Part shown: piece by piece, positions 1-64,000 of the stretch
How positions within the stretch are numbered: position 1 is the first letter of the stretch
How the letters are laid out: each line of letters begins with the position of its first letter
Source of the DNA: Aurantiacibacter rhizosphaerae
GTDB taxonomy: Bacteria > Pseudomonadota > Alphaproteobacteria > Sphingomonadales > Sphingomonadaceae
Length of the DNA stretch: 64,000 bases
Assembly: GCF_009807005.1 (NCBI RefSeq)
Contig: NZ_WUBR01000002.1
Coordinates: 868,001 to 932,000 of the forward strand
Direction of reading: 5' to 3'
The notes under the pieces: generated by a model
The model's database searches: none
Seen by the model: only the letters and a program-made list of their open reading frames with translations
What the model was told of the DNA's origin: nothing
Made by a program: the position numbers and the translations under genes

Positions 1-569
1 TCCAATCCCCCAATGGCTGGCCCAGCCGCCATCCGGTGCTGACCGGCGCTGAACAGCTGGACGAAACCACCCGTTCGCGCATCGCCCGCGCCGTGGCCGC
101 TCTGCCGGGCGTCGGCGGCATCCGCTGGTCAGACGGCGACATGATGGTGGAACAGCATTTCAGCCCGCTGCATTGTCAGGAGGACGTGCAGGCCCTGCTG
201 CGCGCGCGCACGATCCGGTTCGAGGAAAGCTCTGCCCGCATCGATGTTGCCAGCCGTTCCCTGATTGATGAGGTCGCGTCTTCCCTGCGCCCGTGCCTTG
301 GCGCGGTGATCCAGATTGCCGGACATACCGATCGATCCGGTCCTGAGGACATCAACATCGCGCTGTCCACCGAACGTGCGGAGGCCGTGCGCCAGGCGCT
401 GATGCAGCGCGGCATTCCCGGCAATGTCCTGCAGGTGGCCGGTGAAGGCTCTTCCCATCCGGTAGACGGGCTGGAACCGACCGACCCTGCCAATCGTCGT
501 ATTGAATTCTCGGTCATTTCAACGCAGCCGCTGGTCCCGACCCCGGTCGATACGCCCGCACCGCGCTGA
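1..569 (+). CDS. OmpA-family C-terminal domain protein (5' end outside window)
   Basis: The reading frame is open from the first bases of the window, so this is the 3' part of a longer gene; a GTG at 36 lies inside the frame and is not a convincing start. The visible part has a short BON-like stretch (LDETTRSRIARAVAALPGV) and then an OmpA/MotB-type peptidoglycan-binding domain. The domain shows the periplasmic core AGHTDRSG, with Asp and Arg near residues 100-130 of the visible part, and ends with NRRIEFSVI. OmpA-like domains bind diaminopimelate in the cell wall and tie the envelope to it. The gene is followed after 76 bases by a tiny membrane ORF and then an HHH protein, probably in one transcript. 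Family assignment is secure; the specific role is not known. Confidence 0.85.
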   Translation, partial: QSPNGWPSRHPVLTGAEQLDETTRSRIARAVAALPGVGGIRWSDGDMMVEQHFSPLHCQEDVQALLRARTIRFEESSARIDVASRSLIDEVASSLRPCLGAVIQIAGHTDRSGPEDINIALSTERAEAVRQALMQRGIPGNVLQVAGEGSSHPVDGLEPTDPANRRIEFSVISTQPLVPTPVDTPAPR

Positions 570-645
570 TCCTGTCACCATCGGCGAAGACGATCAGAAC
601 GGGGCAAGTTGCCCGAATCGCCCGAGATATAGCAAAGAGGCCGAC

Positions 646-738
646 ATGCCGATCTGGATGGAAGTGCTGGTTATGATGCTGTTCGCCTATGCCGTGGGGC
701 TTGGGCTCGGCTGGGCCGTGTGGGGCCGCGATACATGA
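646..738 (+). CDS. 30-residue single-pass membrane peptide
   Basis: A small ORF starting with ATG at 646 has a purine-rich AAAGAGG ribosome site 6-12 bases upstream, which favours this start over the longer in-frame extension. The product is MPIWMEVLVMMLFAYAVGLG followed by LGWAVWGRDT. Almost the whole peptide is one hydrophobic helix with a small-residue GxGxGW face and a charged C-terminal RDT, so it should sit in the inner membrane. It lies 76 bases after the OmpA-family gene and 18 bases before the membrane-anchored HHH protein, whose own N-terminal helix is similarly placed. I do not recognise a named family. It could be a helper subunit of the HHH protein or a chance ORF, though the ribosome site and spacing argue for translation. 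Confidence 0.55.
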   Translation: MPIWMEVLVMMLFAYAVGLGLGWAVWGRDT

Positions 739-756
739 GTTTTCGGAGAGTTTAAC

Positions 757-1449
757 ATGGTTGAGTTGTTGCAGGCTAACTGGATCCTGGTGGTCCTGGC
801 GCTGGTGATCGGATTGCTGGTTGCATGGTGGATCTTCGTCGCATCGCGCCGCACCAAGGTGCAGGTAGAAGAGCGGGACGACACCGCCCCCACCACGGCA
901 AAGCGCAACCAGGCGCTGATCGATTCTCCGCCTGCAGCCACCACTGGCGATGGCATTGCCCCGCCCGATTACGCGGACGCGCAGGATGCAGAAGCCGCCC
1001 GCACCGCCGCCTCTCCCGGGCCGACCTCTGCCGCCGCCAATGCCGACAACACGGCCGCTGCTGCACTGGGTACCGATGCCGAGGCTGGCGATGGCGTACC
1101 GGCGCGCGCCGCCATCAAGGATACGCCGCCGCCTCCGCCAGCGAAGGATGAGGCGCAGCCGGAAGCAACGCCCGCTGCCACCTCGTCGCAGCCTGCATCA
1201 ACCTCCGATGCCGATGACCTGCGCCGCATCAAGGGTGTCGGCCCCAAGCTGGTGACCATCCTGCACGAGCACGGCGTTACCTCCTTTGCGCAGATCGCCG
1301 CATGGACGGAACAGGACATCGATTCCATCGACGCGCAGCTTGGCCGTTTTCAGGGCCGTATCCGGCGCGATAACTGGGTTGAACAGGCGGCTTTGCTGAA
1401 AGATGGAGACACGGCCGCGTACGAAGCCCGGTTCGGTCGCATCGCCTGA
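757..1449 (+). CDS. Membrane-anchored helix-hairpin-helix (H3TH) protein
   Basis: The 230-residue product has three parts: an N-terminal transmembrane helix (about residues 8-28), a low-complexity Ala/Pro/Asp linker (about 35-150), and a C-terminal helix-hairpin-helix domain beginning DDLRRIKGVGPKLVTILHEH. The IKGVGPK turn is the canonical GxGxK-like HhH DNA-binding hairpin. This domain resembles the predicted flap-endonuclease-like H3TH family often seen fused to, or next to, NuoE or membrane segments. A membrane-tethered DNA-binding domain suggests chromosome or envelope anchoring, but no catalytic residues can be identified and no activity should be assumed. It is preceded by the 30-residue membrane peptide, probably co-transcribed. 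Confidence 0.7.
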   Translation: MVELLQANWILVVLALVIGLLVAWWIFVASRRTKVQVEERDDTAPTTAKRNQALIDSPPAATTGDGIAPPDYADAQDAEAARTAASPGPTSAAANADNTAAAALGTDAEAGDGVPARAAIKDTPPPPPAKDEAQPEATPAATSSQPASTSDADDLRRIKGVGPKLVTILHEHGVTSFAQIAAWTEQDIDSIDAQLGRFQGRIRRDNWVEQAALLKDGDTAAYEARFGRIA

Positions 1450-1452
1450 CCG

Positions 1453-1478
1453 GGAACCTAGCGGCTGCTACATGCGTA
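1453..1478 (+). promoter_or_regulatory. Possible EcfG-type general stress promoter
   Basis: GGAAC at 1453-1457 is followed after 17 bases by CGTA at 1475-1478. The alphaproteobacterial EcfG consensus is GGAAC-N16/17-CGTT, so the -35 element matches fully and the -10 element in three of four bases. It lies 47 bases before the start of the receiver-only protein. The match is short and could be chance. Confidence 0.3.
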
Positions 1479-1524
1479 ATGCGAACTACTGCGTAGTATA
1501 GTAAACAATGGCCGAGGACGTTTT

Positions 1525-1905
1525 ATGGCAAGTCAAGCTGCAATGGATCAGCCCACCGTCCTGGTGGTTGAGGACGAGGTCATCATCGCGCTCGACCTGT
1601 CGGAAACCGTGCGGGACATGGGTTATCGCGTTGAGGGCCCTTATGCCACGCGCGGCCATGCGATGATTGCCATCGATCAGGAAATGCCCGATTTTGCCAT
1701 TCTCGATGTGATGACGGCCGATGGCGAGGTTTTCCCGCTGGCCGATGCGCTGACGGAGGCTGGCGTGCCGATCATCTTCCATTCGGGCCATTTCACCAAG
1801 GGTGAGATCGCATCGCGCTATCCCTCTGCGCAGGCCGCGGAAAAGCCCTGCCCGCCAGACCAGCTGATGGCGATGATCCAGAAGGCCAAAGCACAGGCAC
1901 ACTAA
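1525..1905 (+). CDS. Single-domain response regulator (CheY-like receiver)
   Basis: The 126-residue protein is a bare receiver domain: acidic cluster VVEDE (Glu16, Asp17), predicted phosphoacceptor Asp61 in FAILDVMTADG, a conserved switch Ser in IIFHSGHF, and a Lys-Pro pair near residue 105 (AAEKPCPP). There is no output domain. Such stand-alone receivers in sphingomonads serve as phosphate relays or sinks between HWE/HisKA2 kinases and effectors, including in the general stress response. No histidine kinase lies beside it, so its partner is elsewhere. A possible EcfG-type promoter sits upstream. The ATG at 1525 was chosen because it starts the receiver fold cleanly. Confidence 0.85.
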   Translation: MASQAAMDQPTVLVVEDEVIIALDLSETVRDMGYRVEGPYATRGHAMIAIDQEMPDFAILDVMTADGEVFPLADALTEAGVPIIFHSGHFTKGEIASRYPSAQAAEKPCPPDQLMAMIQKAKAQAH

Positions 1906-1958
1906 GACAGGCACATTGGCACAGCCAGATTGATTGCCGGTTTCCTCGGCTCGCCAGA

Positions 1959-1982
1959 GTTGAACAACGCTTGTTGAGCAAC
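1959..1982. promoter_or_regulatory. Tandem GTTGNNCAAC palindromes upstream of gcdH
   Basis: Two perfect 10-base palindromes, GTTGAACAAC (1959-1968) and GTTGAGCAAC (1973-1982), are spaced 14 bases start to start, 30 bases before the gcdH start codon. The arrangement looks like a double operator for a dimeric repressor, but no regulator for it is identifiable nearby. Confidence 0.4.
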
Positions 1983-2011
1983 TAGGGCGATTTCACAGGA
2001 GACTATATACA

Positions 2012-3196
2012 ATGGCCAGCATGGTGCCCTTCGACTGGGCCGACCCGTTCAATCTTGACGACCAGCTTTCCGAAGACGAACGCATGATCCGCGATGCCGC
2101 GCATGCCTTCGCCCAAGGAACCCTGCAACCGCGCGTGATCGAGGATTACGCGAAAGAGAATGACGCCAGCGAGCTGTTCCCCCTGATGGGACAGGCGGGC
2201 ATGCTGGGTGTCACCATCCCTGAAGAATTCGGCGGTTCCGGCGCGAGTTACGTCGCCTATGGCCTCGTCGCGCGAGAGATCGAGCGGGTGGACAGCGGAT
2301 ATCGCTCCATGGCCAGCGTGCAATCCAGCCTCGTGATGTATCCCATCCACGCCTATGGCACGGATGAACAGCGTGCCAAATACCTGCCCGGCCTCGCCTC
2401 TGGCGAATTGATCGGTTGCTTTGGCCTGACGGAGCCCGATGCGGGTTCTGATCCTGCCGGCATGCGCACCTATGCAAAGAAGGATGGCGATGGCTATTCC
2501 CTCTCCGGCGCGAAAACCTGGATTTCCAACTCGCCATTCGCCGATGTCTTCGTGGTCTGGGCCAAGTCGGAGGTGCATGGAGACAAGGTGCGCGGCTTCG
2601 TGCTGGAAAAGGGCATGGCCGGACTGGAAGCGCCCAAGATCGGCGGCAAGCTGTCCCTGCGCGCCAGCACCACGGGCATGATCCAGATGGACGAGGTGAA
2701 ACTGCCCGCAAATGCGCTGCTGCCCAATGTTGAAGGTATCAAAGGGCCGTTCGGCTGTCTGAACCGCGCGCGCTACGGCATTTCATGGGGCAGCATGGGC
2801 GCGGCTGAATTCTGCTATCACGCTGCGCGCCAATATGGCCTTGATCGGCACCAGTTCGGCGTGCCGCTCGCCTCCAAGCAGCTTTATCAGCTGAAACTCG
2901 CGGACATGGTGACGGAAATCACGCTGGGCCTGCAGGGCAGCCTGCGCGTGGGGCGGTTGATGGACGAAGGCCGCTTTGCGCCTGAGATGATTTCCCTGAT
3001 GAAGCGGAACAATGTGGGCAAGGCGCTTAACATCGCGCGGGCCGCAAGAGACATGCATGGTGGGAACGGTATTTCCGAGGAATATCAGGTGATGCGCCAC
3101 ATGGTGAACCTGGAAACGGTGAACACTTATGAAGGCACGCATGATGTTCATGCCCTGATCCTTGGTCGGGCGATCACCGGTTTGTCGGCATTTTAG
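2012..3196 (+). CDS. gcdH: Glutaryl-CoA dehydrogenase
   Basis: The 394-residue acyl-CoA dehydrogenase oxidatively decarboxylates glutaryl-CoA to crotonyl-CoA with FAD, in lysine, tryptophan and aromatic degradation; electrons go to ETF. Seen in sequence: the N-terminal acyl-CoA dehydrogenase helical domain, the FAD/substrate-binding motif [12 protein letters not shown] (about 133-144), and the catalytic glutamate in NTYEGTHD (about Glu374). The C-terminal placement of this Glu and the overall wording of the sequence fit GcdH rather than short-chain dehydrogenases. The start at 2012 has AGGAG nine bases upstream. The gene stands alone; a CaiB-type CoA-transferase 10 kb away could in principle activate glutarate, but no operon links them. 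Confidence 0.88.
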
Positions 3197-3365
3197 CACG
3201 TCCTGCCTTTAAACATGCACATTGGGTAGTGAATGTTGTGGTTTTGGCGCAACACTCGGCTTGGTTCTGAAAGTTTTGCAATTCAGACTGGAACAATGGC
3301 GCAATAATGCCATTGAGCAAGGGATGCGGGAGGGAGTCCTTCCGTAGGTCGTAATGAGGACGAAT

Positions 3366-4580
3366 ATGAAAAAGCTATTGATCAGTGCTTCGCTGGTAGC
3401 GCTTGCCTTCCCGGCAGCCGCCCACGCGCAAGCCTACATTGGCGTCAGCGGCGGCGTTGTCTCCAATGAAAACCTTGAGAACGAAGGCGATTTCGCCGGA
3501 CGCGTTCCTGCCAACGGCGCGCTTCCTGCGATCCCGTCGGGCACGGACTATTCTTTTGAAACCAACACCGAGCTGGGTTGGACTGCCGGTGGCCAGATCG
3601 GCTACAAGTTCGACAACGGCTTCCGTCTTGAACTGGACGGCAACTACCAGTCGACGCAGATCGACTTCCACAAGGATCTGGTAGTCGGTGGCACGAACAT
3701 CGACGGCCTCGATTACGGCCAGGCTTTCCGCCGCACCACCAACCCCACGAACTCCACCGTTGGTGAGTTCCTGGCAGATGGCGACGGCGACGTGGAAACC
3801 TACGGCGTATTCCTGAACGCACTTTATGACTTCGACCTCGGCGGCATCCAGCCTTACCTTGGTGTCGGTGGCGGCGTCATGGTTGTCGATCTGGACTACA
3901 AGCCCGACGGTCTTCGTCTGGTGAACGATGCCGATCCCGTGTGGGCCTACCAGGGCATCGCCGGTATCTCTGGCGATCTGTCCGACAACATTCAGCTGTT
4001 CGCTGAATACAAGTATCGCGGCCTGTTTGATGAGCCTGACTTCATCTTCACCGGCCCGCTGCCCATCAACGGCCTGAACACCGACCTGAACCAGCACTCT
4101 GCTGTGCTGGGTCTGCGCTTCATGCTGGGTGGTGCCGAGGAAGTTCTTCCTCCGCCTCCCCCACCGCCGCCGCCGCCCCCGCCGCCTCCCCCGCCGCCTC
4201 CTCCCCCGCCGCCGCCTCCGGCTGCAGTGTGTGAGCAGGGCCCGTACATCGTGTTCTTCGATTGGGATCAGTCGGACATCACGCCGGAAGCAGCCACCGT
4301 GCTCAACTCTGCAATCACCGCCTATGGCGATTGCGGCACAGCAGCGATCATGCTGGCCGGTCACACCGACCGTTCGGGCAGCGTCCAGTACAACATCGGC
4401 CTGGCCGAACGTCGTAACGACTCGGTTGAGAACTACCTGACCGGTCGCGGCATTCCGTCGACCCGCATCACGACCGAAGCCTTTGGTGAAAGCATGCCTC
4501 GCGTGCCGACCGCCGACGGTGTTCGTGAACTGCAGAACCGCCGTGTGGAAATCACCTACGGTCCGGGTTCGGGCATGTAA
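3366..4580 (+). CDS. OmpA-family outer membrane porin with long polyproline linker
   Basis: I chose the ATG at 3366 (MKKLLISASLVALAFPAAAHA) because it has GAGGA just upstream and opens a clean Sec signal peptide cleaved after AHA; an ATG 12 bases earlier is less likely. The mature part is an OmpA-like eight-stranded beta barrel (roughly to residue 255), then a linker of 24 uninterrupted prolines coded at 4149-4220, then a periplasmic OmpA/MotB domain with AGHTDRSG and NRRVEITYG. The protein should anchor the outer membrane to peptidoglycan. Two cysteines flank the start of the OmpA domain (VCEQG and DCGTA), probably a disulfide. The gene is monocistronic with a strong terminator behind it. 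Confidence 0.9.
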   Translation: MKKLLISASLVALAFPAAAHAQAYIGVSGGVVSNENLENEGDFAGRVPANGALPAIPSGTDYSFETNTELGWTAGGQIGYKFDNGFRLELDGNYQSTQIDFHKDLVVGGTNIDGLDYGQAFRRTTNPTNSTVGEFLADGDGDVETYGVFLNALYDFDLGGIQPYLGVGGGVMVVDLDYKPDGLRLVNDADPVWAYQGIAGISGDLSDNIQLFAEYKYRGLFDEPDFIFTGPLPINGLNTDLNQHSAVLGLRFMLGGAEEVLPPPPPPPPPPPPPPPPPPPPPPPPAAVCEQGPYIVFFDWDQSDITPEAATVLNSAITAYGDCGTAAIMLAGHTDRSGSVQYNIGLAERRNDSVENYLTGRGIPSTRITTEAFGESMPRVPTADGVRELQNRRVEITYGPGSGM

Positions 4581-4605
4581 GCGACTACGCTTCGATGATT
4601 ACGAG

Positions 4606-4640
4606 AAGGGCCGGGAGCAATCCTGGCCCTTTTTGTTTGT
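4606..4640 (+). terminator. Rho-independent terminator after ompA-like gene
   Basis: AGGGCCGGGA (4607-4616), a GCAA tetraloop and TCCTGGCCCT (4621-4630) form a 10-bp stem with a single G-T wobble. It is followed by the T-rich tail TTTTGTTTGT and lies 26 bases after the stop codon. Confidence 0.9.
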
Positions 4641-4807
4641 GCGTGATCGCTGTTGAATTGTGGCGGTGTGGATGACAGTGCGGGTTCATTGCCAAGGGCC
4701 TAACGCCCCGCCTTCGCTGAATTCGGAAAACCCCTGCCATCAACGCCCGCACCACTTTTCAGGACGATCCCAACCCAGAGGATAGAATCCCCGGTCATCC
4801 AGGTGCC

Positions 4808-5629
4808 TTGGCCCGAATGATGGCGGCTATTGCCGGCGCGTTTCCCGACGATGTGCCGAAACGGACCCTTGGCCTTGCGCTGGCATTGGGGATCGAACTG
4901 CTCATCATCCTCCTGCTGTTTTCCCTGAGTTTCGGCGGGGAAGAGCCTTCCCCTGCCGCGCCCAGCATCAGCACATTCGACGTTTCGCAATCGCCAGCCG
5001 CCGTGGAACCAGAGCCGGAACAGTCTGCTGAGAATGAGGCGGCTCAGCCAGAGGAGGCGTTCGAACCGCAGCCCAGCCCGCTGGAAACATCCTCCCCGGC
5101 GCCATTGCCGCGCGCGATCACGCTGTCGCAGCACCCAGTGCCATTACCGCAAGCTGCGCCCCAGCCCGCACCTCAGCCAGCACCCCAGCCCAGCCCGAAG
5201 CCCACAGCGAAAACCACTGGCACCATCGGTGCAGTCGTACGCTCCGATCGCAATGTCGGCCCGGCGGACACCGGTTCCAGCCGCGGCGCGGATAGCGAGC
5301 GGGTGGGCACCGCGCCCGACGGATCGCCGCTCTACGCAGCCCGCTGGTATCGCGAACCCAGTCCGGATCAATTGTCCGGCTATCTATCCGCAGCCAACAG
5401 CCCCGGATGGGGCCTGATCGCGTGCAAGACAGCGCCGGGATGGCGGGTGGAGGAATGCGCGGTACTCGACGAATATCCGCGAAACTCCGGCATAGCCCGC
5501 GCCGTGCAGGCCGCCGCGTGGCAGTTCCAGGTGCGCCCGCCGCGCCTTGGCGGGGCGTATCAGGTGGGCAGCTGGGTCAGGATCAGGATCGATTACACGC
5601 GCAATCTGCGCAACCAATCGGGTTACTGA
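4808..5629 (+). CDS. TonB-like proline-rich membrane protein
   Basis: The product (about 270 residues) has a cytoplasmic N-terminus and one transmembrane helix (about 21-41, LGLALALGIELLIILLLFSL). A long Pro/Glu/Gln-rich periplasmic stretch (45-135) includes QPAPQPAPQPSPKP repeats. A C-terminal globular domain ends in ...VGSWVRIRIDYTRNL. This architecture is that of TonB-type energy transducers, although the C-terminal domain is divergent and no ExbB/ExbD lies beside it. The start is uncertain: TTG at 4808 or ATG at 4817/4820; the frame is open upstream without a better start and no strong ribosome site is visible. It converges on ferA with a 4-base gap. Confidence 0.65.
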   Translation: MARMMAAIAGAFPDDVPKRTLGLALALGIELLIILLLFSLSFGGEEPSPAAPSISTFDVSQSPAAVEPEPEQSAENEAAQPEEAFEPQPSPLETSSPAPLPRAITLSQHPVPLPQAAPQPAPQPAPQPSPKPTAKTTGTIGAVVRSDRNVGPADTGSSRGADSERVGTAPDGSPLYAARWYREPSPDQLSGYLSAANSPGWGLIACKTAPGWRVEECAVLDEYPRNSGIARAVQAAAWQFQVRPPRLGGAYQVGSWVRIRIDYTRNLRNQSGY

Positions 5630-5633
5630 TCGC

Positions 5634-7754
5634 TCAATCCACCAGCATGAGCGCATCCAGCGCGATTACGCCCTGCCCCAGCGGATAGACGATCACCGGG
5701 TTCAGATCGACTTCGCGGATGGAGGGGTTGCCCACCATGATCCGGCCCATCGTCACGATCATTTCCGCCAGCGCGTCCACATCCAAAGCCGGGCTTCCGC
5801 GCCAGCCGGTGAGAAGGGGCGCCTGCTTCAATTGCAGCAGCCCTTCCCTCACCTGCTCCTCACCCAGATCGGGGGTAAACAGCTTTACATCCTTCAGGAT
5901 TTCCGCGGTCACGCCGCCGAACCCTGCCAGCACTACGGGCCCCCATTGCGGATCGTGCTTGGCGCCCACGATCATCTCTGTGCCCATCGTGCCCATCTTT
6001 TCCACCAGTACGCCGTCCAGGCTGATGCTGGCGTCATAGGCGGACACGTTGCCATACATGCGATCGAACGCCTCGCGCACGTCATCGGCGGATTTCAGGT
6101 TCAGGATCACCCCGCCCGCATCGCTCTTGTGGCCAAGCGCGGCGGCCTGCGCCTTCATGACGACGGGATAGCCCAGCGCATCGGCAGCAGCGGCAGCATC
6201 GTCTGCCGTGGCGGCAAAGGTGCTTTCGGGGAACGGCACGCCCAGCGGGCGCAGCAGGTCCTTCGCGCGATATTCGGGGATCACGCCGCTTTCGCCATCG
6301 ATCCCTTCAATCTTTATCGCCTTTACCGAGCAGTCCGACAGGTCGCGCTTGGCAAGGTCTGCCAGCCGCGCGATGGCGCGATATGCACGCTCGGTAGAGG
6401 GGAAATAGGGAATGCCGACGCGGGCGAGCCCCTCTATATATTTCTCCGGCACATTCGCGCCTTCATCGACACCGGCGAACACCAGCGGCTTGCCCAGATC
6501 GCGGCCGTCCAGCACCTTCTGGATGGCGGGAAACTTGATCTCGCTCGTGATGGGGTCGGACTGGATGATGGAGGCCACCACGCTGCCGATCCGCTCATCC
6601 TCAAGCAACGCGGTGAGGAGATTGGTGTAGATCTCCGGCTCCGACAGGCCGATCGCGGTGATGTCCGTGGGGTTGGAGACAGGCACGAAATCGGGCAGCA
6701 CTTCGCGCAGTTTCGGGCTGTTCTCGTCGTTCAGCTCGATCAGGTCGAGGCCAACGTCCTGCGCCAGGTCAAAGGCAAGGCCGCGCAATGCGCCGCTTTC
6801 GCCCAGCACCGCCATATTGGCACCCGGCAATGTTTCGCAGGTGACGGCGATGGTGGCGATGTCGCCCAGCTCTTCCAGCGTATCTGCAAAGATGATGCCT
6901 TCGCGGATCAGCTTGGCCTTCATCAGCGCATAGTTGCCTGCCATTGCGCCCGTGTGGGTGGCGGCGGATTCCTGTGCCTTGTCGCTCTTGCCGGGGTGCA
7001 GCATCACGATGGGCTTGCCAGCTTCCCGCGCGCGGCGCGCTGCGGCGATGAAAGCCTGCGGACGGCGGAAATTCTCCACATACATGGCGATCACGTGCGT
7101 GGCGGGATCATCCACCAGCCATTCCACGTAATCCTCCACGCCCGATGCCGCCTCATTACCGGTGGAGACGGAGGTGGAGACATAACAGCCGCGCGGGTGC
7201 AGCGTGGTGGCCAGCACTGCTGCCAATGCGCCGGACTGGCTCGCGATACCCACTGCCCGCGCGCCTTCGGGCGGGGTCTTCATGTTGGTTTCCACGAAGG
7301 TAAGCGGAATACGCTCCACATAGTTCGTGCAGCCGAGGCAATTGGGGCCTTCGATGATAATGCCATGCTCTTCGGCGATGCGCGCCAATTCGGCCTGGTC
7401 CTTCGCGCCTTCCTCTCCCGCTTCGGAGAAGCCGGCGGCATAGATCACCACGGCGCCGCAGCCGTTTTCGGCCAGGTCTCGCACGGTCTGCACCACGAAG
7501 GGGCGCGGGATCGCCAGAACGGCGCAGTCCACGCCTGCGGGCAGTTCCTTTACATCCTTGTAGACCTTCAGGCCTTGCAACTCGTCCCGCTTGGGATTCA
7601 CCGGGTAAACATCGCCATCGAATTCATACTGCACGAGGTTGTTCAGCAGCGTGCAGCCCAGAGCGCCATGACGGTCTGACGCGCCGATGACGGCCACCGA
7701 TTTGGGGCGCAGCAGGCGATCGATCTGTTTGTTGGTGAAGCGGCGGGTGGTCAT
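5634..7754 (-). CDS. ferA: Feruloyl-CoA synthetase (ADP-forming acyl-CoA synthetase type)
   Basis: The 706-residue protein is an NDP-forming acyl-CoA synthetase: an N-terminal CoA-binding Rossmann domain (SVAVIGASDR), a succinyl-CoA-synthetase-like middle part (GIASQSGALAAV), and a C-terminal ATP-grasp domain (LGYPVVMKAQAAALGHKSDAGGV). This is the family of Sphingobium FerA, which activates ferulate, p-coumarate, caffeate and sinapate to CoA thioesters. The identification rests on family plus context: it lies directly behind ferB and divergent ferC, the same layout as known ferC-ferBA clusters. I chose the start at 7754 (MTTRRF) because AGGGG lies nine bases upstream; an ATG at 7763 is possible. 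Confidence 0.85.
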   Translation of the reverse strand: MTTRRFTNKQIDRLLRPKSVAVIGASDRHGALGCTLLNNLVQYEFDGDVYPVNPKRDELQGLKVYKDVKELPAGVDCAVLAIPRPFVVQTVRDLAENGCGAVVIYAAGFSEAGEEGAKDQAELARIAEEHGIIIEGPNCLGCTNYVERIPLTFVETNMKTPPEGARAVGIASQSGALAAVLATTLHPRGCYVSTSVSTGNEAASGVEDYVEWLVDDPATHVIAMYVENFRRPQAFIAAARRAREAGKPIVMLHPGKSDKAQESAATHTGAMAGNYALMKAKLIREGIIFADTLEELGDIATIAVTCETLPGANMAVLGESGALRGLAFDLAQDVGLDLIELNDENSPKLREVLPDFVPVSNPTDITAIGLSEPEIYTNLLTALLEDERIGSVVASIIQSDPITSEIKFPAIQKVLDGRDLGKPLVFAGVDEGANVPEKYIEGLARVGIPYFPSTERAYRAIARLADLAKRDLSDCSVKAIKIEGIDGESGVIPEYRAKDLLRPLGVPFPESTFAATADDAAAAADALGYPVVMKAQAAALGHKSDAGGVILNLKSADDVREAFDRMYGNVSAYDASISLDGVLVEKMGTMGTEMIVGAKHDPQWGPVVLAGFGGVTAEILKDVKLFTPDLGEEQVREGLLQLKQAPLLTGWRGSPALDVDALAEMIVTMGRIMVGNPSIREVDLNPVIVYPLGQGVIALDALMLVD

Positions 7755-7830
7755 CGGTGTCATCCCCTGAAGGCATGCCAAACCCCGGACATACCGGGGC
7801 AGCGTGATGTCGGATTTTCTAGACAGGTGC

Positions 7831-7858
7831 GGCGGCGCGAACAAGCGCCCGCGCCGCC
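7831..7858 (-). promoter_or_regulatory. GC-rich intercistronic hairpin between ferB and ferA
   Basis: GGCGGCGCG (7831-7839) and CGCGCCGCC (7850-7858) form a perfect 9-bp stem with a 10-base loop in the 123-base ferB-ferA gap. There is no T-run on either strand, so it more likely attenuates or stabilises the mRNA than terminates it. Confidence 0.4.
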
Positions 7859-7877
7859 AGCCTGATTTTGATGCAGC

Positions 7878-8741
7878 TTAGTCCTTGCTGATCTTGGTCT
7901 TGTCGAACGCGCCAAGGCCGGGCTTGAAGGTCTTCTCGTCAAGGAACTGCTTGGTGGCTTCCTTGCGGGTTTCCCAGCCGCCGAAATCATTCAGCGCTTC
8001 CTGCGTGCGGATCAGGTAATCCTCGGCATTGTCATAGGTCATTTCCATGACGCGGCGCATCGCCCACTTGGTGGCGCGCAGGGCCTGGCTGTCCTTGGCC
8101 TTCAGCTTGTCGGCAACCTCGGTAACGCGGGCCTTCAGCTGGTCGTCAGGCACGCATTCGGTGACGAGGCCCTGTGCTTCGGCCTGCTTTCCGGTGAGGT
8201 TTTCACCCATCATCGCGTGATACATGGCCTTGCGATAGGGCATCAGGTCAGCCGCCACCTTGGATGCGCCGCCGCCGGGCAGGATGGCCCAGTTGATTTC
8301 GGAAAGGCCGAACTGCGCGCTTTCACCGGCAATCGCGATGTCGCAGGCGAACAGCGGGCCGTAAGCGCCGCCAAAGCACCAGCCGTTGATCATGCCGACG
8401 GTGGCCTTTTCATACCAGCGCAGGCGTTCCCACCAGGAATAGGCTTCTCGCTGGTGCTGGCGAACCTTGTGCAGGCCTTCCTGTTCGGCGTGGCGGAAAT
8501 ATTCCAGCAGATCCATGCCGGCAGACCATGCATCGCCCTCGCCCGTCAGGACCAGGACCTGCACGTCGTCACGGAATTCCAGCTCGTCCAGCACTACGCC
8601 CATCTGGCGGTTCAGCTTGGGGCTCTGGCAGTTCTTTTTGTCGGGACGGTTGAGCGAAACCCAGGCGACGCCGTCAATCACTTCATACTTGACGGTTTCT
8701 TCCTGCGGACGGGGATCTGGTTGCGATGGGCCTTTTGCCAT
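7878..8741 (-). CDS. ferB: Feruloyl-CoA hydratase/lyase (p-hydroxycinnamoyl-CoA hydratase/lyase)
   Basis: The 287-residue crotonase-family enzyme hydrates feruloyl-CoA and cleaves it to vanillin and acetyl-CoA. Seen: SLNRPDKKNCQSPKLNR at the N-terminal edge, the oxyanion-hole region SAGMDLLEYFR, NGWCFGGAYGPLFACDIAIA, and FGLSEINWAILPGG, all characteristic of the hydroxycinnamoyl-CoA hydratase/lyase subgroup rather than fatty-acid enoyl-CoA hydratases. The start at 8741 has a strong GAGGAGA site six bases upstream. It is first in the ferBA operon and is transcribed away from ferC across a 119-base promoter region that contains an inverted repeat. Confidence 0.92.
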   Translation of the reverse strand: MAKGPSQPDPRPQEETVKYEVIDGVAWVSLNRPDKKNCQSPKLNRQMGVVLDELEFRDDVQVLVLTGEGDAWSAGMDLLEYFRHAEQEGLHKVRQHQREAYSWWERLRWYEKATVGMINGWCFGGAYGPLFACDIAIAGESAQFGLSEINWAILPGGGASKVAADLMPYRKAMYHAMMGENLTGKQAEAQGLVTECVPDDQLKARVTEVADKLKAKDSQALRATKWAMRRVMEMTYDNAEDYLIRTQEALNDFGGWETRKEATKQFLDEKTFKPGLGAFDKTKISKD

Positions 8742-8822
8742 GATGTCTCTCCTCTGGCACCGGTAGATGCGATTCGACTCGCCCGGTGGTGGTTTATGCT
8801 GTTGCCGATGTAGTTTCCGATA

Positions 8823-8838
8823 TTGTTATATGCAACAA
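8823..8838. promoter_or_regulatory. Candidate FerC operator
   Basis: TTGTTATATGCAACAA is a near-perfect inverted repeat (TTGTT-N6-AACAA) in the divergent ferB/ferC promoter region, 22 bases before ferC. Size and symmetry fit a MarR-dimer site. Binding is inferred, not shown. Confidence 0.5.
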
Positions 8839-8860
8839 CAATCGCTAAGGCCAGATACAG

Positions 8861-9286
8861 ATGGATGATCCACTCGCCCGATACCCCGGCTATTCCCTGC
8901 GCCGCGCCGCCAATGCGACGGGTGCGCAGCTGAGCGTCCGCCTTGCCGATCTCGGCTTGCGGCAGGCCGATGCATCGGTTCTGCTGATCCTGGAGAACAG
9001 CCCCGATATCACCGCCAGCGCGCTGGGCCGGCGGCTGGATATCCAGCGCGCCAACATGGTGCCGCTGCTGAAACGCATGGAAGAGGGCGGCCTGATCCAG
9101 CGGCGCGCGATAGACGGAAAATCGCAAGGCCTTGCCCTGACGGCGAAGGGTCGCAAGGCGCGCAATGCTGCGCAGGAGTGTATCGAGGGTTTTGAAAACG
9201 AACTGCTGGCCCGCGTGCCCGCCCAGCACCGCGCCCACCTGCTGCCTGCCCTGAACGCCCTGTGGCATGACGACGGCGCATCCTAG
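8861..9286 (+). CDS. ferC: MarR-family transcriptional regulator of ferulate genes
   Basis: The 141-residue protein carries a MarR winged helix: ITASALGRRLDIQRANMVPLLKRMEEGGLIQRR (about 47-80) is the recognition helix and wing, with IDGKSQGLALTAKGRK as the wing tip. It is divergent from ferBA, matching the known arrangement in which a MarR repressor releases the operon on binding hydroxycinnamoyl-CoA. A candidate operator lies at 8823-8838. The gene is followed after 61 bases by ligA and may be co-transcribed with it. Confidence 0.85.
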   Translation: MDDPLARYPGYSLRRAANATGAQLSVRLADLGLRQADASVLLILENSPDITASALGRRLDIQRANMVPLLKRMEEGGLIQRRAIDGKSQGLALTAKGRKARNAAQECIEGFENELLARVPAQHRAHLLPALNALWHDDGAS

Positions 9287-9347
9287 AATGACGAACCTGC
9301 ACCCGCATTCGCTTCCTCCCCTGCCCCTCACCTGATAGGCTCACGAC

Positions 9348-10594
<1,247 letters not shown>

Positions 10595-10695
10595 GTCTGG
10601 GCCGAAGCCTATCCTCGGCAGTTGATTGACAATGTCCGGTAGAGGCACGATCTAGCGTGCACACTGCCGCCCATCGTCACTGCCGAGGACCATCA

Positions 10696-12042
10696 ATGAC
10701 CGATCAGCCCACCGCCGCCGACCTTTCCGCCGATATTGCCCGCGTGTTCGAAGCGCAGCAGGCCAACCAGTGGAACGTGAAGGCCAGCGATGCCGCCGCG
10801 CGCAAGGCGAAGCTGCAAAAGCTGAAAGATGCGGTGGAAAGCCACACCGACGAAATCGTCGCCGCCGTGCTGAAGGATACGCGCAAGCCTGAGGGCGAAA
10901 TCCGCGTGACAGAGGTGATGAATGTGGTGGGCAATATCCAGCTCAACATCGATAATCTGGAAGAGTGGATGAAGCCCGAAGAGGTGACGCCCACCAACAA
11001 TCCGGACGACAAGGCGATGATCATGCCCGAAGCGCGCGGCGTGTGCCTGATCCTTGGCCCGTGGAACTTCCCCCTCGGCCTCACGCTAGGCCCCGTGGCT
11101 GCGGCGATTGCGGCGGGCAACACCTGCGTGGTGAAGCTGACGGATCTGTGCCCCAATGTGGCCAAGGTGGCCAAGCTGATCGTCGAGGAAGCCTTCGACG
11201 AGAACGAATGCGCCGTGTTCGAAGGCGATGTCTCCGTGGCGGAGGCTTTGCTGGAACTGCCCTTCAACCACATCTTCTTCACCGGCAGCACGCGCGTGGG
11301 CAAGATCGTGATGGCCGCAGCGGCAAAGCACCTTGCCACCGTGACGCTGGAGCTGGGCGGCAAGTCCCCCGTCATCATCGACGAAGGCGCCGATATCGCA
11401 CCTATTGCCGCCGCGCTGGCAGGGGCGAAGCAGTTCAACGGCGGTCAGGCGTGTATCTGCCCGGACTATGTCTTCGTGCCGGAAGGCAGGCAGGCCGAAC
11501 TGGTGGAGGGGTTCAGGCAGAATGTGCAGAACAATCTCTATGGCTCTGGCGAACTGGACAAATCCGCCATCGCGCAGATCGTGAACCAGACCAATTTCGT
11601 CCGGGTGAAAGGCATGGTGGACGATGCCGTAGGCCAGGGCGCGACGGTGGCCGTGGGCGGGGAGATGGACGCTGATGACCTCACCATCCATCCCACCATG
11701 CTGACGGACGTGACCCCGCAGATGAAAATTCTGCAGGACGAAATCTTCGCGCCCGTCCTGCCGGTGATGACTTACGAGACGCTGGATCAGGTGATCGATT
11801 ATATCGAGGCGCGGGCAAAGCCTCTGGCGCTCTACATGTTCTCCCCGTCGGAGGAGAATATGGACAAGGTGCTGAAACGCACCAGTTCAGGCGGCACCAC
11901 GCTGAACGGCGTGTTCTCCCACTACCTTGAAAACCGCCTGCCCTTCGGCGGCGTGAACGGCAGCGGCATGGGCAGCTATCACGGATACTGGGGCTTCAAG
12001 GAATTCAGCCACCACCGCGCCGTGTACAAGCATATGGCATAG
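10696..12042 (+). CDS. NAD(P)-dependent aldehyde dehydrogenase, candidate vanillin dehydrogenase
   Basis: The 448-residue aldehyde dehydrogenase belongs to the coniferyl-aldehyde/class 3-like group. Catalytic residues are visible: Asn124 in GPWNFP, general base Glu219 in TLELGGKSP, and nucleophile Cys253 in NGGQACICPDY. The start at 10696 has GAGGAC eight bases upstream; an earlier in-frame start at 10657 lacks one. It lies 101 bases after ligB and just downstream of ferCBA, so oxidation of the vanillin made by FerB to vanillate is the natural role, as with LigV. Coniferyl aldehyde or another aromatic aldehyde is also possible. Confidence 0.8.
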   Translation: MTDQPTAADLSADIARVFEAQQANQWNVKASDAAARKAKLQKLKDAVESHTDEIVAAVLKDTRKPEGEIRVTEVMNVVGNIQLNIDNLEEWMKPEEVTPTNNPDDKAMIMPEARGVCLILGPWNFPLGLTLGPVAAAIAAGNTCVVKLTDLCPNVAKVAKLIVEEAFDENECAVFEGDVSVAEALLELPFNHIFFTGSTRVGKIVMAAAAKHLATVTLELGGKSPVIIDEGADIAPIAAALAGAKQFNGGQACICPDYVFVPEGRQAELVEGFRQNVQNNLYGSGELDKSAIAQIVNQTNFVRVKGMVDDAVGQGATVAVGGEMDADDLTIHPTMLTDVTPQMKILQDEIFAPVLPVMTYETLDQVIDYIEARAKPLALYMFSPSEENMDKVLKRTSSGGTTLNGVFSHYLENRLPFGGVNGSGMGSYHGYWGFKEFSHHRAVYKHMA

Positions 12043-12051
12043 TATGAAGGT

Positions 12052-12072
12052 GGCGGGGCATCGCGCCCCGCC
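12052..12072. terminator. Bidirectional GC-rich hairpin between convergent genes
   Basis: GGCGGGGC (12052-12059), loop ATCGC and GCCCCGCC (12065-12072) form a perfect 8-bp stem in the 36-base gap between the aldehyde dehydrogenase and the convergent HTH/DUF4019 gene. No T-run follows, so termination may be weak or Rho-assisted. Confidence 0.5.
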
Positions 12073-12078
12073 CCTCGC

Positions 12079-12873
12079 CTAGCGGATGAAGTAACCCACC
12101 GTTTTGAAACTGCCGTCTTCTTTGCGCATAATGACAGTTTCCAGTGATCCCGGCGCACTGGCGAAAGCGGTGGCGAATTGCACCACCGCGTAATCCCCCG
12201 GCGGCGTGCCCGGCAGGGTGTCCGTCTGCTGCACGCTCATAATTTCGCGAGAGATGACGCCGCCCAGCGGCGCGCGCACCTGTGTAGCGGCGGTTTCCCA
12301 CTGTGCAGCGGTAACCTGGCTCTGGAACATCTCCCCTGCCTGCTGCCAGCTTTCGTCCCACTCGCCAGCATCGCCCAATGCGAGCCAATCCAGCGCCGTG
12401 TCGCGGATGCGTGCATCCTCGGCACTCAGGGCCGTGCCGGTGGCGGGTGCTTCACCTTCAGCCTGCGCTGTCGCGACAGGCCGGGCATCACCGGCGGGGT
12501 TAAGGGCGAACATGGCAACGGCGGTAACAAGGGCGATCATGGCAATTCCTCCTGCAAGCCAGGCCAGCGTTCTGGTGCTGAGCCGGGCCGGTTTCGACTG
12601 CCCTGACAATGGTGCGTCTGCATCGCTGTCAGCCATCCCAGAAGATGAGGGTGCAGGAAATTGGGGTGGTCCACCCTCGGCCTCACCCAGAATTCTTGCG
12701 GCTTCGCGGCTGCTGGTAACCCCCAGTTTCTGACGGGCAGAGCGCAGGCGATCATTGATGGTGTAAACCGAAAGGCCAAGCGCGGCGGCAGTGGACTTCG
12801 TATCGTGCCCCGCCAGCAGGAGGCGCAAGGTCTCCTTCTCCTTCTCGGTAAGATCGCCAATTGCCTGCTGCAT
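12079..12873 (-). CDS. LuxR-type HTH, transmembrane, DUF4019 protein
   Basis: The 264-residue protein has a LuxR/GerE-type HTH at the N-terminus (LTEKEKETLRLLLAGHDTKS, SVYTINDRLRSARQKLG, about 8-52), a polar linker, one transmembrane helix (about 108-128), and a C-terminal domain (about 150-264) that resembles DUF4019 (WLALGDAGEWDESWQQAGEM; YAVVQFATAF). The topology places DNA binding in the cytoplasm and DUF4019 in the periplasm, as in ToxR-like one-component regulators. The N-terminal HTH position is unusual for LuxR proteins. The stop of the upstream CoA-transferase is elsewhere on the strand: its 3' end lies 16 bases before this start, so both genes could form one transcript. Confidence 0.75.
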   Translation of the reverse strand: MQQAIGDLTEKEKETLRLLLAGHDTKSTAAALGLSVYTINDRLRSARQKLGVTSSREAARILGEAEGGPPQFPAPSSSGMADSDADAPLSGQSKPARLSTRTLAWLAGGIAMIALVTAVAMFALNPAGDARPVATAQAEGEAPATGTALSAEDARIRDTALDWLALGDAGEWDESWQQAGEMFQSQVTAAQWETAATQVRAPLGGVISREIMSVQQTDTLPGTPPGDYAVVQFATAFASAPGSLETVIMRKEDGSFKTVGYFIR

Positions 12874-12889
12874 GGTCAGAACCTTGCCA

Positions 12890-14008
12890 TCATTCCTCTT
12901 TGCCAGGCAATGCCGGAGATGGCCGGCCGATTGACAGCTCGGCTTCGGAGAAGCGGATCGGCGTGCGCAGGCCCTTCAGCCCGTCCTCGTCCAGATCCAC
13001 CACCATTCCGCGCGCCGCAATCTGCGGATCGGTCAACGCCTGCTTCACCGTGTTGATCGGACCGGCAGGAATGCCCCTGTTCTCCATCTTCAGCAATACG
13101 TCCTCCCGCTTCATCTCGGCAATACGCTTCATGATGGAGGCGGACAGCGATACGCGGTTCTTCACGCGGCGGGCGTTGGTCGTCCATTCCTCGCGCAAGG
13201 GCAGGTCTATCGCCTCGCAGAACCGTTCGAACTGGCGATCATTGCCCACCGCCACGATCAGCCAACCGTCCCTCGCCTGAAAGGCTTCGTAAGGGGCGAT
13301 GTTGGGATGGGCATTGCCCATGCGCTTTGGGCTGCGGCCGGAGGCGAGGTAGTTCATCGCCTGATTGCCCAGCGTGCCCACCATCACATCGAACAATGCC
13401 ATGTCCACCATCTGCCCGCGCCCGGTGCTTTCGCGCTGGCGCAGCGCCGCCTGGATGCCGATCACGGCGTAAAGCCCGGTCATGATATCGGCATAGGCCA
13501 CGCCGATCTTGTTGGGCGGGCCATCGGGCGTGCCGGTCAGGTCCATGATGCCGCTCATCGCCTGGATGATGATGTCGTAACCCGCGCGGCCCGCGTAAGG
13601 GCCATCCTGCCCGAAACCGGTGATGGAGCAATAGACGAGGCGCGGATTGACCTCTTTCAGACTATCGTAATCCAGCCCGAACTTGGCGAGGCCGCCGGTT
13701 TTGAAATTCTCGATCAGCACATCGGCATCGGCGATCAGGGCATGGACTTTCTTGAGGTCGGCCGCGCTGTTGAAATCGGCGACCATCGTATCCTTCCCGC
13801 GGTTTGCGGCGTGGAAATAGGCCGCATCCTTGGTGCCGTTCTCGCGGTCGATGAAGGGCGGGCCCCATTGGCGCGTGTCGTCCCCGTCCGGGCCTTCAAC
13901 CTTGTGCACCTCCGCGCCCAGATCGGCCAGGACCTGCCCGGCCCAGGGTCCTGCCAGAATGCGTGCGAGTTCGACGACCTTGATGCCGTGCAGTGGAGAA
14001 TTGCTCAT
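12890..14008 (-). CDS. CaiB/BaiF family (class III) CoA-transferase
   Basis: The 372-residue protein moves CoA between carboxylic acids. Seen: N-terminal Rossmann part with ELARILAGPWAGQVLADLGA, the catalytic Asp174 in GVAYADIMTGLYA, and the C-terminal segment RGIPAGPINTVKQALTDPQ. The family includes formyl-, succinyl-, glutarate- and benzylsuccinate-type transferases, and sequence alone does not fix the substrate. It lies directly after the amidohydrolase-family gene (58-base gap) on the same strand and near aromatic genes, so an aromatic or dicarboxylic acid from that pathway is plausible. Glutarate for GcdH is another option. Confidence 0.85.
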   Translation of the reverse strand: MSNSPLHGIKVVELARILAGPWAGQVLADLGAEVHKVEGPDGDDTRQWGPPFIDRENGTKDAAYFHAANRGKDTMVADFNSAADLKKVHALIADADVLIENFKTGGLAKFGLDYDSLKEVNPRLVYCSITGFGQDGPYAGRAGYDIIIQAMSGIMDLTGTPDGPPNKIGVAYADIMTGLYAVIGIQAALRQRESTGRGQMVDMALFDVMVGTLGNQAMNYLASGRSPKRMGNAHPNIAPYEAFQARDGWLIVAVGNDRQFERFCEAIDLPLREEWTTNARRVKNRVSLSASIMKRIAEMKREDVLLKMENRGIPAGPINTVKQALTDPQIAARGMVVDLDEDGLKGLRTPIRFSEAELSIGRPSPALPGKEE

Positions 14009-14066
14009 GGCCGCGCTCTACGCGGCGCGAGCCTTCAGGTAAACGGGCGGGTGTTGGACACCGTAA

Positions 14067-15104
14067 TTACTCGGGCGCGATGTGGAAGACCCGCTCCGCA
14101 TTGCCGTGGCACAGGGCGTGGCGTTCTGCATCGGTGCATTCGAAGTTCTCGATGAAGTCCACCGCCGGTTTCATCGGCTGGTAGGGGTAATCAATGGCCC
14201 AGATCACATTGTCGATGCCCATCCGGTCTATCGCATATCGCAGCGCCAGCGGGTCTTCCACGCCGCTGGTGGTGAAGACGAAATTGTCGCGGAAGTATTC
14301 CTCCATGCTGCGCTGTGTTTTCGGTGCACGGCCAACCTTTTGCGCGCGGCTGTTCATGAAATTTATGCGCCAGATGAAGAACGGCACCATCTCGCCCATG
14401 TGGCCCACGCAGATGCGCAGCTTGGGGAAATGATCGAACACGCCGCCTGCCATCATGCGCAGCATGTTGGTGCCCACTTCCACGCCGTATGCCCACATGG
14501 CCGAATCCATCGCATAGTCCATCAGCGGGCCCTTCAGCGTATCGGATGGCCCGCGCGGGTGGATGTAGATGGTGGCATCATGCGCCTCTGCCGCCTCGAA
14601 GATGGGCCAGAATTTGGGATCGTCGAAATAGTCGCCATTGGTGTGACCGTTCACGATCAGGCCGTTCAGCTTCAGATCGGTCATCACCCGGTCGATTTCC
14701 TTCGCCGCGCGCTTCGGGCTGTGCGGTGCAAAGCTTGCCAGACCGGCAAAGCGATCAGGGCGCTTGCGGCAGATTTCCGCCAGCCTGTCGTTACTTAGCG
14801 CGGCAAGTTCTGTTGCCGTGTCAGCATCGAACATCTGCACGCCGGGCGCCGTCAGGGTGAGCAGGTGCATGTCCACGCCAAACTCGTCCATCTGCGAAAG
14901 CCGCTGGCCTTCAACGTCCTTCAACCCTTCCAGGAAGTTCATCTTGCCATAGCCGCTGGCATCGTGATCGGCATCGTAGATCCCGCCTACCAGCAGCTTG
15001 TCAGCGCTTTGCGACGGCCCGCGTGCAACCTGGCGCAGTTCTTCGGCAACTTCGGGGATCGTCCATGCTTCCTCGCAGGCGATCAGGCGGCACTTGTTTC
15101 CCAT
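14067..15104 (-). CDS. Amidohydrolase-2 family protein, decarboxylase-like (LigW/gamma-resorcylate decarboxylase type)
   Basis: The 345-residue TIM-barrel metalloenzyme carries the ACMSD/LigW-type metal set: EEAW at residues 11-14 in place of the usual HxH, His in NGHTNG and YIHPRG, VGHMGE, and Asp in WAIDYPYQ. This pattern is that of non-oxidative aromatic decarboxylases such as 5-carboxyvanillate decarboxylase and gamma-resorcylate decarboxylase. 4-Oxalomesaconate hydratase (LigJ) has the same fold but a different N-terminal motif. The gene is divergent from an AraC regulator and followed by a CoA-transferase, suggesting a small inducible pathway for an aromatic acid. Substrate unknown. Confidence 0.75.
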   Translation of the reverse strand: MGNKCRLIACEEAWTIPEVAEELRQVARGPSQSADKLLVGGIYDADHDASGYGKMNFLEGLKDVEGQRLSQMDEFGVDMHLLTLTAPGVQMFDADTATELAALSNDRLAEICRKRPDRFAGLASFAPHSPKRAAKEIDRVMTDLKLNGLIVNGHTNGDYFDDPKFWPIFEAAEAHDATIYIHPRGPSDTLKGPLMDYAMDSAMWAYGVEVGTNMLRMMAGGVFDHFPKLRICVGHMGEMVPFFIWRINFMNSRAQKVGRAPKTQRSMEEYFRDNFVFTTSGVEDPLALRYAIDRMGIDNVIWAIDYPYQPMKPAVDFIENFECTDAERHALCHGNAERVFHIAPE

Positions 15105-15206
15105 GGTTCCTCTCCCAGAATGATCGGGTCAGCTTTTACTGGCCTTTGCGGACAAGCTAGCAGGGACTGGCGATTGCCATAGGATTTTTGCGCGTTAAAA
15201 TGTCCC

Positions 15207-16193
15207 ATGCGTTCTGCTGCGCCACCAACGCCAGCGTCCAGGGACATCGAAAGCTGGACATCCGCCGGGCTTGCCGGGCCGGAAGCTTTGCGCGAATGGC
15301 GCGAGTGGGCGGCCAGCACGATTGCTCCCATCGAAGTGGAGGTTTTCGACCCCCACGCCTTTGCCGCGCGCTGGATCAGCCACGGTATCGGGCAGCTGCG
15401 CCTGCTGCATCTTTATGCCCCCGCACAACGGGTGACGCACACGGGGATGGAGGGCAGCGCAGGCCGCGCCGCGCCATCCATCCAGCTGGTATATTCCCGT
15501 CACGGTGCGGTGAAGACGCTGATGGGCGGCAAGAGCTTTACCATCGAGCCGGGCCAGTTCGTGCTGCTGGACAACACCCGCTTCTACCAGATGGAAATGC
15601 AGACCGAGCATGAGTGTATCGACCTGATGATGCCGCAGGGCTGGCTGGAAAAGCATCTGCCCGATCCCGGCGCCCTGCTGGCAAAGCCGATCAACACGCG
15701 GGAGGGATGGGGAAAGCCGCTGGGCGCCCTGCTGGAAACCATGCTGGACAGGCTGGCCGATGCCCCCCTGCCGCGCCCCCTGATCGCCGAACAGGTGGGA
15801 ACCTTGCTGGCGTTGGCCACCGGCGTGCAGGAACCGCCACACGCCACGCGCCATCGCGGCCAGCTGGCCCGGCGTATCCTGCGCCGGATCGAAAGCGATT
15901 ATGCCGATCCCGCCCTCTCGCCAGAGCGGGTGGCGCGTGATTGCGGCATATCGAAACGCTATCTGCAAACCTTGCTGGCGGGCAGCGGCACCAGCTTCGT
16001 GCAGGAATTGAACGTGATGCGGCTAGACCGGGCCAGCGATATGCTGGCCGATCCGCGCGCGGCGGGACTGGCCGTGGCCGATATCGCCTTTCGCAACGGG
16101 TTTCTCGACCCCGGCTATTTCACCCGGCTGTTCCGCAAACGCTTTGGCGTAACCCCCAGCGCGTGGCGCGCGGGCCATGCCCCGCAAAGCTGA
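15207..16193 (+). CDS. AraC-family transcriptional regulator
   Basis: The 328-residue protein has an N-terminal AraC-binding-like cupin domain (VKTLMGGKSFTIEPGQFVLL, about 95-120) and a C-terminal double HTH: SPERVARDCGISKRYLQTLL (about 238-257) and VADIAFRNGFLDPGYFTRLF followed by RKRFGVTPSAWR (about 290-320). The cupin domain usually senses an aromatic or other small ligand. It is divergent from the decarboxylase-like and CoA-transferase genes and upstream of the hydrolase and kinase/carboxylase block, so it could control either or both. No clear ribosome site precedes the ATG at 15207. Confidence 0.85.
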   Translation: MRSAAPPTPASRDIESWTSAGLAGPEALREWREWAASTIAPIEVEVFDPHAFAARWISHGIGQLRLLHLYAPAQRVTHTGMEGSAGRAAPSIQLVYSRHGAVKTLMGGKSFTIEPGQFVLLDNTRFYQMEMQTEHECIDLMMPQGWLEKHLPDPGALLAKPINTREGWGKPLGALLETMLDRLADAPLPRPLIAEQVGTLLALATGVQEPPHATRHRGQLARRILRRIESDYADPALSPERVARDCGISKRYLQTLLAGSGTSFVQELNVMRLDRASDMLADPRAAGLAVADIAFRNGFLDPGYFTRLFRKRFGVTPSAWRAGHAPQS

Positions 16194-16199
16194 TCGGCC

Positions 16200-17105
16200 G
16201 TGCTGAAATTCGCCTTCGCGCTGATCGTGGTGATCATGCTGGCCGTGCTGGCGCTGGGCATCGCCTACAAGATATCGCCGCTGCGCACCTTCGATACGCT
16301 GGTGCCCAAGGATGATGGCGGGCGCAAGATTGCCGAGGGTCTGGCCTATGGCAATGATGCGCGCCAGGCGCTGGATATCTACGCACCGACGACACCCGGC
16401 GATGGTCTGAACACCGATGATCTGCGCCCCGTGGTGGTGTTCTTCTACGGCGGCAGCTGGGACAGCGGCACGCGGGAGGGATATAATTTTGCAGGCCGCG
16501 CCCTTGCCGCGCGCGGTTTCGTGGTGGCCGTGCCCGATTATCGTCTGGTGCCGCAGGTTCACTTCCCCGCATTCGTGCAGGATGGCGCGGCAGCGGTGCA
16601 CTGGGTGCGGCAGAATATCGCGCACTATGGCGGCGATCCCGATCGTATCGTGCTGATGGGCCATTCGGCAGGCGCCTATATCGCCGCGATGCTGGCAACG
16701 GATCCGCAATGGCTGGGCGATGATGAACGCACTGCTGTGCGCGGATTTGTTGGGCTGGCCGGGCCCTATGATTTCGCGCCGCTGGATACCGCTGCCTCCA
16801 TCAATGCATTTGGCGATTGGCCGGGTGTGGAGGAGACGCAGCCCATTACCTTTGCCGATGAGGGCGCGCTGCCCGCCCTGCTGCTTACCGGCACGGAGGA
16901 TACGGTGGTGAAACCGCGCAATAGCGAAGCTTTGGCCGCCAAGTTGCGCGCTGCGGGCGTGGCGGCGCAGATGGTGCGTTATCCCGGCATCGATCATGTC
17001 GGCGTGCTGATCGCCATGTCCCGCCCCTTGCGCGGGCGTGCGCCGGTGCTAGATGATGCCAGCCGCTTTATTGCCAGCGTTACCGGGCCCTTACCTGACC
17101 AGTAA
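16200..17105 (+). CDS. Alpha/beta hydrolase with N-terminal membrane anchor
   Basis: The 301-residue protein begins with one hydrophobic helix (residues 4-24), so it is probably periplasmic and tethered. The rest is an alpha/beta-hydrolase-3/BD-FAE-like esterase: oxyanion motif VVFFYGGSWDSG, nucleophile elbow GHSAG, a distal acid in LLTGTEDTVV, and His in GIDHVG. The likely chemistry is ester hydrolysis, for example of an esterified phenolic. A GTG start at 16200 lies six bases after the AraC stop without a strong ribosome site, so translation is probably coupled to araC. It precedes the kinase/carboxylase operon by 155 bases. Confidence 0.8.
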   Translation: MLKFAFALIVVIMLAVLALGIAYKISPLRTFDTLVPKDDGGRKIAEGLAYGNDARQALDIYAPTTPGDGLNTDDLRPVVVFFYGGSWDSGTREGYNFAGRALAARGFVVAVPDYRLVPQVHFPAFVQDGAAAVHWVRQNIAHYGGDPDRIVLMGHSAGAYIAAMLATDPQWLGDDERTAVRGFVGLAGPYDFAPLDTAASINAFGDWPGVEETQPITFADEGALPALLLTGTEDTVVKPRNSEALAAKLRAAGVAAQMVRYPGIDHVGVLIAMSRPLRGRAPVLDDASRFIASVTGPLPDQ

Positions 17106-17207
17106 GACAAATTTGCCTGCGCTTTTGTCCTGCTGGCCTTGCGCGCAAATCCTTTGTGGCATCCCCTGCTGCGCGTAGTCTTCCAAGTCTGTCGCCGACT
17201 GCAAGCA

Positions 17208-17224
17208 ATTCCGGCAAACGGAAT
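17208..17224. promoter_or_regulatory. Perfect inverted repeat upstream of the kinase/carboxylase operon
   Basis: ATTCCG-GCAAA-CGGAAT has perfect 6-base arms and a 5-base spacer, 36 bases before the kinase large-subunit start. It lies in the only sizeable gap (17106-17260) before the operon and is a good candidate operator. Confidence 0.45.
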
Positions 17225-17260
17225 GCCGCGGATCGGCCAGCATTTGAGAGGATGCGAACT

Positions 17261-19111
17261 ATGTCGGACAAAGCCAAGAGCTTTCCCCTGCCCAGCTCAC
17301 TGAAAGTGACGCCGGGCACCGAAGAGGCGCAGGCCGCCTTCCCCTATTACTGCCAGTTCCAGCCGGGCGACGACGAGCGGTTCTGGTTCTACAACTCCAT
17401 GCATTTTCCAGAGCCGATGCATCATTTCGATATGATCACGGCGGAGGCTGCCTATTGCGCGCTGGGCGCGTTCAACACCCGCGTGCACGTGCTGCCCACC
17501 ACCAAGGGCATCGATCACCGCATCATCAACGGCCGCGTTTTCATCGGCGGCGTTCCCGTCACCGATCCTGAAGAGGTGCAGGCCCGCGCGGAGGAATTCC
17601 AGAAACGCGGCTTCCATTATTACGAGCATTGGGAAGACCTGTACGACCAGTGGAAGGACAAGATGAAGGCGCTGATCGCGGAGGCGAAGGAACTGCCAAA
17701 GCCGCACCTTCCCGATCTGGAGCCGATGGAAACCACGCTGACCGGCAAGGGCATCGCCGCCAACCAGGAACTGATCGACACCTACCGCCGCCAGCTGAAC
17801 GGCTATTACACGATGTGGCACCACCACTTCGAATTCCTGCTGCTGGGCTATGGCGCCTACATGACCTTCTTCGATTTCTGCAAAAAGGCCTTCCCCGAAA
17901 TCTCCGACCAGGCGATCAGCCGCATGGTTGCGGGCATGGAAGCGGAAATCTTCAAGCCTGACGAGGAAGTAAAACGCCTCGCCCGCCGCGCGGTGGAACT
18001 GGGCGTGGACCAGCATTTCACGCCAGACATGGATATCGACACCGTGCTGGCCGATCTCGACAAGGTGGGCGGCCCCGGCAAGGAATGGCTGACCGAGCTC
18101 GAGACCAGCCGCAACCCGTGGTTCAACGTGAATGTGGGCGACGGGTTCTACCACTATCACCGCAGCTGGAACGACGACCTGTCGATGCCCTTCGCCGCGC
18201 TTCCCGGCTATATCGAGAAGATCAAGGCCGGCACCAATATCGAACGCCCGATGGATCAGCTGATCAAGGAGCGGGACGAGATGGTGCGCGACTATCGCGA
18301 GCTTCTCGATACCGAGGAAGACAAGGCAACATATGACCAGCTGATCGAACTGGCGCACCGCGTGTTCCCCTATGTGGAGGGGCACAAGTTCTATTGCGAG
18401 CACTGGTACACCAACCTGTTCTTCAACAAGATCCGCGAATTCGGCACGCTGTTGGTGGAGCACGACTTTTTCGAGAAGGAGGAGGATGTCTTCCATCTCA
18501 CCCATTACGAATTGGAGAGCGCCATCATCGACCTGATGCTTTCCTGGTCCTCCGGGTCGCCCCCGATAGGACCGTCTCGCTGGCCCGCTATCGTAAAACA
18601 ACGGCAAGAAGCCATCGATAGCTGGGCCGGCGAGACCGTACCGCCGGCATTGGGACAGGTGCCCGAGGCCATAGACGATCCCGCCATCGTCATGCTGTGG
18701 GGCATCACTCGCGACAGCCTGGATACGTGGCTTTCCGATGGTGAGGGCGATCCCAACGAGCTGAAGGGCTTTGCCGCCTGTAATGGCGTGGTGGAAGGCA
18801 CCGCGCGTGTCATCAAGTCGGTGAAGGAGATCTACAAGATCCAGCAGGGCGATATCCTGGTGTGCCAGGTGACGAACCCCACCTGGTCCCCCCTGTTCCA
18901 GAAAATCAGCGCGGCGGTTTCCGATATCGGCGGCAGCATGAGCCACATGGCCATCGTGGCCCGCGAATACGGCCTGCCCGCCGTGGTGGGCACCGGCAAT
19001 GCCAGCCAGAAGATAAAGGACGGCGCGCGCATCCGCGTGGATGGCGGCAAAGGAACGGTCACGATCCTGGAACAGCCTGCCGAAGCGCAGCCGGAACTGG
19101 AGGACGCCTGA
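17261..19111 (+). CDS. PEP-synthase-like aryl kinase, large subunit with phospho-histidine domain
   Basis: The 616-residue protein ends in a PEP-utilising mobile (phosphohistidine swivelling) domain with the motif GGSMSHMAIVAREYGLPAVV, giving predicted phospho-acceptor His562. The N-terminal 450 residues resemble the substrate part of phenylphosphate synthase alpha-type proteins and lack the PEP-binding TIM barrel of true PEP synthase, so pyruvate is not the acceptor. With the next gene (ATP-grasp part) it forms a split dikinase that would phosphorylate a phenolic hydroxyl. Downstream biotin carrier, carboxyltransferase and phosphatase genes match acetovanillone/4-hydroxyacetophenone catabolism (AcvAB, HpeHI). 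ATG at 17261 has GAGAGGA upstream; longer in-frame extension is unlikely. Confidence 0.8.
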   Translation: MSDKAKSFPLPSSLKVTPGTEEAQAAFPYYCQFQPGDDERFWFYNSMHFPEPMHHFDMITAEAAYCALGAFNTRVHVLPTTKGIDHRIINGRVFIGGVPVTDPEEVQARAEEFQKRGFHYYEHWEDLYDQWKDKMKALIAEAKELPKPHLPDLEPMETTLTGKGIAANQELIDTYRRQLNGYYTMWHHHFEFLLLGYGAYMTFFDFCKKAFPEISDQAISRMVAGMEAEIFKPDEEVKRLARRAVELGVDQHFTPDMDIDTVLADLDKVGGPGKEWLTELETSRNPWFNVNVGDGFYHYHRSWNDDLSMPFAALPGYIEKIKAGTNIERPMDQLIKERDEMVRDYRELLDTEEDKATYDQLIELAHRVFPYVEGHKFYCEHWYTNLFFNKIREFGTLLVEHDFFEKEEDVFHLTHYELESAIIDLMLSWSSGSPPIGPSRWPAIVKQRQEAIDSWAGETVPPALGQVPEAIDDPAIVMLWGITRDSLDTWLSDGEGDPNELKGFAACNGVVEGTARVIKSVKEIYKIQQGDILVCQVTNPTWSPLFQKISAAVSDIGGSMSHMAIVAREYGLPAVVGTGNASQKIKDGARIRVDGGKGTVTILEQPAEAQPELEDA

Positions 19112-19114
19112 GCC

Positions 19115-20161
19115 ATGGAAGCCGTTGCGTGGTTTGCCGATGTCGGCATCAAGGATCGCCCCACCGTGGGCGGCAAGGGTGGCTCTCTGGGTGAATTGAC
19201 GCAGGCCGGGATCGATGTGCCCGCAGGCTTCGTCGTCACCGTGGCCGCGTTCGAGCAGTTTCTGGAGAAGCTGGAGGAGAAGGAACCGATCCGCCCGCTG
19301 GTCGAGGCGCTCGACCCCGACGATCTGGGCGCAGCGACGAAATTATCGGAGCAATTGCGCGCCCGTATGATGGGCGATGAAATGCCGGCCGAGGTGAAGG
19401 ACGCGCTGAAATCCGCCCATGCGCAGCTTTGCGAGGATGGCCAGCCGGTCGCCGTGCGATCCTCCGCCACCACGGAAGATGCGGAGGACGCCAGCTTTGC
19501 CGGATTGCAGGACACCTTCCTGTGGGTGCTGGATGCAGACGCCATGATCGCACGCACCCGCGAATGCTGGGCCTCGCTCTATTCGGTGGAGTCCATGACC
19601 TACCGCCGCAAGCAAGGCATTCCGGAAAGCCGCGTGGCGATGGCCGTGGTGGTGCAGCGCATGGTCAACTCCCGCTGCGCAGGCGTGATGTTTACCCGCA
19701 GCCCCACCACCGGCGACAAGTCCGTGATCACCATCGAGGGTGCATGGGGCCTGGGCTCCAGCGTGGTGTCCGGCGAGGTTACGCCCGACAAATGGGTGCT
19801 GGGCAAGATCACCGGAGAGATCAGCCAGCGCGACATTTCCGACAAGCACGCACGGCAGGTGCCCGCGCCGGAGGGCGGCGGGATCGTGGAGGTGGAGAAC
19901 GAGGACGACAAGCGCTCCGCCCCATGCCTCACCGATGATGAACTGCTGGCTTTGCGCGAAGTGGGCCGCAAGATCGAACGCCATTATGGCAAGGCGCAGG
20001 ATATCGAATGGGCGCTGGATCAGGATGGCAAGGTGCTGCTGCTCCAGTCCCGCCCGGAAACCGTGTGGGCTATGAAGGACGCGGAAAGCGCGCCCGTGAA
20101 GAAGCCGGAGGGCAAGGCATACAACCACGTGATGGCGATTTTCGGAGGCAAGAAATCGTGA
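19115..20161 (+). CDS. PEP-synthase-like aryl kinase, ATP-grasp (PPDK N-terminal) subunit
   Basis: The 348-residue protein is the pyruvate phosphate dikinase N-terminal ATP-binding domain on its own. Seen: GGKGGSLGELTQAGIDVPAG, the ATP-binding motif AVRSSATTEDAEDASFAGLQ, QRMVNSRCAGVMFTRSPTTGD, and a C-terminal LLQSRPETVW. It would use ATP to charge the histidine of the neighbouring large subunit. It starts 3 bases after the large-subunit stop, and its stop overlaps the GTG of the biotin carrier gene by 3-4 bases. The split matches phenylphosphate synthase and the hydroxyacetophenone kinases. Confidence 0.85.
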   Translation: MEAVAWFADVGIKDRPTVGGKGGSLGELTQAGIDVPAGFVVTVAAFEQFLEKLEEKEPIRPLVEALDPDDLGAATKLSEQLRARMMGDEMPAEVKDALKSAHAQLCEDGQPVAVRSSATTEDAEDASFAGLQDTFLWVLDADAMIARTRECWASLYSVESMTYRRKQGIPESRVAMAVVVQRMVNSRCAGVMFTRSPTTGDKSVITIEGAWGLGSSVVSGEVTPDKWVLGKITGEISQRDISDKHARQVPAPEGGGIVEVENEDDKRSAPCLTDDELLALREVGRKIERHYGKAQDIEWALDQDGKVLLLQSRPETVWAMKDAESAPVKKPEGKAYNHVMAIFGGKKS

Positions 20162-20658
20162 GCCTTTCGGGCAAGGACGTCGCTGAAATCGCGCGGCTGC
20201 TGGGCGAATCCGAATTTTCCTCGCTCGACCTGAAGATGGGCGGCTTCACGCTGCGCATCCGCCGTGATGGCAGCAGCGGTGGCCGCTGGGTGGCTGATGA
20301 AGTCGAGGTTGACGAGCCAGACCAGCAGGACGAGCCGCAAGGCTCCGCCGGTGTCGAACCGTCCCCCTCCCCGCCGCCATCGGGCAGCGCGCAGCCGGCC
20401 ACTGTGGCAGATGCAGGGGAAGTGGACGTGATCGCCCCGCTGCTGGGCAATTACTACGCCGCCCCGCGCCCCGGCGAAGCCCCCTTCGTACAGGTGGGCG
20501 ACCGCGTGGAGCCCGATACGATCGTCGCCATCATCGAGGTGATGAAGCTGATGAACTCGGTGCGCGCCGGGGTATCGGGCACCGTCACCGCCGTCCTGGC
20601 GGAAAACGGCAGCGCCATTGAAAAGGGCCAGCCGATCATCAGGGTGAAGGAAGGCTGA
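20158..20658 (+). CDS. Biotin carboxyl carrier protein (AccB-like)
   Basis: The 166-residue protein has an AccB-like N-terminus (DVAEIARLLGESEFSSLDLK), a Pro/Glu-rich linker (about 45-85), and a C-terminal biotinyl domain with the biotinylation site EVMKLMN, Lys130. It starts with GTG overlapping the kinase stop (GTGA) and ends in TGATG overlapping the carboxyltransferase start. It is therefore a dedicated carrier for that carboxyltransferase rather than the housekeeping acetyl-CoA carboxylase carrier, whose partner accC would be expected adjacent. Confidence 0.88.
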   Translation: MSLSGKDVAEIARLLGESEFSSLDLKMGGFTLRIRRDGSSGGRWVADEVEVDEPDQQDEPQGSAGVEPSPSPPPSGSAQPATVADAGEVDVIAPLLGNYYAAPRPGEAPFVQVGDRVEPDTIVAIIEVMKLMNSVRAGVSGTVTAVLAENGSAIEKGQPIIRVKEG

Positions 20659-22118
20659 TGGCCAATATCCAGATCGTCGAAACGTCCCTTCGCGATGGCA
20701 ACCAGTGCCTGTGGGGCGCAACCGGCATCGATACCGCAAAGACACTGGGCATTGCCCCTGCGATGGAGCGGGCGGGCTTCTCCGCGATCGATTTCACCAC
20801 CTCCACCCACATGGGCGTGGCCGTGCGTTACAAGCAGGAAGACCCGTGGGAACGCATCCGCGCGATGGCGGACATCTGCAAGACCACGCCGCTGCAATTC
20901 CTCTCCACCGGTTTCCGCTTCATCGCGTGGGAAACCGCGACGCCTGATTTCATGGAACTGGCCTTTGCCACGCTGGCGCGCAACGGCATTCGCCGCTTTG
21001 CACTGGCCGATCCCATGAACGATGCCACGTCCAACGTGGAAGTCGCGAAGATGGTGAAGCGTGCTGGCGGGGAGCAGGTGGTGGGCGCCCTCGTCTTCTC
21101 CATCAGCCCCATCCACGACGATGTGCATTATGCCGAGGCCGCGCGGACGATGGCCGCCAGCAAGGATATAGACGCGCTCTATATCAAGGATCCGGGCGGG
21201 CTGCTGACATCCAATCGCGCCGCAACGTTGGTGCCCGCCATCATGGCCGAGATTGGGGACATGCCGCTGGAACTCCATTCGCACTCCACCATCGGCCTTG
21301 CCGAACAGGCCTATTGCGAAGCCGCCGACATGGGCATCACCGCGCTGCAATGCGCCAGCGGCGGGCTTGCCAGTGGCACCTCCCATCCTTCTGTCATAGG
21401 CACGGTCGCCAACCTTCGCGCGCAGGGCCACACCGTCGATATTGATGACGAGGCGGTGGATGAAATCGCCGACTGGTTCACCGCCATCGCCGATGCGGAA
21501 GACCTGCCCAAGGGACAGGCGATGCATTTCGATGCCGCCTATTTCCAGCACAATTTGCCCGGCGGCATGGTGGGCACCATGCGCCGCCACCTGGCCGACC
21601 AGGGCGTGCCCGAAATGGAAGGCGCGGTGATAGAGGAGATGGGCCGCGTGCGCCGCGAACTTGGCTGGCCCATCGTGATGACGCCCTTTGCCCAGATGCT
21701 GCAGACGCAGGCCGTGATGAACGTGACGGCGGACGAGCGATGGAGCGTGATCCCCGACGAGATCATCCGCTTTGCCATCGGCAAGTTCGGGCGGCCCAAT
21801 GCGCCGGTGGACCAGAACGTGATGGACCGCATCATGGCCAATCCGCGCACCAAGGAACTGGAAGCGGAAAAGGGCATGGCCGACGTTGCCGACCTTCGCA
21901 AGAAACTGGGCATGCACCTGTCGGACGAGGAATTCCTGCTGCGCGCCACCATGCCGCAGAACCTTGTCGACGCGATGGAAGAAACCGGCCCCGCCCAGCG
22001 CGAATACGATCCGAAAAAGGTGCCGCTGATGAACCTGTTGCGCGAGGTGTTGCAACGCGGTGATATCGACGAATTCAGCATTGAGAAGGACGATTTCTCC
22101 GTCCAGCTTGAGCGTTGA
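20658..22118 (+). CDS. Pyruvate/oxaloacetate carboxylase-type carboxyltransferase subunit
   Basis: The 486-residue protein is a carboxyltransferase of the HMGL-like/PYC-OADA group. The metal site is intact: Asp13 in SLRDGNQ, a carbamylatable Lys177 in YIKDPGG, and His207/His209 in LELHSHST. It would pass carboxyl from biotin to the methyl group of an acceptor. In the Acv/Hpe logic the acceptor is a 4-phosphorylated aryl methyl ketone, giving a phospho-aroylacetate. The substrate-facing residues differ from pyruvate carboxylase (LRDGNQCLWG instead of LRDAHQS). A biotin carboxylase subunit is absent from the cluster and from the whole window. Confidence 0.82.
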   Translation: MANIQIVETSLRDGNQCLWGATGIDTAKTLGIAPAMERAGFSAIDFTTSTHMGVAVRYKQEDPWERIRAMADICKTTPLQFLSTGFRFIAWETATPDFMELAFATLARNGIRRFALADPMNDATSNVEVAKMVKRAGGEQVVGALVFSISPIHDDVHYAEAARTMAASKDIDALYIKDPGGLLTSNRAATLVPAIMAEIGDMPLELHSHSTIGLAEQAYCEAADMGITALQCASGGLASGTSHPSVIGTVANLRAQGHTVDIDDEAVDEIADWFTAIADAEDLPKGQAMHFDAAYFQHNLPGGMVGTMRRHLADQGVPEMEGAVIEEMGRVRRELGWPIVMTPFAQMLQTQAVMNVTADERWSVIPDEIIRFAIGKFGRPNAPVDQNVMDRIMANPRTKELEAEKGMADVADLRKKLGMHLSDEEFLLRATMPQNLVDAMEETGPAQREYDPKKVPLMNLLREVLQRGDIDEFSIEKDDFSVQLER

Positions 22119-22240
22119 AAGCAGCCCGCTTTCCTACCTCCACGGCAATGCGCAGCTTATGGCCATGAAACCGCCAAATCTCTTTGAAATATCACACATT
22201 TCTGTCTTCGCGGGAGTGACCGTGATTCCTTCCCCTGGAC

Positions 22241-22258
22241 TGTGTTCCATGTGTTCCA
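22241..22258 (+). repeat. Tandem TGTGTTCCA direct repeat before HAD phosphatase
   Basis: Two adjacent exact copies of TGTGTTCCA occupy 22241-22258, 17 bases before the phosphatase start and within the 157-base gap after the carboxyltransferase. They may form a direct-repeat activator site, for example for an AraC protein, or be chance. Confidence 0.3.
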
Positions 22259-22275
22259 CATTAGGTGATCTATAG

Positions 22276-23094
22276 ATGCGCACGCCAAAGGGCTTCATGT
22301 TCGATCTGGACGGGACACTGATCCTCTCCAACCGCAAGCTGGGCAGCTATGACGCCATTCCCGGCGCGGCGGAGGCTCTGGCCGATCTGGACGCGCGCGG
22401 CATTCCGTGGATCGCACTGACCAACGGCAGCGCCTATGCCTCCCGCGTGCAGGCCCCGCGCCTACGCGATGTGGGCATCCCCGTGCCGGACGATAAGCTG
22501 TTCACCCCCAATTCGGTTGCGGCCAAGGTGATTGCCGACGCTGGATATGGACGCGTGCTGGTGCTGGGCACGCAGGGCGTCACCGATGCTCTGGAGGAGC
22601 TGGGCATCAACTGCGTCTCTCCAGATAGCGACCACGAGGGCTGTGACGCGGTGTACATCGCCTGGCATCCCGACTGCTCCATGCCCGATATCCACGCCGC
22701 CTGTGAGGCCGTGCTGGATGGCGCCGCCTTCCTCACCGCGTCGGATGTCCCCTTCTTCGCCACCAAGGAAGGCCGCAGCTTCGGATATAGCTGCGCCATC
22801 AACGGCGCGGTGGCGCGGGTAACCGGGGTGGAACCGCAGCCGACTGGCAAGCCTTCTGCCCATGCGCTGGCCTTCGTTGCCGATCGGCTTGGCATGGCGA
22901 AAGAGGATGTGGGCGTGGTGGGCGATGATGCCACCGCGGAAATCCAGATGGCGCGCGAAGGCGGGGCCATCGGCATCGCAGTAACATCAGGCTCCACCAG
23001 CGCGGATGAATGGGCGCAGCAGCCCGATAACAAGACGCCCGACCTGGTGATCGAGAATATCGGCGAATTGGCGAGGCGCACCGGATTGGGCTAA
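22276..23094 (+). CDS. NagD-type HAD phosphatase
   Basis: The 272-residue haloacid-dehalogenase phosphatase of the NagD/PGP type has catalytic motif I FDLDGTL (nucleophile Asp10, acid Asp12), motif II with Thr-Asn (IALTNGS), a type II cap (about 85-185), and motif IV GVVGDDATAEI. Placed after the kinase/carboxylase genes it is the natural candidate for removing the phosphate from the carboxylated phospho-ketone, the step done by HpeD in the Hpe system. It is separated by 157 bases, so it may have its own promoter. A general phosphoglycolate/nucleotide phosphatase role cannot be excluded. Confidence 0.75.
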   Translation: MRTPKGFMFDLDGTLILSNRKLGSYDAIPGAAEALADLDARGIPWIALTNGSAYASRVQAPRLRDVGIPVPDDKLFTPNSVAAKVIADAGYGRVLVLGTQGVTDALEELGINCVSPDSDHEGCDAVYIAWHPDCSMPDIHAACEAVLDGAAFLTASDVPFFATKEGRSFGYSCAINGAVARVTGVEPQPTGKPSAHALAFVADRLGMAKEDVGVVGDDATAEIQMAREGGAIGIAVTSGSTSADEWAQQPDNKTPDLVIENIGELARRTGLG

Positions 23095-23119
23095 TGCCGC
23101 GCGTCAAAGGAGATTCGAC

Positions 23120-23563
23120 ATGCAGCTAGGCCGTTTCAACCACATCGGCGTTGCCGTGCCCGACATCGAGGAAGCCATTGCATTCTATCGCGATGTGCTG
23201 GGCGCAAAGCAGATTACAGAGCCTTTCGACCTGCCAGAGCAGGGCGTGAAAGTGTGCTTCGTCAACACGCCGGGCCATGACGGAACCGAGGGGACGCAGG
23301 TAGAATTGCTGGCCCCGCTGGACGAGACATCGCCGGTGGCCAATTTCATCGCCAAGAACCCGCTGGGCGGCCAGCACCACGTGTGTTTCGAAGTGCCGGA
23401 TATCGAAGCCGCGCGTGCCGAGTTCGAGGCTGCTGGCAAGCGCATCCTCGGCCCCACGCGCATTGGCGCGCATGGCACGCCGATCTTCTTCCTCCACCCC
23501 AAGGATATGCTGGGCCAGCTGACGGAAATCATGGAAAGCCCTAAGGAAGGCGCCCTGCATTGA
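23120..23563 (+). CDS. Methylmalonyl-CoA epimerase-like VOC protein
   Basis: The 147-residue vicinal oxygen chelate protein matches methylmalonyl/ethylmalonyl-CoA epimerase in length and pattern: RFNHIGVAVPDIEEAIAFYR, a Glu in GTQVELLAP, GGQHHVCFEVPDIEAA, and HPKDMLGQLTEIME. The metal set His/Gln-type, His and Glu is visible. The start at 23120 has AAAGGAG eight bases upstream. It converts (2S)- to (2R)-methylmalonyl-CoA in propionate assimilation, but no mutase lies beside it. Its stop overlaps the TTG start of the DUF3445 gene, so they are translated together. Confidence 0.85.
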   Translation: MQLGRFNHIGVAVPDIEEAIAFYRDVLGAKQITEPFDLPEQGVKVCFVNTPGHDGTEGTQVELLAPLDETSPVANFIAKNPLGGQHHVCFEVPDIEAARAEFEAAGKRILGPTRIGAHGTPIFFLHPKDMLGQLTEIMESPKEGALH

Positions 23564-24369
23564 TCGCAAGGCTCGGCTTCTCGGTCGAGGAATTGCTGCC
23601 AAGGGCGCGCGGCGGCGGCGCGCTGAAAATGGGCCTTGTGGCGCTGGGGGAGGATGAGTGGCTCCAGCCAGCGCCCGATCTCGCCGCGCGGCGTGCCGCC
23701 TTCGATGCCCATCCCGGCAGCGTGCAGATCACCCCGCGCGCCGTGGCTGCGGGCGATGAACTGGCCGCCATGCTGGGAACGCGCGGCGGGCTGGAAGGCG
23801 CGGCGCGCCATGCGCATGAGGACATGTGTCTGCTCGCGCCCGATAGCGACGATGGCCCCTACCGCCTGATCGGAGCGGTGGTGGCGTGGCCCACGGACTG
23901 GCACCCGGCAGACAAGCTGGGCCTGCCGCTGGTGGCCATGCACGCGCCGATCCACGGGTATGAGGAACAGCTAGCCACCGGCGTCGATCACTTCATGGCC
24001 CGTCTGAAACCGGGCCGCATATTCGGCCGCTGCAACTGGTTCGTCGCCCCGGTGCCGGACATGCGCTGGATCGACACCGCACCGCCCAGCGAGACTTTCG
24101 CCCATGTCACGCCCCGGAACGCGGGTGAAACCCTGTTCGTGCGGTGCGAACGCCAGACCTTGCGCCGCCTGCCCGAAAGCGGCGCTATCCTGTTCACCAT
24201 CGGCGTTTACGTGGCATCGCTGGGATCTCTTTCCATCGACAATGCTGCAAGAATGGCGCAATCTTTGGCCACCATACCGCCTGAGGAGGCAGAACGGCGC
24301 GGTGCGCGCTGGTTTGCGCCGCAGTTGGCCGCCCATGTCGCCGCCCGGATGGATGGCGCAAAAGGATAG
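23560..24369 (+). CDS. DUF3445 / haem-dependent oxidative N-demethylase-like protein
   Basis: The 269-residue protein resembles the DUF3445 family, whose characterised member is the haem-dependent dimethylamine N-demethylase alpha chain (PAS-like fold). Motifs visible are LLAPDSDDGPYRLIGAVVAW, WPTDWHPADKLGLPL, VHD-type IHGYEEQL, and RCERQTLRRLPESGAILFTI. The gene begins with TTG at 23560 inside the upstream stop (TTGA), so coupling is certain if it is translated. The context of aromatic and methoxy-aromatic genes makes an oxidative demethylation role on another substrate worth considering. The partner redox subunits of the N-demethylase are not nearby. Confidence 0.7.
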   Translation: MIARLGFSVEELLPRARGGGALKMGLVALGEDEWLQPAPDLAARRAAFDAHPGSVQITPRAVAAGDELAAMLGTRGGLEGAARHAHEDMCLLAPDSDDGPYRLIGAVVAWPTDWHPADKLGLPLVAMHAPIHGYEEQLATGVDHFMARLKPGRIFGRCNWFVAPVPDMRWIDTAPPSETFAHVTPRNAGETLFVRCERQTLRRLPESGAILFTIGVYVASLGSLSIDNAARMAQSLATIPPEEAERRGARWFAPQLAAHVAARMDGAKG

Positions 24370-24372
24370 ATC

Positions 24373-24759
24373 ATGAGCATTGCCTACTCCCTGCTGTTCC
24401 TGCTGGCCCATCACAGCACCGATTGTTCGGAGCCGCTGACGCAGCAGGCGATGAACCATTGCGCAGGCGTCGAGTTTGAGGAGGCGGACAAGGCGCTGAA
24501 CGAACAATGGCGCAAAACCGCTGCGGAGATGCGGCGGCTGGATGCAGCGACGGATTACGATGATGGTCGCCCCGGCTATTTCGAAAACCTGCTGGCCGCC
24601 CAGCGCGCATGGCTGACATTTCGGGACCGGCACTGCGCCAGTGAAGGGTACTTCGCCCGCGGCGGATCGCTGGAGCCGCTGCTGGTCGCCACGTGCAAGA
24701 CCGAGCTGACGCGAGATCGCACGGAGCAATTGAAAGAATTAGCGGACCGTCCGAACTAA
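24373..24759 (+). CDS. LprI/DUF1311-type lysozyme-inhibitor-like secreted protein
   Basis: The 128-residue protein starts with a short signal-like hydrophobic stretch (MSIAYSLLFLLAHHS) and then the DUF1311 pattern: CSEPLTQQAMNHCAGVEFEEADKALNEQW, ..AAQRAWLTFRDRHC.., and LLVATCKTEL. Four conserved cysteines suggest two disulfides in the periplasm. Family members include the lysozyme inhibitor LprI. The gene starts 3 bases after DUF3445 and overlaps the convergent mocA-like gene by 4 bases at its end. Confidence 0.7.
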   Translation: MSIAYSLLFLLAHHSTDCSEPLTQQAMNHCAGVEFEEADKALNEQWRKTAAEMRRLDAATDYDDGRPGYFENLLAAQRAWLTFRDRHCASEGYFARGGSLEPLLVATCKTELTRDRTEQLKELADRPN

Positions 24760-25367
24760 CGGCGGGAGAGCAAGCGCTCCACCGCTTCCAGGGCCTGAGG
24801 ATCATCCACATCGCGCAAGCTATCGGTCGGCGCATCGAATACCGTGATGCCGGTGACGTCTGACAGCAGCTTGCCAGCGCCGCTGTCACCGTGCAGCGCC
24901 GTAAAGCGGGCAACATCATCGGCCGCAATATGCGTGGGAACGCCAAGGCGGCCGTCGGGATACAGCGTGGCAGCGCCGGATTGGCACGCGGCGAGCCTGC
25001 GCAAGTGATAGGTCTCAACCAATGGCATATCCGCCAGCAGCAAGAGCACGCCGCGCGATTGCCTCGCAGCCTCGGCGCAGGCCAGCGCGACGGAGGTACC
25101 CTGCCCCTCCTCCGGTGACGGGTTGGTGAGAAGGTGCCAGCCCGTTGCCGCCTCAGCGAAAGCCGGTGGCTGCGGCCCCACCACAATCACGCCGGGCGCA
25201 AAGCCCGCCCGTAATACCGCACCAAGAGCCCATTGCCCCAATCGCTTTCCCGCGCAGGCGGCATCCAGTTTACCGCCACCAAAACGCTTGGCCGAACCGG
25301 CGGCCAGCACCGCCACCAGCGGCGATGGTTCAGCGGGTTGCATCGTGGTGCGGGTGGCGAAGTTCAT
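24756..25367 (-). CDS. MobA-like nucleotidyltransferase (MocA/molybdenum cofactor cytidylyltransferase type)
   Basis: The 203-residue protein has the NTP-transferase signature LVAVLAAGSAKRFGGGKLDA with the GGGK pyrophosphorylase-like loop, LLLADMPLVE and DVDDPQAL near the end. The MocA branch cytidylates the molybdenum cofactor for xanthine-dehydrogenase-type enzymes. It overlaps xdhC, a typical pair. I chose the ATG at 25367 (AGG five bases upstream) over 25343; the longest possible frame starts at 25418. Confidence 0.75.
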   Translation of the reverse strand: MNFATRTTMQPAEPSPLVAVLAAGSAKRFGGGKLDAACAGKRLGQWALGAVLRAGFAPGVIVVGPQPPAFAEAATGWHLLTNPSPEEGQGTSVALACAEAARQSRGVLLLLADMPLVETYHLRRLAACQSGAATLYPDGRLGVPTHIAADDVARFTALHGDSGAGKLLSDVTGITVFDAPTDSLRDVDDPQALEAVERLLSRR

Positions 25368-26181
25368 ATTCGCCTGCGATCCCCGCCAGCGCCGAAAGCG
25401 CGAGGCCCAAGGGTTCACGGCTGTGCTTTACCGTGCCGATGGGACTGGCGATGCGCGCCACCTGCTGCGGCGCGAAGCCCAGCGACACCAAATCCGCCTC
25501 CCTCGCAGCGCGAGCGGGTGCCCCGCCCTGCGCGCCGATCAGGAAAGCCGGCGTGGTGAGCGCCCATTGCAGGATGGCGCGCTCCCACTCGTGATCGTGG
25601 AACAGCAAGACGATGGCCGTCCAGCGATCCGCAGTCAGGTGATCAGGCGACTGCCCCAAAGCCAGTGTGCCATCGTTCCGATCATGCGCTTCAACACCGA
25701 TGCCGCAGGCCTCGGCAACCTGCGCCATCGCGGCCAGTTCAGGCCCCTCGCCAAACAGGACAAGGCGCAGATCCGGAACGTAGCGTCGTCGCGGCAGCGG
25801 GCAGGGATGCGGCAAAGCCAAACTATCTTCACGTCGATTATCAAGGCTGGAGACAACGCTCTGACAAGCCTCCCGATCGGGTTCGGGGTCTATCAGAATA
25901 TCCAGCCCGCCGCCGCATGGCAGGCGAAAATCGATCTTGGCAGAGCCAGCGCCATAGCGAATTACGCGGCGTTCCCCGCCTTGCGCAATCTCTCGCGCCA
26001 GTTCCTGCTCCAGGCATCCATCGGCAAGGCTGCCGGTAACGCTACCATCGGCATGCACAGCCAGCTGCGCGCCGAGGCGGCGTGAAAAGCTGCCCTCTAT
26101 GTGAGTAATGGTGCACAGGCCCACGCCCGGCTGACAGGCCGCGCGCAAGGCGGCCTGATCGCCTGCCAGGGGAGCCGTCAT
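25330..26181 (-). CDS. xdhC: XdhC/CoxI-family molybdoenzyme maturation protein
   Basis: The 283-residue protein has the XdhC_CoxI N-terminal region (TITHIEGSFSRRLGAQLAV, DGCLEQELAREIAQGG, RLPCGGGLDILIDP) and a C-terminal Rossmann XdhC_C domain (LVLFGEGPELAAMAQVAE; IGAQGGAPARAAR). Such proteins sulfurate and insert the molybdenum cofactor into xanthine dehydrogenase-like enzymes. The start at 26181 lies 4 bases after the preceding stop; a longer version from 26220 would overlap it. No molybdoenzyme gene is in the window, so the client is elsewhere. Confidence 0.85.
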   Translation of the reverse strand: MTAPLAGDQAALRAACQPGVGLCTITHIEGSFSRRLGAQLAVHADGSVTGSLADGCLEQELAREIAQGGERRVIRYGAGSAKIDFRLPCGGGLDILIDPEPDREACQSVVSSLDNRREDSLALPHPCPLPRRRYVPDLRLVLFGEGPELAAMAQVAEACGIGVEAHDRNDGTLALGQSPDHLTADRWTAIVLLFHDHEWERAILQWALTTPAFLIGAQGGAPARAAREADLVSLGFAPQQVARIASPIGTVKHSREPLGLALSALAGIAGEYELRHPHHDATR

Positions 26182-26185
26182 CTCG

Positions 26186-27145
26186 CTAGTTGGTGCGCGC
26201 GGGAATCTCTGCCGGGTCAATGCCCATGCGCAGCTGCGGTTCTTCTCCGCGCAATTCCTCGAACGCCACCATCAGGTTGATATAGGCGCGCCCGCGCGGA
26301 GTACCACCATATTCCAGTCCGGGCAGCATCTTGTCGCCCATGAAAATGGCGAAACTTGGCATGGATTCCAGCTGGGCCAGCGCATCCTCTGGCGTTCCGC
26401 CGGATTGCGCGGTTTCCTCTGCGATCTGTACGAGGCCACGGTTGAACGTCATGTAACTGCCGAATTCTTCCCAAGTGCTGGTGCCGCCATGGCCCTGGAT
26501 CACGGTGTCCACATCATCGATGCCGTAGAAAACCGCCGTCAGCGTGGTGGGCATGGCCAGCATGGAGCCGCCCGATGCAGGATCGATCAGCCCGCTCATA
26601 TGCCAGGCATAGGCGTCGCCTGCCATCATCACGCGGTCTTCCGGAAAGACGATGAAGGCATCGCCATCGGTATGCGCGGCGCCGAACCAGTAGACCTCCA
26701 CCCGGTCCTCACCCTCGCCGAGCTGGCGGTAAGTGGTGAATTCCGTGTCCACGCGGTTGGGCGGGAACGGTCCGCCGCCTTCGCGCATCCGCGCCGCCGT
26801 GTTGGCCTGCGCAACCACCTGCACCCCATCGTTCTCAGCGAAAAACGCATTGGAGCCGACGTGATCGGGATGCGAGTGCGTGTTGATCAGCGTGGTAACG
26901 GGCTTGTCCGTGAACTTGCGGATTTCGGCGAGGATGCTTTCACCCGAATTGGGCAGCTTGGTATCCACCAGAACCACATCGTCCGATCGGACAAACACAA
27001 CGCTGTTGCCGCCTGCCCCTGGTATCCGCCAGACATTCTCGGAAACCTGCTGAGCCTCCTCGATACCGGGCAGGCCTTGTGCCACAGCGCCGGTAACGGC
27101 CACGCCGCCAAGAAGAATTGCCGAAAGAACTGCCACGCGCTGCAT
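26186..27145 (-). CDS. Secreted metallo-beta-lactamase-fold hydrolase
   Basis: The 319-residue protein has a Sec signal peptide (VAVLSAILLGGVAVTGAVAQG) and an MBL fold with the metal motif NTHSHPDHVG, a downstream His in WFGAAHTDGD, Asp in MMAGDAYAW, and His in IQGHGG. It should be a periplasmic zinc hydrolase; substrate unknown, with quinoprotein-relay-like and lactonase relatives. It lies 20 bases downstream of hupE and 4 bases upstream of xdhC, so the four minus-strand genes probably form one operon. Confidence 0.8.
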   Translation of the reverse strand: MQRVAVLSAILLGGVAVTGAVAQGLPGIEEAQQVSENVWRIPGAGGNSVVFVRSDDVVLVDTKLPNSGESILAEIRKFTDKPVTTLINTHSHPDHVGSNAFFAENDGVQVVAQANTAARMREGGGPFPPNRVDTEFTTYRQLGEGEDRVEVYWFGAAHTDGDAFIVFPEDRVMMAGDAYAWHMSGLIDPASGGSMLAMPTTLTAVFYGIDDVDTVIQGHGGTSTWEEFGSYMTFNRGLVQIAEETAQSGGTPEDALAQLESMPSFAIFMGDKMLPGLEYGGTPRGRAYINLMVAFEELRGEEPQLRMGIDPAEIPARTN

Positions 27146-27165
27146 CGATATCCGCTCCCAAAGAC

Positions 27166-28257
27166 TCAGGCCAAATTCAGGACTCTGTCAACGAACCAAT
27201 AGGCACCTGCAAGGATCACCGCAAGCGATCCGCCGATGACAAGCCTTTTCATGGCCACCGGCGCGCGTCCGCGCAGCCAGGCCAACGCCAGTGCGACGGG
27301 GATCACGATGGCAAGCTGGCCCAACTCCACACCGATGTTGAATGCCAGTAGGGACCACGCAAGATTGCCGTCGGGCAAGCCAAATTCCCGCAGCACGAAG
27401 GCAAAGCCAAAGCCGTGGATCAGCCCGAAGAACAGGGCGAAATAGGGCCTGAGGTCACGCTGGCCATCCTTGCGCAGCAGATTATCCGCCCCCACGATCA
27501 CGATGCTGAGCGCGATCAGCGGCTCGATTAGCCATGCGGGCGGCGCAAAGGTGCCGGTGGCAGCCAGCGCCAGGGTGACGGAATGGCCCAGCGTGAAGGC
27601 GGTGACGATGATCGCCAGCCGCCGCAGTGATCCGCCCAGCAGGATCAGCCCGATCAGGAACAGGACGTGATCCGGCCCGATCAAAACGTGGTGCGCGCCC
27701 GATGGGACGAAGGTGGCAAACACCGCCGCCACGCCCGCCGCCGTCCCGGCGTAATGCGTTTGTGCGGCGCTATCCGCGTTGAACAGGAATTGCTGACGAA
27801 GATCGCCGCCCTCGTAAATATTGACGAAGGTCTGGTGCGCGGGATCATATGGGAACAGATCCGTATCCACCGTCAGCGCCGGTGGTGGCGGGCCCGATGC
27901 ACGCAACTGCAAATGCAGGGCATCTTCGGAAGGAGAGGCGGAAATCGCGCCGAATTCCATGGGGATATCTTGGCCCCCTTCGCCGTGCAGAGTCACTCGT
28001 CGCTGCATCAGCGCCGTAATCTTACTGTATTGGGACGCTAACACACGCTCGTCGAGCAGGGATGACGGTTCCTCGATCCCCAGTTCATGCGCCACATCGT
28101 TTGTGTGAACGCTCAGCGTGCCTTCGATGTGCTGATCCTGCAGCCGCACATCGAGATAGCTGTAGGGCGCCGGATGCGCGCTGGCCGGGCTGACAAAAAC
28201 AGCAAGGGCAGCCAAGGCTGCAAAGTACAGAACAAGACAAATCCGAAAGGGACGCAT
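27166..28257 (-). CDS. HupE/UreJ-family membrane protein
   Basis: The 363-residue protein has a signal peptide (MRPFRICLVLYFAALAALAV ending ASA), a periplasmic N-terminal domain (about 35-180), and a C-terminal HupE/UreJ membrane domain of about six helices. The domain starts with the diagnostic GAHHVLIGPDHVLFLIGLI, with the GHSVTLALA and FGLIHGFGFA motifs that carry metal-ligand histidines. The family is linked to nickel or cobalt uptake and to hydrogenase/urease loci. I took the start at 28257; the longest frame extends to 28314 without support. An inverted repeat TGTTG-N6-CAACA (28269-28284) lies just upstream. Confidence 0.8.
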   Translation of the reverse strand: MRPFRICLVLYFAALAALAVFVSPASAHPAPYSYLDVRLQDQHIEGTLSVHTNDVAHELGIEEPSSLLDERVLASQYSKITALMQRRVTLHGEGGQDIPMEFGAISASPSEDALHLQLRASGPPPPALTVDTDLFPYDPAHQTFVNIYEGGDLRQQFLFNADSAAQTHYAGTAAGVAAVFATFVPSGAHHVLIGPDHVLFLIGLILLGGSLRRLAIIVTAFTLGHSVTLALAATGTFAPPAWLIEPLIALSIVIVGADNLLRKDGQRDLRPYFALFFGLIHGFGFAFVLREFGLPDGNLAWSLLAFNIGVELGQLAIVIPVALALAWLRGRAPVAMKRLVIGGSLAVILAGAYWFVDRVLNLA

Positions 28258-28268
28258 TTCTAACCATT

Positions 28269-28284
28269 TGTTGCGCGAACAACA
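28269..28284. promoter_or_regulatory. Inverted repeat upstream of hupE-like gene
   Basis: TGTTGCGCGAACAACA has perfect 5-base arms (TGTTG/CAACA) with a 6-base spacer, 12 bases before the chosen hupE start. It could be an operator for this four-gene cluster. Confidence 0.3.
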
Positions 28285-28377
28285 CGCCATGAAACGAGTT
28301 GCTTTTCGATACAAGCATGCGGTTGGAACAATTGAAACTATAGACTAGGCATATTTCTGTCACAGTGGGGAGTATTC

Positions 28378-29844
28378 GTGGGGATGGTCGGTAATTCGTG
28401 CCGCATCGAGGCATGGCGGGTGACCGTGATCGCAGGTTCGCTGCTGGCCCTTGGTGCCTGCTCCACTCCTGCAGTCGATGTCGCGGAACCCCGGATCGCT
28501 GTGCCTGCCGACTGGCAGATTGCCGATCCTGCACCCGTCAGCACCGATCTTACCGAATACTGGACGCTTCTGGGCGATCCGCTGCTTACCGATTTCGTAG
28601 AGCAGGCTATCGTTGAGAACCGCGATCTCGCGCAAAGCGCTGCGCGGCTGAAGCAGGCGCGTGCTTCGCTGGTGCAGGCGCGGGCGGGTTATTTCCCGTC
28701 CGTTTCGGCCACAGGCGGGGTCAATCGCGATGTTGGCGATCTGGCCCGCGATGACGTGCAATTTTCCCTTGGCGCGGATGCAGCGTGGGAGCTGGACCTG
28801 TTTGGCCAGATCTCTGGCAATGTCGCCGCCGCTCGCGGAGAACTTGTCGCGCAAGGATATTCGCTGGCGGATCTGCAGCGCCTGATCGTGGGACAGGTGG
28901 CAATTTCCACGATCAACGCCCGCGCCACGGCAGAACAGCTGGCGATTGCGCGGTCCACGCTGGCCTATCAGGACGATAATCTGCAAATCGCCAACTGGCG
29001 TAACCAGGCGGGCCTCGTCTCCAGCCTGGATGTGGAGCAGGCCCGCACGCAGCGCGCGCAGACCGCCGCCACGATCCCGCTGCTGGAAAGCAATCTGAAC
29101 GCGACCGCCAATTCCATCTCCACCCTGATCGGGGAGGCACCGGGCCGTGTGCTGGATGCAATCGAGGCAAGCGAGCCGCAACCGATTCCCGATCCGCCGC
29201 TGCTGGCCGGGTTCGAAGCGCCTGCCGAAGTGCTGCGCCGCCGCCCCGATGTGCGTTCGGCAGAGGCCACGCTGGTTGCCAGCACGGCGCGCATCGGCGT
29301 GGCCCGCGCCCAATTGCTGCCGCTGGTGCGACTGTCCGGCAATATCGGCACCGGCCCTGTCACGGGCGGAAACCTGTTTGACATCATCACCGGCGGATTG
29401 TTCGCCGGCGTCAGCCAGCTGATATTCGATGGCGGCAGAACCGCCGCGCAGGTCGACATTGCGGAAAGCGGGGCCGAGGCTTCACTGGCGGCCTGGGAAC
29501 AGACGATCCTGAATGCGCTGGAAGACGTTGAAACCGCCGCTGTCGATCAGCGCACGTCTGATGAACGCGTCGCCATCAACGAGGAAGCGCTGGATGCCGC
29601 CGACAATTCCGCTCTGCTGGCGCGCAGCCAGTATCAGGCGGGCCTCACCGATTTTCGCACGCTGTTGACGGCAGAGAACCAGCTGCTGTCCGCGCGCAAC
29701 CAGCTGGTTTCCGCCCAGGCCGACCGTGCCATCGCCTTTGTCCGCCTGACGCAGGCGCTGGGCGGCGGATGGACCATTTCCGATTACGATCTCCCGCCGG
29801 TGGCCAGCAGCGCCCCTGCGGATAACGACAGGACCGCCCAATGA
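28378..29844 (+). CDS. NodT-type outer membrane efflux lipoprotein
   Basis: The 488-residue protein starts with GTG and carries a lipoprotein signal with lipobox LALGAC near residue 28, followed by two OEP/TolC repeats (YWTLLGDPLLTDFVEQAI; LRRRPDVRSAEATLVASTAR; VSQLIFDGGRTAAQV). It is the outer membrane duct of a tripartite exporter. It is the first gene of a four-gene operon; its stop overlaps the adaptor start (ATGA). Confidence 0.88.
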   Translation: MGMVGNSCRIEAWRVTVIAGSLLALGACSTPAVDVAEPRIAVPADWQIADPAPVSTDLTEYWTLLGDPLLTDFVEQAIVENRDLAQSAARLKQARASLVQARAGYFPSVSATGGVNRDVGDLARDDVQFSLGADAAWELDLFGQISGNVAAARGELVAQGYSLADLQRLIVGQVAISTINARATAEQLAIARSTLAYQDDNLQIANWRNQAGLVSSLDVEQARTQRAQTAATIPLLESNLNATANSISTLIGEAPGRVLDAIEASEPQPIPDPPLLAGFEAPAEVLRRRPDVRSAEATLVASTARIGVARAQLLPLVRLSGNIGTGPVTGGNLFDIITGGLFAGVSQLIFDGGRTAAQVDIAESGAEASLAAWEQTILNALEDVETAAVDQRTSDERVAINEEALDAADNSALLARSQYQAGLTDFRTLLTAENQLLSARNQLVSAQADRAIAFVRLTQALGGGWTISDYDLPPVASSAPADNDRTAQ

Positions 29845-31136
29845 GCCAGACCGACCCCGAAACCGAGCAGGACATCGGCGAATATCTGGACACTGGCAAA
29901 CCGCGCAAATGGTACAAGCGGCGCTGGGTGTGGGTGGTGGCGGCCATTGTGCTGTTGCTGATCCTGCTGTCCACGGTGTTCTCCGAAGACGAGACGGGCC
30001 CGGATTACATCACGGCGGAGGTGGAAGAGCGTTCGTTGGACCTCACCGTTACGGCAACGGGCAATCTGCGCCCCACCAATCAGGTGGAAGTCGGCTCCGA
30101 AGTGTCCGGCAGGCTGGATGCCGTGCTGGTGGACGTAAACGATATCGTGTCGCGCGGGCAGGTGCTGGCGCGGATCAACACCGATGTCATCCAGGATCAG
30201 ATCACGCAAAGCCGCGCCAACCTCAACGCATCGCGCGCTGCGGTGTTGCAGGCGCAGGCCACGCTGGATGCCGATCTTGCCCAGCTTGAACGCCTGCGCG
30301 AAGTCAGCCGCCTGTCCGGTGGCCGCGTGCCTGCCAAGGCGGAGATGGAGCAAGCGGAAGCCGCCGTGAACCGGGGCCGCGCCGCCGTTGCCAGCGCCCG
30401 CGCCAATGTCTCCAGCGCGCAGGCCCAGCTTTCCAGCGCGCAGACCAATAACGATCGGGCCGTGATCCGCTCCCCCGTGGCGGGCGTGGTGCTGGCGCGG
30501 CAGGTGGAACCGGGCCAGACTGTGGCTGCCAGCTTCAACACGCCTACACTGTTCGTGCTGGCGGAAAACCTTGCCACCATGCAGCTGCGCGTGGACATTG
30601 ACGAGGCTGACGTGGGCCAGGTGCAGCCCGGCCAGAAGGCCGCCTTCACCGTGGATGCCTATCCCGGCCGCCGCTTTCCCGCCGTGGTGGAGCGGGTGGA
30701 TCTTGCCTCCAACAACATCGCCCTGAACAGCCAGCAACAGCAGCAGGGCAACCAGGTGGTGAGCTACGAAGCGCGCCTGATGGTTGCCAATGATGAAGGA
30801 CTGCTGCGCCCCGGCATGACGGCCACGGCCACCATCGCCACCACTAACACCGGCAATGCCATGCTGGTGCCCAACGGCGCCCTGCGGTTCGATCCGAACG
30901 AGGAAAAGGAAGAAGGCGGCATCTTCGGCCCGCAGAGCTTCGGCCTTGAAGGCAATGACGATGCCACCATCGGCGTGGGCAGCCGCCAGACCGTGTATGT
31001 GGTGCAGCCGGATGGAACGCTGCAATCCATCGAGGTGGTAACCGGGCAAAGCGATGGCCGCCAAACCGTGGTAACCTCCGATGATCTGGAAGTGGGCATG
31101 AAAGTGGTCACCGGCATCAGGGCTGCCCAGCAGTGA
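29841..31136 (+). CDS. MacA-like periplasmic adaptor (membrane fusion protein)
   Basis: The 431-residue HlyD-type adaptor has a cytoplasmic N-terminus, one transmembrane helix (about 34-50, RWVWVVAAIVLLLILLS), a lipoyl half (VGSEVSGRLDAVLVDVNDIV), a coiled-coil hairpin of Ala/Gln/Arg-rich repeats (about 110-200), a second lipoyl half (AVIRSPVAGVVLARQVEPGQ), and a beta-barrel/membrane-proximal region. It couples the ABC exporter to the NodT duct. Overlapping starts and stops tie it to both neighbours. Confidence 0.88.
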   Translation: MSQTDPETEQDIGEYLDTGKPRKWYKRRWVWVVAAIVLLLILLSTVFSEDETGPDYITAEVEERSLDLTVTATGNLRPTNQVEVGSEVSGRLDAVLVDVNDIVSRGQVLARINTDVIQDQITQSRANLNASRAAVLQAQATLDADLAQLERLREVSRLSGGRVPAKAEMEQAEAAVNRGRAAVASARANVSSAQAQLSSAQTNNDRAVIRSPVAGVVLARQVEPGQTVAASFNTPTLFVLAENLATMQLRVDIDEADVGQVQPGQKAAFTVDAYPGRRFPAVVERVDLASNNIALNSQQQQQGNQVVSYEARLMVANDEGLLRPGMTATATIATTNTGNAMLVPNGALRFDPNEEKEEGGIFGPQSFGLEGNDDATIGVGSRQTVYVVQPDGTLQSIEVVTGQSDGRQTVVTSDDLEVGMKVVTGIRAAQQ

Positions 31137-31912
31137 GCACTGCCAGCCCGCCCCTGACCGAAGCGGATGCCGCCAGAAACGGGCGCGCGGCTGAGGCCCT
31201 GATCGAGATGGAAGGCATCACCAAAACCTTCGGCCAGGGCGCTGCCGCGTTCCAGGCGTTGAAGGGCGTGGACCTGTCTATCGATCGGGGGGATTTCGTG
31301 GCGGTGATGGGTCCGTCCGGCTCCGGCAAGTCCACCACGATGAACATCCTCGGTTGCCTGGATGTGCCCACCACCGGGCGCTTTCGTTTTCGCGGGGTTG
31401 AGGTGCAGGATCTGGCGCGGGATCAGCGTTCGCTGCTGCGTCGGCGCTATCTCGGCTTCGTGTTCCAGGGCTTCAACCTGCTGGCCCGCACCAGCGCGCT
31501 GGAAAACGTGGAACTGCCACTGCTCTATCGCGGTGAAAAGAAGAAGCAGCGCCGCGAAGCTGCCGAACGCTCTCTCGATCTGGTCGGCCTGCTGCCATGG
31601 GCGGATCACACCCCGGCAGAGCTTTCCGGCGGACAGCAACAGCGCGTGGCCATCGCCCGCGCGCTGGTGACCGATCCCGATGTGCTACTGGCGGACGAGC
31701 CTACCGGCAACCTCGACACGGAACGTTCGCTGGAGATCATGGAGCTGCTCACCGATCTCAACAAGACGGGCATCACCATACTGATGGTGACGCATGAAGA
31801 GGAAATGGCGCAATTTGCAAAGACCATCGTGCATTTCCGCGATGGTCTGGTGGAGCGGATCGATCGCGGCCTGAAGTCCCATGTGCATGCGCCCGGCGGG
31901 GAGCACGCCTGA
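31133..31912 (+). CDS. MacB/LolD-type ABC transporter ATP-binding protein
   Basis: The 259-residue ATPase has Walker A GPSGSGKSTT, Q-loop FVFQGFNLL, signature LSGGQQQR, Walker B VLLADEPTGNLD and the H-loop MVTHEEE. It starts with GTG overlapping the adaptor stop. Together with the following permease it is equivalent to MacB split into two chains, moving substrates from the periplasm through the adaptor and duct rather than across the inner membrane. Confidence 0.9.
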   Translation: MSTASPPLTEADAARNGRAAEALIEMEGITKTFGQGAAAFQALKGVDLSIDRGDFVAVMGPSGSGKSTTMNILGCLDVPTTGRFRFRGVEVQDLARDQRSLLRRRYLGFVFQGFNLLARTSALENVELPLLYRGEKKKQRREAAERSLDLVGLLPWADHTPAELSGGQQQRVAIARALVTDPDVLLADEPTGNLDTERSLEIMELLTDLNKTGITILMVTHEEEMAQFAKTIVHFRDGLVERIDRGLKSHVHAPGGEHA

Positions 31913-33120
31913 TGCTGGGCATGATCGGGGCAACATTCCTGCTGGCCTTGCGTGAGATACGCCGCCACCTTTTGCGCAGCTTCCTCACCACGCTGGGCAT
32001 CATCATCGGCGTGGCCGCGGTTATCACGATGGTGACGCTGGGCCGCGGCTTGACCGCAGACGTGCAGGAAGAGGTTTCGGGCCTCGGCTCCGATGTCTTT
32101 ATCGTATTCCCCACCCGTACCGATCCCAACACGGCCCCGCCCCCCTTCGATGACGCGGATATTCGCGCTGTCGAGAACCAGATTGCGGGCGTGGTTAATG
32201 CAGCGGGTTCTGTCAGCACCAATGCCACGGCTTTTCACAATGGGCAGGACTGGTCCACCAGCGTGGAAGGCGCGGATACGGAGTTTTTCGAGGCTCAGTC
32301 GATTGAAATCGCGGAAGGCCGCGGCTTCAATGAAGAGGACGAGGCGCGCGGCGGCAGCGTGTGCGTTATTGGCCCCAAGGTGGTCGAGGAAATCTTCGTT
32401 GCCGACGAGGTGATCGGCGAGAACATGCGCGTCGGCAACGTCTCTTGCCAGGTGATCGGCATGATAGAGGAGCGCAGCAACTCGGTTGGCAACGGCGATG
32501 CGAATGACGTGGTGTTCATGCCGCTGAAAACCGTGCAGCGCCGCTTCATCGGCAATGCGGACAATGTGCAGTTCTTCGTGGTGAAATATGATCCCACCTA
32601 TTCGACGGCAACGATCCAGCAGCAATTGATAGACCTGCTGCGCGAACGGCGCGTGATCCAGGAGGGTGAGGACAACAATTTCAACATCGTCGACACGGCA
32701 GAAATCAGCGACACGGTGAACAACATTACCGGCACGATGACTGCCGTGGTGACCATGATCGCCGCGATCAGCCTGCTGGTGGGCGGCATCGGCATCATGA
32801 ACATCATGCTGGTTTCCGTGACGGAGCGGACCCGCGAAATCGGCATTCGGCTGGCGATTGGCGCGCTGGCGCGTGAAGTGCGCCTGCAATTTCTGACAGA
32901 GGCCGTGGTGCTGTGCTGTTTCGGCGGCCTGCTGGGCATATTGCTGGCGCTTGGCCTGTCTATCCTGCTGGCGGGCGCTGCCGATCTGCCCTTCATCTTC
33001 GATCCGGTGGTGAACGGCCTGAGCTTTGTATTCTCCGCCATCATGGGCATCGTATTCGGCTATTACCCGGCCCACCGTGCCAGCAAGCTGGACCCGATTG
33101 ACGCGCTGCGACACGAATAG
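31912..33120 (+). CDS. MacB-type ABC transporter permease
   Basis: The 402-residue permease has four transmembrane helices in the MacB pattern: one near the N-terminus (LLRSFLTTLGIIIGVAAVITM), a large periplasmic domain (about 55-270), and three at the C-terminus including VGGIGIMNIMLVSVTERTRE. The C-terminal cytoplasmic end (YYPAHRASKLDPIDALRHE) is typical. The substrate cannot be told; in this context phenolics, siderophores or peptides are possible. The last codons form one arm of a long inverted repeat. Confidence 0.88.
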   Translation: MLGMIGATFLLALREIRRHLLRSFLTTLGIIIGVAAVITMVTLGRGLTADVQEEVSGLGSDVFIVFPTRTDPNTAPPPFDDADIRAVENQIAGVVNAAGSVSTNATAFHNGQDWSTSVEGADTEFFEAQSIEIAEGRGFNEEDEARGGSVCVIGPKVVEEIFVADEVIGENMRVGNVSCQVIGMIEERSNSVGNGDANDVVFMPLKTVQRRFIGNADNVQFFVVKYDPTYSTATIQQQLIDLLRERRVIQEGEDNNFNIVDTAEISDTVNNITGTMTAVVTMIAAISLLVGGIGIMNIMLVSVTERTREIGIRLAIGALAREVRLQFLTEAVVLCCFGGLLGILLALGLSILLAGAADLPFIFDPVVNGLSFVFSAIMGIVFGYYPAHRASKLDPIDALRHE

Positions 33121-33139
33121 GCGCCAGCGCGTCAATCGG
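33094..33139. terminator. 15-bp perfect inverted repeat spanning the permease stop codon
   Basis: CCGATTGACGCGCTG (33094-33108) and CAGCGCGTCAATCGG (33125-33139) are exact reverse complements with a 16-base loop containing the permease stop codon. The left arm codes the end of the permease and the right arm lies between convergent genes (pirin ends at 33153). It would make a very stable hairpin in either transcript. There is no T-run. Confidence 0.6.
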
Positions 33140-33152
33140 CACGGCGGCGGCG

Positions 33153-33848
33153 CTACTTGGTATCCACCAGCACCACTTCGCTGTCTTCCAGCGCCTTAAC
33201 GCGCAAGGTATCCAGATCGGCTATGGCCACCCCATCGCGGGCATCGGCCACTTCGCCATCAATCTCCAGCTTTCCCGTGGCAGGCACCAGATAACCCTTG
33301 CGGCCGCCAAGATCATATTCAACGGTTTCGCCCGCTGCGATAGTGGCGCCAAGTACGCGGGCATCGGCCTGGATACGCAGCGCGTCGGCATCGCCTTCTC
33401 GCCCGCTGGCCAGCACATCGAACTTGCCGGACCGGGCATCCTTGGGGAAGGTCTTGGTGCCCCAACTGGGTTTGTGCCCCTGCCTGTCCGGCACGATCCA
33501 TAGCTGGAAGGAATGCGTTTCCTCGTCGTCGACATTGTATTCGGCATGCTGGATGCCGGTGCCTGCGGACATCACCTGCACATCGCCCGCCTCCGTCCGG
33601 CCTTCATTGCCCAGACTGTCCTTGTGCGTGATCGCACCTTTGCGGACGTAGGTGATGATCTCCATATTCTCGTGCCCGTGCGGCGGAAAGCCGGAGCGTG
33701 CGGCGATGATATCGTCATTCCACACGCGCAGCGCGCCCCAATGCATGCGGCGCTGATCAAAATACTGCGCGAAAGAGAAATGGAAATTGGCCTTGAGCCA
33801 GCCGTGATCGGCCTTACCCAGCGTATCGAACTTGCGAACTTCGATCAT
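33153..33848 (-). CDS. Pirin family protein (YhhW-like quercetinase type)
   Basis: The 231-residue bicupin has the pirin metal site in the N-terminal half: FPPHGHENMEIITYVRKG with two His and a Glu, and a further His in GTGIQHAEYN. YhhW-like pirins oxidise quercetin in vitro; physiological roles are unclear. The start at 33848 has AGGAGA six bases upstream, so the longer frame to 33896 is not needed. Confidence 0.88.
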   Translation of the reverse strand: MIEVRKFDTLGKADHGWLKANFHFSFAQYFDQRRMHWGALRVWNDDIIAARSGFPPHGHENMEIITYVRKGAITHKDSLGNEGRTEAGDVQVMSAGTGIQHAEYNVDDEETHSFQLWIVPDRQGHKPSWGTKTFPKDARSGKFDVLASGREGDADALRIQADARVLGATIAAGETVEYDLGGRKGYLVPATGKLEIDGEVADARDGVAIADLDTLRVKALEDSEVVLVDTK

Positions 33849-33983
33849 GAAGTGTCTCCTTTGTACAGGAGATGGTGCGCGCACGGTTCTGCGCAATACC
33901 GACGAAACTTCGGCGCGCCCAAGCGTGGCTTTACATCTCCGCCAACCAGCAATCTCCGCGCCGGTCGCGCATAATAACGGCGA

Positions 33984-35285
33984 TCACCCCGTGATCACCG
34001 CCCGGCATTCACCGATCCCGATGCGCGCATAACCGGCTTTTTCGGCATAGGCGGTCATGATGATCTCGTCGCCGTTTTCCAAGAAGGTGCGCGTCTCTCC
34101 ATTGGGAAGGGTGATCGGCTTCTTTCCGCCCTCGGTTAGTTCGATCAGGCTGCCCTCGCCGCCTTCTTCGCCGCTGGTCAGCGTGCCCGTGCCCAGTAGA
34201 TCTCCCGGCTGCATGTTGCATCCGCCAACGGAGTGATGGGCAACCAACTGCGCCGCCGTCCAGTACATCGATGTCATCGGGCCGGTACTCAACTGGTGAG
34301 GTTCATCGCCATCTTCACGCATCTTGGCGGTGCTGATGTAGACATCCATCGTCACGCCGAACGCGCCGTTCTGCTGGTCATTGTCATCCATTAGATATTC
34401 CAGCGGAGCGGGATCGCCATCGGGGCGTGCCGGCTGGGCCGTGCGGAAAGGCGCCAGCGCATCCATCGTCACGATCCACGGAGAAATGGTGGAGTGGAAA
34501 TTCTTGGCCAGAAACGGCCCCAGCGGCTGATATTCCCACGCCTGAATATCGCGGGCGGACCAATCGTTCAAAATCGAGATGCCAGCAATATGCTCCTCGG
34601 CCTTGTGAATGGGAATGGGCTGGCCAAGGCCGTTGCCCTGCCCGATCCAGATGCCCATCTCCATTTCATAATCCAGCCGCTCACTCGGCCCGAAATCGGG
34701 CTGCGCGCCATCCTGCGCAGGCTTTTTCTGCCCGCTGGGACGATGAACATCCTTGCCCGAAAGGCGGATGGAGGATGATCGCCCGTGATAGCCGATGGGC
34801 ACGTATTTATAATTCGGCAGCAGCGGATTATCGGGCCGGAACAGGCTGCCGATATTCTCCGCATGATGGATGCCGGTATAGAAATCGGTGTAATCGCCGA
34901 TGGTGACAGGCACATACAGGTGACAATCATCGGCCTTGTGCAGGGCCGGTTCTATCGTCTTTTTGTCGGTGTCATCGGTCAGCAGTTCGAACACGCCGTG
35001 CCGCAGCGCGCGCATCATGTCCGGCCCGCGTTGCAGAAGATCGTTCAGCTTTGGCCCGCTGGCCAATTGCGCGGCAGTTGCGGCATCCAGTTCAAGCATG
35101 TCGGCAATGTCGACAAGATCCAGGATCATGTCCCCGATGGCAATGCCGCCGCGCGGCTCGCCGCCGCTTGGGGGAGAGAATACGCACAGCGGCAGGTTCT
35201 GAACCGGGAAACTGGGATGGCCATTGGCGCTTTCCACCCAGCTTTTTGCGTCGGGATCATGGGTGAAATCGGTTTCGATGGTCAT
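33984..35285 (-). CDS. fahA: Fumarylacetoacetase
   Basis: The 433-residue enzyme hydrolyses fumarylacetoacetate to fumarate and acetoacetate, the last step of homogentisate (tyrosine/phenylalanine) breakdown. Seen: the FAH N-terminal domain ([18 protein letters not shown]), the catalytic-core motif [15 protein letters not shown] with its His dyad, [23 protein letters not shown] with metal Glu residues, and [20 protein letters not shown]. It starts 4 bases inside the end of hmgA, so the two are translationally coupled. Confidence 0.95.
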
Positions 35286-36556
35286 GGTAGTTTCGCTTTC
35301 TCGAAGCCTTCCCAGCAGGCATCGTAATCGGATTGGAGGAAGTTGCCCGTCATGGCAAACTGCGTGGTCTGGATGATCGCGCGGCTTTCGAACATGAAGG
35401 CCAGCGTATCATCGATCTTGGTCGGTTTGAGGTCCGCTTCCATCGCCTTGCGCGTGCTTTGTGCATCCGGGCCGTGGCCGTTGAACTGGTTATGCAAGGA
35501 AGCGCCGCCCGGCGCGAAGCCGCCGCCTTCCTTGGCATCATACACACCGTGAATCAGGCCCATGAATTCGCTCATCACATTGCGATGAAACCACGGCGGG
35601 CGGAAAGTATCCTCCGCCACCATCCAGCGCGGCGGGAAAATCACGAAATCGCAATTGGCGGTGCCCGGCGTGTCTGATGGGCTGGTGAGAACGGTGAAGA
35701 TGGAAGGATCGGGATGATCAAAGCTGACCGTGCCCATCACGTTGAAACGCGCCAGATCATATCGGCAGGGCGCGGTGTTGCCATGCCAGGCCACCACATC
35801 GAATGGAGAATGGTCTATAGTGGTGGTCCACAGCGTGCCGTTGAATTTCTGGACGATCTCGAAATCCTCGTCCCGATCTTCGAACCAGGCGACCGGCGTT
35901 TCAAAATCGCGCGGATTGGCAAGGCCGTTTGCGCCGATGGGGCCAAGATCGGGCAGGCGGAAGGGCGCGCCGAAATTCTCGCAGATATAGCCGCGCGACG
36001 GACCGGCCAGTTCCACGCGAAAGCGCATGCCCGCCGGGATCAGGGCGATGAAACCGGGCGTCACTTCCATCCGGCCCAGCTCTGTAATCAGATGCAGTTC
36101 ACCCTGCTGCGGCACGATCAGCATTTCGCCATCGCTGTTCTGGAAGGCGCGCGTATCCATGCTGGCAGTGGCGGCATACAAGTGGATGCCAATGCCGCTC
36201 TCTGACGGATCACCATTGCCGCCGTAGGTGACCATGCCATCGATGAAATCCACCGCCCCTTCCGGCATGGGCAGGGGATCCCAGCGCAGGCGATTGGGCG
36301 TGGTGTACATGCCATCGGCAGCGCGAAGGTGCGGCGCCCCCTGATAGGGGCGAAAGGCACCGTGCGCGGTTGTGGGGCGAATGCGATAGAGCCAGCTGCG
36401 ACGGTTCTCGGCGCGTGGCGCAGTAAAAGCGGTGGTACTGAACTGCTCTGCATAAAGGCCAAAAGGCGGGATTTGCGGGCTGTTGCGCCGTTCGGGCAGC
36501 GCGCCTTCTATTGCCTCAGTGGCAAAATGGTTGAGAAATCCCGTCTGGTAGTGCAT
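35282..36556 (-). CDS. hmgA: Homogentisate 1,2-dioxygenase
   Basis: The 424-residue enzyme opens homogentisate to maleylacetoacetate. Seen: the N-terminal signature [19 protein letters not shown], the iron ligands in [17 protein letters not shown] (His and Glu) and the later His in NGHGPDAQS. Size fits the bacterial family. It is divergent from maiA, with a 103-base promoter region between them containing a perfect inverted repeat. The upstream enzyme 4-hydroxyphenylpyruvate dioxygenase is not in the window. Confidence 0.95.
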
Positions 36557-36569
36557 CCGTTTAGTCTCA

Positions 36570-36588
36570 CCTGAAACTTGTTTTCAGG
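36570..36588. promoter_or_regulatory. Inverted repeat in the hmgA/maiA divergent promoter
   Basis: CCTGAAA-CTTGT-TTTCAGG has perfect 7-base arms and a 5-base centre, 14 bases upstream of hmgA and 72 bases upstream of maiA. Its position suits a shared operator for the homogentisate genes. Confidence 0.5.
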
Positions 36589-36659
36589 CCTCATGCCCCG
36601 CTTGGCCGTTTTTGGCAATGGTCGTAGGGTTGCAACGTGTGAAACCGCAGGAGGTGCCG

Positions 36660-37292
36660 ATGAAGCTTTATGGATACTGGCGGAGCTCTACCAGCTATCG
36701 CCTGCGCTGCGCGCTGGAACTGAAGGGTCTGGCTTATGAGCAGGACCCGGTAAACCTGCTGGAAAGCGCGCAAAAGGGAGAGGCCTTCACCTCTCGCAAT
36801 CCCTTCGCCTCCGTTCCCATGCTGGAATATGATCGCCGCGACCGCGCGCAGAGCATGGCGATAATCGAATGGCTGGACGAACGTTTTTCCGATGCTCCGC
36901 TGCTGCCCATGCAGACCGAAGACCGCTTCACCGCGCGCGAACTTGCCTATGCCATCGCCACAGAACTGCATGCGCCCCTAAACCTGCCGGTTCTGAAGTA
37001 TCTGAAGAACGAGCTGGGCCATTCGCAGGAAGAGATCGACACCTGGTATCGCCACTTTCTTGCCAAGACGCTGGTGCCGGTGGAGCAGCGGCTGGAGCAG
37101 CTGGAAACAGGCGATTTCCTGTTCGATACGCCGGGCCTGTTCGAAGTCGTCCTGATCCCGCAACTGTATAACGCGCGCCGGTTCGATTACGATTTAGAAG
37201 GCAGCCCGCGCATGGTGCGGATCGAAGAGGCCTGCCTTGCCCTGCCCGCCTTCCAGCGTGCCCATCCGGACAACCAGCCCGACGCGCCGTGA
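36660..37292 (+). CDS. maiA: Maleylacetoacetate isomerase (zeta-class GST)
   Basis: The 210-residue protein has the zeta-class signature WRSSTSYRLRCALELKGL with the catalytic SSxS serine, and a C-terminal alpha domain ending YNARRFDYDLEGSPRMVRIE. It isomerises maleylacetoacetate to fumarylacetoacetate with glutathione, completing the hmgA-maiA-fahA set. The ATG at 36660 follows a strong CAGGAGG site; the longer frame to 36612 is not needed. Confidence 0.93.
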   Translation: MKLYGYWRSSTSYRLRCALELKGLAYEQDPVNLLESAQKGEAFTSRNPFASVPMLEYDRRDRAQSMAIIEWLDERFSDAPLLPMQTEDRFTARELAYAIATELHAPLNLPVLKYLKNELGHSQEEIDTWYRHFLAKTLVPVEQRLEQLETGDFLFDTPGLFEVVLIPQLYNARRFDYDLEGSPRMVRIEEACLALPAFQRAHPDNQPDAP

Positions 37293-37317
37293 TTTGCGAA
37301 CTTGCCCCCTTGGCCAC

Positions 37318-37332
37318 GCCTATTAGATAGGC
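37318..37332. promoter_or_regulatory. Inverted repeat upstream of acsA
   Basis: GCCTAT-TAG-ATAGGC is a perfect 6-base palindrome with a 3-base centre, 22 bases before the acsA start and just ahead of its AAAGGAGAGG ribosome site. It could be an operator or a 5' UTR hairpin. Confidence 0.35.
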
Positions 37333-37354
37333 AGGTAAAGGAGAGGCAGTTTTC

Positions 37355-39283
37355 ATGAGCACCATCGTCCGCACACCAGCAAATTCGCCGGATACACATT
37401 GCACGCCGGAGGAATACAAGGCGCGTTACCAGCGCTCCACTGAAGATGCGGATGCCTTCTGGCTGGAGGAAGCGAAGAAGCGCCTCGACTGGTATCAGGA
37501 GCCATCGAAGGCGGGCGAATGGTCTTTCGATCCCGTGGATATCAAGTGGTTTGCCGATGGATCGCTGAACCTTTGCCACAATTGCGTGGATCGCCACCTG
37601 CCCGATCATGCGGAGCGTGTGGCCCTGATCTTCGAGCCGGACGATCCCGCCACTCCATCGCGCAGCCTCACCTATGCGCAGCTTCATGGCGAAGTGGTGC
37701 AGATGGCCAATGCGCTGAAAGCCATGGGCGTTGCGAAGGGTGACCGCGTCACGCTGTATATGCCGATGGTGATCGAGGGCGTGCTGGCGATGCTCGCCTG
37801 CGCACGCATCGGGGCAATCCATTCCGTGGTGTTCGGCGGCTTCTCTCCCGAAGCACTGGCAGGCCGGCTGGAGGCTTGCGAAAGCCGCTTCGTCATCACT
37901 GCGGACGAGGGGCTGCGCGGCACCAAGACAATTCCACTGAAAGCCAATGTCGATGCCGCGCTGGACCATGACGGCGTGAAGGTGGACGGCGTGCTGGTGG
38001 TGCGTCACACGGGCGGCGAGATCGCCATGACCGAGGGGCGGGACCACTGGTATCACGATGTCGCCAGCGATGCCGACTGCCCGTGTGAGGAAATGGGCGC
38101 GGAAGACCCGCTGTTCATCCTCTACACCTCCGGCTCCACCGGAAAGCCCAAGGGCGTGCTGCACACCACGGGCGGCTATGCGCTGTGGGCTGCGGCCACT
38201 TTCCACTACACTTTCGACTATCAGCCAGGCGAGGTTTTCTGGTGCAGCGCCGATATTGGCTGGGTCACCGGCCACAGCTATGTCACTTACGGCCCACTGC
38301 TGAATGCAGGCACCAGCGTGGTGTTCGAAGGCGTCCCGAACTATCCCGATCACGGCCGCTTCTGGGACGTGATCGCAAAGCACAAGGTCAATATCTTCTA
38401 CACCGCCCCCACCGCCATCCGCGCACTGATGCGCGAAGGCGATGACTGGGTGACGAAGCATGATCGCTCGTCCTTGCGCATCCTCGGCACCGTCGGCGAG
38501 CCTATCAATCCGGAAGCCTGGCGCTGGTATTATGAAGTGGTGGGCGGGAGCCGCTGCCCCATTGTCGACACATGGTGGCAGACCGAGACCGGCGGCCACA
38601 TGATCACCACCCTGCCCTATGCTCACGACATGAAGCCGGGCAGCGCGGGCAAGCCGTTCTTCGGCGTGCAACCGCTGCTGGTCGATAACGAAGGCCAGCC
38701 GCTGGAAGGCGCGACGGATGGCAATCTGTGCATCAGCGCCAGCTGGCCGGGACAGGCACGCACCGTCTACGGCGATCATGACCGCTTTATCGAAGCCTAT
38801 TTCTCCACCTTCCCGGGACGATACTTCACCGGCGATGGCTGTCGGCGTGACGAAGATGGCTACTACTGGATCACGGGCCGCGTGGACGATGTGATCAATG
38901 TGTCGGGCCACCGCATGGGCACGGCCGAAGTCGAGAGCGCGTTGGTGCTGCATCCCAAGGTGGCGGAGGCTGCCGTGGTGGGATACCCGCACGATGTGAA
39001 GGGACAGGGCATTTATTGCTACATCACCACGATGGAAGGCGTGGAGGCATCGGACGAACTCTATGCCGAATTGAAACAGCAGGTGCGCAAGGAAATTGGC
39101 CCTGTCGCCACGCCCGATCACCTGCATTTCACCGATGGCCTGCCGAAAACCCGCAGCGGCAAGATCATGCGCCGCATCCTGCGCAAGATTGCGGAGAATG
39201 ATTACGGCGCGCTGGGTGACACCTCCACGCTGGCGGACCCGTCTCTGGTGGATCGCCTGATCGAGGGGCGGCAGAACCGCTGA
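37355..39283 (+). CDS. acsA: Acetyl-CoA synthetase (AMP-forming)
   Basis: The 642-residue enzyme activates acetate to acetyl-CoA through acetyl-AMP. Motifs: [19 protein letters not shown] (A3), [33 protein letters not shown] (A8 hinge), and the C-terminal [15 protein letters not shown] with the acetylatable lysine. Full family length. It converges on a Na+/solute symporter with its small subunit, which likely imports acetate or a related short carboxylate. Confidence 0.95.
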
Positions 39284-39305
39284 CCGCCCTCCCGCATCGA
39301 TCCCG

Positions 39306-41081
39306 CTAGTGCATGTGCGGATTCTCTGCCCCGCGCGGCACGCGGATGTTCTCCACCAGGCCGCGGATATCGGCGGGCGGCGCCTTGGTGAGTGACGCAA
39401 CCGCGATAGCGACGGTAAAGTTGATCACCATGCCCACCACGCCGATGCCCTCAGGCGAGATGCCGAGCAGCCAGTTCGCCTCCACATTGGCGGCAGGTGC
39501 CCACAGCTTGAACCAGGCGATGTAGAGAAAGGTGAAGACCAGCCCGCTCACCATCCCGGCAATCGCGCCTTCGCGGTTCATCCGCATGGAGAAGATGCCC
39601 ATGAAGATCGCCGGGAACAGGCTGGCGGCGGCAAGACCGAAGGCGAAGGCCACCACCTGCGCCACCCAGCCGGGCGGATAGATGCCGAGATAGCCCGCCA
39701 CCACGATGGCCGCTGTTGCCGCGACCCGCGCGGCCAGCAGTTCACCCTTCTCCGTAATACGGGGCCGGAACGTCTTCTTCAGCAGATCATGGCTGACGCT
39801 GGAGGATATCACCAGCAGCAGCCCCGCCGCCGTGGACAGCGCCGCCGCCAGTCCTCCCGCCGCCACCAGCGCGATGACCCAGCCGGGCAAATTGGCGATT
39901 TCGGGATTGGCCAGCACCATGATGTCGCGGTCGACATAGACCTCGTTCGCATTTTCGGTGGCGGCATTCTCAAGCACGCGTTCGCCCGATGCACCCTCCC
40001 CGCTCTCGCTGAACACCGGCGCACCCTCGAAGGCGTCGCCCGGCCTGTATTGCATCCGCCCATCGCCGTTCTTGTCGCGCCAGGCGATCAGGTCGTTCGC
40101 TTCCCAATTGGTGAACCATTCGGGCGCATCGGCGTAATCCTGCTCGTTCACAGTCTCGATGAAATTGAGGCGGGCGAAAGCGCCTACTGGCCCTGCCGTC
40201 ACATAAAGCAGCGCGATGAACAGCAGCGCCCAGCCTGCGGATTTGCGCGCGTCGGATGCCTTGGGCACGGTGAAGAAGCGCACGATCACATGCGGAAGCC
40301 CCGCCGTGCCCACCATCAGCGCCATCGTGATGCAGAAGATGTCGATCGTGGATTTGGAGCCATCGGTATAGGCGGCAAAGCCAAGATCGGTCAGCACCAG
40401 GTCCAGCTTCTGCAGCACGAATAATTCGCTGCCATCGTTCACCTCGCTCCCCAGCCCCAGCGCCGGAACGGGATTGCCAGTGATGAGGAAACTGATGAAA
40501 AAGGCAGGCACCATATAGGCGAAGATCAGCACGCAATATTGCGCAACCTGCGTGTAGGTGATGCCCTTCATTCCGCCCAGCACGGCATAGATGAACACGA
40601 TTCCCATGCCGATAATAACGCCCCACAGGATCGGCACATCAAGGAAACGGCTGAACACGATGCCCACGCCGCGCATCTGCCCGGCGATATAGGTGAAGCT
40701 GATGAAGATCAGGCACACCACCGCCACCACACGTGCAGCCTTGGAATAGTACCGCGTGCCGATGAAATCGGGCACGGTGAACTCGCCGAACTTGCGCAGA
40801 TATGGCGCCAGCAGCAGCGCCAGCAGCACGTAGCCGCCGGTCCAGCCCATCAGGTAAACGCTGCCGTCATAGCCGAGGAAGGCGATAAGGCCCGCCATGG
40901 AGATGAAGCTGGCCGCGCTCATCCAGTCTGCTGCCGTGGCCATGCCGTTCACCACCGGGTTCACCCCGCCGCCCGCGACGTAGAACTCGCTGGTGGAGCC
41001 AGCACGGCTCCAGATGGCGATGGCGATGTAGAGCGCGAAGCTCAGGCCAACGAAAATGTAGATCAGCGTCTGCGTGTCCAT
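39306..41081 (-). CDS. Sodium:solute symporter, VC_2705 subfamily large subunit
   Basis: The 591-residue protein has about 13 transmembrane helices of the SSS family (ATAADWMSAASFISMAGLIA; GYVLLALLLAPYLRKFGEFT). The VC_2705 subfamily, which carries acetate or other monocarboxylates, works with a DUF4212 partner encoded 12 bases upstream. A long extramembrane insertion (about 325-385) contains an EF-hand-like loop DKNGDGRMQY. The neighbouring acsA supports acetate transport. Confidence 0.9.
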   Translation of the reverse strand: MDTQTLIYIFVGLSFALYIAIAIWSRAGSTSEFYVAGGGVNPVVNGMATAADWMSAASFISMAGLIAFLGYDGSVYLMGWTGGYVLLALLLAPYLRKFGEFTVPDFIGTRYYSKAARVVAVVCLIFISFTYIAGQMRGVGIVFSRFLDVPILWGVIIGMGIVFIYAVLGGMKGITYTQVAQYCVLIFAYMVPAFFISFLITGNPVPALGLGSEVNDGSELFVLQKLDLVLTDLGFAAYTDGSKSTIDIFCITMALMVGTAGLPHVIVRFFTVPKASDARKSAGWALLFIALLYVTAGPVGAFARLNFIETVNEQDYADAPEWFTNWEANDLIAWRDKNGDGRMQYRPGDAFEGAPVFSESGEGASGERVLENAATENANEVYVDRDIMVLANPEIANLPGWVIALVAAGGLAAALSTAAGLLLVISSSVSHDLLKKTFRPRITEKGELLAARVAATAAIVVAGYLGIYPPGWVAQVVAFAFGLAAASLFPAIFMGIFSMRMNREGAIAGMVSGLVFTFLYIAWFKLWAPAANVEANWLLGISPEGIGVVGMVINFTVAIAVASLTKAPPADIRGLVENIRVPRGAENPHMH

Positions 41082-41093
41082 AGCCTGCCCGCC

Positions 41094-41402
41094 TCAGCTA
41101 TCGTCATCGTCCAGATCGAACTTGCGCTCGATCCGGTGCATGGCGACCACGTAGATGGCGATCAGGATCAGGAAGACATAGATTGATCCCTGCTGCGCAA
41201 ACCAGAAGCCCAGCGGATATCCGCCGATGCTGAACTGGTCGAGGAAATCGCGGAAGAGGATGCCGGCACCGAAAGAGACGGAGAACCAGATGCTCATCAA
41301 CACGGCAAGCAGGCGGATATTCGCCCGCCAATAGGCCTTTCGCACGCCCGCCTGACGCGCATCGGCATCGCTGTTACTGCCGGTTTGCGTATCGTCCATC
41401 AC
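41094..41402 (-). CDS. DUF4212 symporter small subunit
   Basis: The 102-residue protein has two transmembrane helices (about 27-50, LLAVLMSIWFSVSFGAGILF; and 68-88, GSIYVFLILIAIYVVAMHRI) separated by the conserved segment FRDFLDQFSIGGYPLGFWFA, and an acidic tail. DUF4212 proteins are obligate partners of VC_2705-type symporters, and the two genes are 12 bases apart. Confidence 0.9.
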   Translation of the reverse strand: MMDDTQTGSNSDADARQAGVRKAYWRANIRLLAVLMSIWFSVSFGAGILFRDFLDQFSIGGYPLGFWFAQQGSIYVFLILIAIYVVAMHRIERKFDLDDDDS

Positions 41403-41487
41403 GCCCTCTCCCTGTGCGCCGCTTTGCGGGCGCTGAGGGCAGGCTATCGCAATGTGCGGGCATCCGCCAGCACCGCGACGCAGGGGA

Positions 41488-44400
41488 TTATCCGGCGGCT
41501 GAAGCGGCGTCCTTCATGCTGTCATCCCGCTTGGCATCGCCGCCAGATCCAAACCATCGTTTGAACCTGTCTGCGGCGCGCATTTGCAGGATAGCCAGGG
41601 CCGGCACCAGCAGCTGCTGGATGATCGTGCCGAACAATATGCCAAAGCCAAGGCTGGCGGACATCGGGATCAAGACCTGCGCCTGCAAATCGGTTTCGAA
41701 GGTAATCGGCGCCACGCCAAGGAAGGTGGTGATCGCCGTCAGAATAATCGGGCGGAAGCGCGATTTGGCGGCATCGATGATCGCATCCTTGCGCGGCATT
41801 CCGGCGGCCAGATTCTCATTCATGAAATCGATCATCACCAGCCCGCCGTTGATCACTACGCCCGACAGAGCGATCACGCCAAACAGGGAAACCAGCCCTA
41901 CCGGTATGCCCAGCAGCAGATGCGCAATCAGCGCACCGATCATGCCAAACGGGATGGCCGCCATGATGATGAAGGGCTGGACATAGGATCGAAACGGAAT
42001 CGCCAGCAGCGCATATATTCCGGCGAGCGCCAGCAGGAACGCGCCGCCGATATCGCCGAAGCTTTCCTGCTGCTGCTCCTGCTCTCCGCCGAATTCGAAC
42101 TGCAGGCCGGGATAATCGGCCTGGATGCGCGGCAGGATTTCGCCCTGCAGCAGATTTGCCGCCTCCTGGCTGGTGATAACTTCAAGATCCAGATCGGCCG
42201 TTACCGTGTGAATGCGAAAGCCGTCCTCGCGCTGAATGGATGTGGGGGCATTGGTGATCGCAATATCGGCCAGGCTGGAAAGCGGCACCTGACCTCCGGG
42301 CACGCGGACACGGTAGTTGCCGATATCGGGCACGGAATCGCGCTCGCTTTCGGGCAGGCGCACATAGACGCGCACATCCTCGCGCCCGCGCTGCACCCGC
42401 ACCGCCTCTGCCCCGAAGAAGGCCGCTCGCACCTGCGCGGCCAGATCCTGCAGCGTGATGCCCAGCGTGCGGGCCGACGGCTTCAGCGTCAGGTCCACCT
42501 GCCGCACGCCATCGTCCTGATCGCTTTCCACGTCGAAAACGCCCGCAACATGGCCAAGCTCCGCCATCAGCCTGGTGGTGGCTTCTTCCAGCACTTCACG
42601 TTCCGGATGCGTAACGCGCACGTTTACAGGCGCGCCTGCGGAAATCAGGCTGGAACTGATGGAGATGGAACGCGCCTCGGGAACCTGCCCGATTTCCTCG
42701 CGCCACGCTTTCTCGAAATCCGTGGCGGAGAAATCCCGCTCGGATGCGGCGGTCAGGCTGAACTGCACGCTGGCGACATTGGGTTGCAAGGTGCTGCTGT
42801 TGTCGAGCGGGTTGGCCGCAGCGGAGATCAGGCCGATGGTGGTGTACGATGCCTCGAAGATGTCGTCATAACCCTCGGCATCGTCAGAGAAGCGTTCAAG
42901 GGCACGCTCTGCCGCTCGTTCCACCCGATCGGCAACATCGGCTGTTCGTTCCACGGATGTGCCAGCGGGCATCTCTATACTCGCGGACACGACGTCCGCC
43001 TCCACCTGCGGGAAGAATGCCACCTTGATGATGCCGCCGGGTATCAGCGCGACGATCACGATCAGCAGCGCCACCGATGCGGACAGGACGAGATACGGCA
43101 TGTCCACGGCGAATTTCAGGCCGCGATCCAGCGGGCCGTCGATGAAATTCTGCAATTTCCTGTCAAACCCGCGCTGCACGCTTTCAAACCGCGCAAGCAC
43201 GCGGTTTTTCGTCTGCGCTCCCGCTGCGGGCAGGTGGGACAGGTGGCAGGGCAGGATCAGCAGCGCCTCAATCAGAGAAAGCACCAGCACGGCAATCACC
43301 ACCAGCGGAATATCGGCCAGCACCTTGCCGATGGTGCCGCCGACGGCCAGCAGCGGGGAAAAGGCGACGATGGTGGTGGCAACGGCGAAGATCACCGGCA
43401 CCTTCACCCGCTGCGCCCCGGCAATGGCCGCCCCCACGCCGGATCGGCCACGTTCCCGCTCCGAATAGATATTCTCGCCCACCACCACGGCATCGTCCAC
43501 CACCAGCCCCAGGGCGATGATGAAGCCGAACAGGGAGAACATGTTGATGCTCGTGCCCATCAGTTCGATCACATAGATCGCACCGATAAAGGTCGCGCCG
43601 ATGCCCAGCGCGCTCCACGCCGCCAGCCGCACGTCCAGGAACAGCGTTAGCGCAGCCAGCACCAGCACAAGGCCGATGGCGGCATTTTTCAGCAGCATGG
43701 ACAATCTGTCGTTGAACAGTTCCGAACCATCATCCCAGATGGCGTATGTGGTGCCCTGCGGCAGCACGCGGGCAGATTCGTTTGCAAGGTAATCCTTGGT
43801 GGCATTTGCCACGTCCAGCACGCGCTCGTCCGACGTGCGGTACACATCCACGAAGGCCACCGGCTCTCCGTTGAAGCGGGTGATCAGGTCGGCATCCTCG
43901 AACCCGTCGGAAATCGTGGCGATATCCCCCAGCCGCAGGATCGCGCCATCGGGCGTGGTGCGCAGGATGATGTTTTCAAAATCCTGCTGGTCGTAATTCT
44001 GGCCCACAGTGCGCACGCGCACCTGTTCCTGGCCGGTTTCGACGGAGCCTGCCGGACTATCGAGGCTGCTTTGCGATACGATGCGGGAGATATCGGTGAG
44101 CGACAGGCCCAGCGCCTGCAAACGCTCTTGGGGCACATCGATATACACCTGGTACTGGCGCACCGCCGTGGTATCGACATAGCTGATCTCGGGCAGCGCG
44201 GCGAGCGCGTCCTCCAGTTGGTAGGCGGCCTCTTTCAGCGTGCGCTCCGGCACCTGGCCGTACAGCGCGATGCGCAGCACGCTCTGGCGAGTGGTGTTTT
44301 CGCGAATGTCGGGTTCTTCGGCATCCAGCGGGAAGGTCTGGATCTGGTCGATCTCTCCCTTCACATCGTCCAGCGCGCGATCGATATCGACGCCGTTTTC

Positions 44401-44793
44401 CAGCTCCACCCGAACGCGGCCCACGCCTTCCGAAGCGGTGCCCACCACCTTCTTCACATCGTCGATAGCCTGCACGGCCTCTTCCACCTTCTGGACGATC
44501 GACTGCTCGACCTCCTCCGGCGTGGCACCGGGATAGGCGACGGTAATGGTGATGGCGTCCTGGCTCGTTTCCGGGAAAACCTCCTGCGTGATGCGGGAAT
44601 AGGCGGCGTATCCGGCCACCAGCATCAGGATCAACAGCAGGTTTGCGGCCACGCCATTGCGCGCCATGAAGGCGATGATGCCCGTCCTGTCGCGCGCGCG
44701 ATCAACCGCCGGATTGCCGAATCTGTCCAGCGGAGCGTTATCACCGGAACTGTCGCCCGATCCCTCGGCTGGCTGGTCGGCGGGATCGGTCAC
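41488..44793 (-). CDS. RND efflux transporter permease
   Basis: The 1101-residue inner-membrane pump has the AcrB-type layout of 12 helices and two large periplasmic loops. Seen: NLLLILMLVAGYAAYSRITQ as helix 1, the porter motif AYPGATPEEVEQSIVQKVEE, and the proton-relay helix GLVVDDAVVVGENIYSERER with two adjacent Asp. The later TM block includes GMIGALIAHLLLGIPVGLVS. The N-terminal cytoplasmic extension of about 40 residues is longer than in AcrB. It is last in the tetR-OMF-MFP-RND operon, with 4-base overlaps. Confidence 0.92.
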   Translation of the reverse strand: MTDPADQPAEGSGDSSGDNAPLDRFGNPAVDRARDRTGIIAFMARNGVAANLLLILMLVAGYAAYSRITQEVFPETSQDAITITVAYPGATPEEVEQSIVQKVEEAVQAIDDVKKVVGTASEGVGRVRVELENGVDIDRALDDVKGEIDQIQTFPLDAEEPDIRENTTRQSVLRIALYGQVPERTLKEAAYQLEDALAALPEISYVDTTAVRQYQVYIDVPQERLQALGLSLTDISRIVSQSSLDSPAGSVETGQEQVRVRTVGQNYDQQDFENIILRTTPDGAILRLGDIATISDGFEDADLITRFNGEPVAFVDVYRTSDERVLDVANATKDYLANESARVLPQGTTYAIWDDGSELFNDRLSMLLKNAAIGLVLVLAALTLFLDVRLAAWSALGIGATFIGAIYVIELMGTSINMFSLFGFIIALGLVVDDAVVVGENIYSERERGRSGVGAAIAGAQRVKVPVIFAVATTIVAFSPLLAVGGTIGKVLADIPLVVIAVLVLSLIEALLILPCHLSHLPAAGAQTKNRVLARFESVQRGFDRKLQNFIDGPLDRGLKFAVDMPYLVLSASVALLIVIVALIPGGIIKVAFFPQVEADVVSASIEMPAGTSVERTADVADRVERAAERALERFSDDAEGYDDIFEASYTTIGLISAAANPLDNSSTLQPNVASVQFSLTAASERDFSATDFEKAWREEIGQVPEARSISISSSLISAGAPVNVRVTHPEREVLEEATTRLMAELGHVAGVFDVESDQDDGVRQVDLTLKPSARTLGITLQDLAAQVRAAFFGAEAVRVQRGREDVRVYVRLPESERDSVPDIGNYRVRVPGGQVPLSSLADIAITNAPTSIQREDGFRIHTVTADLDLEVITSQEAANLLQGEILPRIQADYPGLQFEFGGEQEQQQESFGDIGGAFLLALAGIYALLAIPFRSYVQPFIIMAAIPFGMIGALIAHLLLGIPVGLVSLFGVIALSGVVINGGLVMIDFMNENLAAGMPRKDAIIDAAKSRFRPIILTAITTFLGVAPITFETDLQAQVLIPMSASLGFGILFGTIIQQLLVPALAILQMRAADRFKRWFGSGGDAKRDDSMKDAASAAG

Positions 44794-46088
44794 TGCGATG
44801 CGCCTTCGCTTTCGGTGCGCAGCGGCATACCGTCCACCGGCGTGCGCAGCGGGCTGGTGACGATGAAGCCCTTGTCGCCAAGCTTGTCTCCCGTCACATA
44901 GGCAAAATCATCGGTGCGCTGGAGCACTTCGACAGGGATGATGGCCAGCTTCCCACCGCGCAAAACCCAGATCACATTGTCCGGCCGCAAGGCATTCAGC
45001 GGAATGCGCGCGAATGCCTGTTCGCTGCCGCCGCTGATGGCGGCGCTGACGAAACTGCCCAGCAACAGCGGCGGGGAGGCGCCGATATCGCCCTGCTCCC
45101 CCTCCACCACGGGCACGCCGCCGCGCACCGGGTCCGGCACGCGGAGGAAGACATTGATCGTTCGTGTTTCGGGATCAAGGATGGGGTCAACCCGATCGAC
45201 ATAGGCGTTCCAGCTCCAGGTGGTGTCCCCGAAATCCAGCATAACCTTGGCCGCCACCCGCGTGCCCCCGGCGGCGAACAGGGCGGGCACCAGCTTGGCC
45301 TCCGCCTCCGTCAAAGAGATGCGCACCTCATAGGGGCTGCTCGCCACCATGGAGCCGAGCGACTGGCCCGGCTGCACCAGCCTGCCGACAGACGCATCCT
45401 CGCTGCGCACGATGCCGGCAAAGGGCGCCCGCACGACGGTGCGAGAAAGGGCCAGCCGGGCATCGGCCAGTTGCGCCTGCGCCCGTTCCCGCGCCGCGCG
45501 GGCAGAGCGCAGCTGCGGCTCTCTGGTCGCCAGGATATTGGGTTCTGCCGCGTCCGCACCGCCTTGCCGTGATCGCCCATCGCCCAGCCCTTCTGGCGGG
45601 AGGATGCGGGCGGCGTAATCATTGCTGTCGATGGATCGGTTCAGCGCCTCCCGCGTCGACTGGCGCTGGGCAAAGCGTTGCAGTTCCGCCTCGGCTATCG
45701 CCATTTCCTCGCGCGCTTGCAGAACGGCAACGTCCTGCGCCGCGATATCCGCCTGCGCACTGCGCACGCGATTGTTGTAATCGGCAGGATCGATGCGGAA
45801 CAACACTGCCCCGCGCGGTACCCTGCTGCCCTCCTGAAAGGCGGGATTGACGTAGACCAGCCTACCCGCAACCTCTGCTCCCAGCGTCACTTCCTCGCGC
45901 GGCTGCACGGTACCGCTGCCGTCGATATCGATCGCGCCGGTGGAGACTTCATATGGCTGGGTTTGCACCAGCGGGACGGGCACAACCTCGTCCTGTTCCT
46001 CTGGTTCCGGTCGCAAGACGATCAACAGCGCCGCGATGGCCACGGCACCGATCAGGAGCAGGATCGCCCATCTAGCCTGCTTGCTCAT
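44790..46088 (-). CDS. RND efflux periplasmic adaptor
   Basis: The 432-residue HlyD/MFP adaptor begins with one hydrophobic anchor (AILLLIGAVAIAALLIVLRP). It has lipoyl halves (TLGAEVAGRLVYVNPAFQEG; TVVRAPFAGIVRSEDASVGR) with a coiled-coil hairpin between them (about 105-205), then a beta-barrel. It bridges the RND pump and the TolC-type duct encoded on either side and overlaps both genes by 4 bases. Confidence 0.9.
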   Translation of the reverse strand: MSKQARWAILLLIGAVAIAALLIVLRPEPEEQDEVVPVPLVQTQPYEVSTGAIDIDGSGTVQPREEVTLGAEVAGRLVYVNPAFQEGSRVPRGAVLFRIDPADYNNRVRSAQADIAAQDVAVLQAREEMAIAEAELQRFAQRQSTREALNRSIDSNDYAARILPPEGLGDGRSRQGGADAAEPNILATREPQLRSARAARERAQAQLADARLALSRTVVRAPFAGIVRSEDASVGRLVQPGQSLGSMVASSPYEVRISLTEAEAKLVPALFAAGGTRVAAKVMLDFGDTTWSWNAYVDRVDPILDPETRTINVFLRVPDPVRGGVPVVEGEQGDIGASPPLLLGSFVSAAISGGSEQAFARIPLNALRPDNVIWVLRGGKLAIIPVEVLQRTDDFAYVTGDKLGDKGFIVTSPLRTPVDGMPLRTESEGASQ

Positions 46089-47548
46089 TCACCCATGTCC
46101 TCTTCGATATCGGGCTGCGCGGTGCCCGTCCCCTCGGCAAACCAGTCTCCGCCAAGGGCACGGTGGACGCCAAGCCGCGCCAGCGCGACATCGCGTGCGG
46201 CGGCGGAAAGGCTGCTTTCCACCTGATAGGAACTGCGCAGCGTATCGAGATAGCCGACGTAATCGCCAATGCCCGACTGGAAGCGCCGCGCCTGCAGATC
46301 CAGCGTGGATCGCGCCTCCTCTGCCTGCGCAGTGATAAGCGTGTATCGCTGGCGCTGCTCCTCATAGGCTTCGATGGCGGTCGTCACTTCCTGATAAGCG
46401 CCCAGCACGGCCTTGCCATAGGCGGCCGAAGCTTCATCATAAGTGGCACGCGCGGCGGCGACATTGGCGGACACGCGCCCGCCATTGAAAATGGGCGCGA
46501 CAAGGTTCGATCCCAATTGCAGCAGCCAGTTCTGGCCCACATCGAACACGCCGGCAGGCGAAGCGCCCTGCGTGCCCGTGGATGCCGTCAGCCTCAATGC
46601 CGGAAAGCGCTCGGCACGGCGCGCACCGATGCGCAGGCGCGCAGCCTCCAGCCGTTCCCACGCGGCAGCCACATCGGGCCGCTGCGCGAGCAGATCCACA
46701 GGCAGGCCTGCGGGCACCGGATCGAACCCCAGCTGCGGCAACAGCGGCTGGTCCAGCGTGGTGGCAAGCGTATCGGGATAATCGGCCAGCAGCACGGCCA
46801 GCCGCCCTTCTGCATTAGACAGCGCGATTTCGCGCGATGGCAGGCTGGCTTCCAGGCTGCGCGCCTGTTCACGCACCTGATACAGCTCAAAACTTTGCGA
46901 TAGCCCGCGCAGATAGCGGTCTTCGGTGCGGTCGGTCCGCTCTGCCAGAACGTCGATATTCTGCAGTGTCGTGGCAATCTGGAAGCGGGCATCGACGATA
47001 TCGAAATAGGCGGAAATCACCTCCGCCGCCGTCGCCAGCCGCACTGCGCGCAGATCATATTCGCTGGCAATCGCATCAGCGCGCGCGGCACCCAGATCAT
47101 TGCGCACGCGGCCAAACAGATCCAGCTCATATGCGGCAGCAAGGCCCAGCGTATAGCTTTCATTGGTGATGCGGGATGGCGCGCCGGGGAAGTTGGCGAG
47201 AGCGCCGCCAGCCACGGGCGTATCTGAATAGCTGGAGCCGGCAGTTGCATCCAGCGTTGGCAAAAGGGCCGCGCGCGAGAGGCGCGCCTGCGCGCTGGCC
47301 CGCTGCGCCCTGGCGGCGGCCTGTGTGATATCGAAATTGTCGCTTAGCGCGGTGTCGACTAGGGAATTCAGCACAGGATCGTTGAACCCGGCCCACCATG
47401 CCGCAGGACGGTATTCCCCTGCTGGAGTATCGGGTTGATAGGCCAATGGGATCTGCGCCGCTGCCTCCGGTATCTCCGCCTCCGGCGCCAGAGAGACACA
47501 GGCGCCAAGCATCATCAGCGGCGTTGCAACGAAGGCGCGGCGCAGCAT
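46085..47548 (-). CDS. NodT-type outer membrane efflux lipoprotein
   Basis: The 487-residue duct protein has a lipoprotein signal with lipobox LMMLGAC near residue 17 and two OEP repeats (WWAGFNDPVLNSLVDTALSD; LAQRPDVAAAWERLEAARLR; APIFNGGRVSANVAAARATY). It completes the tripartite RND system. Its ATG shares a base with the tetR stop (TAATG). A second, distinct NodT protein in this window belongs to the MacAB-type operon. Confidence 0.9.
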   Translation of the reverse strand: MLRRAFVATPLMMLGACVSLAPEAEIPEAAAQIPLAYQPDTPAGEYRPAAWWAGFNDPVLNSLVDTALSDNFDITQAAARAQRASAQARLSRAALLPTLDATAGSSYSDTPVAGGALANFPGAPSRITNESYTLGLAAAYELDLFGRVRNDLGAARADAIASEYDLRAVRLATAAEVISAYFDIVDARFQIATTLQNIDVLAERTDRTEDRYLRGLSQSFELYQVREQARSLEASLPSREIALSNAEGRLAVLLADYPDTLATTLDQPLLPQLGFDPVPAGLPVDLLAQRPDVAAAWERLEAARLRIGARRAERFPALRLTASTGTQGASPAGVFDVGQNWLLQLGSNLVAPIFNGGRVSANVAAARATYDEASAAYGKAVLGAYQEVTTAIEAYEEQRQRYTLITAQAEEARSTLDLQARRFQSGIGDYVGYLDTLRSSYQVESSLSAAARDVALARLGVHRALGGDWFAEGTGTAQPDIEEDMGE

Positions 47549-48162
47549 TATGCGCCCTTTCCTGCGAGAACGGCCCGTGCGCAGTTTTCCAGCTGATTCA
47601 GCAGCATGGCCTTCGTGTTTGCGTCAAAATCCTCGCATTCCAGCAGCAGCCCCAGCGACGCGCGCGAGTGGCGCAGCGTCAGCGCCATGCCGAACAGGAA
47701 CACGGTGACCGCTTTCGCCTCCGCCTCGGCAAGTTCGGGGCGCAGGATGGCGACCTGCGCCGCAAGCTGCCGGATCAAGGGCATGATCTTCGCCTGCATC
47801 AATTCGCGCACATGGGGCGACGGGTCCTGCTGCTCGCGCCCGATGAACAGGGCGAACGGTGCGCTCTGCTCGCTCAGCATGAATTCGCCCACCGCGCATA
47901 TACGTGCGCACACGGCGGTAATGCGCTGCTGAGGGGTTGCATACGGGCCGGGCAGTTCGACCCTGAGGGCGCCGACCTTCTCGACCATGTAATCGAAAAT
48001 ATGCTCCGCCGCGGCGTGGTACAGCCCTTCCTTGCCGCCGAAGTGATAGGTGATGGAGGACATGGGCGTATCCACCGCAGCGGCGATTTCGCGCGTGCCC
48101 ACGGCATCGAAGCCGCGCTTCCCGAATCGCTCAATCGCCGCATGGATCAGTTTCTCGCGCAT
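47548..48162 (-). CDS. TetR/AcrR repressor with CerR-type C-terminal domain
   Basis: The 204-residue regulator has a TetR N-terminal HTH (IERFGKRGFDAVGTREIAAA, SSITYHFGGKEGLYHAAAEH) and a DUF1956/CerR-like ligand domain (SAPFALFIGREQQDPSPH). It is the first gene of the RND operon and probably represses it, being released by a pump substrate. A 20-base inverted repeat lies 12 bases upstream, a good autoregulatory site. Confidence 0.88.
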   Translation of the reverse strand: MREKLIHAAIERFGKRGFDAVGTREIAAAVDTPMSSITYHFGGKEGLYHAAAEHIFDYMVEKVGALRVELPGPYATPQQRITAVCARICAVGEFMLSEQSAPFALFIGREQQDPSPHVRELMQAKIMPLIRQLAAQVAILRPELAEAEAKAVTVFLFGMALTLRHSRASLGLLLECEDFDANTKAMLLNQLENCARAVLAGKGA

Positions 48163-48173
48163 TGCGTTTTGCT

Positions 48174-48193
48174 ATTCGTTCGACTGAACAAAT
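48174..48193. promoter_or_regulatory. Candidate TetR operator for the RND operon
   Basis: ATTCGTTC-GACT-GAACAAAT has 8-base arms with one mismatch, 12 bases before the tetR start codon. Length and spacing match known AcrR/TetR operators. Confidence 0.55.
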
Positions 48194-48232
48194 GCAAGAA
48201 CGTGTGCTGGCAAGGCTGTTTCGGTATGTTCT

Positions 48233-49546
48233 CTAGATGGTGCTATCACACTCCAGATTGGCAAGCGCCGCAGGACGCGGGCCGCCGGTGGCCCAGTCCA
48301 GCAGCTCTACGGTGTGGACCACCGGAATGGCGGTGCCGCTGGCAATCTGCGTGGCGCACCCCACGTTGCCAGCAGCGATCACGTCAGGCTGCAACCGAGC
48401 GATATTGGCGACCTTGCGATCGCGCAGCGTTGTGGCGATTTCCGGCTGCAGAATGTTGTACGTTCCCGCCGATCCGCAGCACAAATGCCCTTCCGCCGGA
48501 GTCAGCACGGTGAAGCCTGCCTCCTCCAGCAATCGCACTGGTTCCCGCGTCACCTTCTGGCCGTGTTGCAGCGAACAGGCCGCATGATAGGCGACCTTGA
48601 TTTCAGGCATGGGCACGGCATCAGGCAATTCGATGTCAGCCAGGAATTCCGATACGTCCCGCGCCAAGGCGGAGACCTGCGCAGCTTTCTCGGCATATTC
48701 GGCATCATCGCGCAGCAGGAAGCCATAGTCCTTCACCATCGTGCCGCAGCCCGAAGCCGTGATCAGGATTGCCTCCAGACCGCCCTCGGCGATCTCCGCA
48801 TGCCACGCATCCACATTGCGGCGGGCGGCTTCGCGCGCGGCGTCCTCTCGCCCCATGTGATGCACCAGCGCGCCGCAGCATCCCTCCCCCGACGCCAGCA
48901 CCGGCTGGTATCCTGCGCGGGCCAGAAAGCGCATCGTCGCGGCGCGGGTTTCGGGCCGCAGAACAGGCTCCGCGCACCCCTGCAAGATGGCGACGCGGCC
49001 CTTGCTTTGTGCAACCTCCGGCGTGGTTTCGGGCGCCGCACTGGGCAGGCCACGCGGTGCAAGGCGCAGCATCGCGGCGAAGGGGCGGGACCACCGGGCC
49101 TTGTCCAGCAGCGGGGCCAGCGGTCGGAAGAGATTGCCCAGCCCCGCGGCCATGCGAAAGCGGTTCTGATGGGGCAGGACAGACGCCAGCACGCTGCGGG
49201 CGAAACGTTCATGCCAAGGCCGCTCGTATCTCTCTTGAATATAGGCGCGGGCGTGATCCACCAGATGCATGTAATCCACGTCGGACGGGCAAGTCGTGAC
49301 GCAGGCGAGGCACGACAGGCAGCGGTCGATATGCTTCACCACCTGCGGCGTTGGCTGCCGCGCGTTTTCCAGCATATCCTTGATCAGGTAGATGCGGCCA
49401 CGCGGGCTATCCAGCTCGTCCCCCAGCAGGACATAGGTGGGGCAGGTGGCCGTGCAAAATCCGCAGTGCACGCATTTGCGGATCGCGCCTTGAGACGTTG
49501 CCATCGCCGGATCGGCCAGTTGCTCTGCGGTGAATTCAGTCCGCAC
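48233..49546 (-). CDS. glcF: Glycolate oxidase iron-sulfur subunit
   Basis: The 437-residue protein has two 4Fe-4S motifs near the N-terminus, CVHCGFCTATCPTY and CLSCLACVTTCPS, and two CCG (DUF3400-type) cysteine repeats later (GCCGALVHHMG; LCCGSAG). It passes electrons from the flavin subunits to the respiratory chain. I took the GTG at 49546, which has GGAAGA six bases upstream; it overlaps the end of glcE by 11 bases. GTG at 49552 is also possible. Confidence 0.9.
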   Translation of the reverse strand: MRTEFTAEQLADPAMATSQGAIRKCVHCGFCTATCPTYVLLGDELDSPRGRIYLIKDMLENARQPTPQVVKHIDRCLSCLACVTTCPSDVDYMHLVDHARAYIQERYERPWHERFARSVLASVLPHQNRFRMAAGLGNLFRPLAPLLDKARWSRPFAAMLRLAPRGLPSAAPETTPEVAQSKGRVAILQGCAEPVLRPETRAATMRFLARAGYQPVLASGEGCCGALVHHMGREDAAREAARRNVDAWHAEIAEGGLEAILITASGCGTMVKDYGFLLRDDAEYAEKAAQVSALARDVSEFLADIELPDAVPMPEIKVAYHAACSLQHGQKVTREPVRLLEEAGFTVLTPAEGHLCCGSAGTYNILQPEIATTLRDRKVANIARLQPDVIAAGNVGCATQIASGTAIPVVHTVELLDWATGGPRPAALANLECDSTI

Positions 49547-50702
49547 GGGCACTCTTCCCGCCACCAAACCGTGCCGATGCGAACACCCCCATGGGATCGA
49601 AAGCCTCACGCACCTTGCTCTCAAGTTTTGCTACGCCGGACGCGGGCGGATGAAGCGCAGGCACGCGGCTGCGCATCGTTGCATCGGCGCGCACCAGCGT
49701 GGCATGTCCGCCTGCCGAAGCGGCGGCATCGCGGATGGTGTCGGCATCCAGAGAGGTGGCAATCCATAACAGTGCCCCTGCCCAATCGAGGTGCCACTGG
49801 GCCTCGCCCGCCGGGTCCAGCTTCTCGGCCATGGCAGCGCCTTGCGAGGGCGGCAGGTGAATACGCCACAGCGGCTGGTCTTCCCCCAGCGCCACGAACT
49901 GTTGCACGCGTTCCCAGAATTGTGCGCCTTCGTCTTCGCTCAGAGGTCGCAGCATACCAAGCTCGGCATGCATTTCCGCCACCAGCTGGCGGCGCGCGGC
50001 GATGGAGGGGTCGATCCCTTCCAGCCTGAACACGGTCTGCGAAGGGTCGCCCGGCAGATAGGCGGCAGCGGCAATCTCTGCCTGGCTTCCCATTGCCACG
50101 TTCATCGCGCGCTGTGCCGCAGCGGGGCTCAGCCCATCCAGCGCGAAAGAGGCGACAAGGCGCGGGCGCGGGACCACCTTCAGCGTTACCTGCGTCAGCG
50201 CCACCAGCCGTCCCCAGCTTCCCGTCACTAGCTTGGACAGGTCAAAGCCGGTCACGTTCTTCACCACATTGCCGCCCGCGATAAAGCGTTCACCGCGCCC
50301 TGACACCGCTTCGAACCCCAACAGATGATCGCGGGCGCTACCCATGGAGACGCGGCGCGATCCGGCGATCCCTGCGGCTATCGTGCCGCCGATGGTGGCG
50401 ACGCCGCCCCTGTTCCACAGCAGGCCGTAGTCCCACGGCTCGAAAGCCAGCATCTGGTTCTCGCCCGCGACCAGTGACTCAATCTCGGACAGCTGCGTGC
50501 CCGCCCCGGCTGTCAGCACCAGTTCTGCCGGATCATATTGCGAAACGCCGGAAAACCCACGCATGTCGATCACATCGTCGCATGCGCGCGGAGCACCGAA
50601 ATCGGTCTTGCCGCCGCCGCCGCGTATTTCAAGCGTGCGGTTTTCCTGCACTGCCGTTCCGATGATCTCGGCAAGGTCATGCGTGTTGTCAGGGCGCAAC
50701 AT
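49536..50702 (-). CDS. glcE: Glycolate oxidase FAD-binding subunit
   Basis: The 388-residue protein is the shorter flavin subunit: an FAD_binding_4 domain (LTAGAGTQLSEIESLVAGEN; GGTIAAGIAGSRRVSMGSAR; GNVVKNVTGFDLSKLVTGSW) and a degenerate C-terminal half. GlcE forms the active complex with GlcD and GlcF, oxidising glycolate to glyoxylate. It sits 8 bases after glcD and overlaps glcF. Confidence 0.92.
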   Translation of the reverse strand: MLRPDNTHDLAEIIGTAVQENRTLEIRGGGGKTDFGAPRACDDVIDMRGFSGVSQYDPAELVLTAGAGTQLSEIESLVAGENQMLAFEPWDYGLLWNRGGVATIGGTIAAGIAGSRRVSMGSARDHLLGFEAVSGRGERFIAGGNVVKNVTGFDLSKLVTGSWGRLVALTQVTLKVVPRPRLVASFALDGLSPAAAQRAMNVAMGSQAEIAAAAYLPGDPSQTVFRLEGIDPSIAARRQLVAEMHAELGMLRPLSEDEGAQFWERVQQFVALGEDQPLWRIHLPPSQGAAMAEKLDPAGEAQWHLDWAGALLWIATSLDADTIRDAAASAGGHATLVRADATMRSRVPALHPPASGVAKLESKVREAFDPMGVFASARFGGGKSARAD

Positions 50703-50710
50703 TGCGGCGG

Positions 50711-52201
50711 TCAGAACCGTTCCAGTTCCGGAAACGAAACCTTGCCGCCATGCACATGCATCCGGCCCAGCTCGGCGCAGCGGTGCAATTGCGGAAATAC
50801 CTTGCCGGGGTTGAGCAGCATGTCAGGGTCGAATGCGCATTTCAGGCGCTGCTGATGCGCAAGATCCACCTCGCTGAACATGGCGGGCATCAGGTCGCGC
50901 TTTTCCACGCCCACGCCGTGTTCGCCGGTCAGCACGCCGCCCACTTCCACACACAGGCGCAGGATTTCCTCACCAAAGGCCTCCGCCTTTTCCAGCTGGC
51001 CCGGCTGGTTCGCATCATACAGCACCAGCGGGTGCAGGTTTCCGTCGCCCGCGTGGAAGACATTCGCGATGCCGAGCCCGTATTTCGCGCTCATCGCGCC
51101 CATCCGCTCCAGCACTTCGGGCAGGCGGCGGCGCGGGATCGTGCCATCCATGCAGTAATAATCAGGGGCCAGCCGCCCGGTGGCGGGGAACGCCGCCTTG
51201 CGCCCCGCCCAGAAGCGCAGCCTCTCCTCCTCGTTTTGCGAGATACGAACGAAGCTTGCGCCATTGGCGCGGGCGATAGCCTCCACCTCCGTTATCAGAT
51301 AATCGCATTCCGCCGCCGGGCCATCCAGTTCCACGATCAGCAGGGCATCGACATCCAGCGGATAGCCGGCGCCCACGAAAGCCTCCGCACATTCGATGGC
51401 GGGCTTGTCCATCATTTCCATGCCCGCAGGGATGATGCCCGCCTCGATCACATCGGCCACGCATTTGCCCGCGCCTGCAACGGCAGGAAAACCCAGCAAT
51501 ACGGCGCGCGCAGTGTCCGGCCGTGGCAGGATGCGCAAGGTGACTTCGGTAACAACGCCCAGCAGCCCTTCGGAACCGACGACCACTCCCAGCAGGTCCA
51601 GCCCCGCGGGATCAAGCTGCTTGCCGCCGATGCGCACCACGTCGCCATCGATCAGCACGATCTCCACGCCCAGCACATTGTTGGTGGTGAGCCCGTATTT
51701 CAGGCAGTGCACCCCGCCCGCATTCTCCGCGATATTGCCGCCGATGGTGCAGGCGATCTGGCTGGAGGGATCGGGCGCGTAGTGGAACCCGCGATCCTGC
51801 ACCGCCTCTGTTATGGCAAGATTGGTGACGCCCGGCTGCGACACCACCACGCGGTTATCATAATCGATTTCAAGAATGCTCTTGAACTTGCCAAGGCCCA
51901 GAACCACCGCGTCAGACAAGGGCAGCGCCCCGCCGGAAAGTGACGTGCCCGCCCCGCGCGGCACCACGCGCACTTTGTTCGCGTGGCAATAGCGCAGCAC
52001 CTGGGAAACCTGCTCCACCGTTTCGGGCAGCACCACCAGCATGGGCATCTGGCGATAGGCTGTCAGCCCATCGGATTCGTAGGGTCGCAGTTCGTCCTGA
52101 TCGCTGATCACCCCCTCTCCCGGCACGATGGCGCAAAGCGCAGCGCGAATGTCCTCGCGGCGGGCGAGCGTTTCGGCGTCGGGCTGGGGCAGGCAAACCA
52201 T
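50711..52201 (-). CDS. glcD: Glycolate oxidase catalytic FAD subunit
   Basis: The 496-residue protein is a full-length GlcD: FAD_binding_4 domain (VVPRGAGTSLSGGALPLSDA; IGGNIAENAGGVHCLKYGLT) and FAD-oxidase C-terminal domain (FHAGDGNLHP; GEHGVGVEKRDLMP) with the catalytic-site His residues. It is first in the glcDEF operon. D-lactate dehydrogenase is related, but the three-gene arrangement points to glycolate. Confidence 0.92.
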   Translation of the reverse strand: MVCLPQPDAETLARREDIRAALCAIVPGEGVISDQDELRPYESDGLTAYRQMPMLVVLPETVEQVSQVLRYCHANKVRVVPRGAGTSLSGGALPLSDAVVLGLGKFKSILEIDYDNRVVVSQPGVTNLAITEAVQDRGFHYAPDPSSQIACTIGGNIAENAGGVHCLKYGLTTNNVLGVEIVLIDGDVVRIGGKQLDPAGLDLLGVVVGSEGLLGVVTEVTLRILPRPDTARAVLLGFPAVAGAGKCVADVIEAGIIPAGMEMMDKPAIECAEAFVGAGYPLDVDALLIVELDGPAAECDYLITEVEAIARANGASFVRISQNEEERLRFWAGRKAAFPATGRLAPDYYCMDGTIPRRRLPEVLERMGAMSAKYGLGIANVFHAGDGNLHPLVLYDANQPGQLEKAEAFGEEILRLCVEVGGVLTGEHGVGVEKRDLMPAMFSEVDLAHQQRLKCAFDPDMLLNPGKVFPQLHRCAELGRMHVHGGKVSFPELERF

Positions 52202-52296
52202 GGTTTCTGGCCTTGTGACAGGTGCGGCTGACAGTCCTACACCAATGCGCCCTTGCCAATCCAGCTATCGCGCCGGTTTGGCAGAGACGCCTCGCA

Positions 52297-52953
52297 CTAT
52301 CCCAGCTCTTCCTTGCGCGCATCCCAAGCGGCCTGCTCCTTTGCCAAGGCGCGCTGGAGTTGCGGCAGCGCCTCGTTATCGGCGCGGTGGCGGGCGATGT
52401 GTTTCCACGGCGACAGGTCGAAACCGCCGAATTCGGAATTGATATAGGCCCACCAGAAATAGGTATCGACGATGGACCATTCATCGCCAAACCACCATCG
52501 ACGGGTGGCCAGCTCTTCGTCCAGCCGATCCAGAACCCCGCTTATCAATTCGCCGCCACGTTCGCGCACCGGCGCGATGTCGCCCGTGGTCCAGGCCATC
52601 GGCATTTTCACGGCGCGCACATAGGGATGCCAGCTGGCCGATATCCAGAACAACACCGAAAGCTGCTGCGCGCGCTGCCAGTTCGAACTCGCTGCAGGAA
52701 ACAGCCCGCCGTCCGGGTATTCGGCGTGCAGCCAACGCAGAATTGCCCCGTTCTCCGTCAGCGGTTCACCATCCACCAGCAGGCAGGGCACCTTTCCCGC
52801 CGGGTTCACTGCGAGATAATCGGGTGATTTGTGCTCCCCCTTCTCAAACAGGACAAGCTGCGCATCATAGGGCGCGCCCACCTGTTCCAGCGCCGTCAGG
52901 GTCACGCGGGTGCAGGCGGTGTAGGCGAAGAACAGTTTCAGATCATGCGACAT
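52297..52953 (-). CDS. Glutathione S-transferase (downstream copy of a tandem pair)
   Basis: The 218-residue GST has a thioredoxin-like N-terminal domain (LFFAYTACTRVTLTALEQVG; NPAGKVPCLLVDGEPLTENG with the cis-Pro and the ENGA glutathione motif) and an alpha C-terminal domain. The active-site segment YTACTRVT is cysteine/threonine-based as in beta-class or lignin-ether-type GSTs. It starts at 52953, inside the end of its paralogue, so the pair is coupled. Aryl-ether or general detoxification roles are possible. Confidence 0.85.
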   Translation of the reverse strand: MSHDLKLFFAYTACTRVTLTALEQVGAPYDAQLVLFEKGEHKSPDYLAVNPAGKVPCLLVDGEPLTENGAILRWLHAEYPDGGLFPAASSNWQRAQQLSVLFWISASWHPYVRAVKMPMAWTTGDIAPVRERGGELISGVLDRLDEELATRRWWFGDEWSIVDTYFWWAYINSEFGGFDLSPWKHIARHRADNEALPQLQRALAKEQAAWDARKEELG

Positions 52954-53602
52954 CGGGAAGCCCTCCGATCGCATCGACAGCGGCCTGCTCTCGCGCCAGC
53001 GCGCGCTGATAGGCGGGATGCGCCTCCACCCGTTTTTGATGCTGCGCAATGTTGGGATAGGGCGACAGGTCAAACTGGCCCTTCTGCGCCGTGGTGTAGT
53101 TCCAGTGCGCATAGCTATCGATGATGGACCATTCGCCGCCATACCACCACGGCTGCGTGGCAAGGCGCGTTTCCAGCTGCTGTAACAGGGGGTGCACCAG
53201 CTGCCTGCCCTTCTCTCTCACCTCTTCCGGGTTTCCGGTAGTCCAGCGCACGGGCATCATCATGGCCCTGACGCTGGGATGAAAACTGGCGGACAGGGCG
53301 AACAGATCCGCCGTTTGTCGTGCGGCCTCCAGTGCATCGCCGGGCTGCGGAAACAGGGCGGCAGCGGGATATTCCATGTTCAGAAAGCTGAGGATTGCGG
53401 CATTTTCTGCCAGCGCCTGCCCATCCACGATCAGGCAGGGGATTTTCCCCTTGGGATTGATGGCGCGATATTGCGGGCTGTGTTGCGCGCCCCGCATCAG
53501 CAGCACGATCTCGTCCGTATAATCTGCCCCGCATTGTTCCAGCGCGGTTAGCGTAACGCGCGAACATGCGCCGGGCAGGTGATAGAGTTTCATGTCGGTC
53601 AT
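52943..53602 (-). CDS. Glutathione S-transferase (upstream copy of a tandem pair)
   Basis: The 219-residue GST is closely similar to its neighbour: YHLPGACSRVTLTALEQCGA at the start, NPKGKIPCLIVDGQALAENA in the glutathione site, and the same WWYGGEWSIIDSYAHW C-terminal motif. Start at 53602 has AAGGAA five bases upstream; alternatives are ATG at 53593 and 53620. The two genes look like a tandem duplication followed by divergence. Confidence 0.85.
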   Translation of the reverse strand: MTDMKLYHLPGACSRVTLTALEQCGADYTDEIVLLMRGAQHSPQYRAINPKGKIPCLIVDGQALAENAAILSFLNMEYPAAALFPQPGDALEAARQTADLFALSASFHPSVRAMMMPVRWTTGNPEEVREKGRQLVHPLLQQLETRLATQPWWYGGEWSIIDSYAHWNYTTAQKGQFDLSPYPNIAQHQKRVEAHPAYQRALAREQAAVDAIGGLPDVA

Positions 53603-53711
53603 ATCATTTCCTTGCGCCATGTTTTCCGGCTGCTCGTGTAAGTTCCGATGGTTTACCTTGCAGCATTCCCGCCTACATCGGGCAGAGCCACCCGACACCG
53701 AACCCTGGAGA

Positions 53712-54480
53712 ATGCCCTATCGCACCCCCAAACCGCCCGCCGCCGCGTGAATTTGAAGTTCTTTCCCGGCACAATGTCTCCCCCAACCTGTTGCGGATCA
53801 CGCTGGGCGGACCGGCAATGGCCCACTTTCCCGATGGTCAGGAAGGCGGCTATCTGAAGCTGCACCTGCCGCTGGCCGATGGCAAGGTGGCAGTGCGCAC
53901 CTATACCATTCGCGCGCAGCGGAGAGATGGTCTGGATATCGACTTCGCCCTCCACGCCGAAACCGCCACCGGCCATGCCGGCCCGGCAACGGACTGGGCC
54001 ATGACCGTGGCACCGGGTGCGCGGGTGAAGGTATCGGGGCCGGGCCCGGCAAAGCCGCTGGTGGAAGGCCATGATTTCTACATGGTGGCAGGCGATATGA
54101 CGGCGCTACCGGCGATATCGGTGAACCTCGCCGCCCTGCCCGCCGATGCGCGCGGACTGGCGGTGATAGAGGTGATGGACGATGCCGATGCGCAGGATCT
54201 GGTGAAGCCGGATGGCGTGGAAATCCAGTGGCTGGTGGTGCCCCAGCCCGGTTCGCAGCCAGAGGCACTGGCCCAGCGATTGCAGGCCCGCGAATGGCCG
54301 CAGGGCAGCGTCTATGCGTGGAGCGCGAGCGAATTCACCGCGATGAAGGCGCTGCGCAAATATCTGCGAGAGGATCGCGAACTTGGCCCGGATCGGCTCT
54401 ACATCTCTTCCTACTGGAAGTGCGGCCTGACGGAGGAGGATCACAAGCGCATCAAGCGCGAGGATGCCGACGCGCAGTAA
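53712..54480 (+). pseudogene. Siderophore-interacting flavoprotein, start apparently frameshifted
   Basis: The main frame (from about 53749) encodes a siderophore-interacting protein: the FAD-binding barrel (LLRITLGGPAMAHFPDGQEG; VRTYTIRAQ), the middle linker and the C-terminal NAD(P)H region (FYMVAGDMTALPAIS; YISSYWKCGLTEEDH). Such enzymes reduce ferric siderophores in the cytoplasm. The expected N-terminus MPYRTPKPP starts at the ATG 53712, one frame off, and runs into TGA at 53748. Removing one base in the C-rich stretch 53724-53744 would give MPYRTPKPPPPREFEV. In the main frame no ATG or GTG start is suitably placed. It may be a real frameshift or a sequencing error; if error, this is an intact gene. 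Confidence 0.65.
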
Positions 54481-54496
54481 GCTTCGCGCCACCCGG

Positions 54497-56470
54497 TCAG
54501 CCGCGATGCTCTTGCAGAAGGGCTAGCCGGTGCTGGATTTCCGGCGTTTTCAGCAGGTCTTGCAGTGGCGCATCCAGTCGCCTGCGCCAGTTGGGGTGTT
54601 CGGTGATGGTGCCGGGAAGATTGGGTTGCTGGATCAGTCCCAGCAGGTCTTCAAGCGTGATGACGGCGAGAGCGCTGGGGGTGCGGGCGATATGCGCGAT
54701 GCCGGCATCCACTAAGGCCTGAGGATCATCCGCAGCGGGGCGCGGCGCATCGCCTGCGAGAGTGGACCACAGCAGACCCCGATCCCATTCGCGAATGTCC
54801 TGCGCCTCTGCGAGCGTCATACCCTGCGGCAATCGACGCAGCCGGTTTGCCCAGACAAGGTCTGCGCCCGTCCACCAGCCTGCCAGCGTTTGCGTGTCAT
54901 GTGTGCCGCTTAACGCAGTTGCCAGCGGATCGTAATCCTGCGCGCCGATAAAGCCGTTGTCCTGCGCCCGCTCAAACCACAGTACCCGCATGCCCAGCAT
55001 CCTGCGCCGCGCAATGGCATCGGAGAAATCATGCGGAGCGGTGCCCAGATCCTCCGCAATCACAAAGGCATTGGCAAGATGTGCCTCCAGCGTCAGCAGG
55101 CGCATCAGATCCTCAAATGGGTAGGTGAGATAGGCACCATCCGCCGGGCCGCCGCCTTCGGGGATGACCCACAGCCGCGCCAGGCCGAAGGCGTGATCGA
55201 TCCGCAAGCCCCCGCCATGCGCCAGCGCCGCGCGGATCATCGCGATCCACGGGGCATAGCCACTGCGCCGCAATCCTTGCGGAGAAAAGCTGGTAATCGC
55301 CCAGTTCTGCCCATGCGGGCCCAGCGGATCGGGCGGCGCGCCGATGGTGAGCCCGCGCAGCATGGCATCGCCCAGCGCCCAGCCATCGCTGCCACCCGGA
55401 TCAACCCCCACGGCCAGATCGCCCACCAGCCCTATCGTCATCCCCGCCGCCCTTGCGCGGGCCTGCACTTCGGCAAGGCTGCGGCGCGTTATCGCCTGCA
55501 CGAAGGCGTGGAATTCCACCTCTGCGGCATGTTTGGCGGCAAAGCTGGCGACAGCCTTGTTCTGCGGGTTCTGGTAACGCGTTGGCCAGTCGCGCCAGCC
55601 TTTCGCCCCATTTGGGCGGAAGTGGCAATCCAGCGTATCGAAAATGGCGTGCAGGCGCTGGCGTTCGTCCGGCTCGCCGATGATCTGCGCGCGTTGCGCG
55701 CCTGTCAGACCGTCAAAGAACGCGCGCATGGCAGAAAGCCGCGCGGGCAGCGCATTTGGCCAGTCGATCAGCGGATTGTCCTGCACATCGTCCGGCAAAG
55801 GCTTGTGGCCCACCAATTCGGGCGCGGCCATCGCGCCGTTTAGGTGGATGCGGCTGGATGGGGAATAGGGGCTGAAATTCTCGCCCGTTCCGGGGAACAG
55901 GGCATGCACCGGATTGATCGCCACAGCATCTGCGCCCGCTGCGGCAAGGCTCTCCACCGCTTGTGCCAGATCGCCAAGATCACCAAACCCGCTGGGCTGC
56001 GCGCCCCGCAAGGACGGGATTTGCAGCGACACGCCCCAGGGCTTTCGCTCGCCCGCTGGCGGCAACGGGCAGTGCGGGGGAGCCACGGCCAGCCGCGTTG
56101 CTTCGCCATCGATGCGGCAATCGTAATATCCCGGCGCATCCGGCGCGATGGGCACGCCGTCTTCCTGCAAAAGCGGAAATGTGGTGCCATCCGCGCTGAT
56201 GATCTCGGCACTGTTGCACGCTTCTAGGGCATTGATCGGCATGCTTGCATCGGCCACGATCAGCGCCGCCAGAGCCGCCTCTTCGCGCTGCAAGGCCTTG
56301 ATGCTGTTCGCTATCTGCCGGTCCGAGCCCGATTTGTGGCCGAGGGCCGCCAGTATCGTTTCCAGCGTAGCATCGGGCACGATATGCTCTTGCCCATCCA
56401 CGTCGTGCCAATGGCGTTGCAGCCCGGCAGCCTCGGCCAGTGCGTGCAGTGGCGCCACAGAATCATTCAT
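54497..56470 (-). CDS. malQ: 4-alpha-glucanotransferase
   Basis: The 657-residue amylomaltase (GH77) moves glucan segments between malto-oligosaccharides. Seen: SLQIPSLRGAQPSGFGDLGD, nucleophile region LRIDHAFGLARLWVIP, acid/base VIAEDLGTAP, and GTHDTQTLAGWW. The start at 56470 opens MNDSVAPL; a longer frame continues upstream without support. It faces away from glgP, and the pair probably shares the 176-base divergent promoter region, linking malto-oligosaccharide recycling to glycogen breakdown. Confidence 0.92.
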   Translation of the reverse strand: MNDSVAPLHALAEAAGLQRHWHDVDGQEHIVPDATLETILAALGHKSGSDRQIANSIKALQREEAALAALIVADASMPINALEACNSAEIISADGTTFPLLQEDGVPIAPDAPGYYDCRIDGEATRLAVAPPHCPLPPAGERKPWGVSLQIPSLRGAQPSGFGDLGDLAQAVESLAAAGADAVAINPVHALFPGTGENFSPYSPSSRIHLNGAMAAPELVGHKPLPDDVQDNPLIDWPNALPARLSAMRAFFDGLTGAQRAQIIGEPDERQRLHAIFDTLDCHFRPNGAKGWRDWPTRYQNPQNKAVASFAAKHAAEVEFHAFVQAITRRSLAEVQARARAAGMTIGLVGDLAVGVDPGGSDGWALGDAMLRGLTIGAPPDPLGPHGQNWAITSFSPQGLRRSGYAPWIAMIRAALAHGGGLRIDHAFGLARLWVIPEGGGPADGAYLTYPFEDLMRLLTLEAHLANAFVIAEDLGTAPHDFSDAIARRRMLGMRVLWFERAQDNGFIGAQDYDPLATALSGTHDTQTLAGWWTGADLVWANRLRRLPQGMTLAEAQDIREWDRGLLWSTLAGDAPRPAADDPQALVDAGIAHIARTPSALAVITLEDLLGLIQQPNLPGTITEHPNWRRRLDAPLQDLLKTPEIQHRLALLQEHRG

Positions 56471-56646
56471 CGCTGTTTCCCGGCCAATCCGGCGCGAAGC
56501 ATTGCGCCAAAGATGTCCGAACCGCAACACTAATGCTGCACCGCACAAATAAATAGGTATGCATGCCCAGTTTGGCGATTGCGCAGTGCACAAAAACCTG
56601 CCTACTACCTTGCTGCAAGAGGCATAATCGCGCCGGAGCACACCGC

Positions 56647-59115
56647 ATGATCCGGGGTGCCACGGTCCGAACAAGGATTAGTAATCACGTGACCACTCTT
56701 TCCCGGCCCAATGATCGACCTGGCAATGATGAAATCGACGCCCTGATTATCGATGCCCTGCGCCACCGCGTGGGCAAGGATGAGCGCGCGGCCAAGCCGC
56801 ACGACTGGTACACCGCCACCGTCTACGCCCTGCGCGACAAGGTGATCGACCGCTGGATGGAAAGCACGCGGCGCACCTATGCCGATGGCGCCAAGCGGGT
56901 GTATTACCTCAGCCTGGAATTCCTGATCGGGCGGCTGCTGCGCGATGCGGTGAACAATCTGGACCTTACGGGCGCGCTGGAGCGGGCATTGCGCACGCAT
57001 GGTTTCGAACTCGCCGAACTGGAAGAGCTGGAACCCGACGCGGCGCTTGGCAATGGCGGTCTCGGTCGCCTCGCCGCCTGCTTCATGGAAAGCCTCGCCA
57101 GCCTGGATATCCCTGCCTACGGCTATGGCATCCGCTATGTGAACGGCATGTTCCGCCAGCGGATCGACGAGGGCTGGCAGGTCGAATTGCCCGAAACATG
57201 GCTGAGCCACGGCAACCCCTGGGAATTTGATCGCCGCGAAAGCGCCTATCGCATCGGCTTTGGCGGTGAAGTCATCAGCGATGGCGACGGCGTGGAATGG
57301 CATCCCGCCGAAGAGGTAGAGGCGTCTGCCGTGGATACGCCGGTGGTGGGCTGGCGCGGCGCGCGGGTGAACACCCTGCGCCTGTGGACCGCCAATGCGC
57401 TGGACCCGATCAAGCTGGACGCCTTCAACGCGGGCGATCACGTTGGCGCGCTGGAAGGCGAGGCGCGCGCCGCCAGCCTGGTGCGCGTGCTGTACCCTGC
57501 GGATTCGCACAAGGCGGGGCAGGAATTGCGGCTGCGGCAGGAGTATTTCTTCTCCGCTGCATCCATACAGGACATCATCCGCCGCCACATGCAGTTCCAT
57601 GAGGATATCCGCACCCTGCCCGACAAGGCGGCCATCCAGCTGAACGATACGCATCCCGCCGTGGCCGTGGCGGAAATTATCCGTCTGCTGGTGGACGAGC
57701 ATGGGCTGGAGTTTGACGAGGCGCTGGATATCACCCGCCGCACCGTGGGCTACACCAACCACACTTTGCTGCCCGAAGCGCTGGAAAGCTGGCCCCTGCC
57801 GCTGTTCGAGCGCCTTCTGCCGCGCCACATGCAGATCATCTATGCGCTGAACAGCCGCGTGCTGCGCGATGCCCGCAAGGCCGGGATGGACGATCCCGCC
57901 GTGGCAGCCATCAGCCTGATTGACGAGGGCGGTGACAGGCGCGTGCGCATGGCCAACCTTGCCTTCACCGGCGCGCACAGCGTGAACGGCGTGGCGGCGC
58001 TGCATACAGAGCTGATGAAGCAGACCGTCTTCCACGATCTGCACACGCTCTATCCTGAGAAGATCAATAACAAGACCAATGGCGTAACCCCGCGCCGCTG
58101 GCTGATGCAGTGCAATCCCGGCCTGACCGGCGTGATCCGCGATGCCATTGGCGATGGTTTCATGGACGACACCACCCAGCTGGAAAAACTGAACAAGCTG
58201 GCCGGCGATGCCGCCCTGCAGGAACGCATTGCCGAGGTGAAGCGCGCCAACAAGGTGGCGCTGGCCGGGCATATCAAGGAATTGACCGGCATCCGCGTCG
58301 ATCCCGATGCCATGTTCGATGTGCAGATCAAGCGCATCCATGAATACAAGCGCCAGCTGCTGAACCTGATAGAGACAGTGGCCCTGTACGACCAGATCCG
58401 CAGCCATCCAGAAAAGGACTGGGTGCCGCGCGTCAAGATCTTCGGCGGCAAGGCCGCGCCCAGCTATCACAACGCGAAGCTGATCATAAAGCTGGCCAAT
58501 GATATCGCCCGGCGGATCAACAGCGATCCATCGGTATCCGGCCTGCTGAAAGTGGTGTTCGTCCCCAATTACAACGTCACGCTGGCCGAACGGATCATCC
58601 CCGCATCCGATCTTTCCGAGCAGATCAGCACCGCCGGCATGGAAGCCAGTGGCACGGGCAACATGAAGTTCGCCCTTAATGGCGCGCTCACCATCGGTAC
58701 GCTGGATGGCGCCAATATCGAGATCAAGGATCGCGTGGGTGACGAGAATATCGTGATCTTCGGGATGACCGCCGAGGAAGTGGCGGAAAAGCGCGCCAAT
58801 GGATACAATCCGCGCGCTGTAATCGAAGGCTCTCCCGAACTGCGGCAGGCGGTGGAAGGCATCGCGGGCGGCGTATTCTCTCCCGATGACAAGGATCGCT
58901 ACAAGGATCTGATGGGCGGCCTTTACGACAGCGACTGGTTCATGGTGGCCGCCGATTTCGATGCCTATGCCGCTGCGCAGCGCGATGTGGACGCCCGTTG
59001 GCGCGATCCCGCCGGATGGCGCAAGGCGGCCATCCACAATATCGCCAATGTCGGCTGGTTCTCTTCTGACAGGACGATCAGCGAATATGCCCGCGATATC
59101 TGGGGCGTGCTGTAA
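56647..59115 (+). CDS. glgP: Glycogen/maltodextrin phosphorylase
   Basis: The 822-residue GT35 enzyme releases glucose 1-phosphate from alpha-1,4-glucans. Motifs: YYLSLEFLIGRLLRDAVNNL, DAALGNGGLGRLAACFMESL, and the pyridoxal-phosphate lysine in EASGTGNMKFALNG. ATG at 56647 has GGAG eight bases upstream; GTG at 56689 is an alternative. It begins the glgP-glgB-glgC-glgA run. Confidence 0.92.
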   Translation: MIRGATVRTRISNHVTTLSRPNDRPGNDEIDALIIDALRHRVGKDERAAKPHDWYTATVYALRDKVIDRWMESTRRTYADGAKRVYYLSLEFLIGRLLRDAVNNLDLTGALERALRTHGFELAELEELEPDAALGNGGLGRLAACFMESLASLDIPAYGYGIRYVNGMFRQRIDEGWQVELPETWLSHGNPWEFDRRESAYRIGFGGEVISDGDGVEWHPAEEVEASAVDTPVVGWRGARVNTLRLWTANALDPIKLDAFNAGDHVGALEGEARAASLVRVLYPADSHKAGQELRLRQEYFFSAASIQDIIRRHMQFHEDIRTLPDKAAIQLNDTHPAVAVAEIIRLLVDEHGLEFDEALDITRRTVGYTNHTLLPEALESWPLPLFERLLPRHMQIIYALNSRVLRDARKAGMDDPAVAAISLIDEGGDRRVRMANLAFTGAHSVNGVAALHTELMKQTVFHDLHTLYPEKINNKTNGVTPRRWLMQCNPGLTGVIRDAIGDGFMDDTTQLEKLNKLAGDAALQERIAEVKRANKVALAGHIKELTGIRVDPDAMFDVQIKRIHEYKRQLLNLIETVALYDQIRSHPEKDWVPRVKIFGGKAAPSYHNAKLIIKLANDIARRINSDPSVSGLLKVVFVPNYNVTLAERIIPASDLSEQISTAGMEASGTGNMKFALNGALTIGTLDGANIEIKDRVGDENIVIFGMTAEEVAEKRANGYNPRAVIEGSPELRQAVEGIAGGVFSPDDKDRYKDLMGGLYDSDWFMVAADFDAYAAAQRDVDARWRDPAGWRKAAIHNIANVGWFSSDRTISEYARDIWGVL

Positions 59116-59233
59116 TTCGTCAGAAACCCTGGTGCCAAAACGGCAACGCATACGTTTTCATGTATCGTAACGCTGCCGGGTGCTGCACAATGCCCGCAGC
59201 AAGGTCAAAAAGGCCTGCAACAAGGGGATTTGG

Positions 59234-61399
59234 GTGAAGCCGCCAGCCGCAGCCATCGACGCGCTATTTGCCGGAACGCAAGCTGATCCCTTCGCCCTGC
59301 TCGGCCCGCACGAGGGGCCAGACGGCACATTCGCCCGCGCCATGCTGCCGGGCGCCGAGAGCGCAGAAGCATACTCCTTGCGCGGCGTCAAAATCGGCAA
59401 GCTGAAGCGGGTCGATGATCGCGGATTGTTCGAAGGCAAGCTGCGCGGCAAGCCCAGGCCGGTGAAGTACAAGTGCCAGGGCGGCGGCGCCGAGTGGTGG
59501 GTGACAGATCCCTACAGCTTTGGCCCCGTGCTGGGCCCGCTGGACGATTTGCTGATTGCGCAGGGCACGCATTACCGCCTGTTTGACAAGCTGGGCGCGC
59601 ATCTGATCGAGCATGAGGGAAGCCACGGCGTGCATTTCGCCGTATGGGCACCCAATGCGCGCAACGTCAGCGTGGTGGGCGATTTCAACGATTGGGATGC
59701 CACACGCCACCCCATGCGCAACCGCGTGGATATCGGCGTGTGGGAACTGTTCATTCCCGATATCGCGGAAGGCCGCGCCTACAAATATCGCATCATCGGC
59801 CCCGATGGCGTGGAGCAGCCGCTGAAGGCGGACCCCTACGCCTTCGCCAGCGAATTGCGCCCCAAGACCGCCTCCATCACCGCCCGCCCCGCCAAGCCCG
59901 ACTGGGGGGACGAGGCGCACCGCGCGCACTGGGCAAACGTGGACCCACGGCGAGAGGCGATCTCTATTTACGAGGTGCACGCCGGATCCTGGCAGCGCGA
60001 CGACAATGACTGGTTTTTAAGCTGGGATGAGATGGCCGAACGGCTGATCCCCTATGTCGCCGAGATGGGCTTTACCCATATCGAATTCCTGCCGATTTCC
60101 GAATTTCCCTATGATCCAAGCTGGGGCTACCAGACCACCGGCCTTTACGCGCCCAGCGCCCGTTTCGGCGGGCCGGACGGGTTTGCCCGCTTCGTGGATG
60201 GCGCGCACCGGGCGGGTATCTCCATCCTGCTGGATTGGGTGCCCGCGCATTTCCCCACGGATGATCACGGCCTTGCCATGTTCGATGGCACGGCGCTGTA
60301 TGAGCATGCCGATCCCCGGCTTGGCTTCCACCCGGACTGGAACACCGCGATCTACAATTTCGGGCGGCGAGAGGTGGCAAGCTTCCTCGTCAACAATGCC
60401 CTGTTCTGGGCAGAGCAATATCATGTCGATGGCCTGCGCGTGGATGCCGTCGCATCGATGCTGTACCGGGATTATTCGCGCAAGGATGGCGAGTGGATCC
60501 CCAATGCCGATGGCGGGCGGGAGAACTGGGAAGCGGTGGATCTGCTGCGAGCCATGAACCGCGCGGTCCACGCCAGCCATCCCGGCATCCTTACCATTGC
60601 GGAGGAATCGACCAGCTGGCCCGGCGTATCCCAGCCCGCTTTCGAAGAAGGCCCGCGCACCAGCCTTGGCTTTGGCTTCAAGTGGAACATGGGCTTCATG
60701 CACGATACGCTGCAGTACATGGCGCGCGATCCCATCCACCGGAAGCACCACCACAGCGATATCACCTTCGGCCTGGTTTACGCCTTCAGCGAGAATTTCG
60801 TCCTGCCGCTGAGCCATGACGAGGTGGTACATGGCAAGGGCAGCCTGCTGACGAAGATGAGCGGCGACGAGTGGCAGCAATTTGCCAATCTGCGCGCCTA
60901 TTATGGTTTGATGTGGGGCTATCCCGGCAAGAAGCTGCTGTTCATGGGGCAGGAATTTGCCCAGCGCCGCGAATGGAGCGAGGAACGCGCCCTCGACTGG
61001 GATTTGCTGGATGCACCGGCCCACAAGGGCATCCAGACGCTCGTGCGCGATCTCAACGCTGTGTACAAATCAACGCCCGCCCTGCACGCCCGCGATTGCG
61101 AAGGCGAGGGGTTTGAATGGCTGGTGGCGGACGATGCCGACGCGTCGGTTTTCGCCTGGCTGCGCAAATGCCCCGGTGAGCCGCCGGTGGCGGTGATCTG
61201 CAACATGACACCGATGCTGCACGATGCCTATGGGCTGGGACTGCCGATGGACGGTGAATGGTCCGAGGTGCTTAACACCGATGCGCAGGAATATGGCGGC
61301 AGCGGCGCGGGCAATATGGGTGCAATAAATGTGCGCGATGGAAGGGCGACGGTGTGCCTGCCGCCGCTTTCCACCATCATGCTGAAGTTCAAGGGTTAG
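59234..61399 (+). CDS. glgB: 1,4-alpha-glucan branching enzyme
   Basis: The 721-residue GH13 enzyme has an N-terminal GlgB domain ([20 protein letters not shown]), a CBM48 module ([20 protein letters not shown]), and the catalytic barrel with nucleophile Asp in [12 protein letters not shown], acid Glu in [13 protein letters not shown] and [12 protein letters not shown] chose GTG at 59234 because AAGGGGA lies five bases upstream and the length then matches the family; GTG at 59180 would add 18 unlikely residues. Confidence 0.93.
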
Positions 61400-61419
61400 A
61401 AGATCCGAAGGAGAGGCCG

Positions 61420-62682
61420 ATGAAGAGAACGTATTCGCAACCGCTGGCACGTGACGCAATGGCCTATGTGCTGGCGGGCGGGCGTGGCAGCCGCCTGCTG
61501 GAACTGACGGACCGCCGCGCAAAGCCCGCGGTGTATTTCGGCGGCGTCTCCCGGATCATCGATTTCGCCCTTTCCAACGCCATCAACTCCGGCATCCGCC
61601 GCATTGGCGTGGCAACACAATACAAGGCGCACAGCCTGATCCGCCACATGCAGCGTGCATGGAATTTCATGCGGCCCGAACGCAACGAAAGCTTCGACAT
61701 CCTGCCCGCCAGCCAGCGCGTTTCCGAAAGCCAGTGGTACGAGGGAACCGCGGACGCCGTGTTCCAGAACATCGACATCATCCAGGCCCATGCGCCCAAG
61801 TACATGATCATCCTGGCGGGTGACCATGTGTACAAGATGGATTACGAGCTGATGCTGCGCCAGCACGTGGAAAGCGGCGCGGATGTGACCGTGGGCTGCC
61901 TTGTCGTGCCGCGCATGGAGGCGACAGGCTTTGGCGTGATGCATGTCGACAAGAGCGATGGCATCACCGACTTCATCGAAAAACCTGCCGATCCTCCGGG
62001 CATTCCGGGGCAGGAGGACATGGCCCTTGCCAGCATGGGCATCTATGTTTTCGAAACGGAATTGCTGTTCGATCAGCTTCGCCGCGATGCCGACGATCCC
62101 GATTCCAAGCGCGATTTTGGCGGCGACATCATCCCGTGGCTGGTGAAGAACGGCAAGGCGCAGGCGCATCGCTTCACCCATTCCTGCATCCGCGCCGCGG
62201 ACGAGATCGAGGAATACTGGCGCGATGTCGGCACGCTGGATGCCTATTTCGATGCCAATCTGGATCTCACCGACACGGTGCCAAAGCTGAACCTCTACGA
62301 TCGCGACTGGCCGATCTGGACCGACCAGGTCGTGGCCGCGCCCGCCAAGTTCGTGCATGACGAGGACGGGCGACGCGGCAGCGCGATCAGCTCTCTCATC
62401 AGTCAGGATTGCATCGTATCGGGCGCAATGGCGAAGCAGAGCCTGCTGTTCACGGGCGTGAAGATGGGCAGCTATTCCAATGTGGAACGCGGCGTGATCC
62501 TGCCCTACTGCAACATCGGCAGGCATGCGCGGCTGACCAATGTCATCCTCGATTCAGGCGTGCGCATCCCGGAAGGGCTCGTTGTGGGTGAGGATCCTGA
62601 ACTGGATGCGCGCCGCTTCCGGCGCAGTGAGAAGGGCGTATGCCTGATAACGAAACCGATGATCGAGAAGCTGGAGGGCTGA
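61420..62682 (+). CDS. glgC: Glucose-1-phosphate adenylyltransferase
   Basis: The 420-residue enzyme makes ADP-glucose, the committed step of glycogen synthesis. Seen: nucleotide loop [29 protein letters not shown] with the substrate-binding Glu-Lys, and the C-terminal left-handed beta-helix. ATG at 61420 follows AAGGAGAGG. Its stop overlaps the glgA start (TGATG). Regulation by glycolytic intermediates is typical of the family but cannot be read here. Confidence 0.95.
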
Positions 62683-64000
62683 TGCCGCTGAAGGTCCTGT
62701 CGGTGGCATCGGAAGCGGTGCCGCTGGTGAAGACAGGTGGGCTGGCGGATGTGGCAGGCGCCCTGCCCGCTGCGCTTGCGCCCCATGATGTTGCAATGAC
62801 AACGCTGCTGCCCGGCTATCCCGCCGTGGTAAAGGCGATTGGCAAGGCAAAGCTGGTGCACAAGTGGCCATCGCTGCTGGGCAAGCCCGCGCGACTGCTA
62901 TCCGGCACGATCGGCGAGCACGGGCTGCTAGTGCTGGATTGCCCTTCCTATTTCGCCCGCGATGGCGGCCCGTATGGGGACAGCAAGGGACAGGACTGGG
63001 CCGATAACTGGCAACGCTTCGCCGCTTTTGGCAGGGCAGCTGCCGATATCGCATCGGGCGCGACGAAAGCCGGCAAGTTCGATCTCGTCCACGCCCATGA
63101 CTGGCAGGCGGCCATGACGCTGGCCTATCTGAAACTCGCCAGCGACACGCCGGATTTACCCAGTGTGATGACAATTCACAACATGGCCTTTCAGGGCCAT
63201 TTCGATGCCAAGATCTTCCCGCGCCTTGGCCTGCCATCCTCTGCCTGGTCCATTGACGGGGTGGAGAATTACGGCGGCGTCGGTTTCCTGAAGGCTGGCA
63301 TGCAGATGGCCGATATCATCACCACCGTCAGCCCCAGCTATGCCGCGGAAATTCGCCAGCCGGAATTCGGCATGGGGCTGGAAGGTCTGGTGGCGACGCG
63401 TGGCAACAGGGTGCGCGGGATTCTGAACGGCATCGATCCGCAAGTCTGGAACCCGGCAGAAGATAGCGAAATCCCCGCCAATTATTCGCACCGCACGCTG
63501 GCAAAACGAAAAACCAATAAGCGCGCGCTGGAAAAGGCCTTCGGGCTGGAGGAAAGCGACGGCCCGCTGTTCACCGTGGTCAGCCGCCTTACCTGGCAAA
63601 AGGGGATGGACGTGCTGCTGGAAGTGCTGGACCATCTCGTTGGCATCGGCGGGCGGCTGGCGCTGCTTGGTTCGGGTGACAAGGCGATGGAGGCCGGGCT
63701 GCATGAGGCTGCCGCGCGCCATCCCGGCAGAATCGGCCTGCACATCGGCTATGACGAGGGGTTATCCCACCGCTTGCAGGCAGGCGCCGATGCCATCCTG
63801 GTGCCCAGCCGATTCGAGCCTTGTGGCCTCACCCAGCTATACGGCCTTGCCTATGGCTGCGTGCCGGTGGTGGCGCGCACCGGCGGGTTGGCCGACACGG
63901 TGATCGATGCCAATCCCGCCGCGCTTGCCAGCGGCGTGGCCACCGGCATCCAGTTTGACGGGGTGCACTACCATGCCTTGCGCGCCGCGATTGACCGCGC
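62682..64000 (+). CDS. glgA: Glycogen synthase (3' end outside window)
   Basis: The frame is open from ATG 62682 to the last base, giving at least 439 residues of a GT5 glycogen synthase, so only the C-terminal part of about 40-50 residues is missing. Seen: ADP-glucose loop VPLVKTGGLADVAGALP, HAHDWQAAM, MTIHNMAFQGHF, ILNGIDPQVWNP, VSRLTWQKGMDVLLE, and SRFEPCGLTQLYGLAYGCVP. It overlaps glgC by one base. Confidence 0.95.
   Translation, partial: MPLKVLSVASEAVPLVKTGGLADVAGALPAALAPHDVAMTTLLPGYPAVVKAIGKAKLVHKWPSLLGKPARLLSGTIGEHGLLVLDCPSYFARDGGPYGDSKGQDWADNWQRFAAFGRAAADIASGATKAGKFDLVHAHDWQAAMTLAYLKLASDTPDLPSVMTIHNMAFQGHFDAKIFPRLGLPSSAWSIDGVENYGGVGFLKAGMQMADIITTVSPSYAAEIRQPEFGMGLEGLVATRGNRVRGILNGIDPQVWNPAEDSEIPANYSHRTLAKRKTNKRALEKAFGLEESDGPLFTVVSRLTWQKGMDVLLEVLDHLVGIGGRLALLGSGDKAMEAGLHEAAARHPGRIGLHIGYDEGLSHRLQAGADAILVPSRFEPCGLTQLYGLAYGCVPVVARTGGLADTVIDANPAALASGVATGIQFDGVHYHALRAAIDR

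Follow-up and report, generated by a model that had tools for sequence, protein, structure and literature searches.

Operons of the Acv/Hpe type serve the breakdown of 4-hydroxyphenyl ketones and combine a two-component His-swivel/ATP-grasp phenolic dikinase, a biotin carrier (BCCP) with a PYC/OadA-type carboxyltransferase (CT), a NagD-type HAD phosphatase and a dedicated biotin carboxylase (BC). PMC13101465 traces the acv operon to NC_015976.1 of Sphingobium sp. (S. lignivorans) SYK-6 and calls the MarK-initiated pathway of Novosphingobium aromaticivorans very similar; our background on Acv and MarK comes from PMC9618137, PMC13101465, PMC12167813 and PMC11837543. We analysed a window of 64,000 nt from Aurantiacibacter rhizosphaerae, in which positions 17261-23094 hold five genes, all on the + strand, for a two-subunit phenol dikinase, a BCCP, a CT and a HAD-IIA phosphatase:

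17261..19111, + strand: kinase alpha, predicted hydroxyphenylethanone dikinase alpha subunit (AcvA/HpeH-like), made up of a substrate-binding region and a phospho-His swivel domain (PF00391 at residues 527-598; His562); 81% to SYK-6 across 616 aa
19115..20161, + strand: kinase beta, predicted dikinase beta subunit (AcvB/HpeI-like), ATP-grasp (PF01326/PPDK_N, E 8e-103); 67% to SYK-6
20158..20658, + strand: BCCP, 166 aa, Biotin_lipoyl, biotin Lys130, of the type seen in operons lacking BC
20640..20680, no strand: BCCP/CT junction, the site of the BC gene in SYK-6 (L041:8633-9997); BCCP stop and CT start share 1 base
20658..22118, + strand: CT (AcvE/HpeB-like, letter by position), HMGL-like and PYC_OADA; 72% to SYK-6
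22276..23094, + strand: HAD-IIA (NagD-type) phosphatase (AcvF/HpeD-like, letter by position), Hydrolase_6; 62% to SYK-6

Judged by sequence, no characterised relative that we found is closer than the SYK-6 six-gene operon (L041), which we take as acvABCDEF. Gene order and families are alike, the same type of AraC regulator lies upstream, and comparison with AcvA-F gave 81, 67, 43, 72 and 62% identity for kinase alpha, kinase beta, BCCP, CT and phosphatase, respectively, which makes the BCCP the most diverged subunit. However, SYK-6 has a BC gene between those for BCCP and CT, and the window block has none. Likened by description, hpeHICBADEF of Rhodococcus rhodochrous GD02 shares the logic of two-component kinase, BCCP, CT and NagD-type phosphatase (PMC9618137), but also carries BC (hpeA), hpeE and hpeF, all three missing from the block, and the N. 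aromaticivorans MarK pathway begins with a one-component rather than a two-component kinase. On plasmid pRlBT01c of Rhizobium leguminosarum, an operon (L077) shows the same gene order (kinase alpha 52%, beta 54%, CT 50%; BCCP and HAD present), but it includes BC and, past the phosphatase, a gene for an acetoacetate--CoA ligase. More distant is the homologous two-component kinase of phenylphosphate synthase type in Azoarcus sp. KH32C (L078; 42.5% and 40% identity), which adjoins ppcABDG and UbiD-type genes, whereas the window kinase adjoins BCCP and CT; none of the proteins that we scanned from the block and its flanks is a UbiD-type phenylphosphate carboxylase.

An earlier note on this DNA had placed the block with the Acv/Hpe systems for hydroxyaryl ketones, as a variant, and the SYK-6 comparison supports that reading. 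Its main alternative, that the closest relatives are phenylphosphate synthase or pyruvate carboxylase, did not hold: kinase alpha is 81% identical to SYK-6 vs 42.5% to KH32C, and the CT reached at best 294.7 bits against PycB/OadA models with a cut-off of 402, so it falls below the curated pyruvate carboxylase/oxaloacetate decarboxylase thresholds. Because PF00391 is the sole Pfam match of kinase alpha, the subunit lacks the PEP/pyruvate barrel, and with PPDK_N on a separate beta subunit the enzyme is the split PEP-synthase-like kinase that had been proposed. The proposed phospho-His562 sits within SDIGGSMSH, which fits the consensus T/SxxGGxxxH given in PMC12167813. Biotin Lys130 was also recovered, with the BCCP starting at GTG 20158; this is the likely start, as it overlaps the kinase beta stop as GTGA and places the biotin Lys at 130, and the Biotin_lipoyl and TIGR00531 matches (the latter 102 bits, under the curated cut-off of 115) were scored on a longer reading from 20107. 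The CT metal site described earlier is intact, D13, K177, H207 and H209 being identical in 39/39 aligned CTs (38 loci plus the second CT of the window's genome). The phosphatase is NagD-type as claimed; its TIGR01460 score of 81 bits is under the cut-off of 100. The claim of one strand with 1-4 base overlaps stood for the strand and for kinase beta/BCCP (4 bases) and BCCP/CT (1 base), but not for kinase alpha/beta, which are separated by a 3-base gap, or CT and phosphatase, 157 bases apart. With kinase, BCCP, CT and phosphatase all present and a dedicated BC gene missing, the block is therefore classed as a BC-less variant and not a complete Acv operon; its putative role is 4-hydroxyphenyl ketone catabolism. 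The absence of BC had gone unremarked in the earlier note.

The genes around the block are as follows:

12890..14008, - strand: CoA-transferase family III (PF02515, E 1e-125)
14067..15104, - strand: Amidohydro_2 hydrolase, divergent (PF04909; no NCBIfam family)
15207..16193, + strand: AraC-family regulator (AraC_binding_2 and HTH_18), probable operon regulator; 72% to the AraC directly upstream of the SYK-6 operon
16200..17105, + strand: alpha/beta hydrolase (BD-FAE/Abhydrolase_3 by Pfam), pathway membership uncertain
23120..23563, + strand: methylmalonyl-CoA epimerase (TIGR03081, 135 bits, cut-off 115)

A like AraC gene lies upstream of CT on the same strand in 27 of the 37 other loci compared. 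Copies of the alpha/beta hydrolase (60-78% identical) stand just before kinase alpha in L010-L014, a place that it occupies only in the closest relatives. The Amidohydro_2 hydrolase might, speculatively, be a downstream C-C hydrolase; its copies (72-94%) occur upstream in 14/26 other loci in which no BC was seen and 0/11 with BC, in flanks of differing length. Equally speculative is CoA activation of aroylacetate by the CoA-transferase, copies of which (67-84%) lie upstream in 8 of those 26 loci. The epimerase, a single match in the genome, was judged to be housekeeping and probably outside the pathway. About 5-12 kb upstream, an ADP-forming-type acyl-CoA ligase, a p-hydroxycinnamoyl-CoA hydratase/lyase, a LigB-family dioxygenase and an aldehyde dehydrogenase bear out the ferulate/protocatechuate neighbourhood noted before. 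The dioxygenase was located on the + strand through a genome search for LigB; ORF 9509-10648 is a wrong-strand frame with no family match.

We then compared the window with 37 other loci. After L015 and L039, which hold no carrier, were dropped, BC was absent in 25 of the 36 assessable loci (window included) and present in 11. One of the BC-less loci, L011, belongs to Aurantiacibacter odishensis KCTC 23981. Among 298 genomes sampled from the family, 28 have this CT; BC lies beside it in 9 and is missing in at most 19. A PF02785 search of the window's genome found four BCs, on contigs C1, C3 (two) and C4, and none on the window's contig C2. No BC pseudogene or remnant was found from 1500 bases before to 2600 bases after the CT start in the 27 loci without a visible BC (best E 1.1). 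Against its nearest relative, L010, dN/dS was 0.07-0.14 across the five block genes; against the more distant L017 and L021 it reached 0.29-0.39 for BCCP (six loci tested). From these values the block genes look maintained. The best explanation is that BC was lost from the operon, mostly in Erythrobacteraceae. The CT tree needs 2 changes of BC presence/absence and a single clade of BC-less CTs was not rejected (p-AU 0.143), so that BC may have been lost once or twice.

The carrier varies together with BC and has diverged disproportionately where BC is missing. The ratio of BCCP to CT identity to SYK-6 averaged 0.61 (0.56-0.68) in 24 BC-less loci and 0.76 (0.62-0.82) in 10 with BC, with overlapping ranges. 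BCCP type follows BC presence: the four carrier classes require 3 changes, the fewest possible, when mapped onto an unrooted tree of 62 sequences. The window-type BCCP is AccB-like: over the biotinyl domain, mean identity to AccB was 44.0% for the BC-less group vs 39.2% for carriers with BC, a modest shift of about 5 points, with 7 alignment columns moving toward AccB and 1 away (L062, without the AccB motif, was dropped). A rank test on this shift gave p 1e-5, which overstates independence because the rows are related. Replacement by AccB itself was rejected, as BC-less carriers average 57.6% identity to Acv carriers with BC vs 44.0% to AccB. Furthermore, a basic residue (R or K) in the N-terminal strand was present in 24/24 readable BC-less carriers and 0/11 readable carriers with BC (L030 and L033, which yielded no N-terminal segment, were left out). 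We rejected it as a diagnostic of AccC binding, since 3/3 Mar-type carriers, found in stretches with a BC of their own, also have R there.

With the reaction order modelled on published Hpe biochemistry, kinase beta would spend ATP on phosphorylating His562 of kinase alpha, and kinase alpha would hand the phosphate on to the phenol OH of substrates such as acetovanillone, 4-hydroxyacetophenone or acetosyringone. The CT would then add a carboxyl to the acetyl methyl of the phospho-ketone, taken from carboxy-biotin on BCCP, and the HAD enzyme would strip the phosphate to leave an aroylacetate. Enzymes encoded elsewhere would split this to the aromatic acid, and the nearby lig genes could carry the breakdown of that acid further. 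No enzymes for these last two steps, from aroylacetate to aromatic acid, were found; the CoA ligase encoded at 37355-39283 is scored as an acetate--CoA ligase.

What charges the carrier is most likely AccC, the housekeeping acetyl-CoA carboxylase subunit, acting on BCCP in trans, and we consider it probable overall that an Acv/Hpe-type ketone operon lost its BC and draws on AccC in this way. The 37 loci were covered by 24 genomes, and 19 BC-less ones were searched. A BC was counted as free-standing from its stop-to-stop frame, which measured up to 603 aa, the long frames starting at 624 aa. In 15 of the 19 the only free-standing BC adjoins an AccB gene (15/15) and is therefore AccC. Four depart from this pattern: no AccC was found in the sequence searched of G004 and G006, G002 has further partial BC hits, and G015 has three further free-standing BCs.

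The window's own genome offers a further free-standing BC (L003:11084-12484) that could serve instead of AccC. It lies on C1 in a complete cluster (UPF0261, BCCP, BC, CT, HAD, AMP-ligase), whose UPF0261 gene we take to be MarK-like, and it is closer to the SYK-6 Acv BC than the genome's AccC is (57% vs 50%). Even so, we regard it as an unlikely donor: BCs >60% identical to it occur in only 1 of the 19 other BC-less genomes searched (G015), and a C1-type donor is therefore not a general answer. Charging by the BC domain of a propionyl- or methylcrotonyl-type carboxylase alpha subunit seems quite improbable. Many genomes do have long BC-containing open frames (about 620-780 aa), but such a frame probably has its own fused carrier, and although L018, L020, L021 and L037 show a BC-domain match at roughly 4-6 kb past the downstream side of the phosphatase, these are 4 of 27 loci without an operon BC.

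The Propionibacterium transcarboxylase takes its carboxyl group from another metabolite, and a BC-less enzyme could likewise draw on a central metabolite such as methylmalonyl-CoA instead of bicarbonate and ATP. Among the hits of the CT is the 5S subunit of transcarboxylase (E 1e-43), and in 12/27 loci without a visible BC and 0/11 with BC the gene after the phosphatase codes for a methylmalonyl-CoA epimerase. However, the CT scores better with subunits of oxaloacetate decarboxylase and pyruvate carboxylase (E 1e-53), and the epimerase, as the sole copy found in the window's genome, is needed for housekeeping; we hold this reading to be very improbable. Were it true, these bacteria would break down lignin ketones without bicarbonate fixation or a second ATP. 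Finally, since the enzyme requires the subunit whose gene was lost, the operon could be in decay, or could have been turned over to kinase and phosphatase roles with a carboxylase that no longer works. This is hardly credible given CT and a biotin-motif BCCP in 25/25 assessable BC-less loci, metal residues kept throughout and, for the six loci tested, dN/dS values far below 1.

Searches that demand BC, BCCP and CT together in a single cluster would report too few cases of this pathway, and the existence of operons with and without BC allows a natural comparison of how a carrier becomes able to work with a foreign biotin carboxylase. If the charging enzyme is AccC, moving such operons to another host would demand a compatible biotin carboxylase, and a housekeeping subunit of fatty-acid synthesis would also drive lignin-ketone breakdown.

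The block encodes a two-subunit dikinase (alpha and beta), a biotin carrier (BCCP), a carboxyltransferase (CT) and a phosphatase. Re-reading of the genes and assignment of domain families bore out the five genes and coordinates proposed in the earlier note:

17261-19111, forward strand, kinase alpha; C-terminal phospho-His swivel domain as sole Pfam match, His562 within SDIGGSMSH
19115-20161, forward strand, kinase beta; ATP-grasp subunit
20158 (GTG, most likely start), forward strand, BCCP; biotin lysine 130
20658-22118, forward strand, CT; D13, K177, H207 and H209 intact
22276-23094, forward strand, phosphatase; HAD-IIA

His562, Lys130 and the CT metal site, also named there, are all present in the window proteins, and the four metal residues are identical in 39/39 aligned CTs. 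The proposed 1-4 base overlaps in the core hold for beta/BCCP (4 bases) and BCCP/CT (1 base) but not for the kinase genes, which are 3 bases apart; CT and phosphatase are spaced by 157 bases.

The earlier note had suggested comparing the block with the Acv proteins. The best characterised relative found was a six-gene operon in Sphingobium sp. SYK-6 (L041, NC_015976.1), with identities across the five shared proteins of 43-81% (kinase alpha 81%, kinase beta 67%, BCCP 43%, CT 72%, phosphatase 62%) and 72% for the AraC regulator. We infer that this locus is acvABCDEF, with gene letters assigned by position, because PMC13101465 names NC_015976.1 as source of the six-gene acv operon, the gene row matches in number (two kinase genes, carrier, biotin carboxylase (BC), CT, phosphatase) and the sole other short-frame BC found in SYK-6 is AccC-like. 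More distant kinases occur in a Rhizobium leguminosarum plasmid operon (alpha 52% identical to the window protein; BC present), in Azoarcus KH32C (42.5%; adjoining phenylphosphate carboxylase genes) and in Rhodococcus ruber (42%; adjoining P450 and toluene-monooxygenase genes). Background came from PMC9618137 (Hpe enzyme activities), PMC12167813 (kinase mechanism), PMC13101465 (pathway comparison) and PMC11837543 (VceA/VceB).

The ferulate and protocatechuate neighbours previously proposed were recovered, with the hydratase/lyase and extradiol dioxygenase above cut-offs. They are listed here with other genes flanking the block:

5634-7844, upstream, acyl-CoA ligase, ADP-forming type
7878-8741, upstream, p-hydroxycinnamoyl-CoA hydratase/lyase
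8861-9286, upstream, MarR-like ORF (by inspection)
9348-9752, upstream, LigA-like ORF (by inspection)
within 9632-10594, upstream, class III extradiol dioxygenase beta subunit
10657-12042, upstream, aldehyde dehydrogenase
12890-15104, divergent, CoA-transferase III and Amidohydro_2 genes
23120-23563, directly after the phosphatase, methylmalonyl-CoA epimerase; sole copy found in the genome

Judged by sequence, the upstream set would suit onward metabolism of vanillate-type acids. Nothing around the block was identified as encoding the final reactions of ketone degradation; the CoA-transferase III and Amidohydro_2 products are candidates. Similar genes lie upstream in 8/26 and 14/26, respectively, of the other loci without BC seen, and in 0/11 with BC. 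Four loci (L018, L020, L021, L037) show a BC-domain match some kb beyond the epimerase position. An ordinary pair of tyrosine-type catabolic genes, coding for homogentisate 1,2-dioxygenase and fumarylacetoacetase, occupies 33984-36556 farther along the window.

The SYK-6 operon has its BC gene inserted between those for BCCP and CT, whereas in the window these two genes overlap. Across 38 loci (37 found by search plus the window), BC was present in 11 and absent from 25 (window included); in the other two (L015, L039) the sequence ends before the site. A search around CT in the 27 loci without BC seen turned up no BC remnant. Among 298 genomes sampled from the same family, 28 had a block-type CT (E ≤ 1e-160). 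Eight of these had an Acv-type BC next to CT at the same cut-off and 19 had none; among these 19 the sequence ends near CT in G292 and possibly in G217. In the remaining one, G032, whose CT coordinates match L036, a two-piece BC was missed by the cut-off, and a ninth BC match (G219) came without CT at the cut-off. In L036 (8484-9947, Croceibacterium xixiisoli) the two BC pieces flank an interruption without a stop codon. The dN/dS of the five block genes was 0.07-0.14 against the nearest locus, L010, and at most 0.39 over six loci tested (BCCP vs L021); the genes are therefore maintained. None of the titles and abstracts listed by the literature searches mentioned BC-less operons, but such operons may already be described in print: PMC9618137 refers to clusters in which hpe homologs are variously combined.

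On a CT tree (outgroup L043-L045), BC-bearing loci were basal to and around the BC-less ones. BC presence and absence needed two changes, and a single BC-less clade was not rejected (p-AU 0.143). In L025, which carries BC along with a BC-type carrier, CT nevertheless falls among BC-less CTs. Most BC-less records bearing a family name were Erythrobacteraceae.

The window genome holds a second carboxylase cluster:

L003:7201-14107, contig C1, complete cluster: UPF0261, BCCP, BC, CT, HAD phosphatase, AMP-ligase

It adjoins an AcrB/HlyD efflux pair. Its UPF0261 protein matches PDB 9mpy over residues 2-403 of 403 and is taken as a putative MarK-like kinase because PMC13101465 describes a very similar pathway with MarK as a one-component kinase, and the gene is at the kinase position ("Mar-type" is a label of this analysis only). 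With this complete cluster alongside the window operon, the genome therefore has two apparent ketone carboxylation systems.

BCCP type co-varies with BC loss. An unrooted tree built on only 75 columns from 62 biotinyl domains (25 from BC-less loci, 11 from BC-bearing ones, 23 AccB, 3 Mar-type) required three changes for the four classes, the minimum. The BCCP/CT identity ratio to SYK-6 averaged 0.61 over 24 BC-less loci (range 0.56-0.68) and 0.76 over 10 BC-bearing ones (range 0.62-0.82). Mean identity to AccB was 44.0% for BC-less versus 39.2% for BC-bearing carriers, in rows that are not independent, and in BC-less carriers seven columns shifted toward AccB and one away. A basic residue in the N-terminal strand occurs in all 24 BC-less carriers that could be read, as R in 23 and as K in one, and in 0/11 readable BC-bearing ones; it is shared by 3/3 Mar-type carriers, and is therefore no marker of AccC use.

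BC searches covered the genomes of 24 of the 37 loci (19 BC-less, 5 with BC) and separated short stop-to-stop frames (454-603 aa) from long ones (at least 624 aa). Exactly one short-frame BC was present in 15/19 BC-less genomes, adjoined by an AccB gene in 15/15. No short-frame BC was found in the sequence searched of G004 and G006, and G002 had further partial BC matches. Aurantiacibacter xanthus (G015; L029, L073, L074) carries, alongside its BC-less operon, two BCs resembling the C1-cluster enzyme, plus another short one. Within the window genome, the BC of the C1 cluster could supply the window operon, but a close counterpart of it is present in only one of the 19 other BC-less genomes covered. 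Across the BC-less operons, the simplest reading of the gene content and the carrier sequences is that AccC would charge the carrier.
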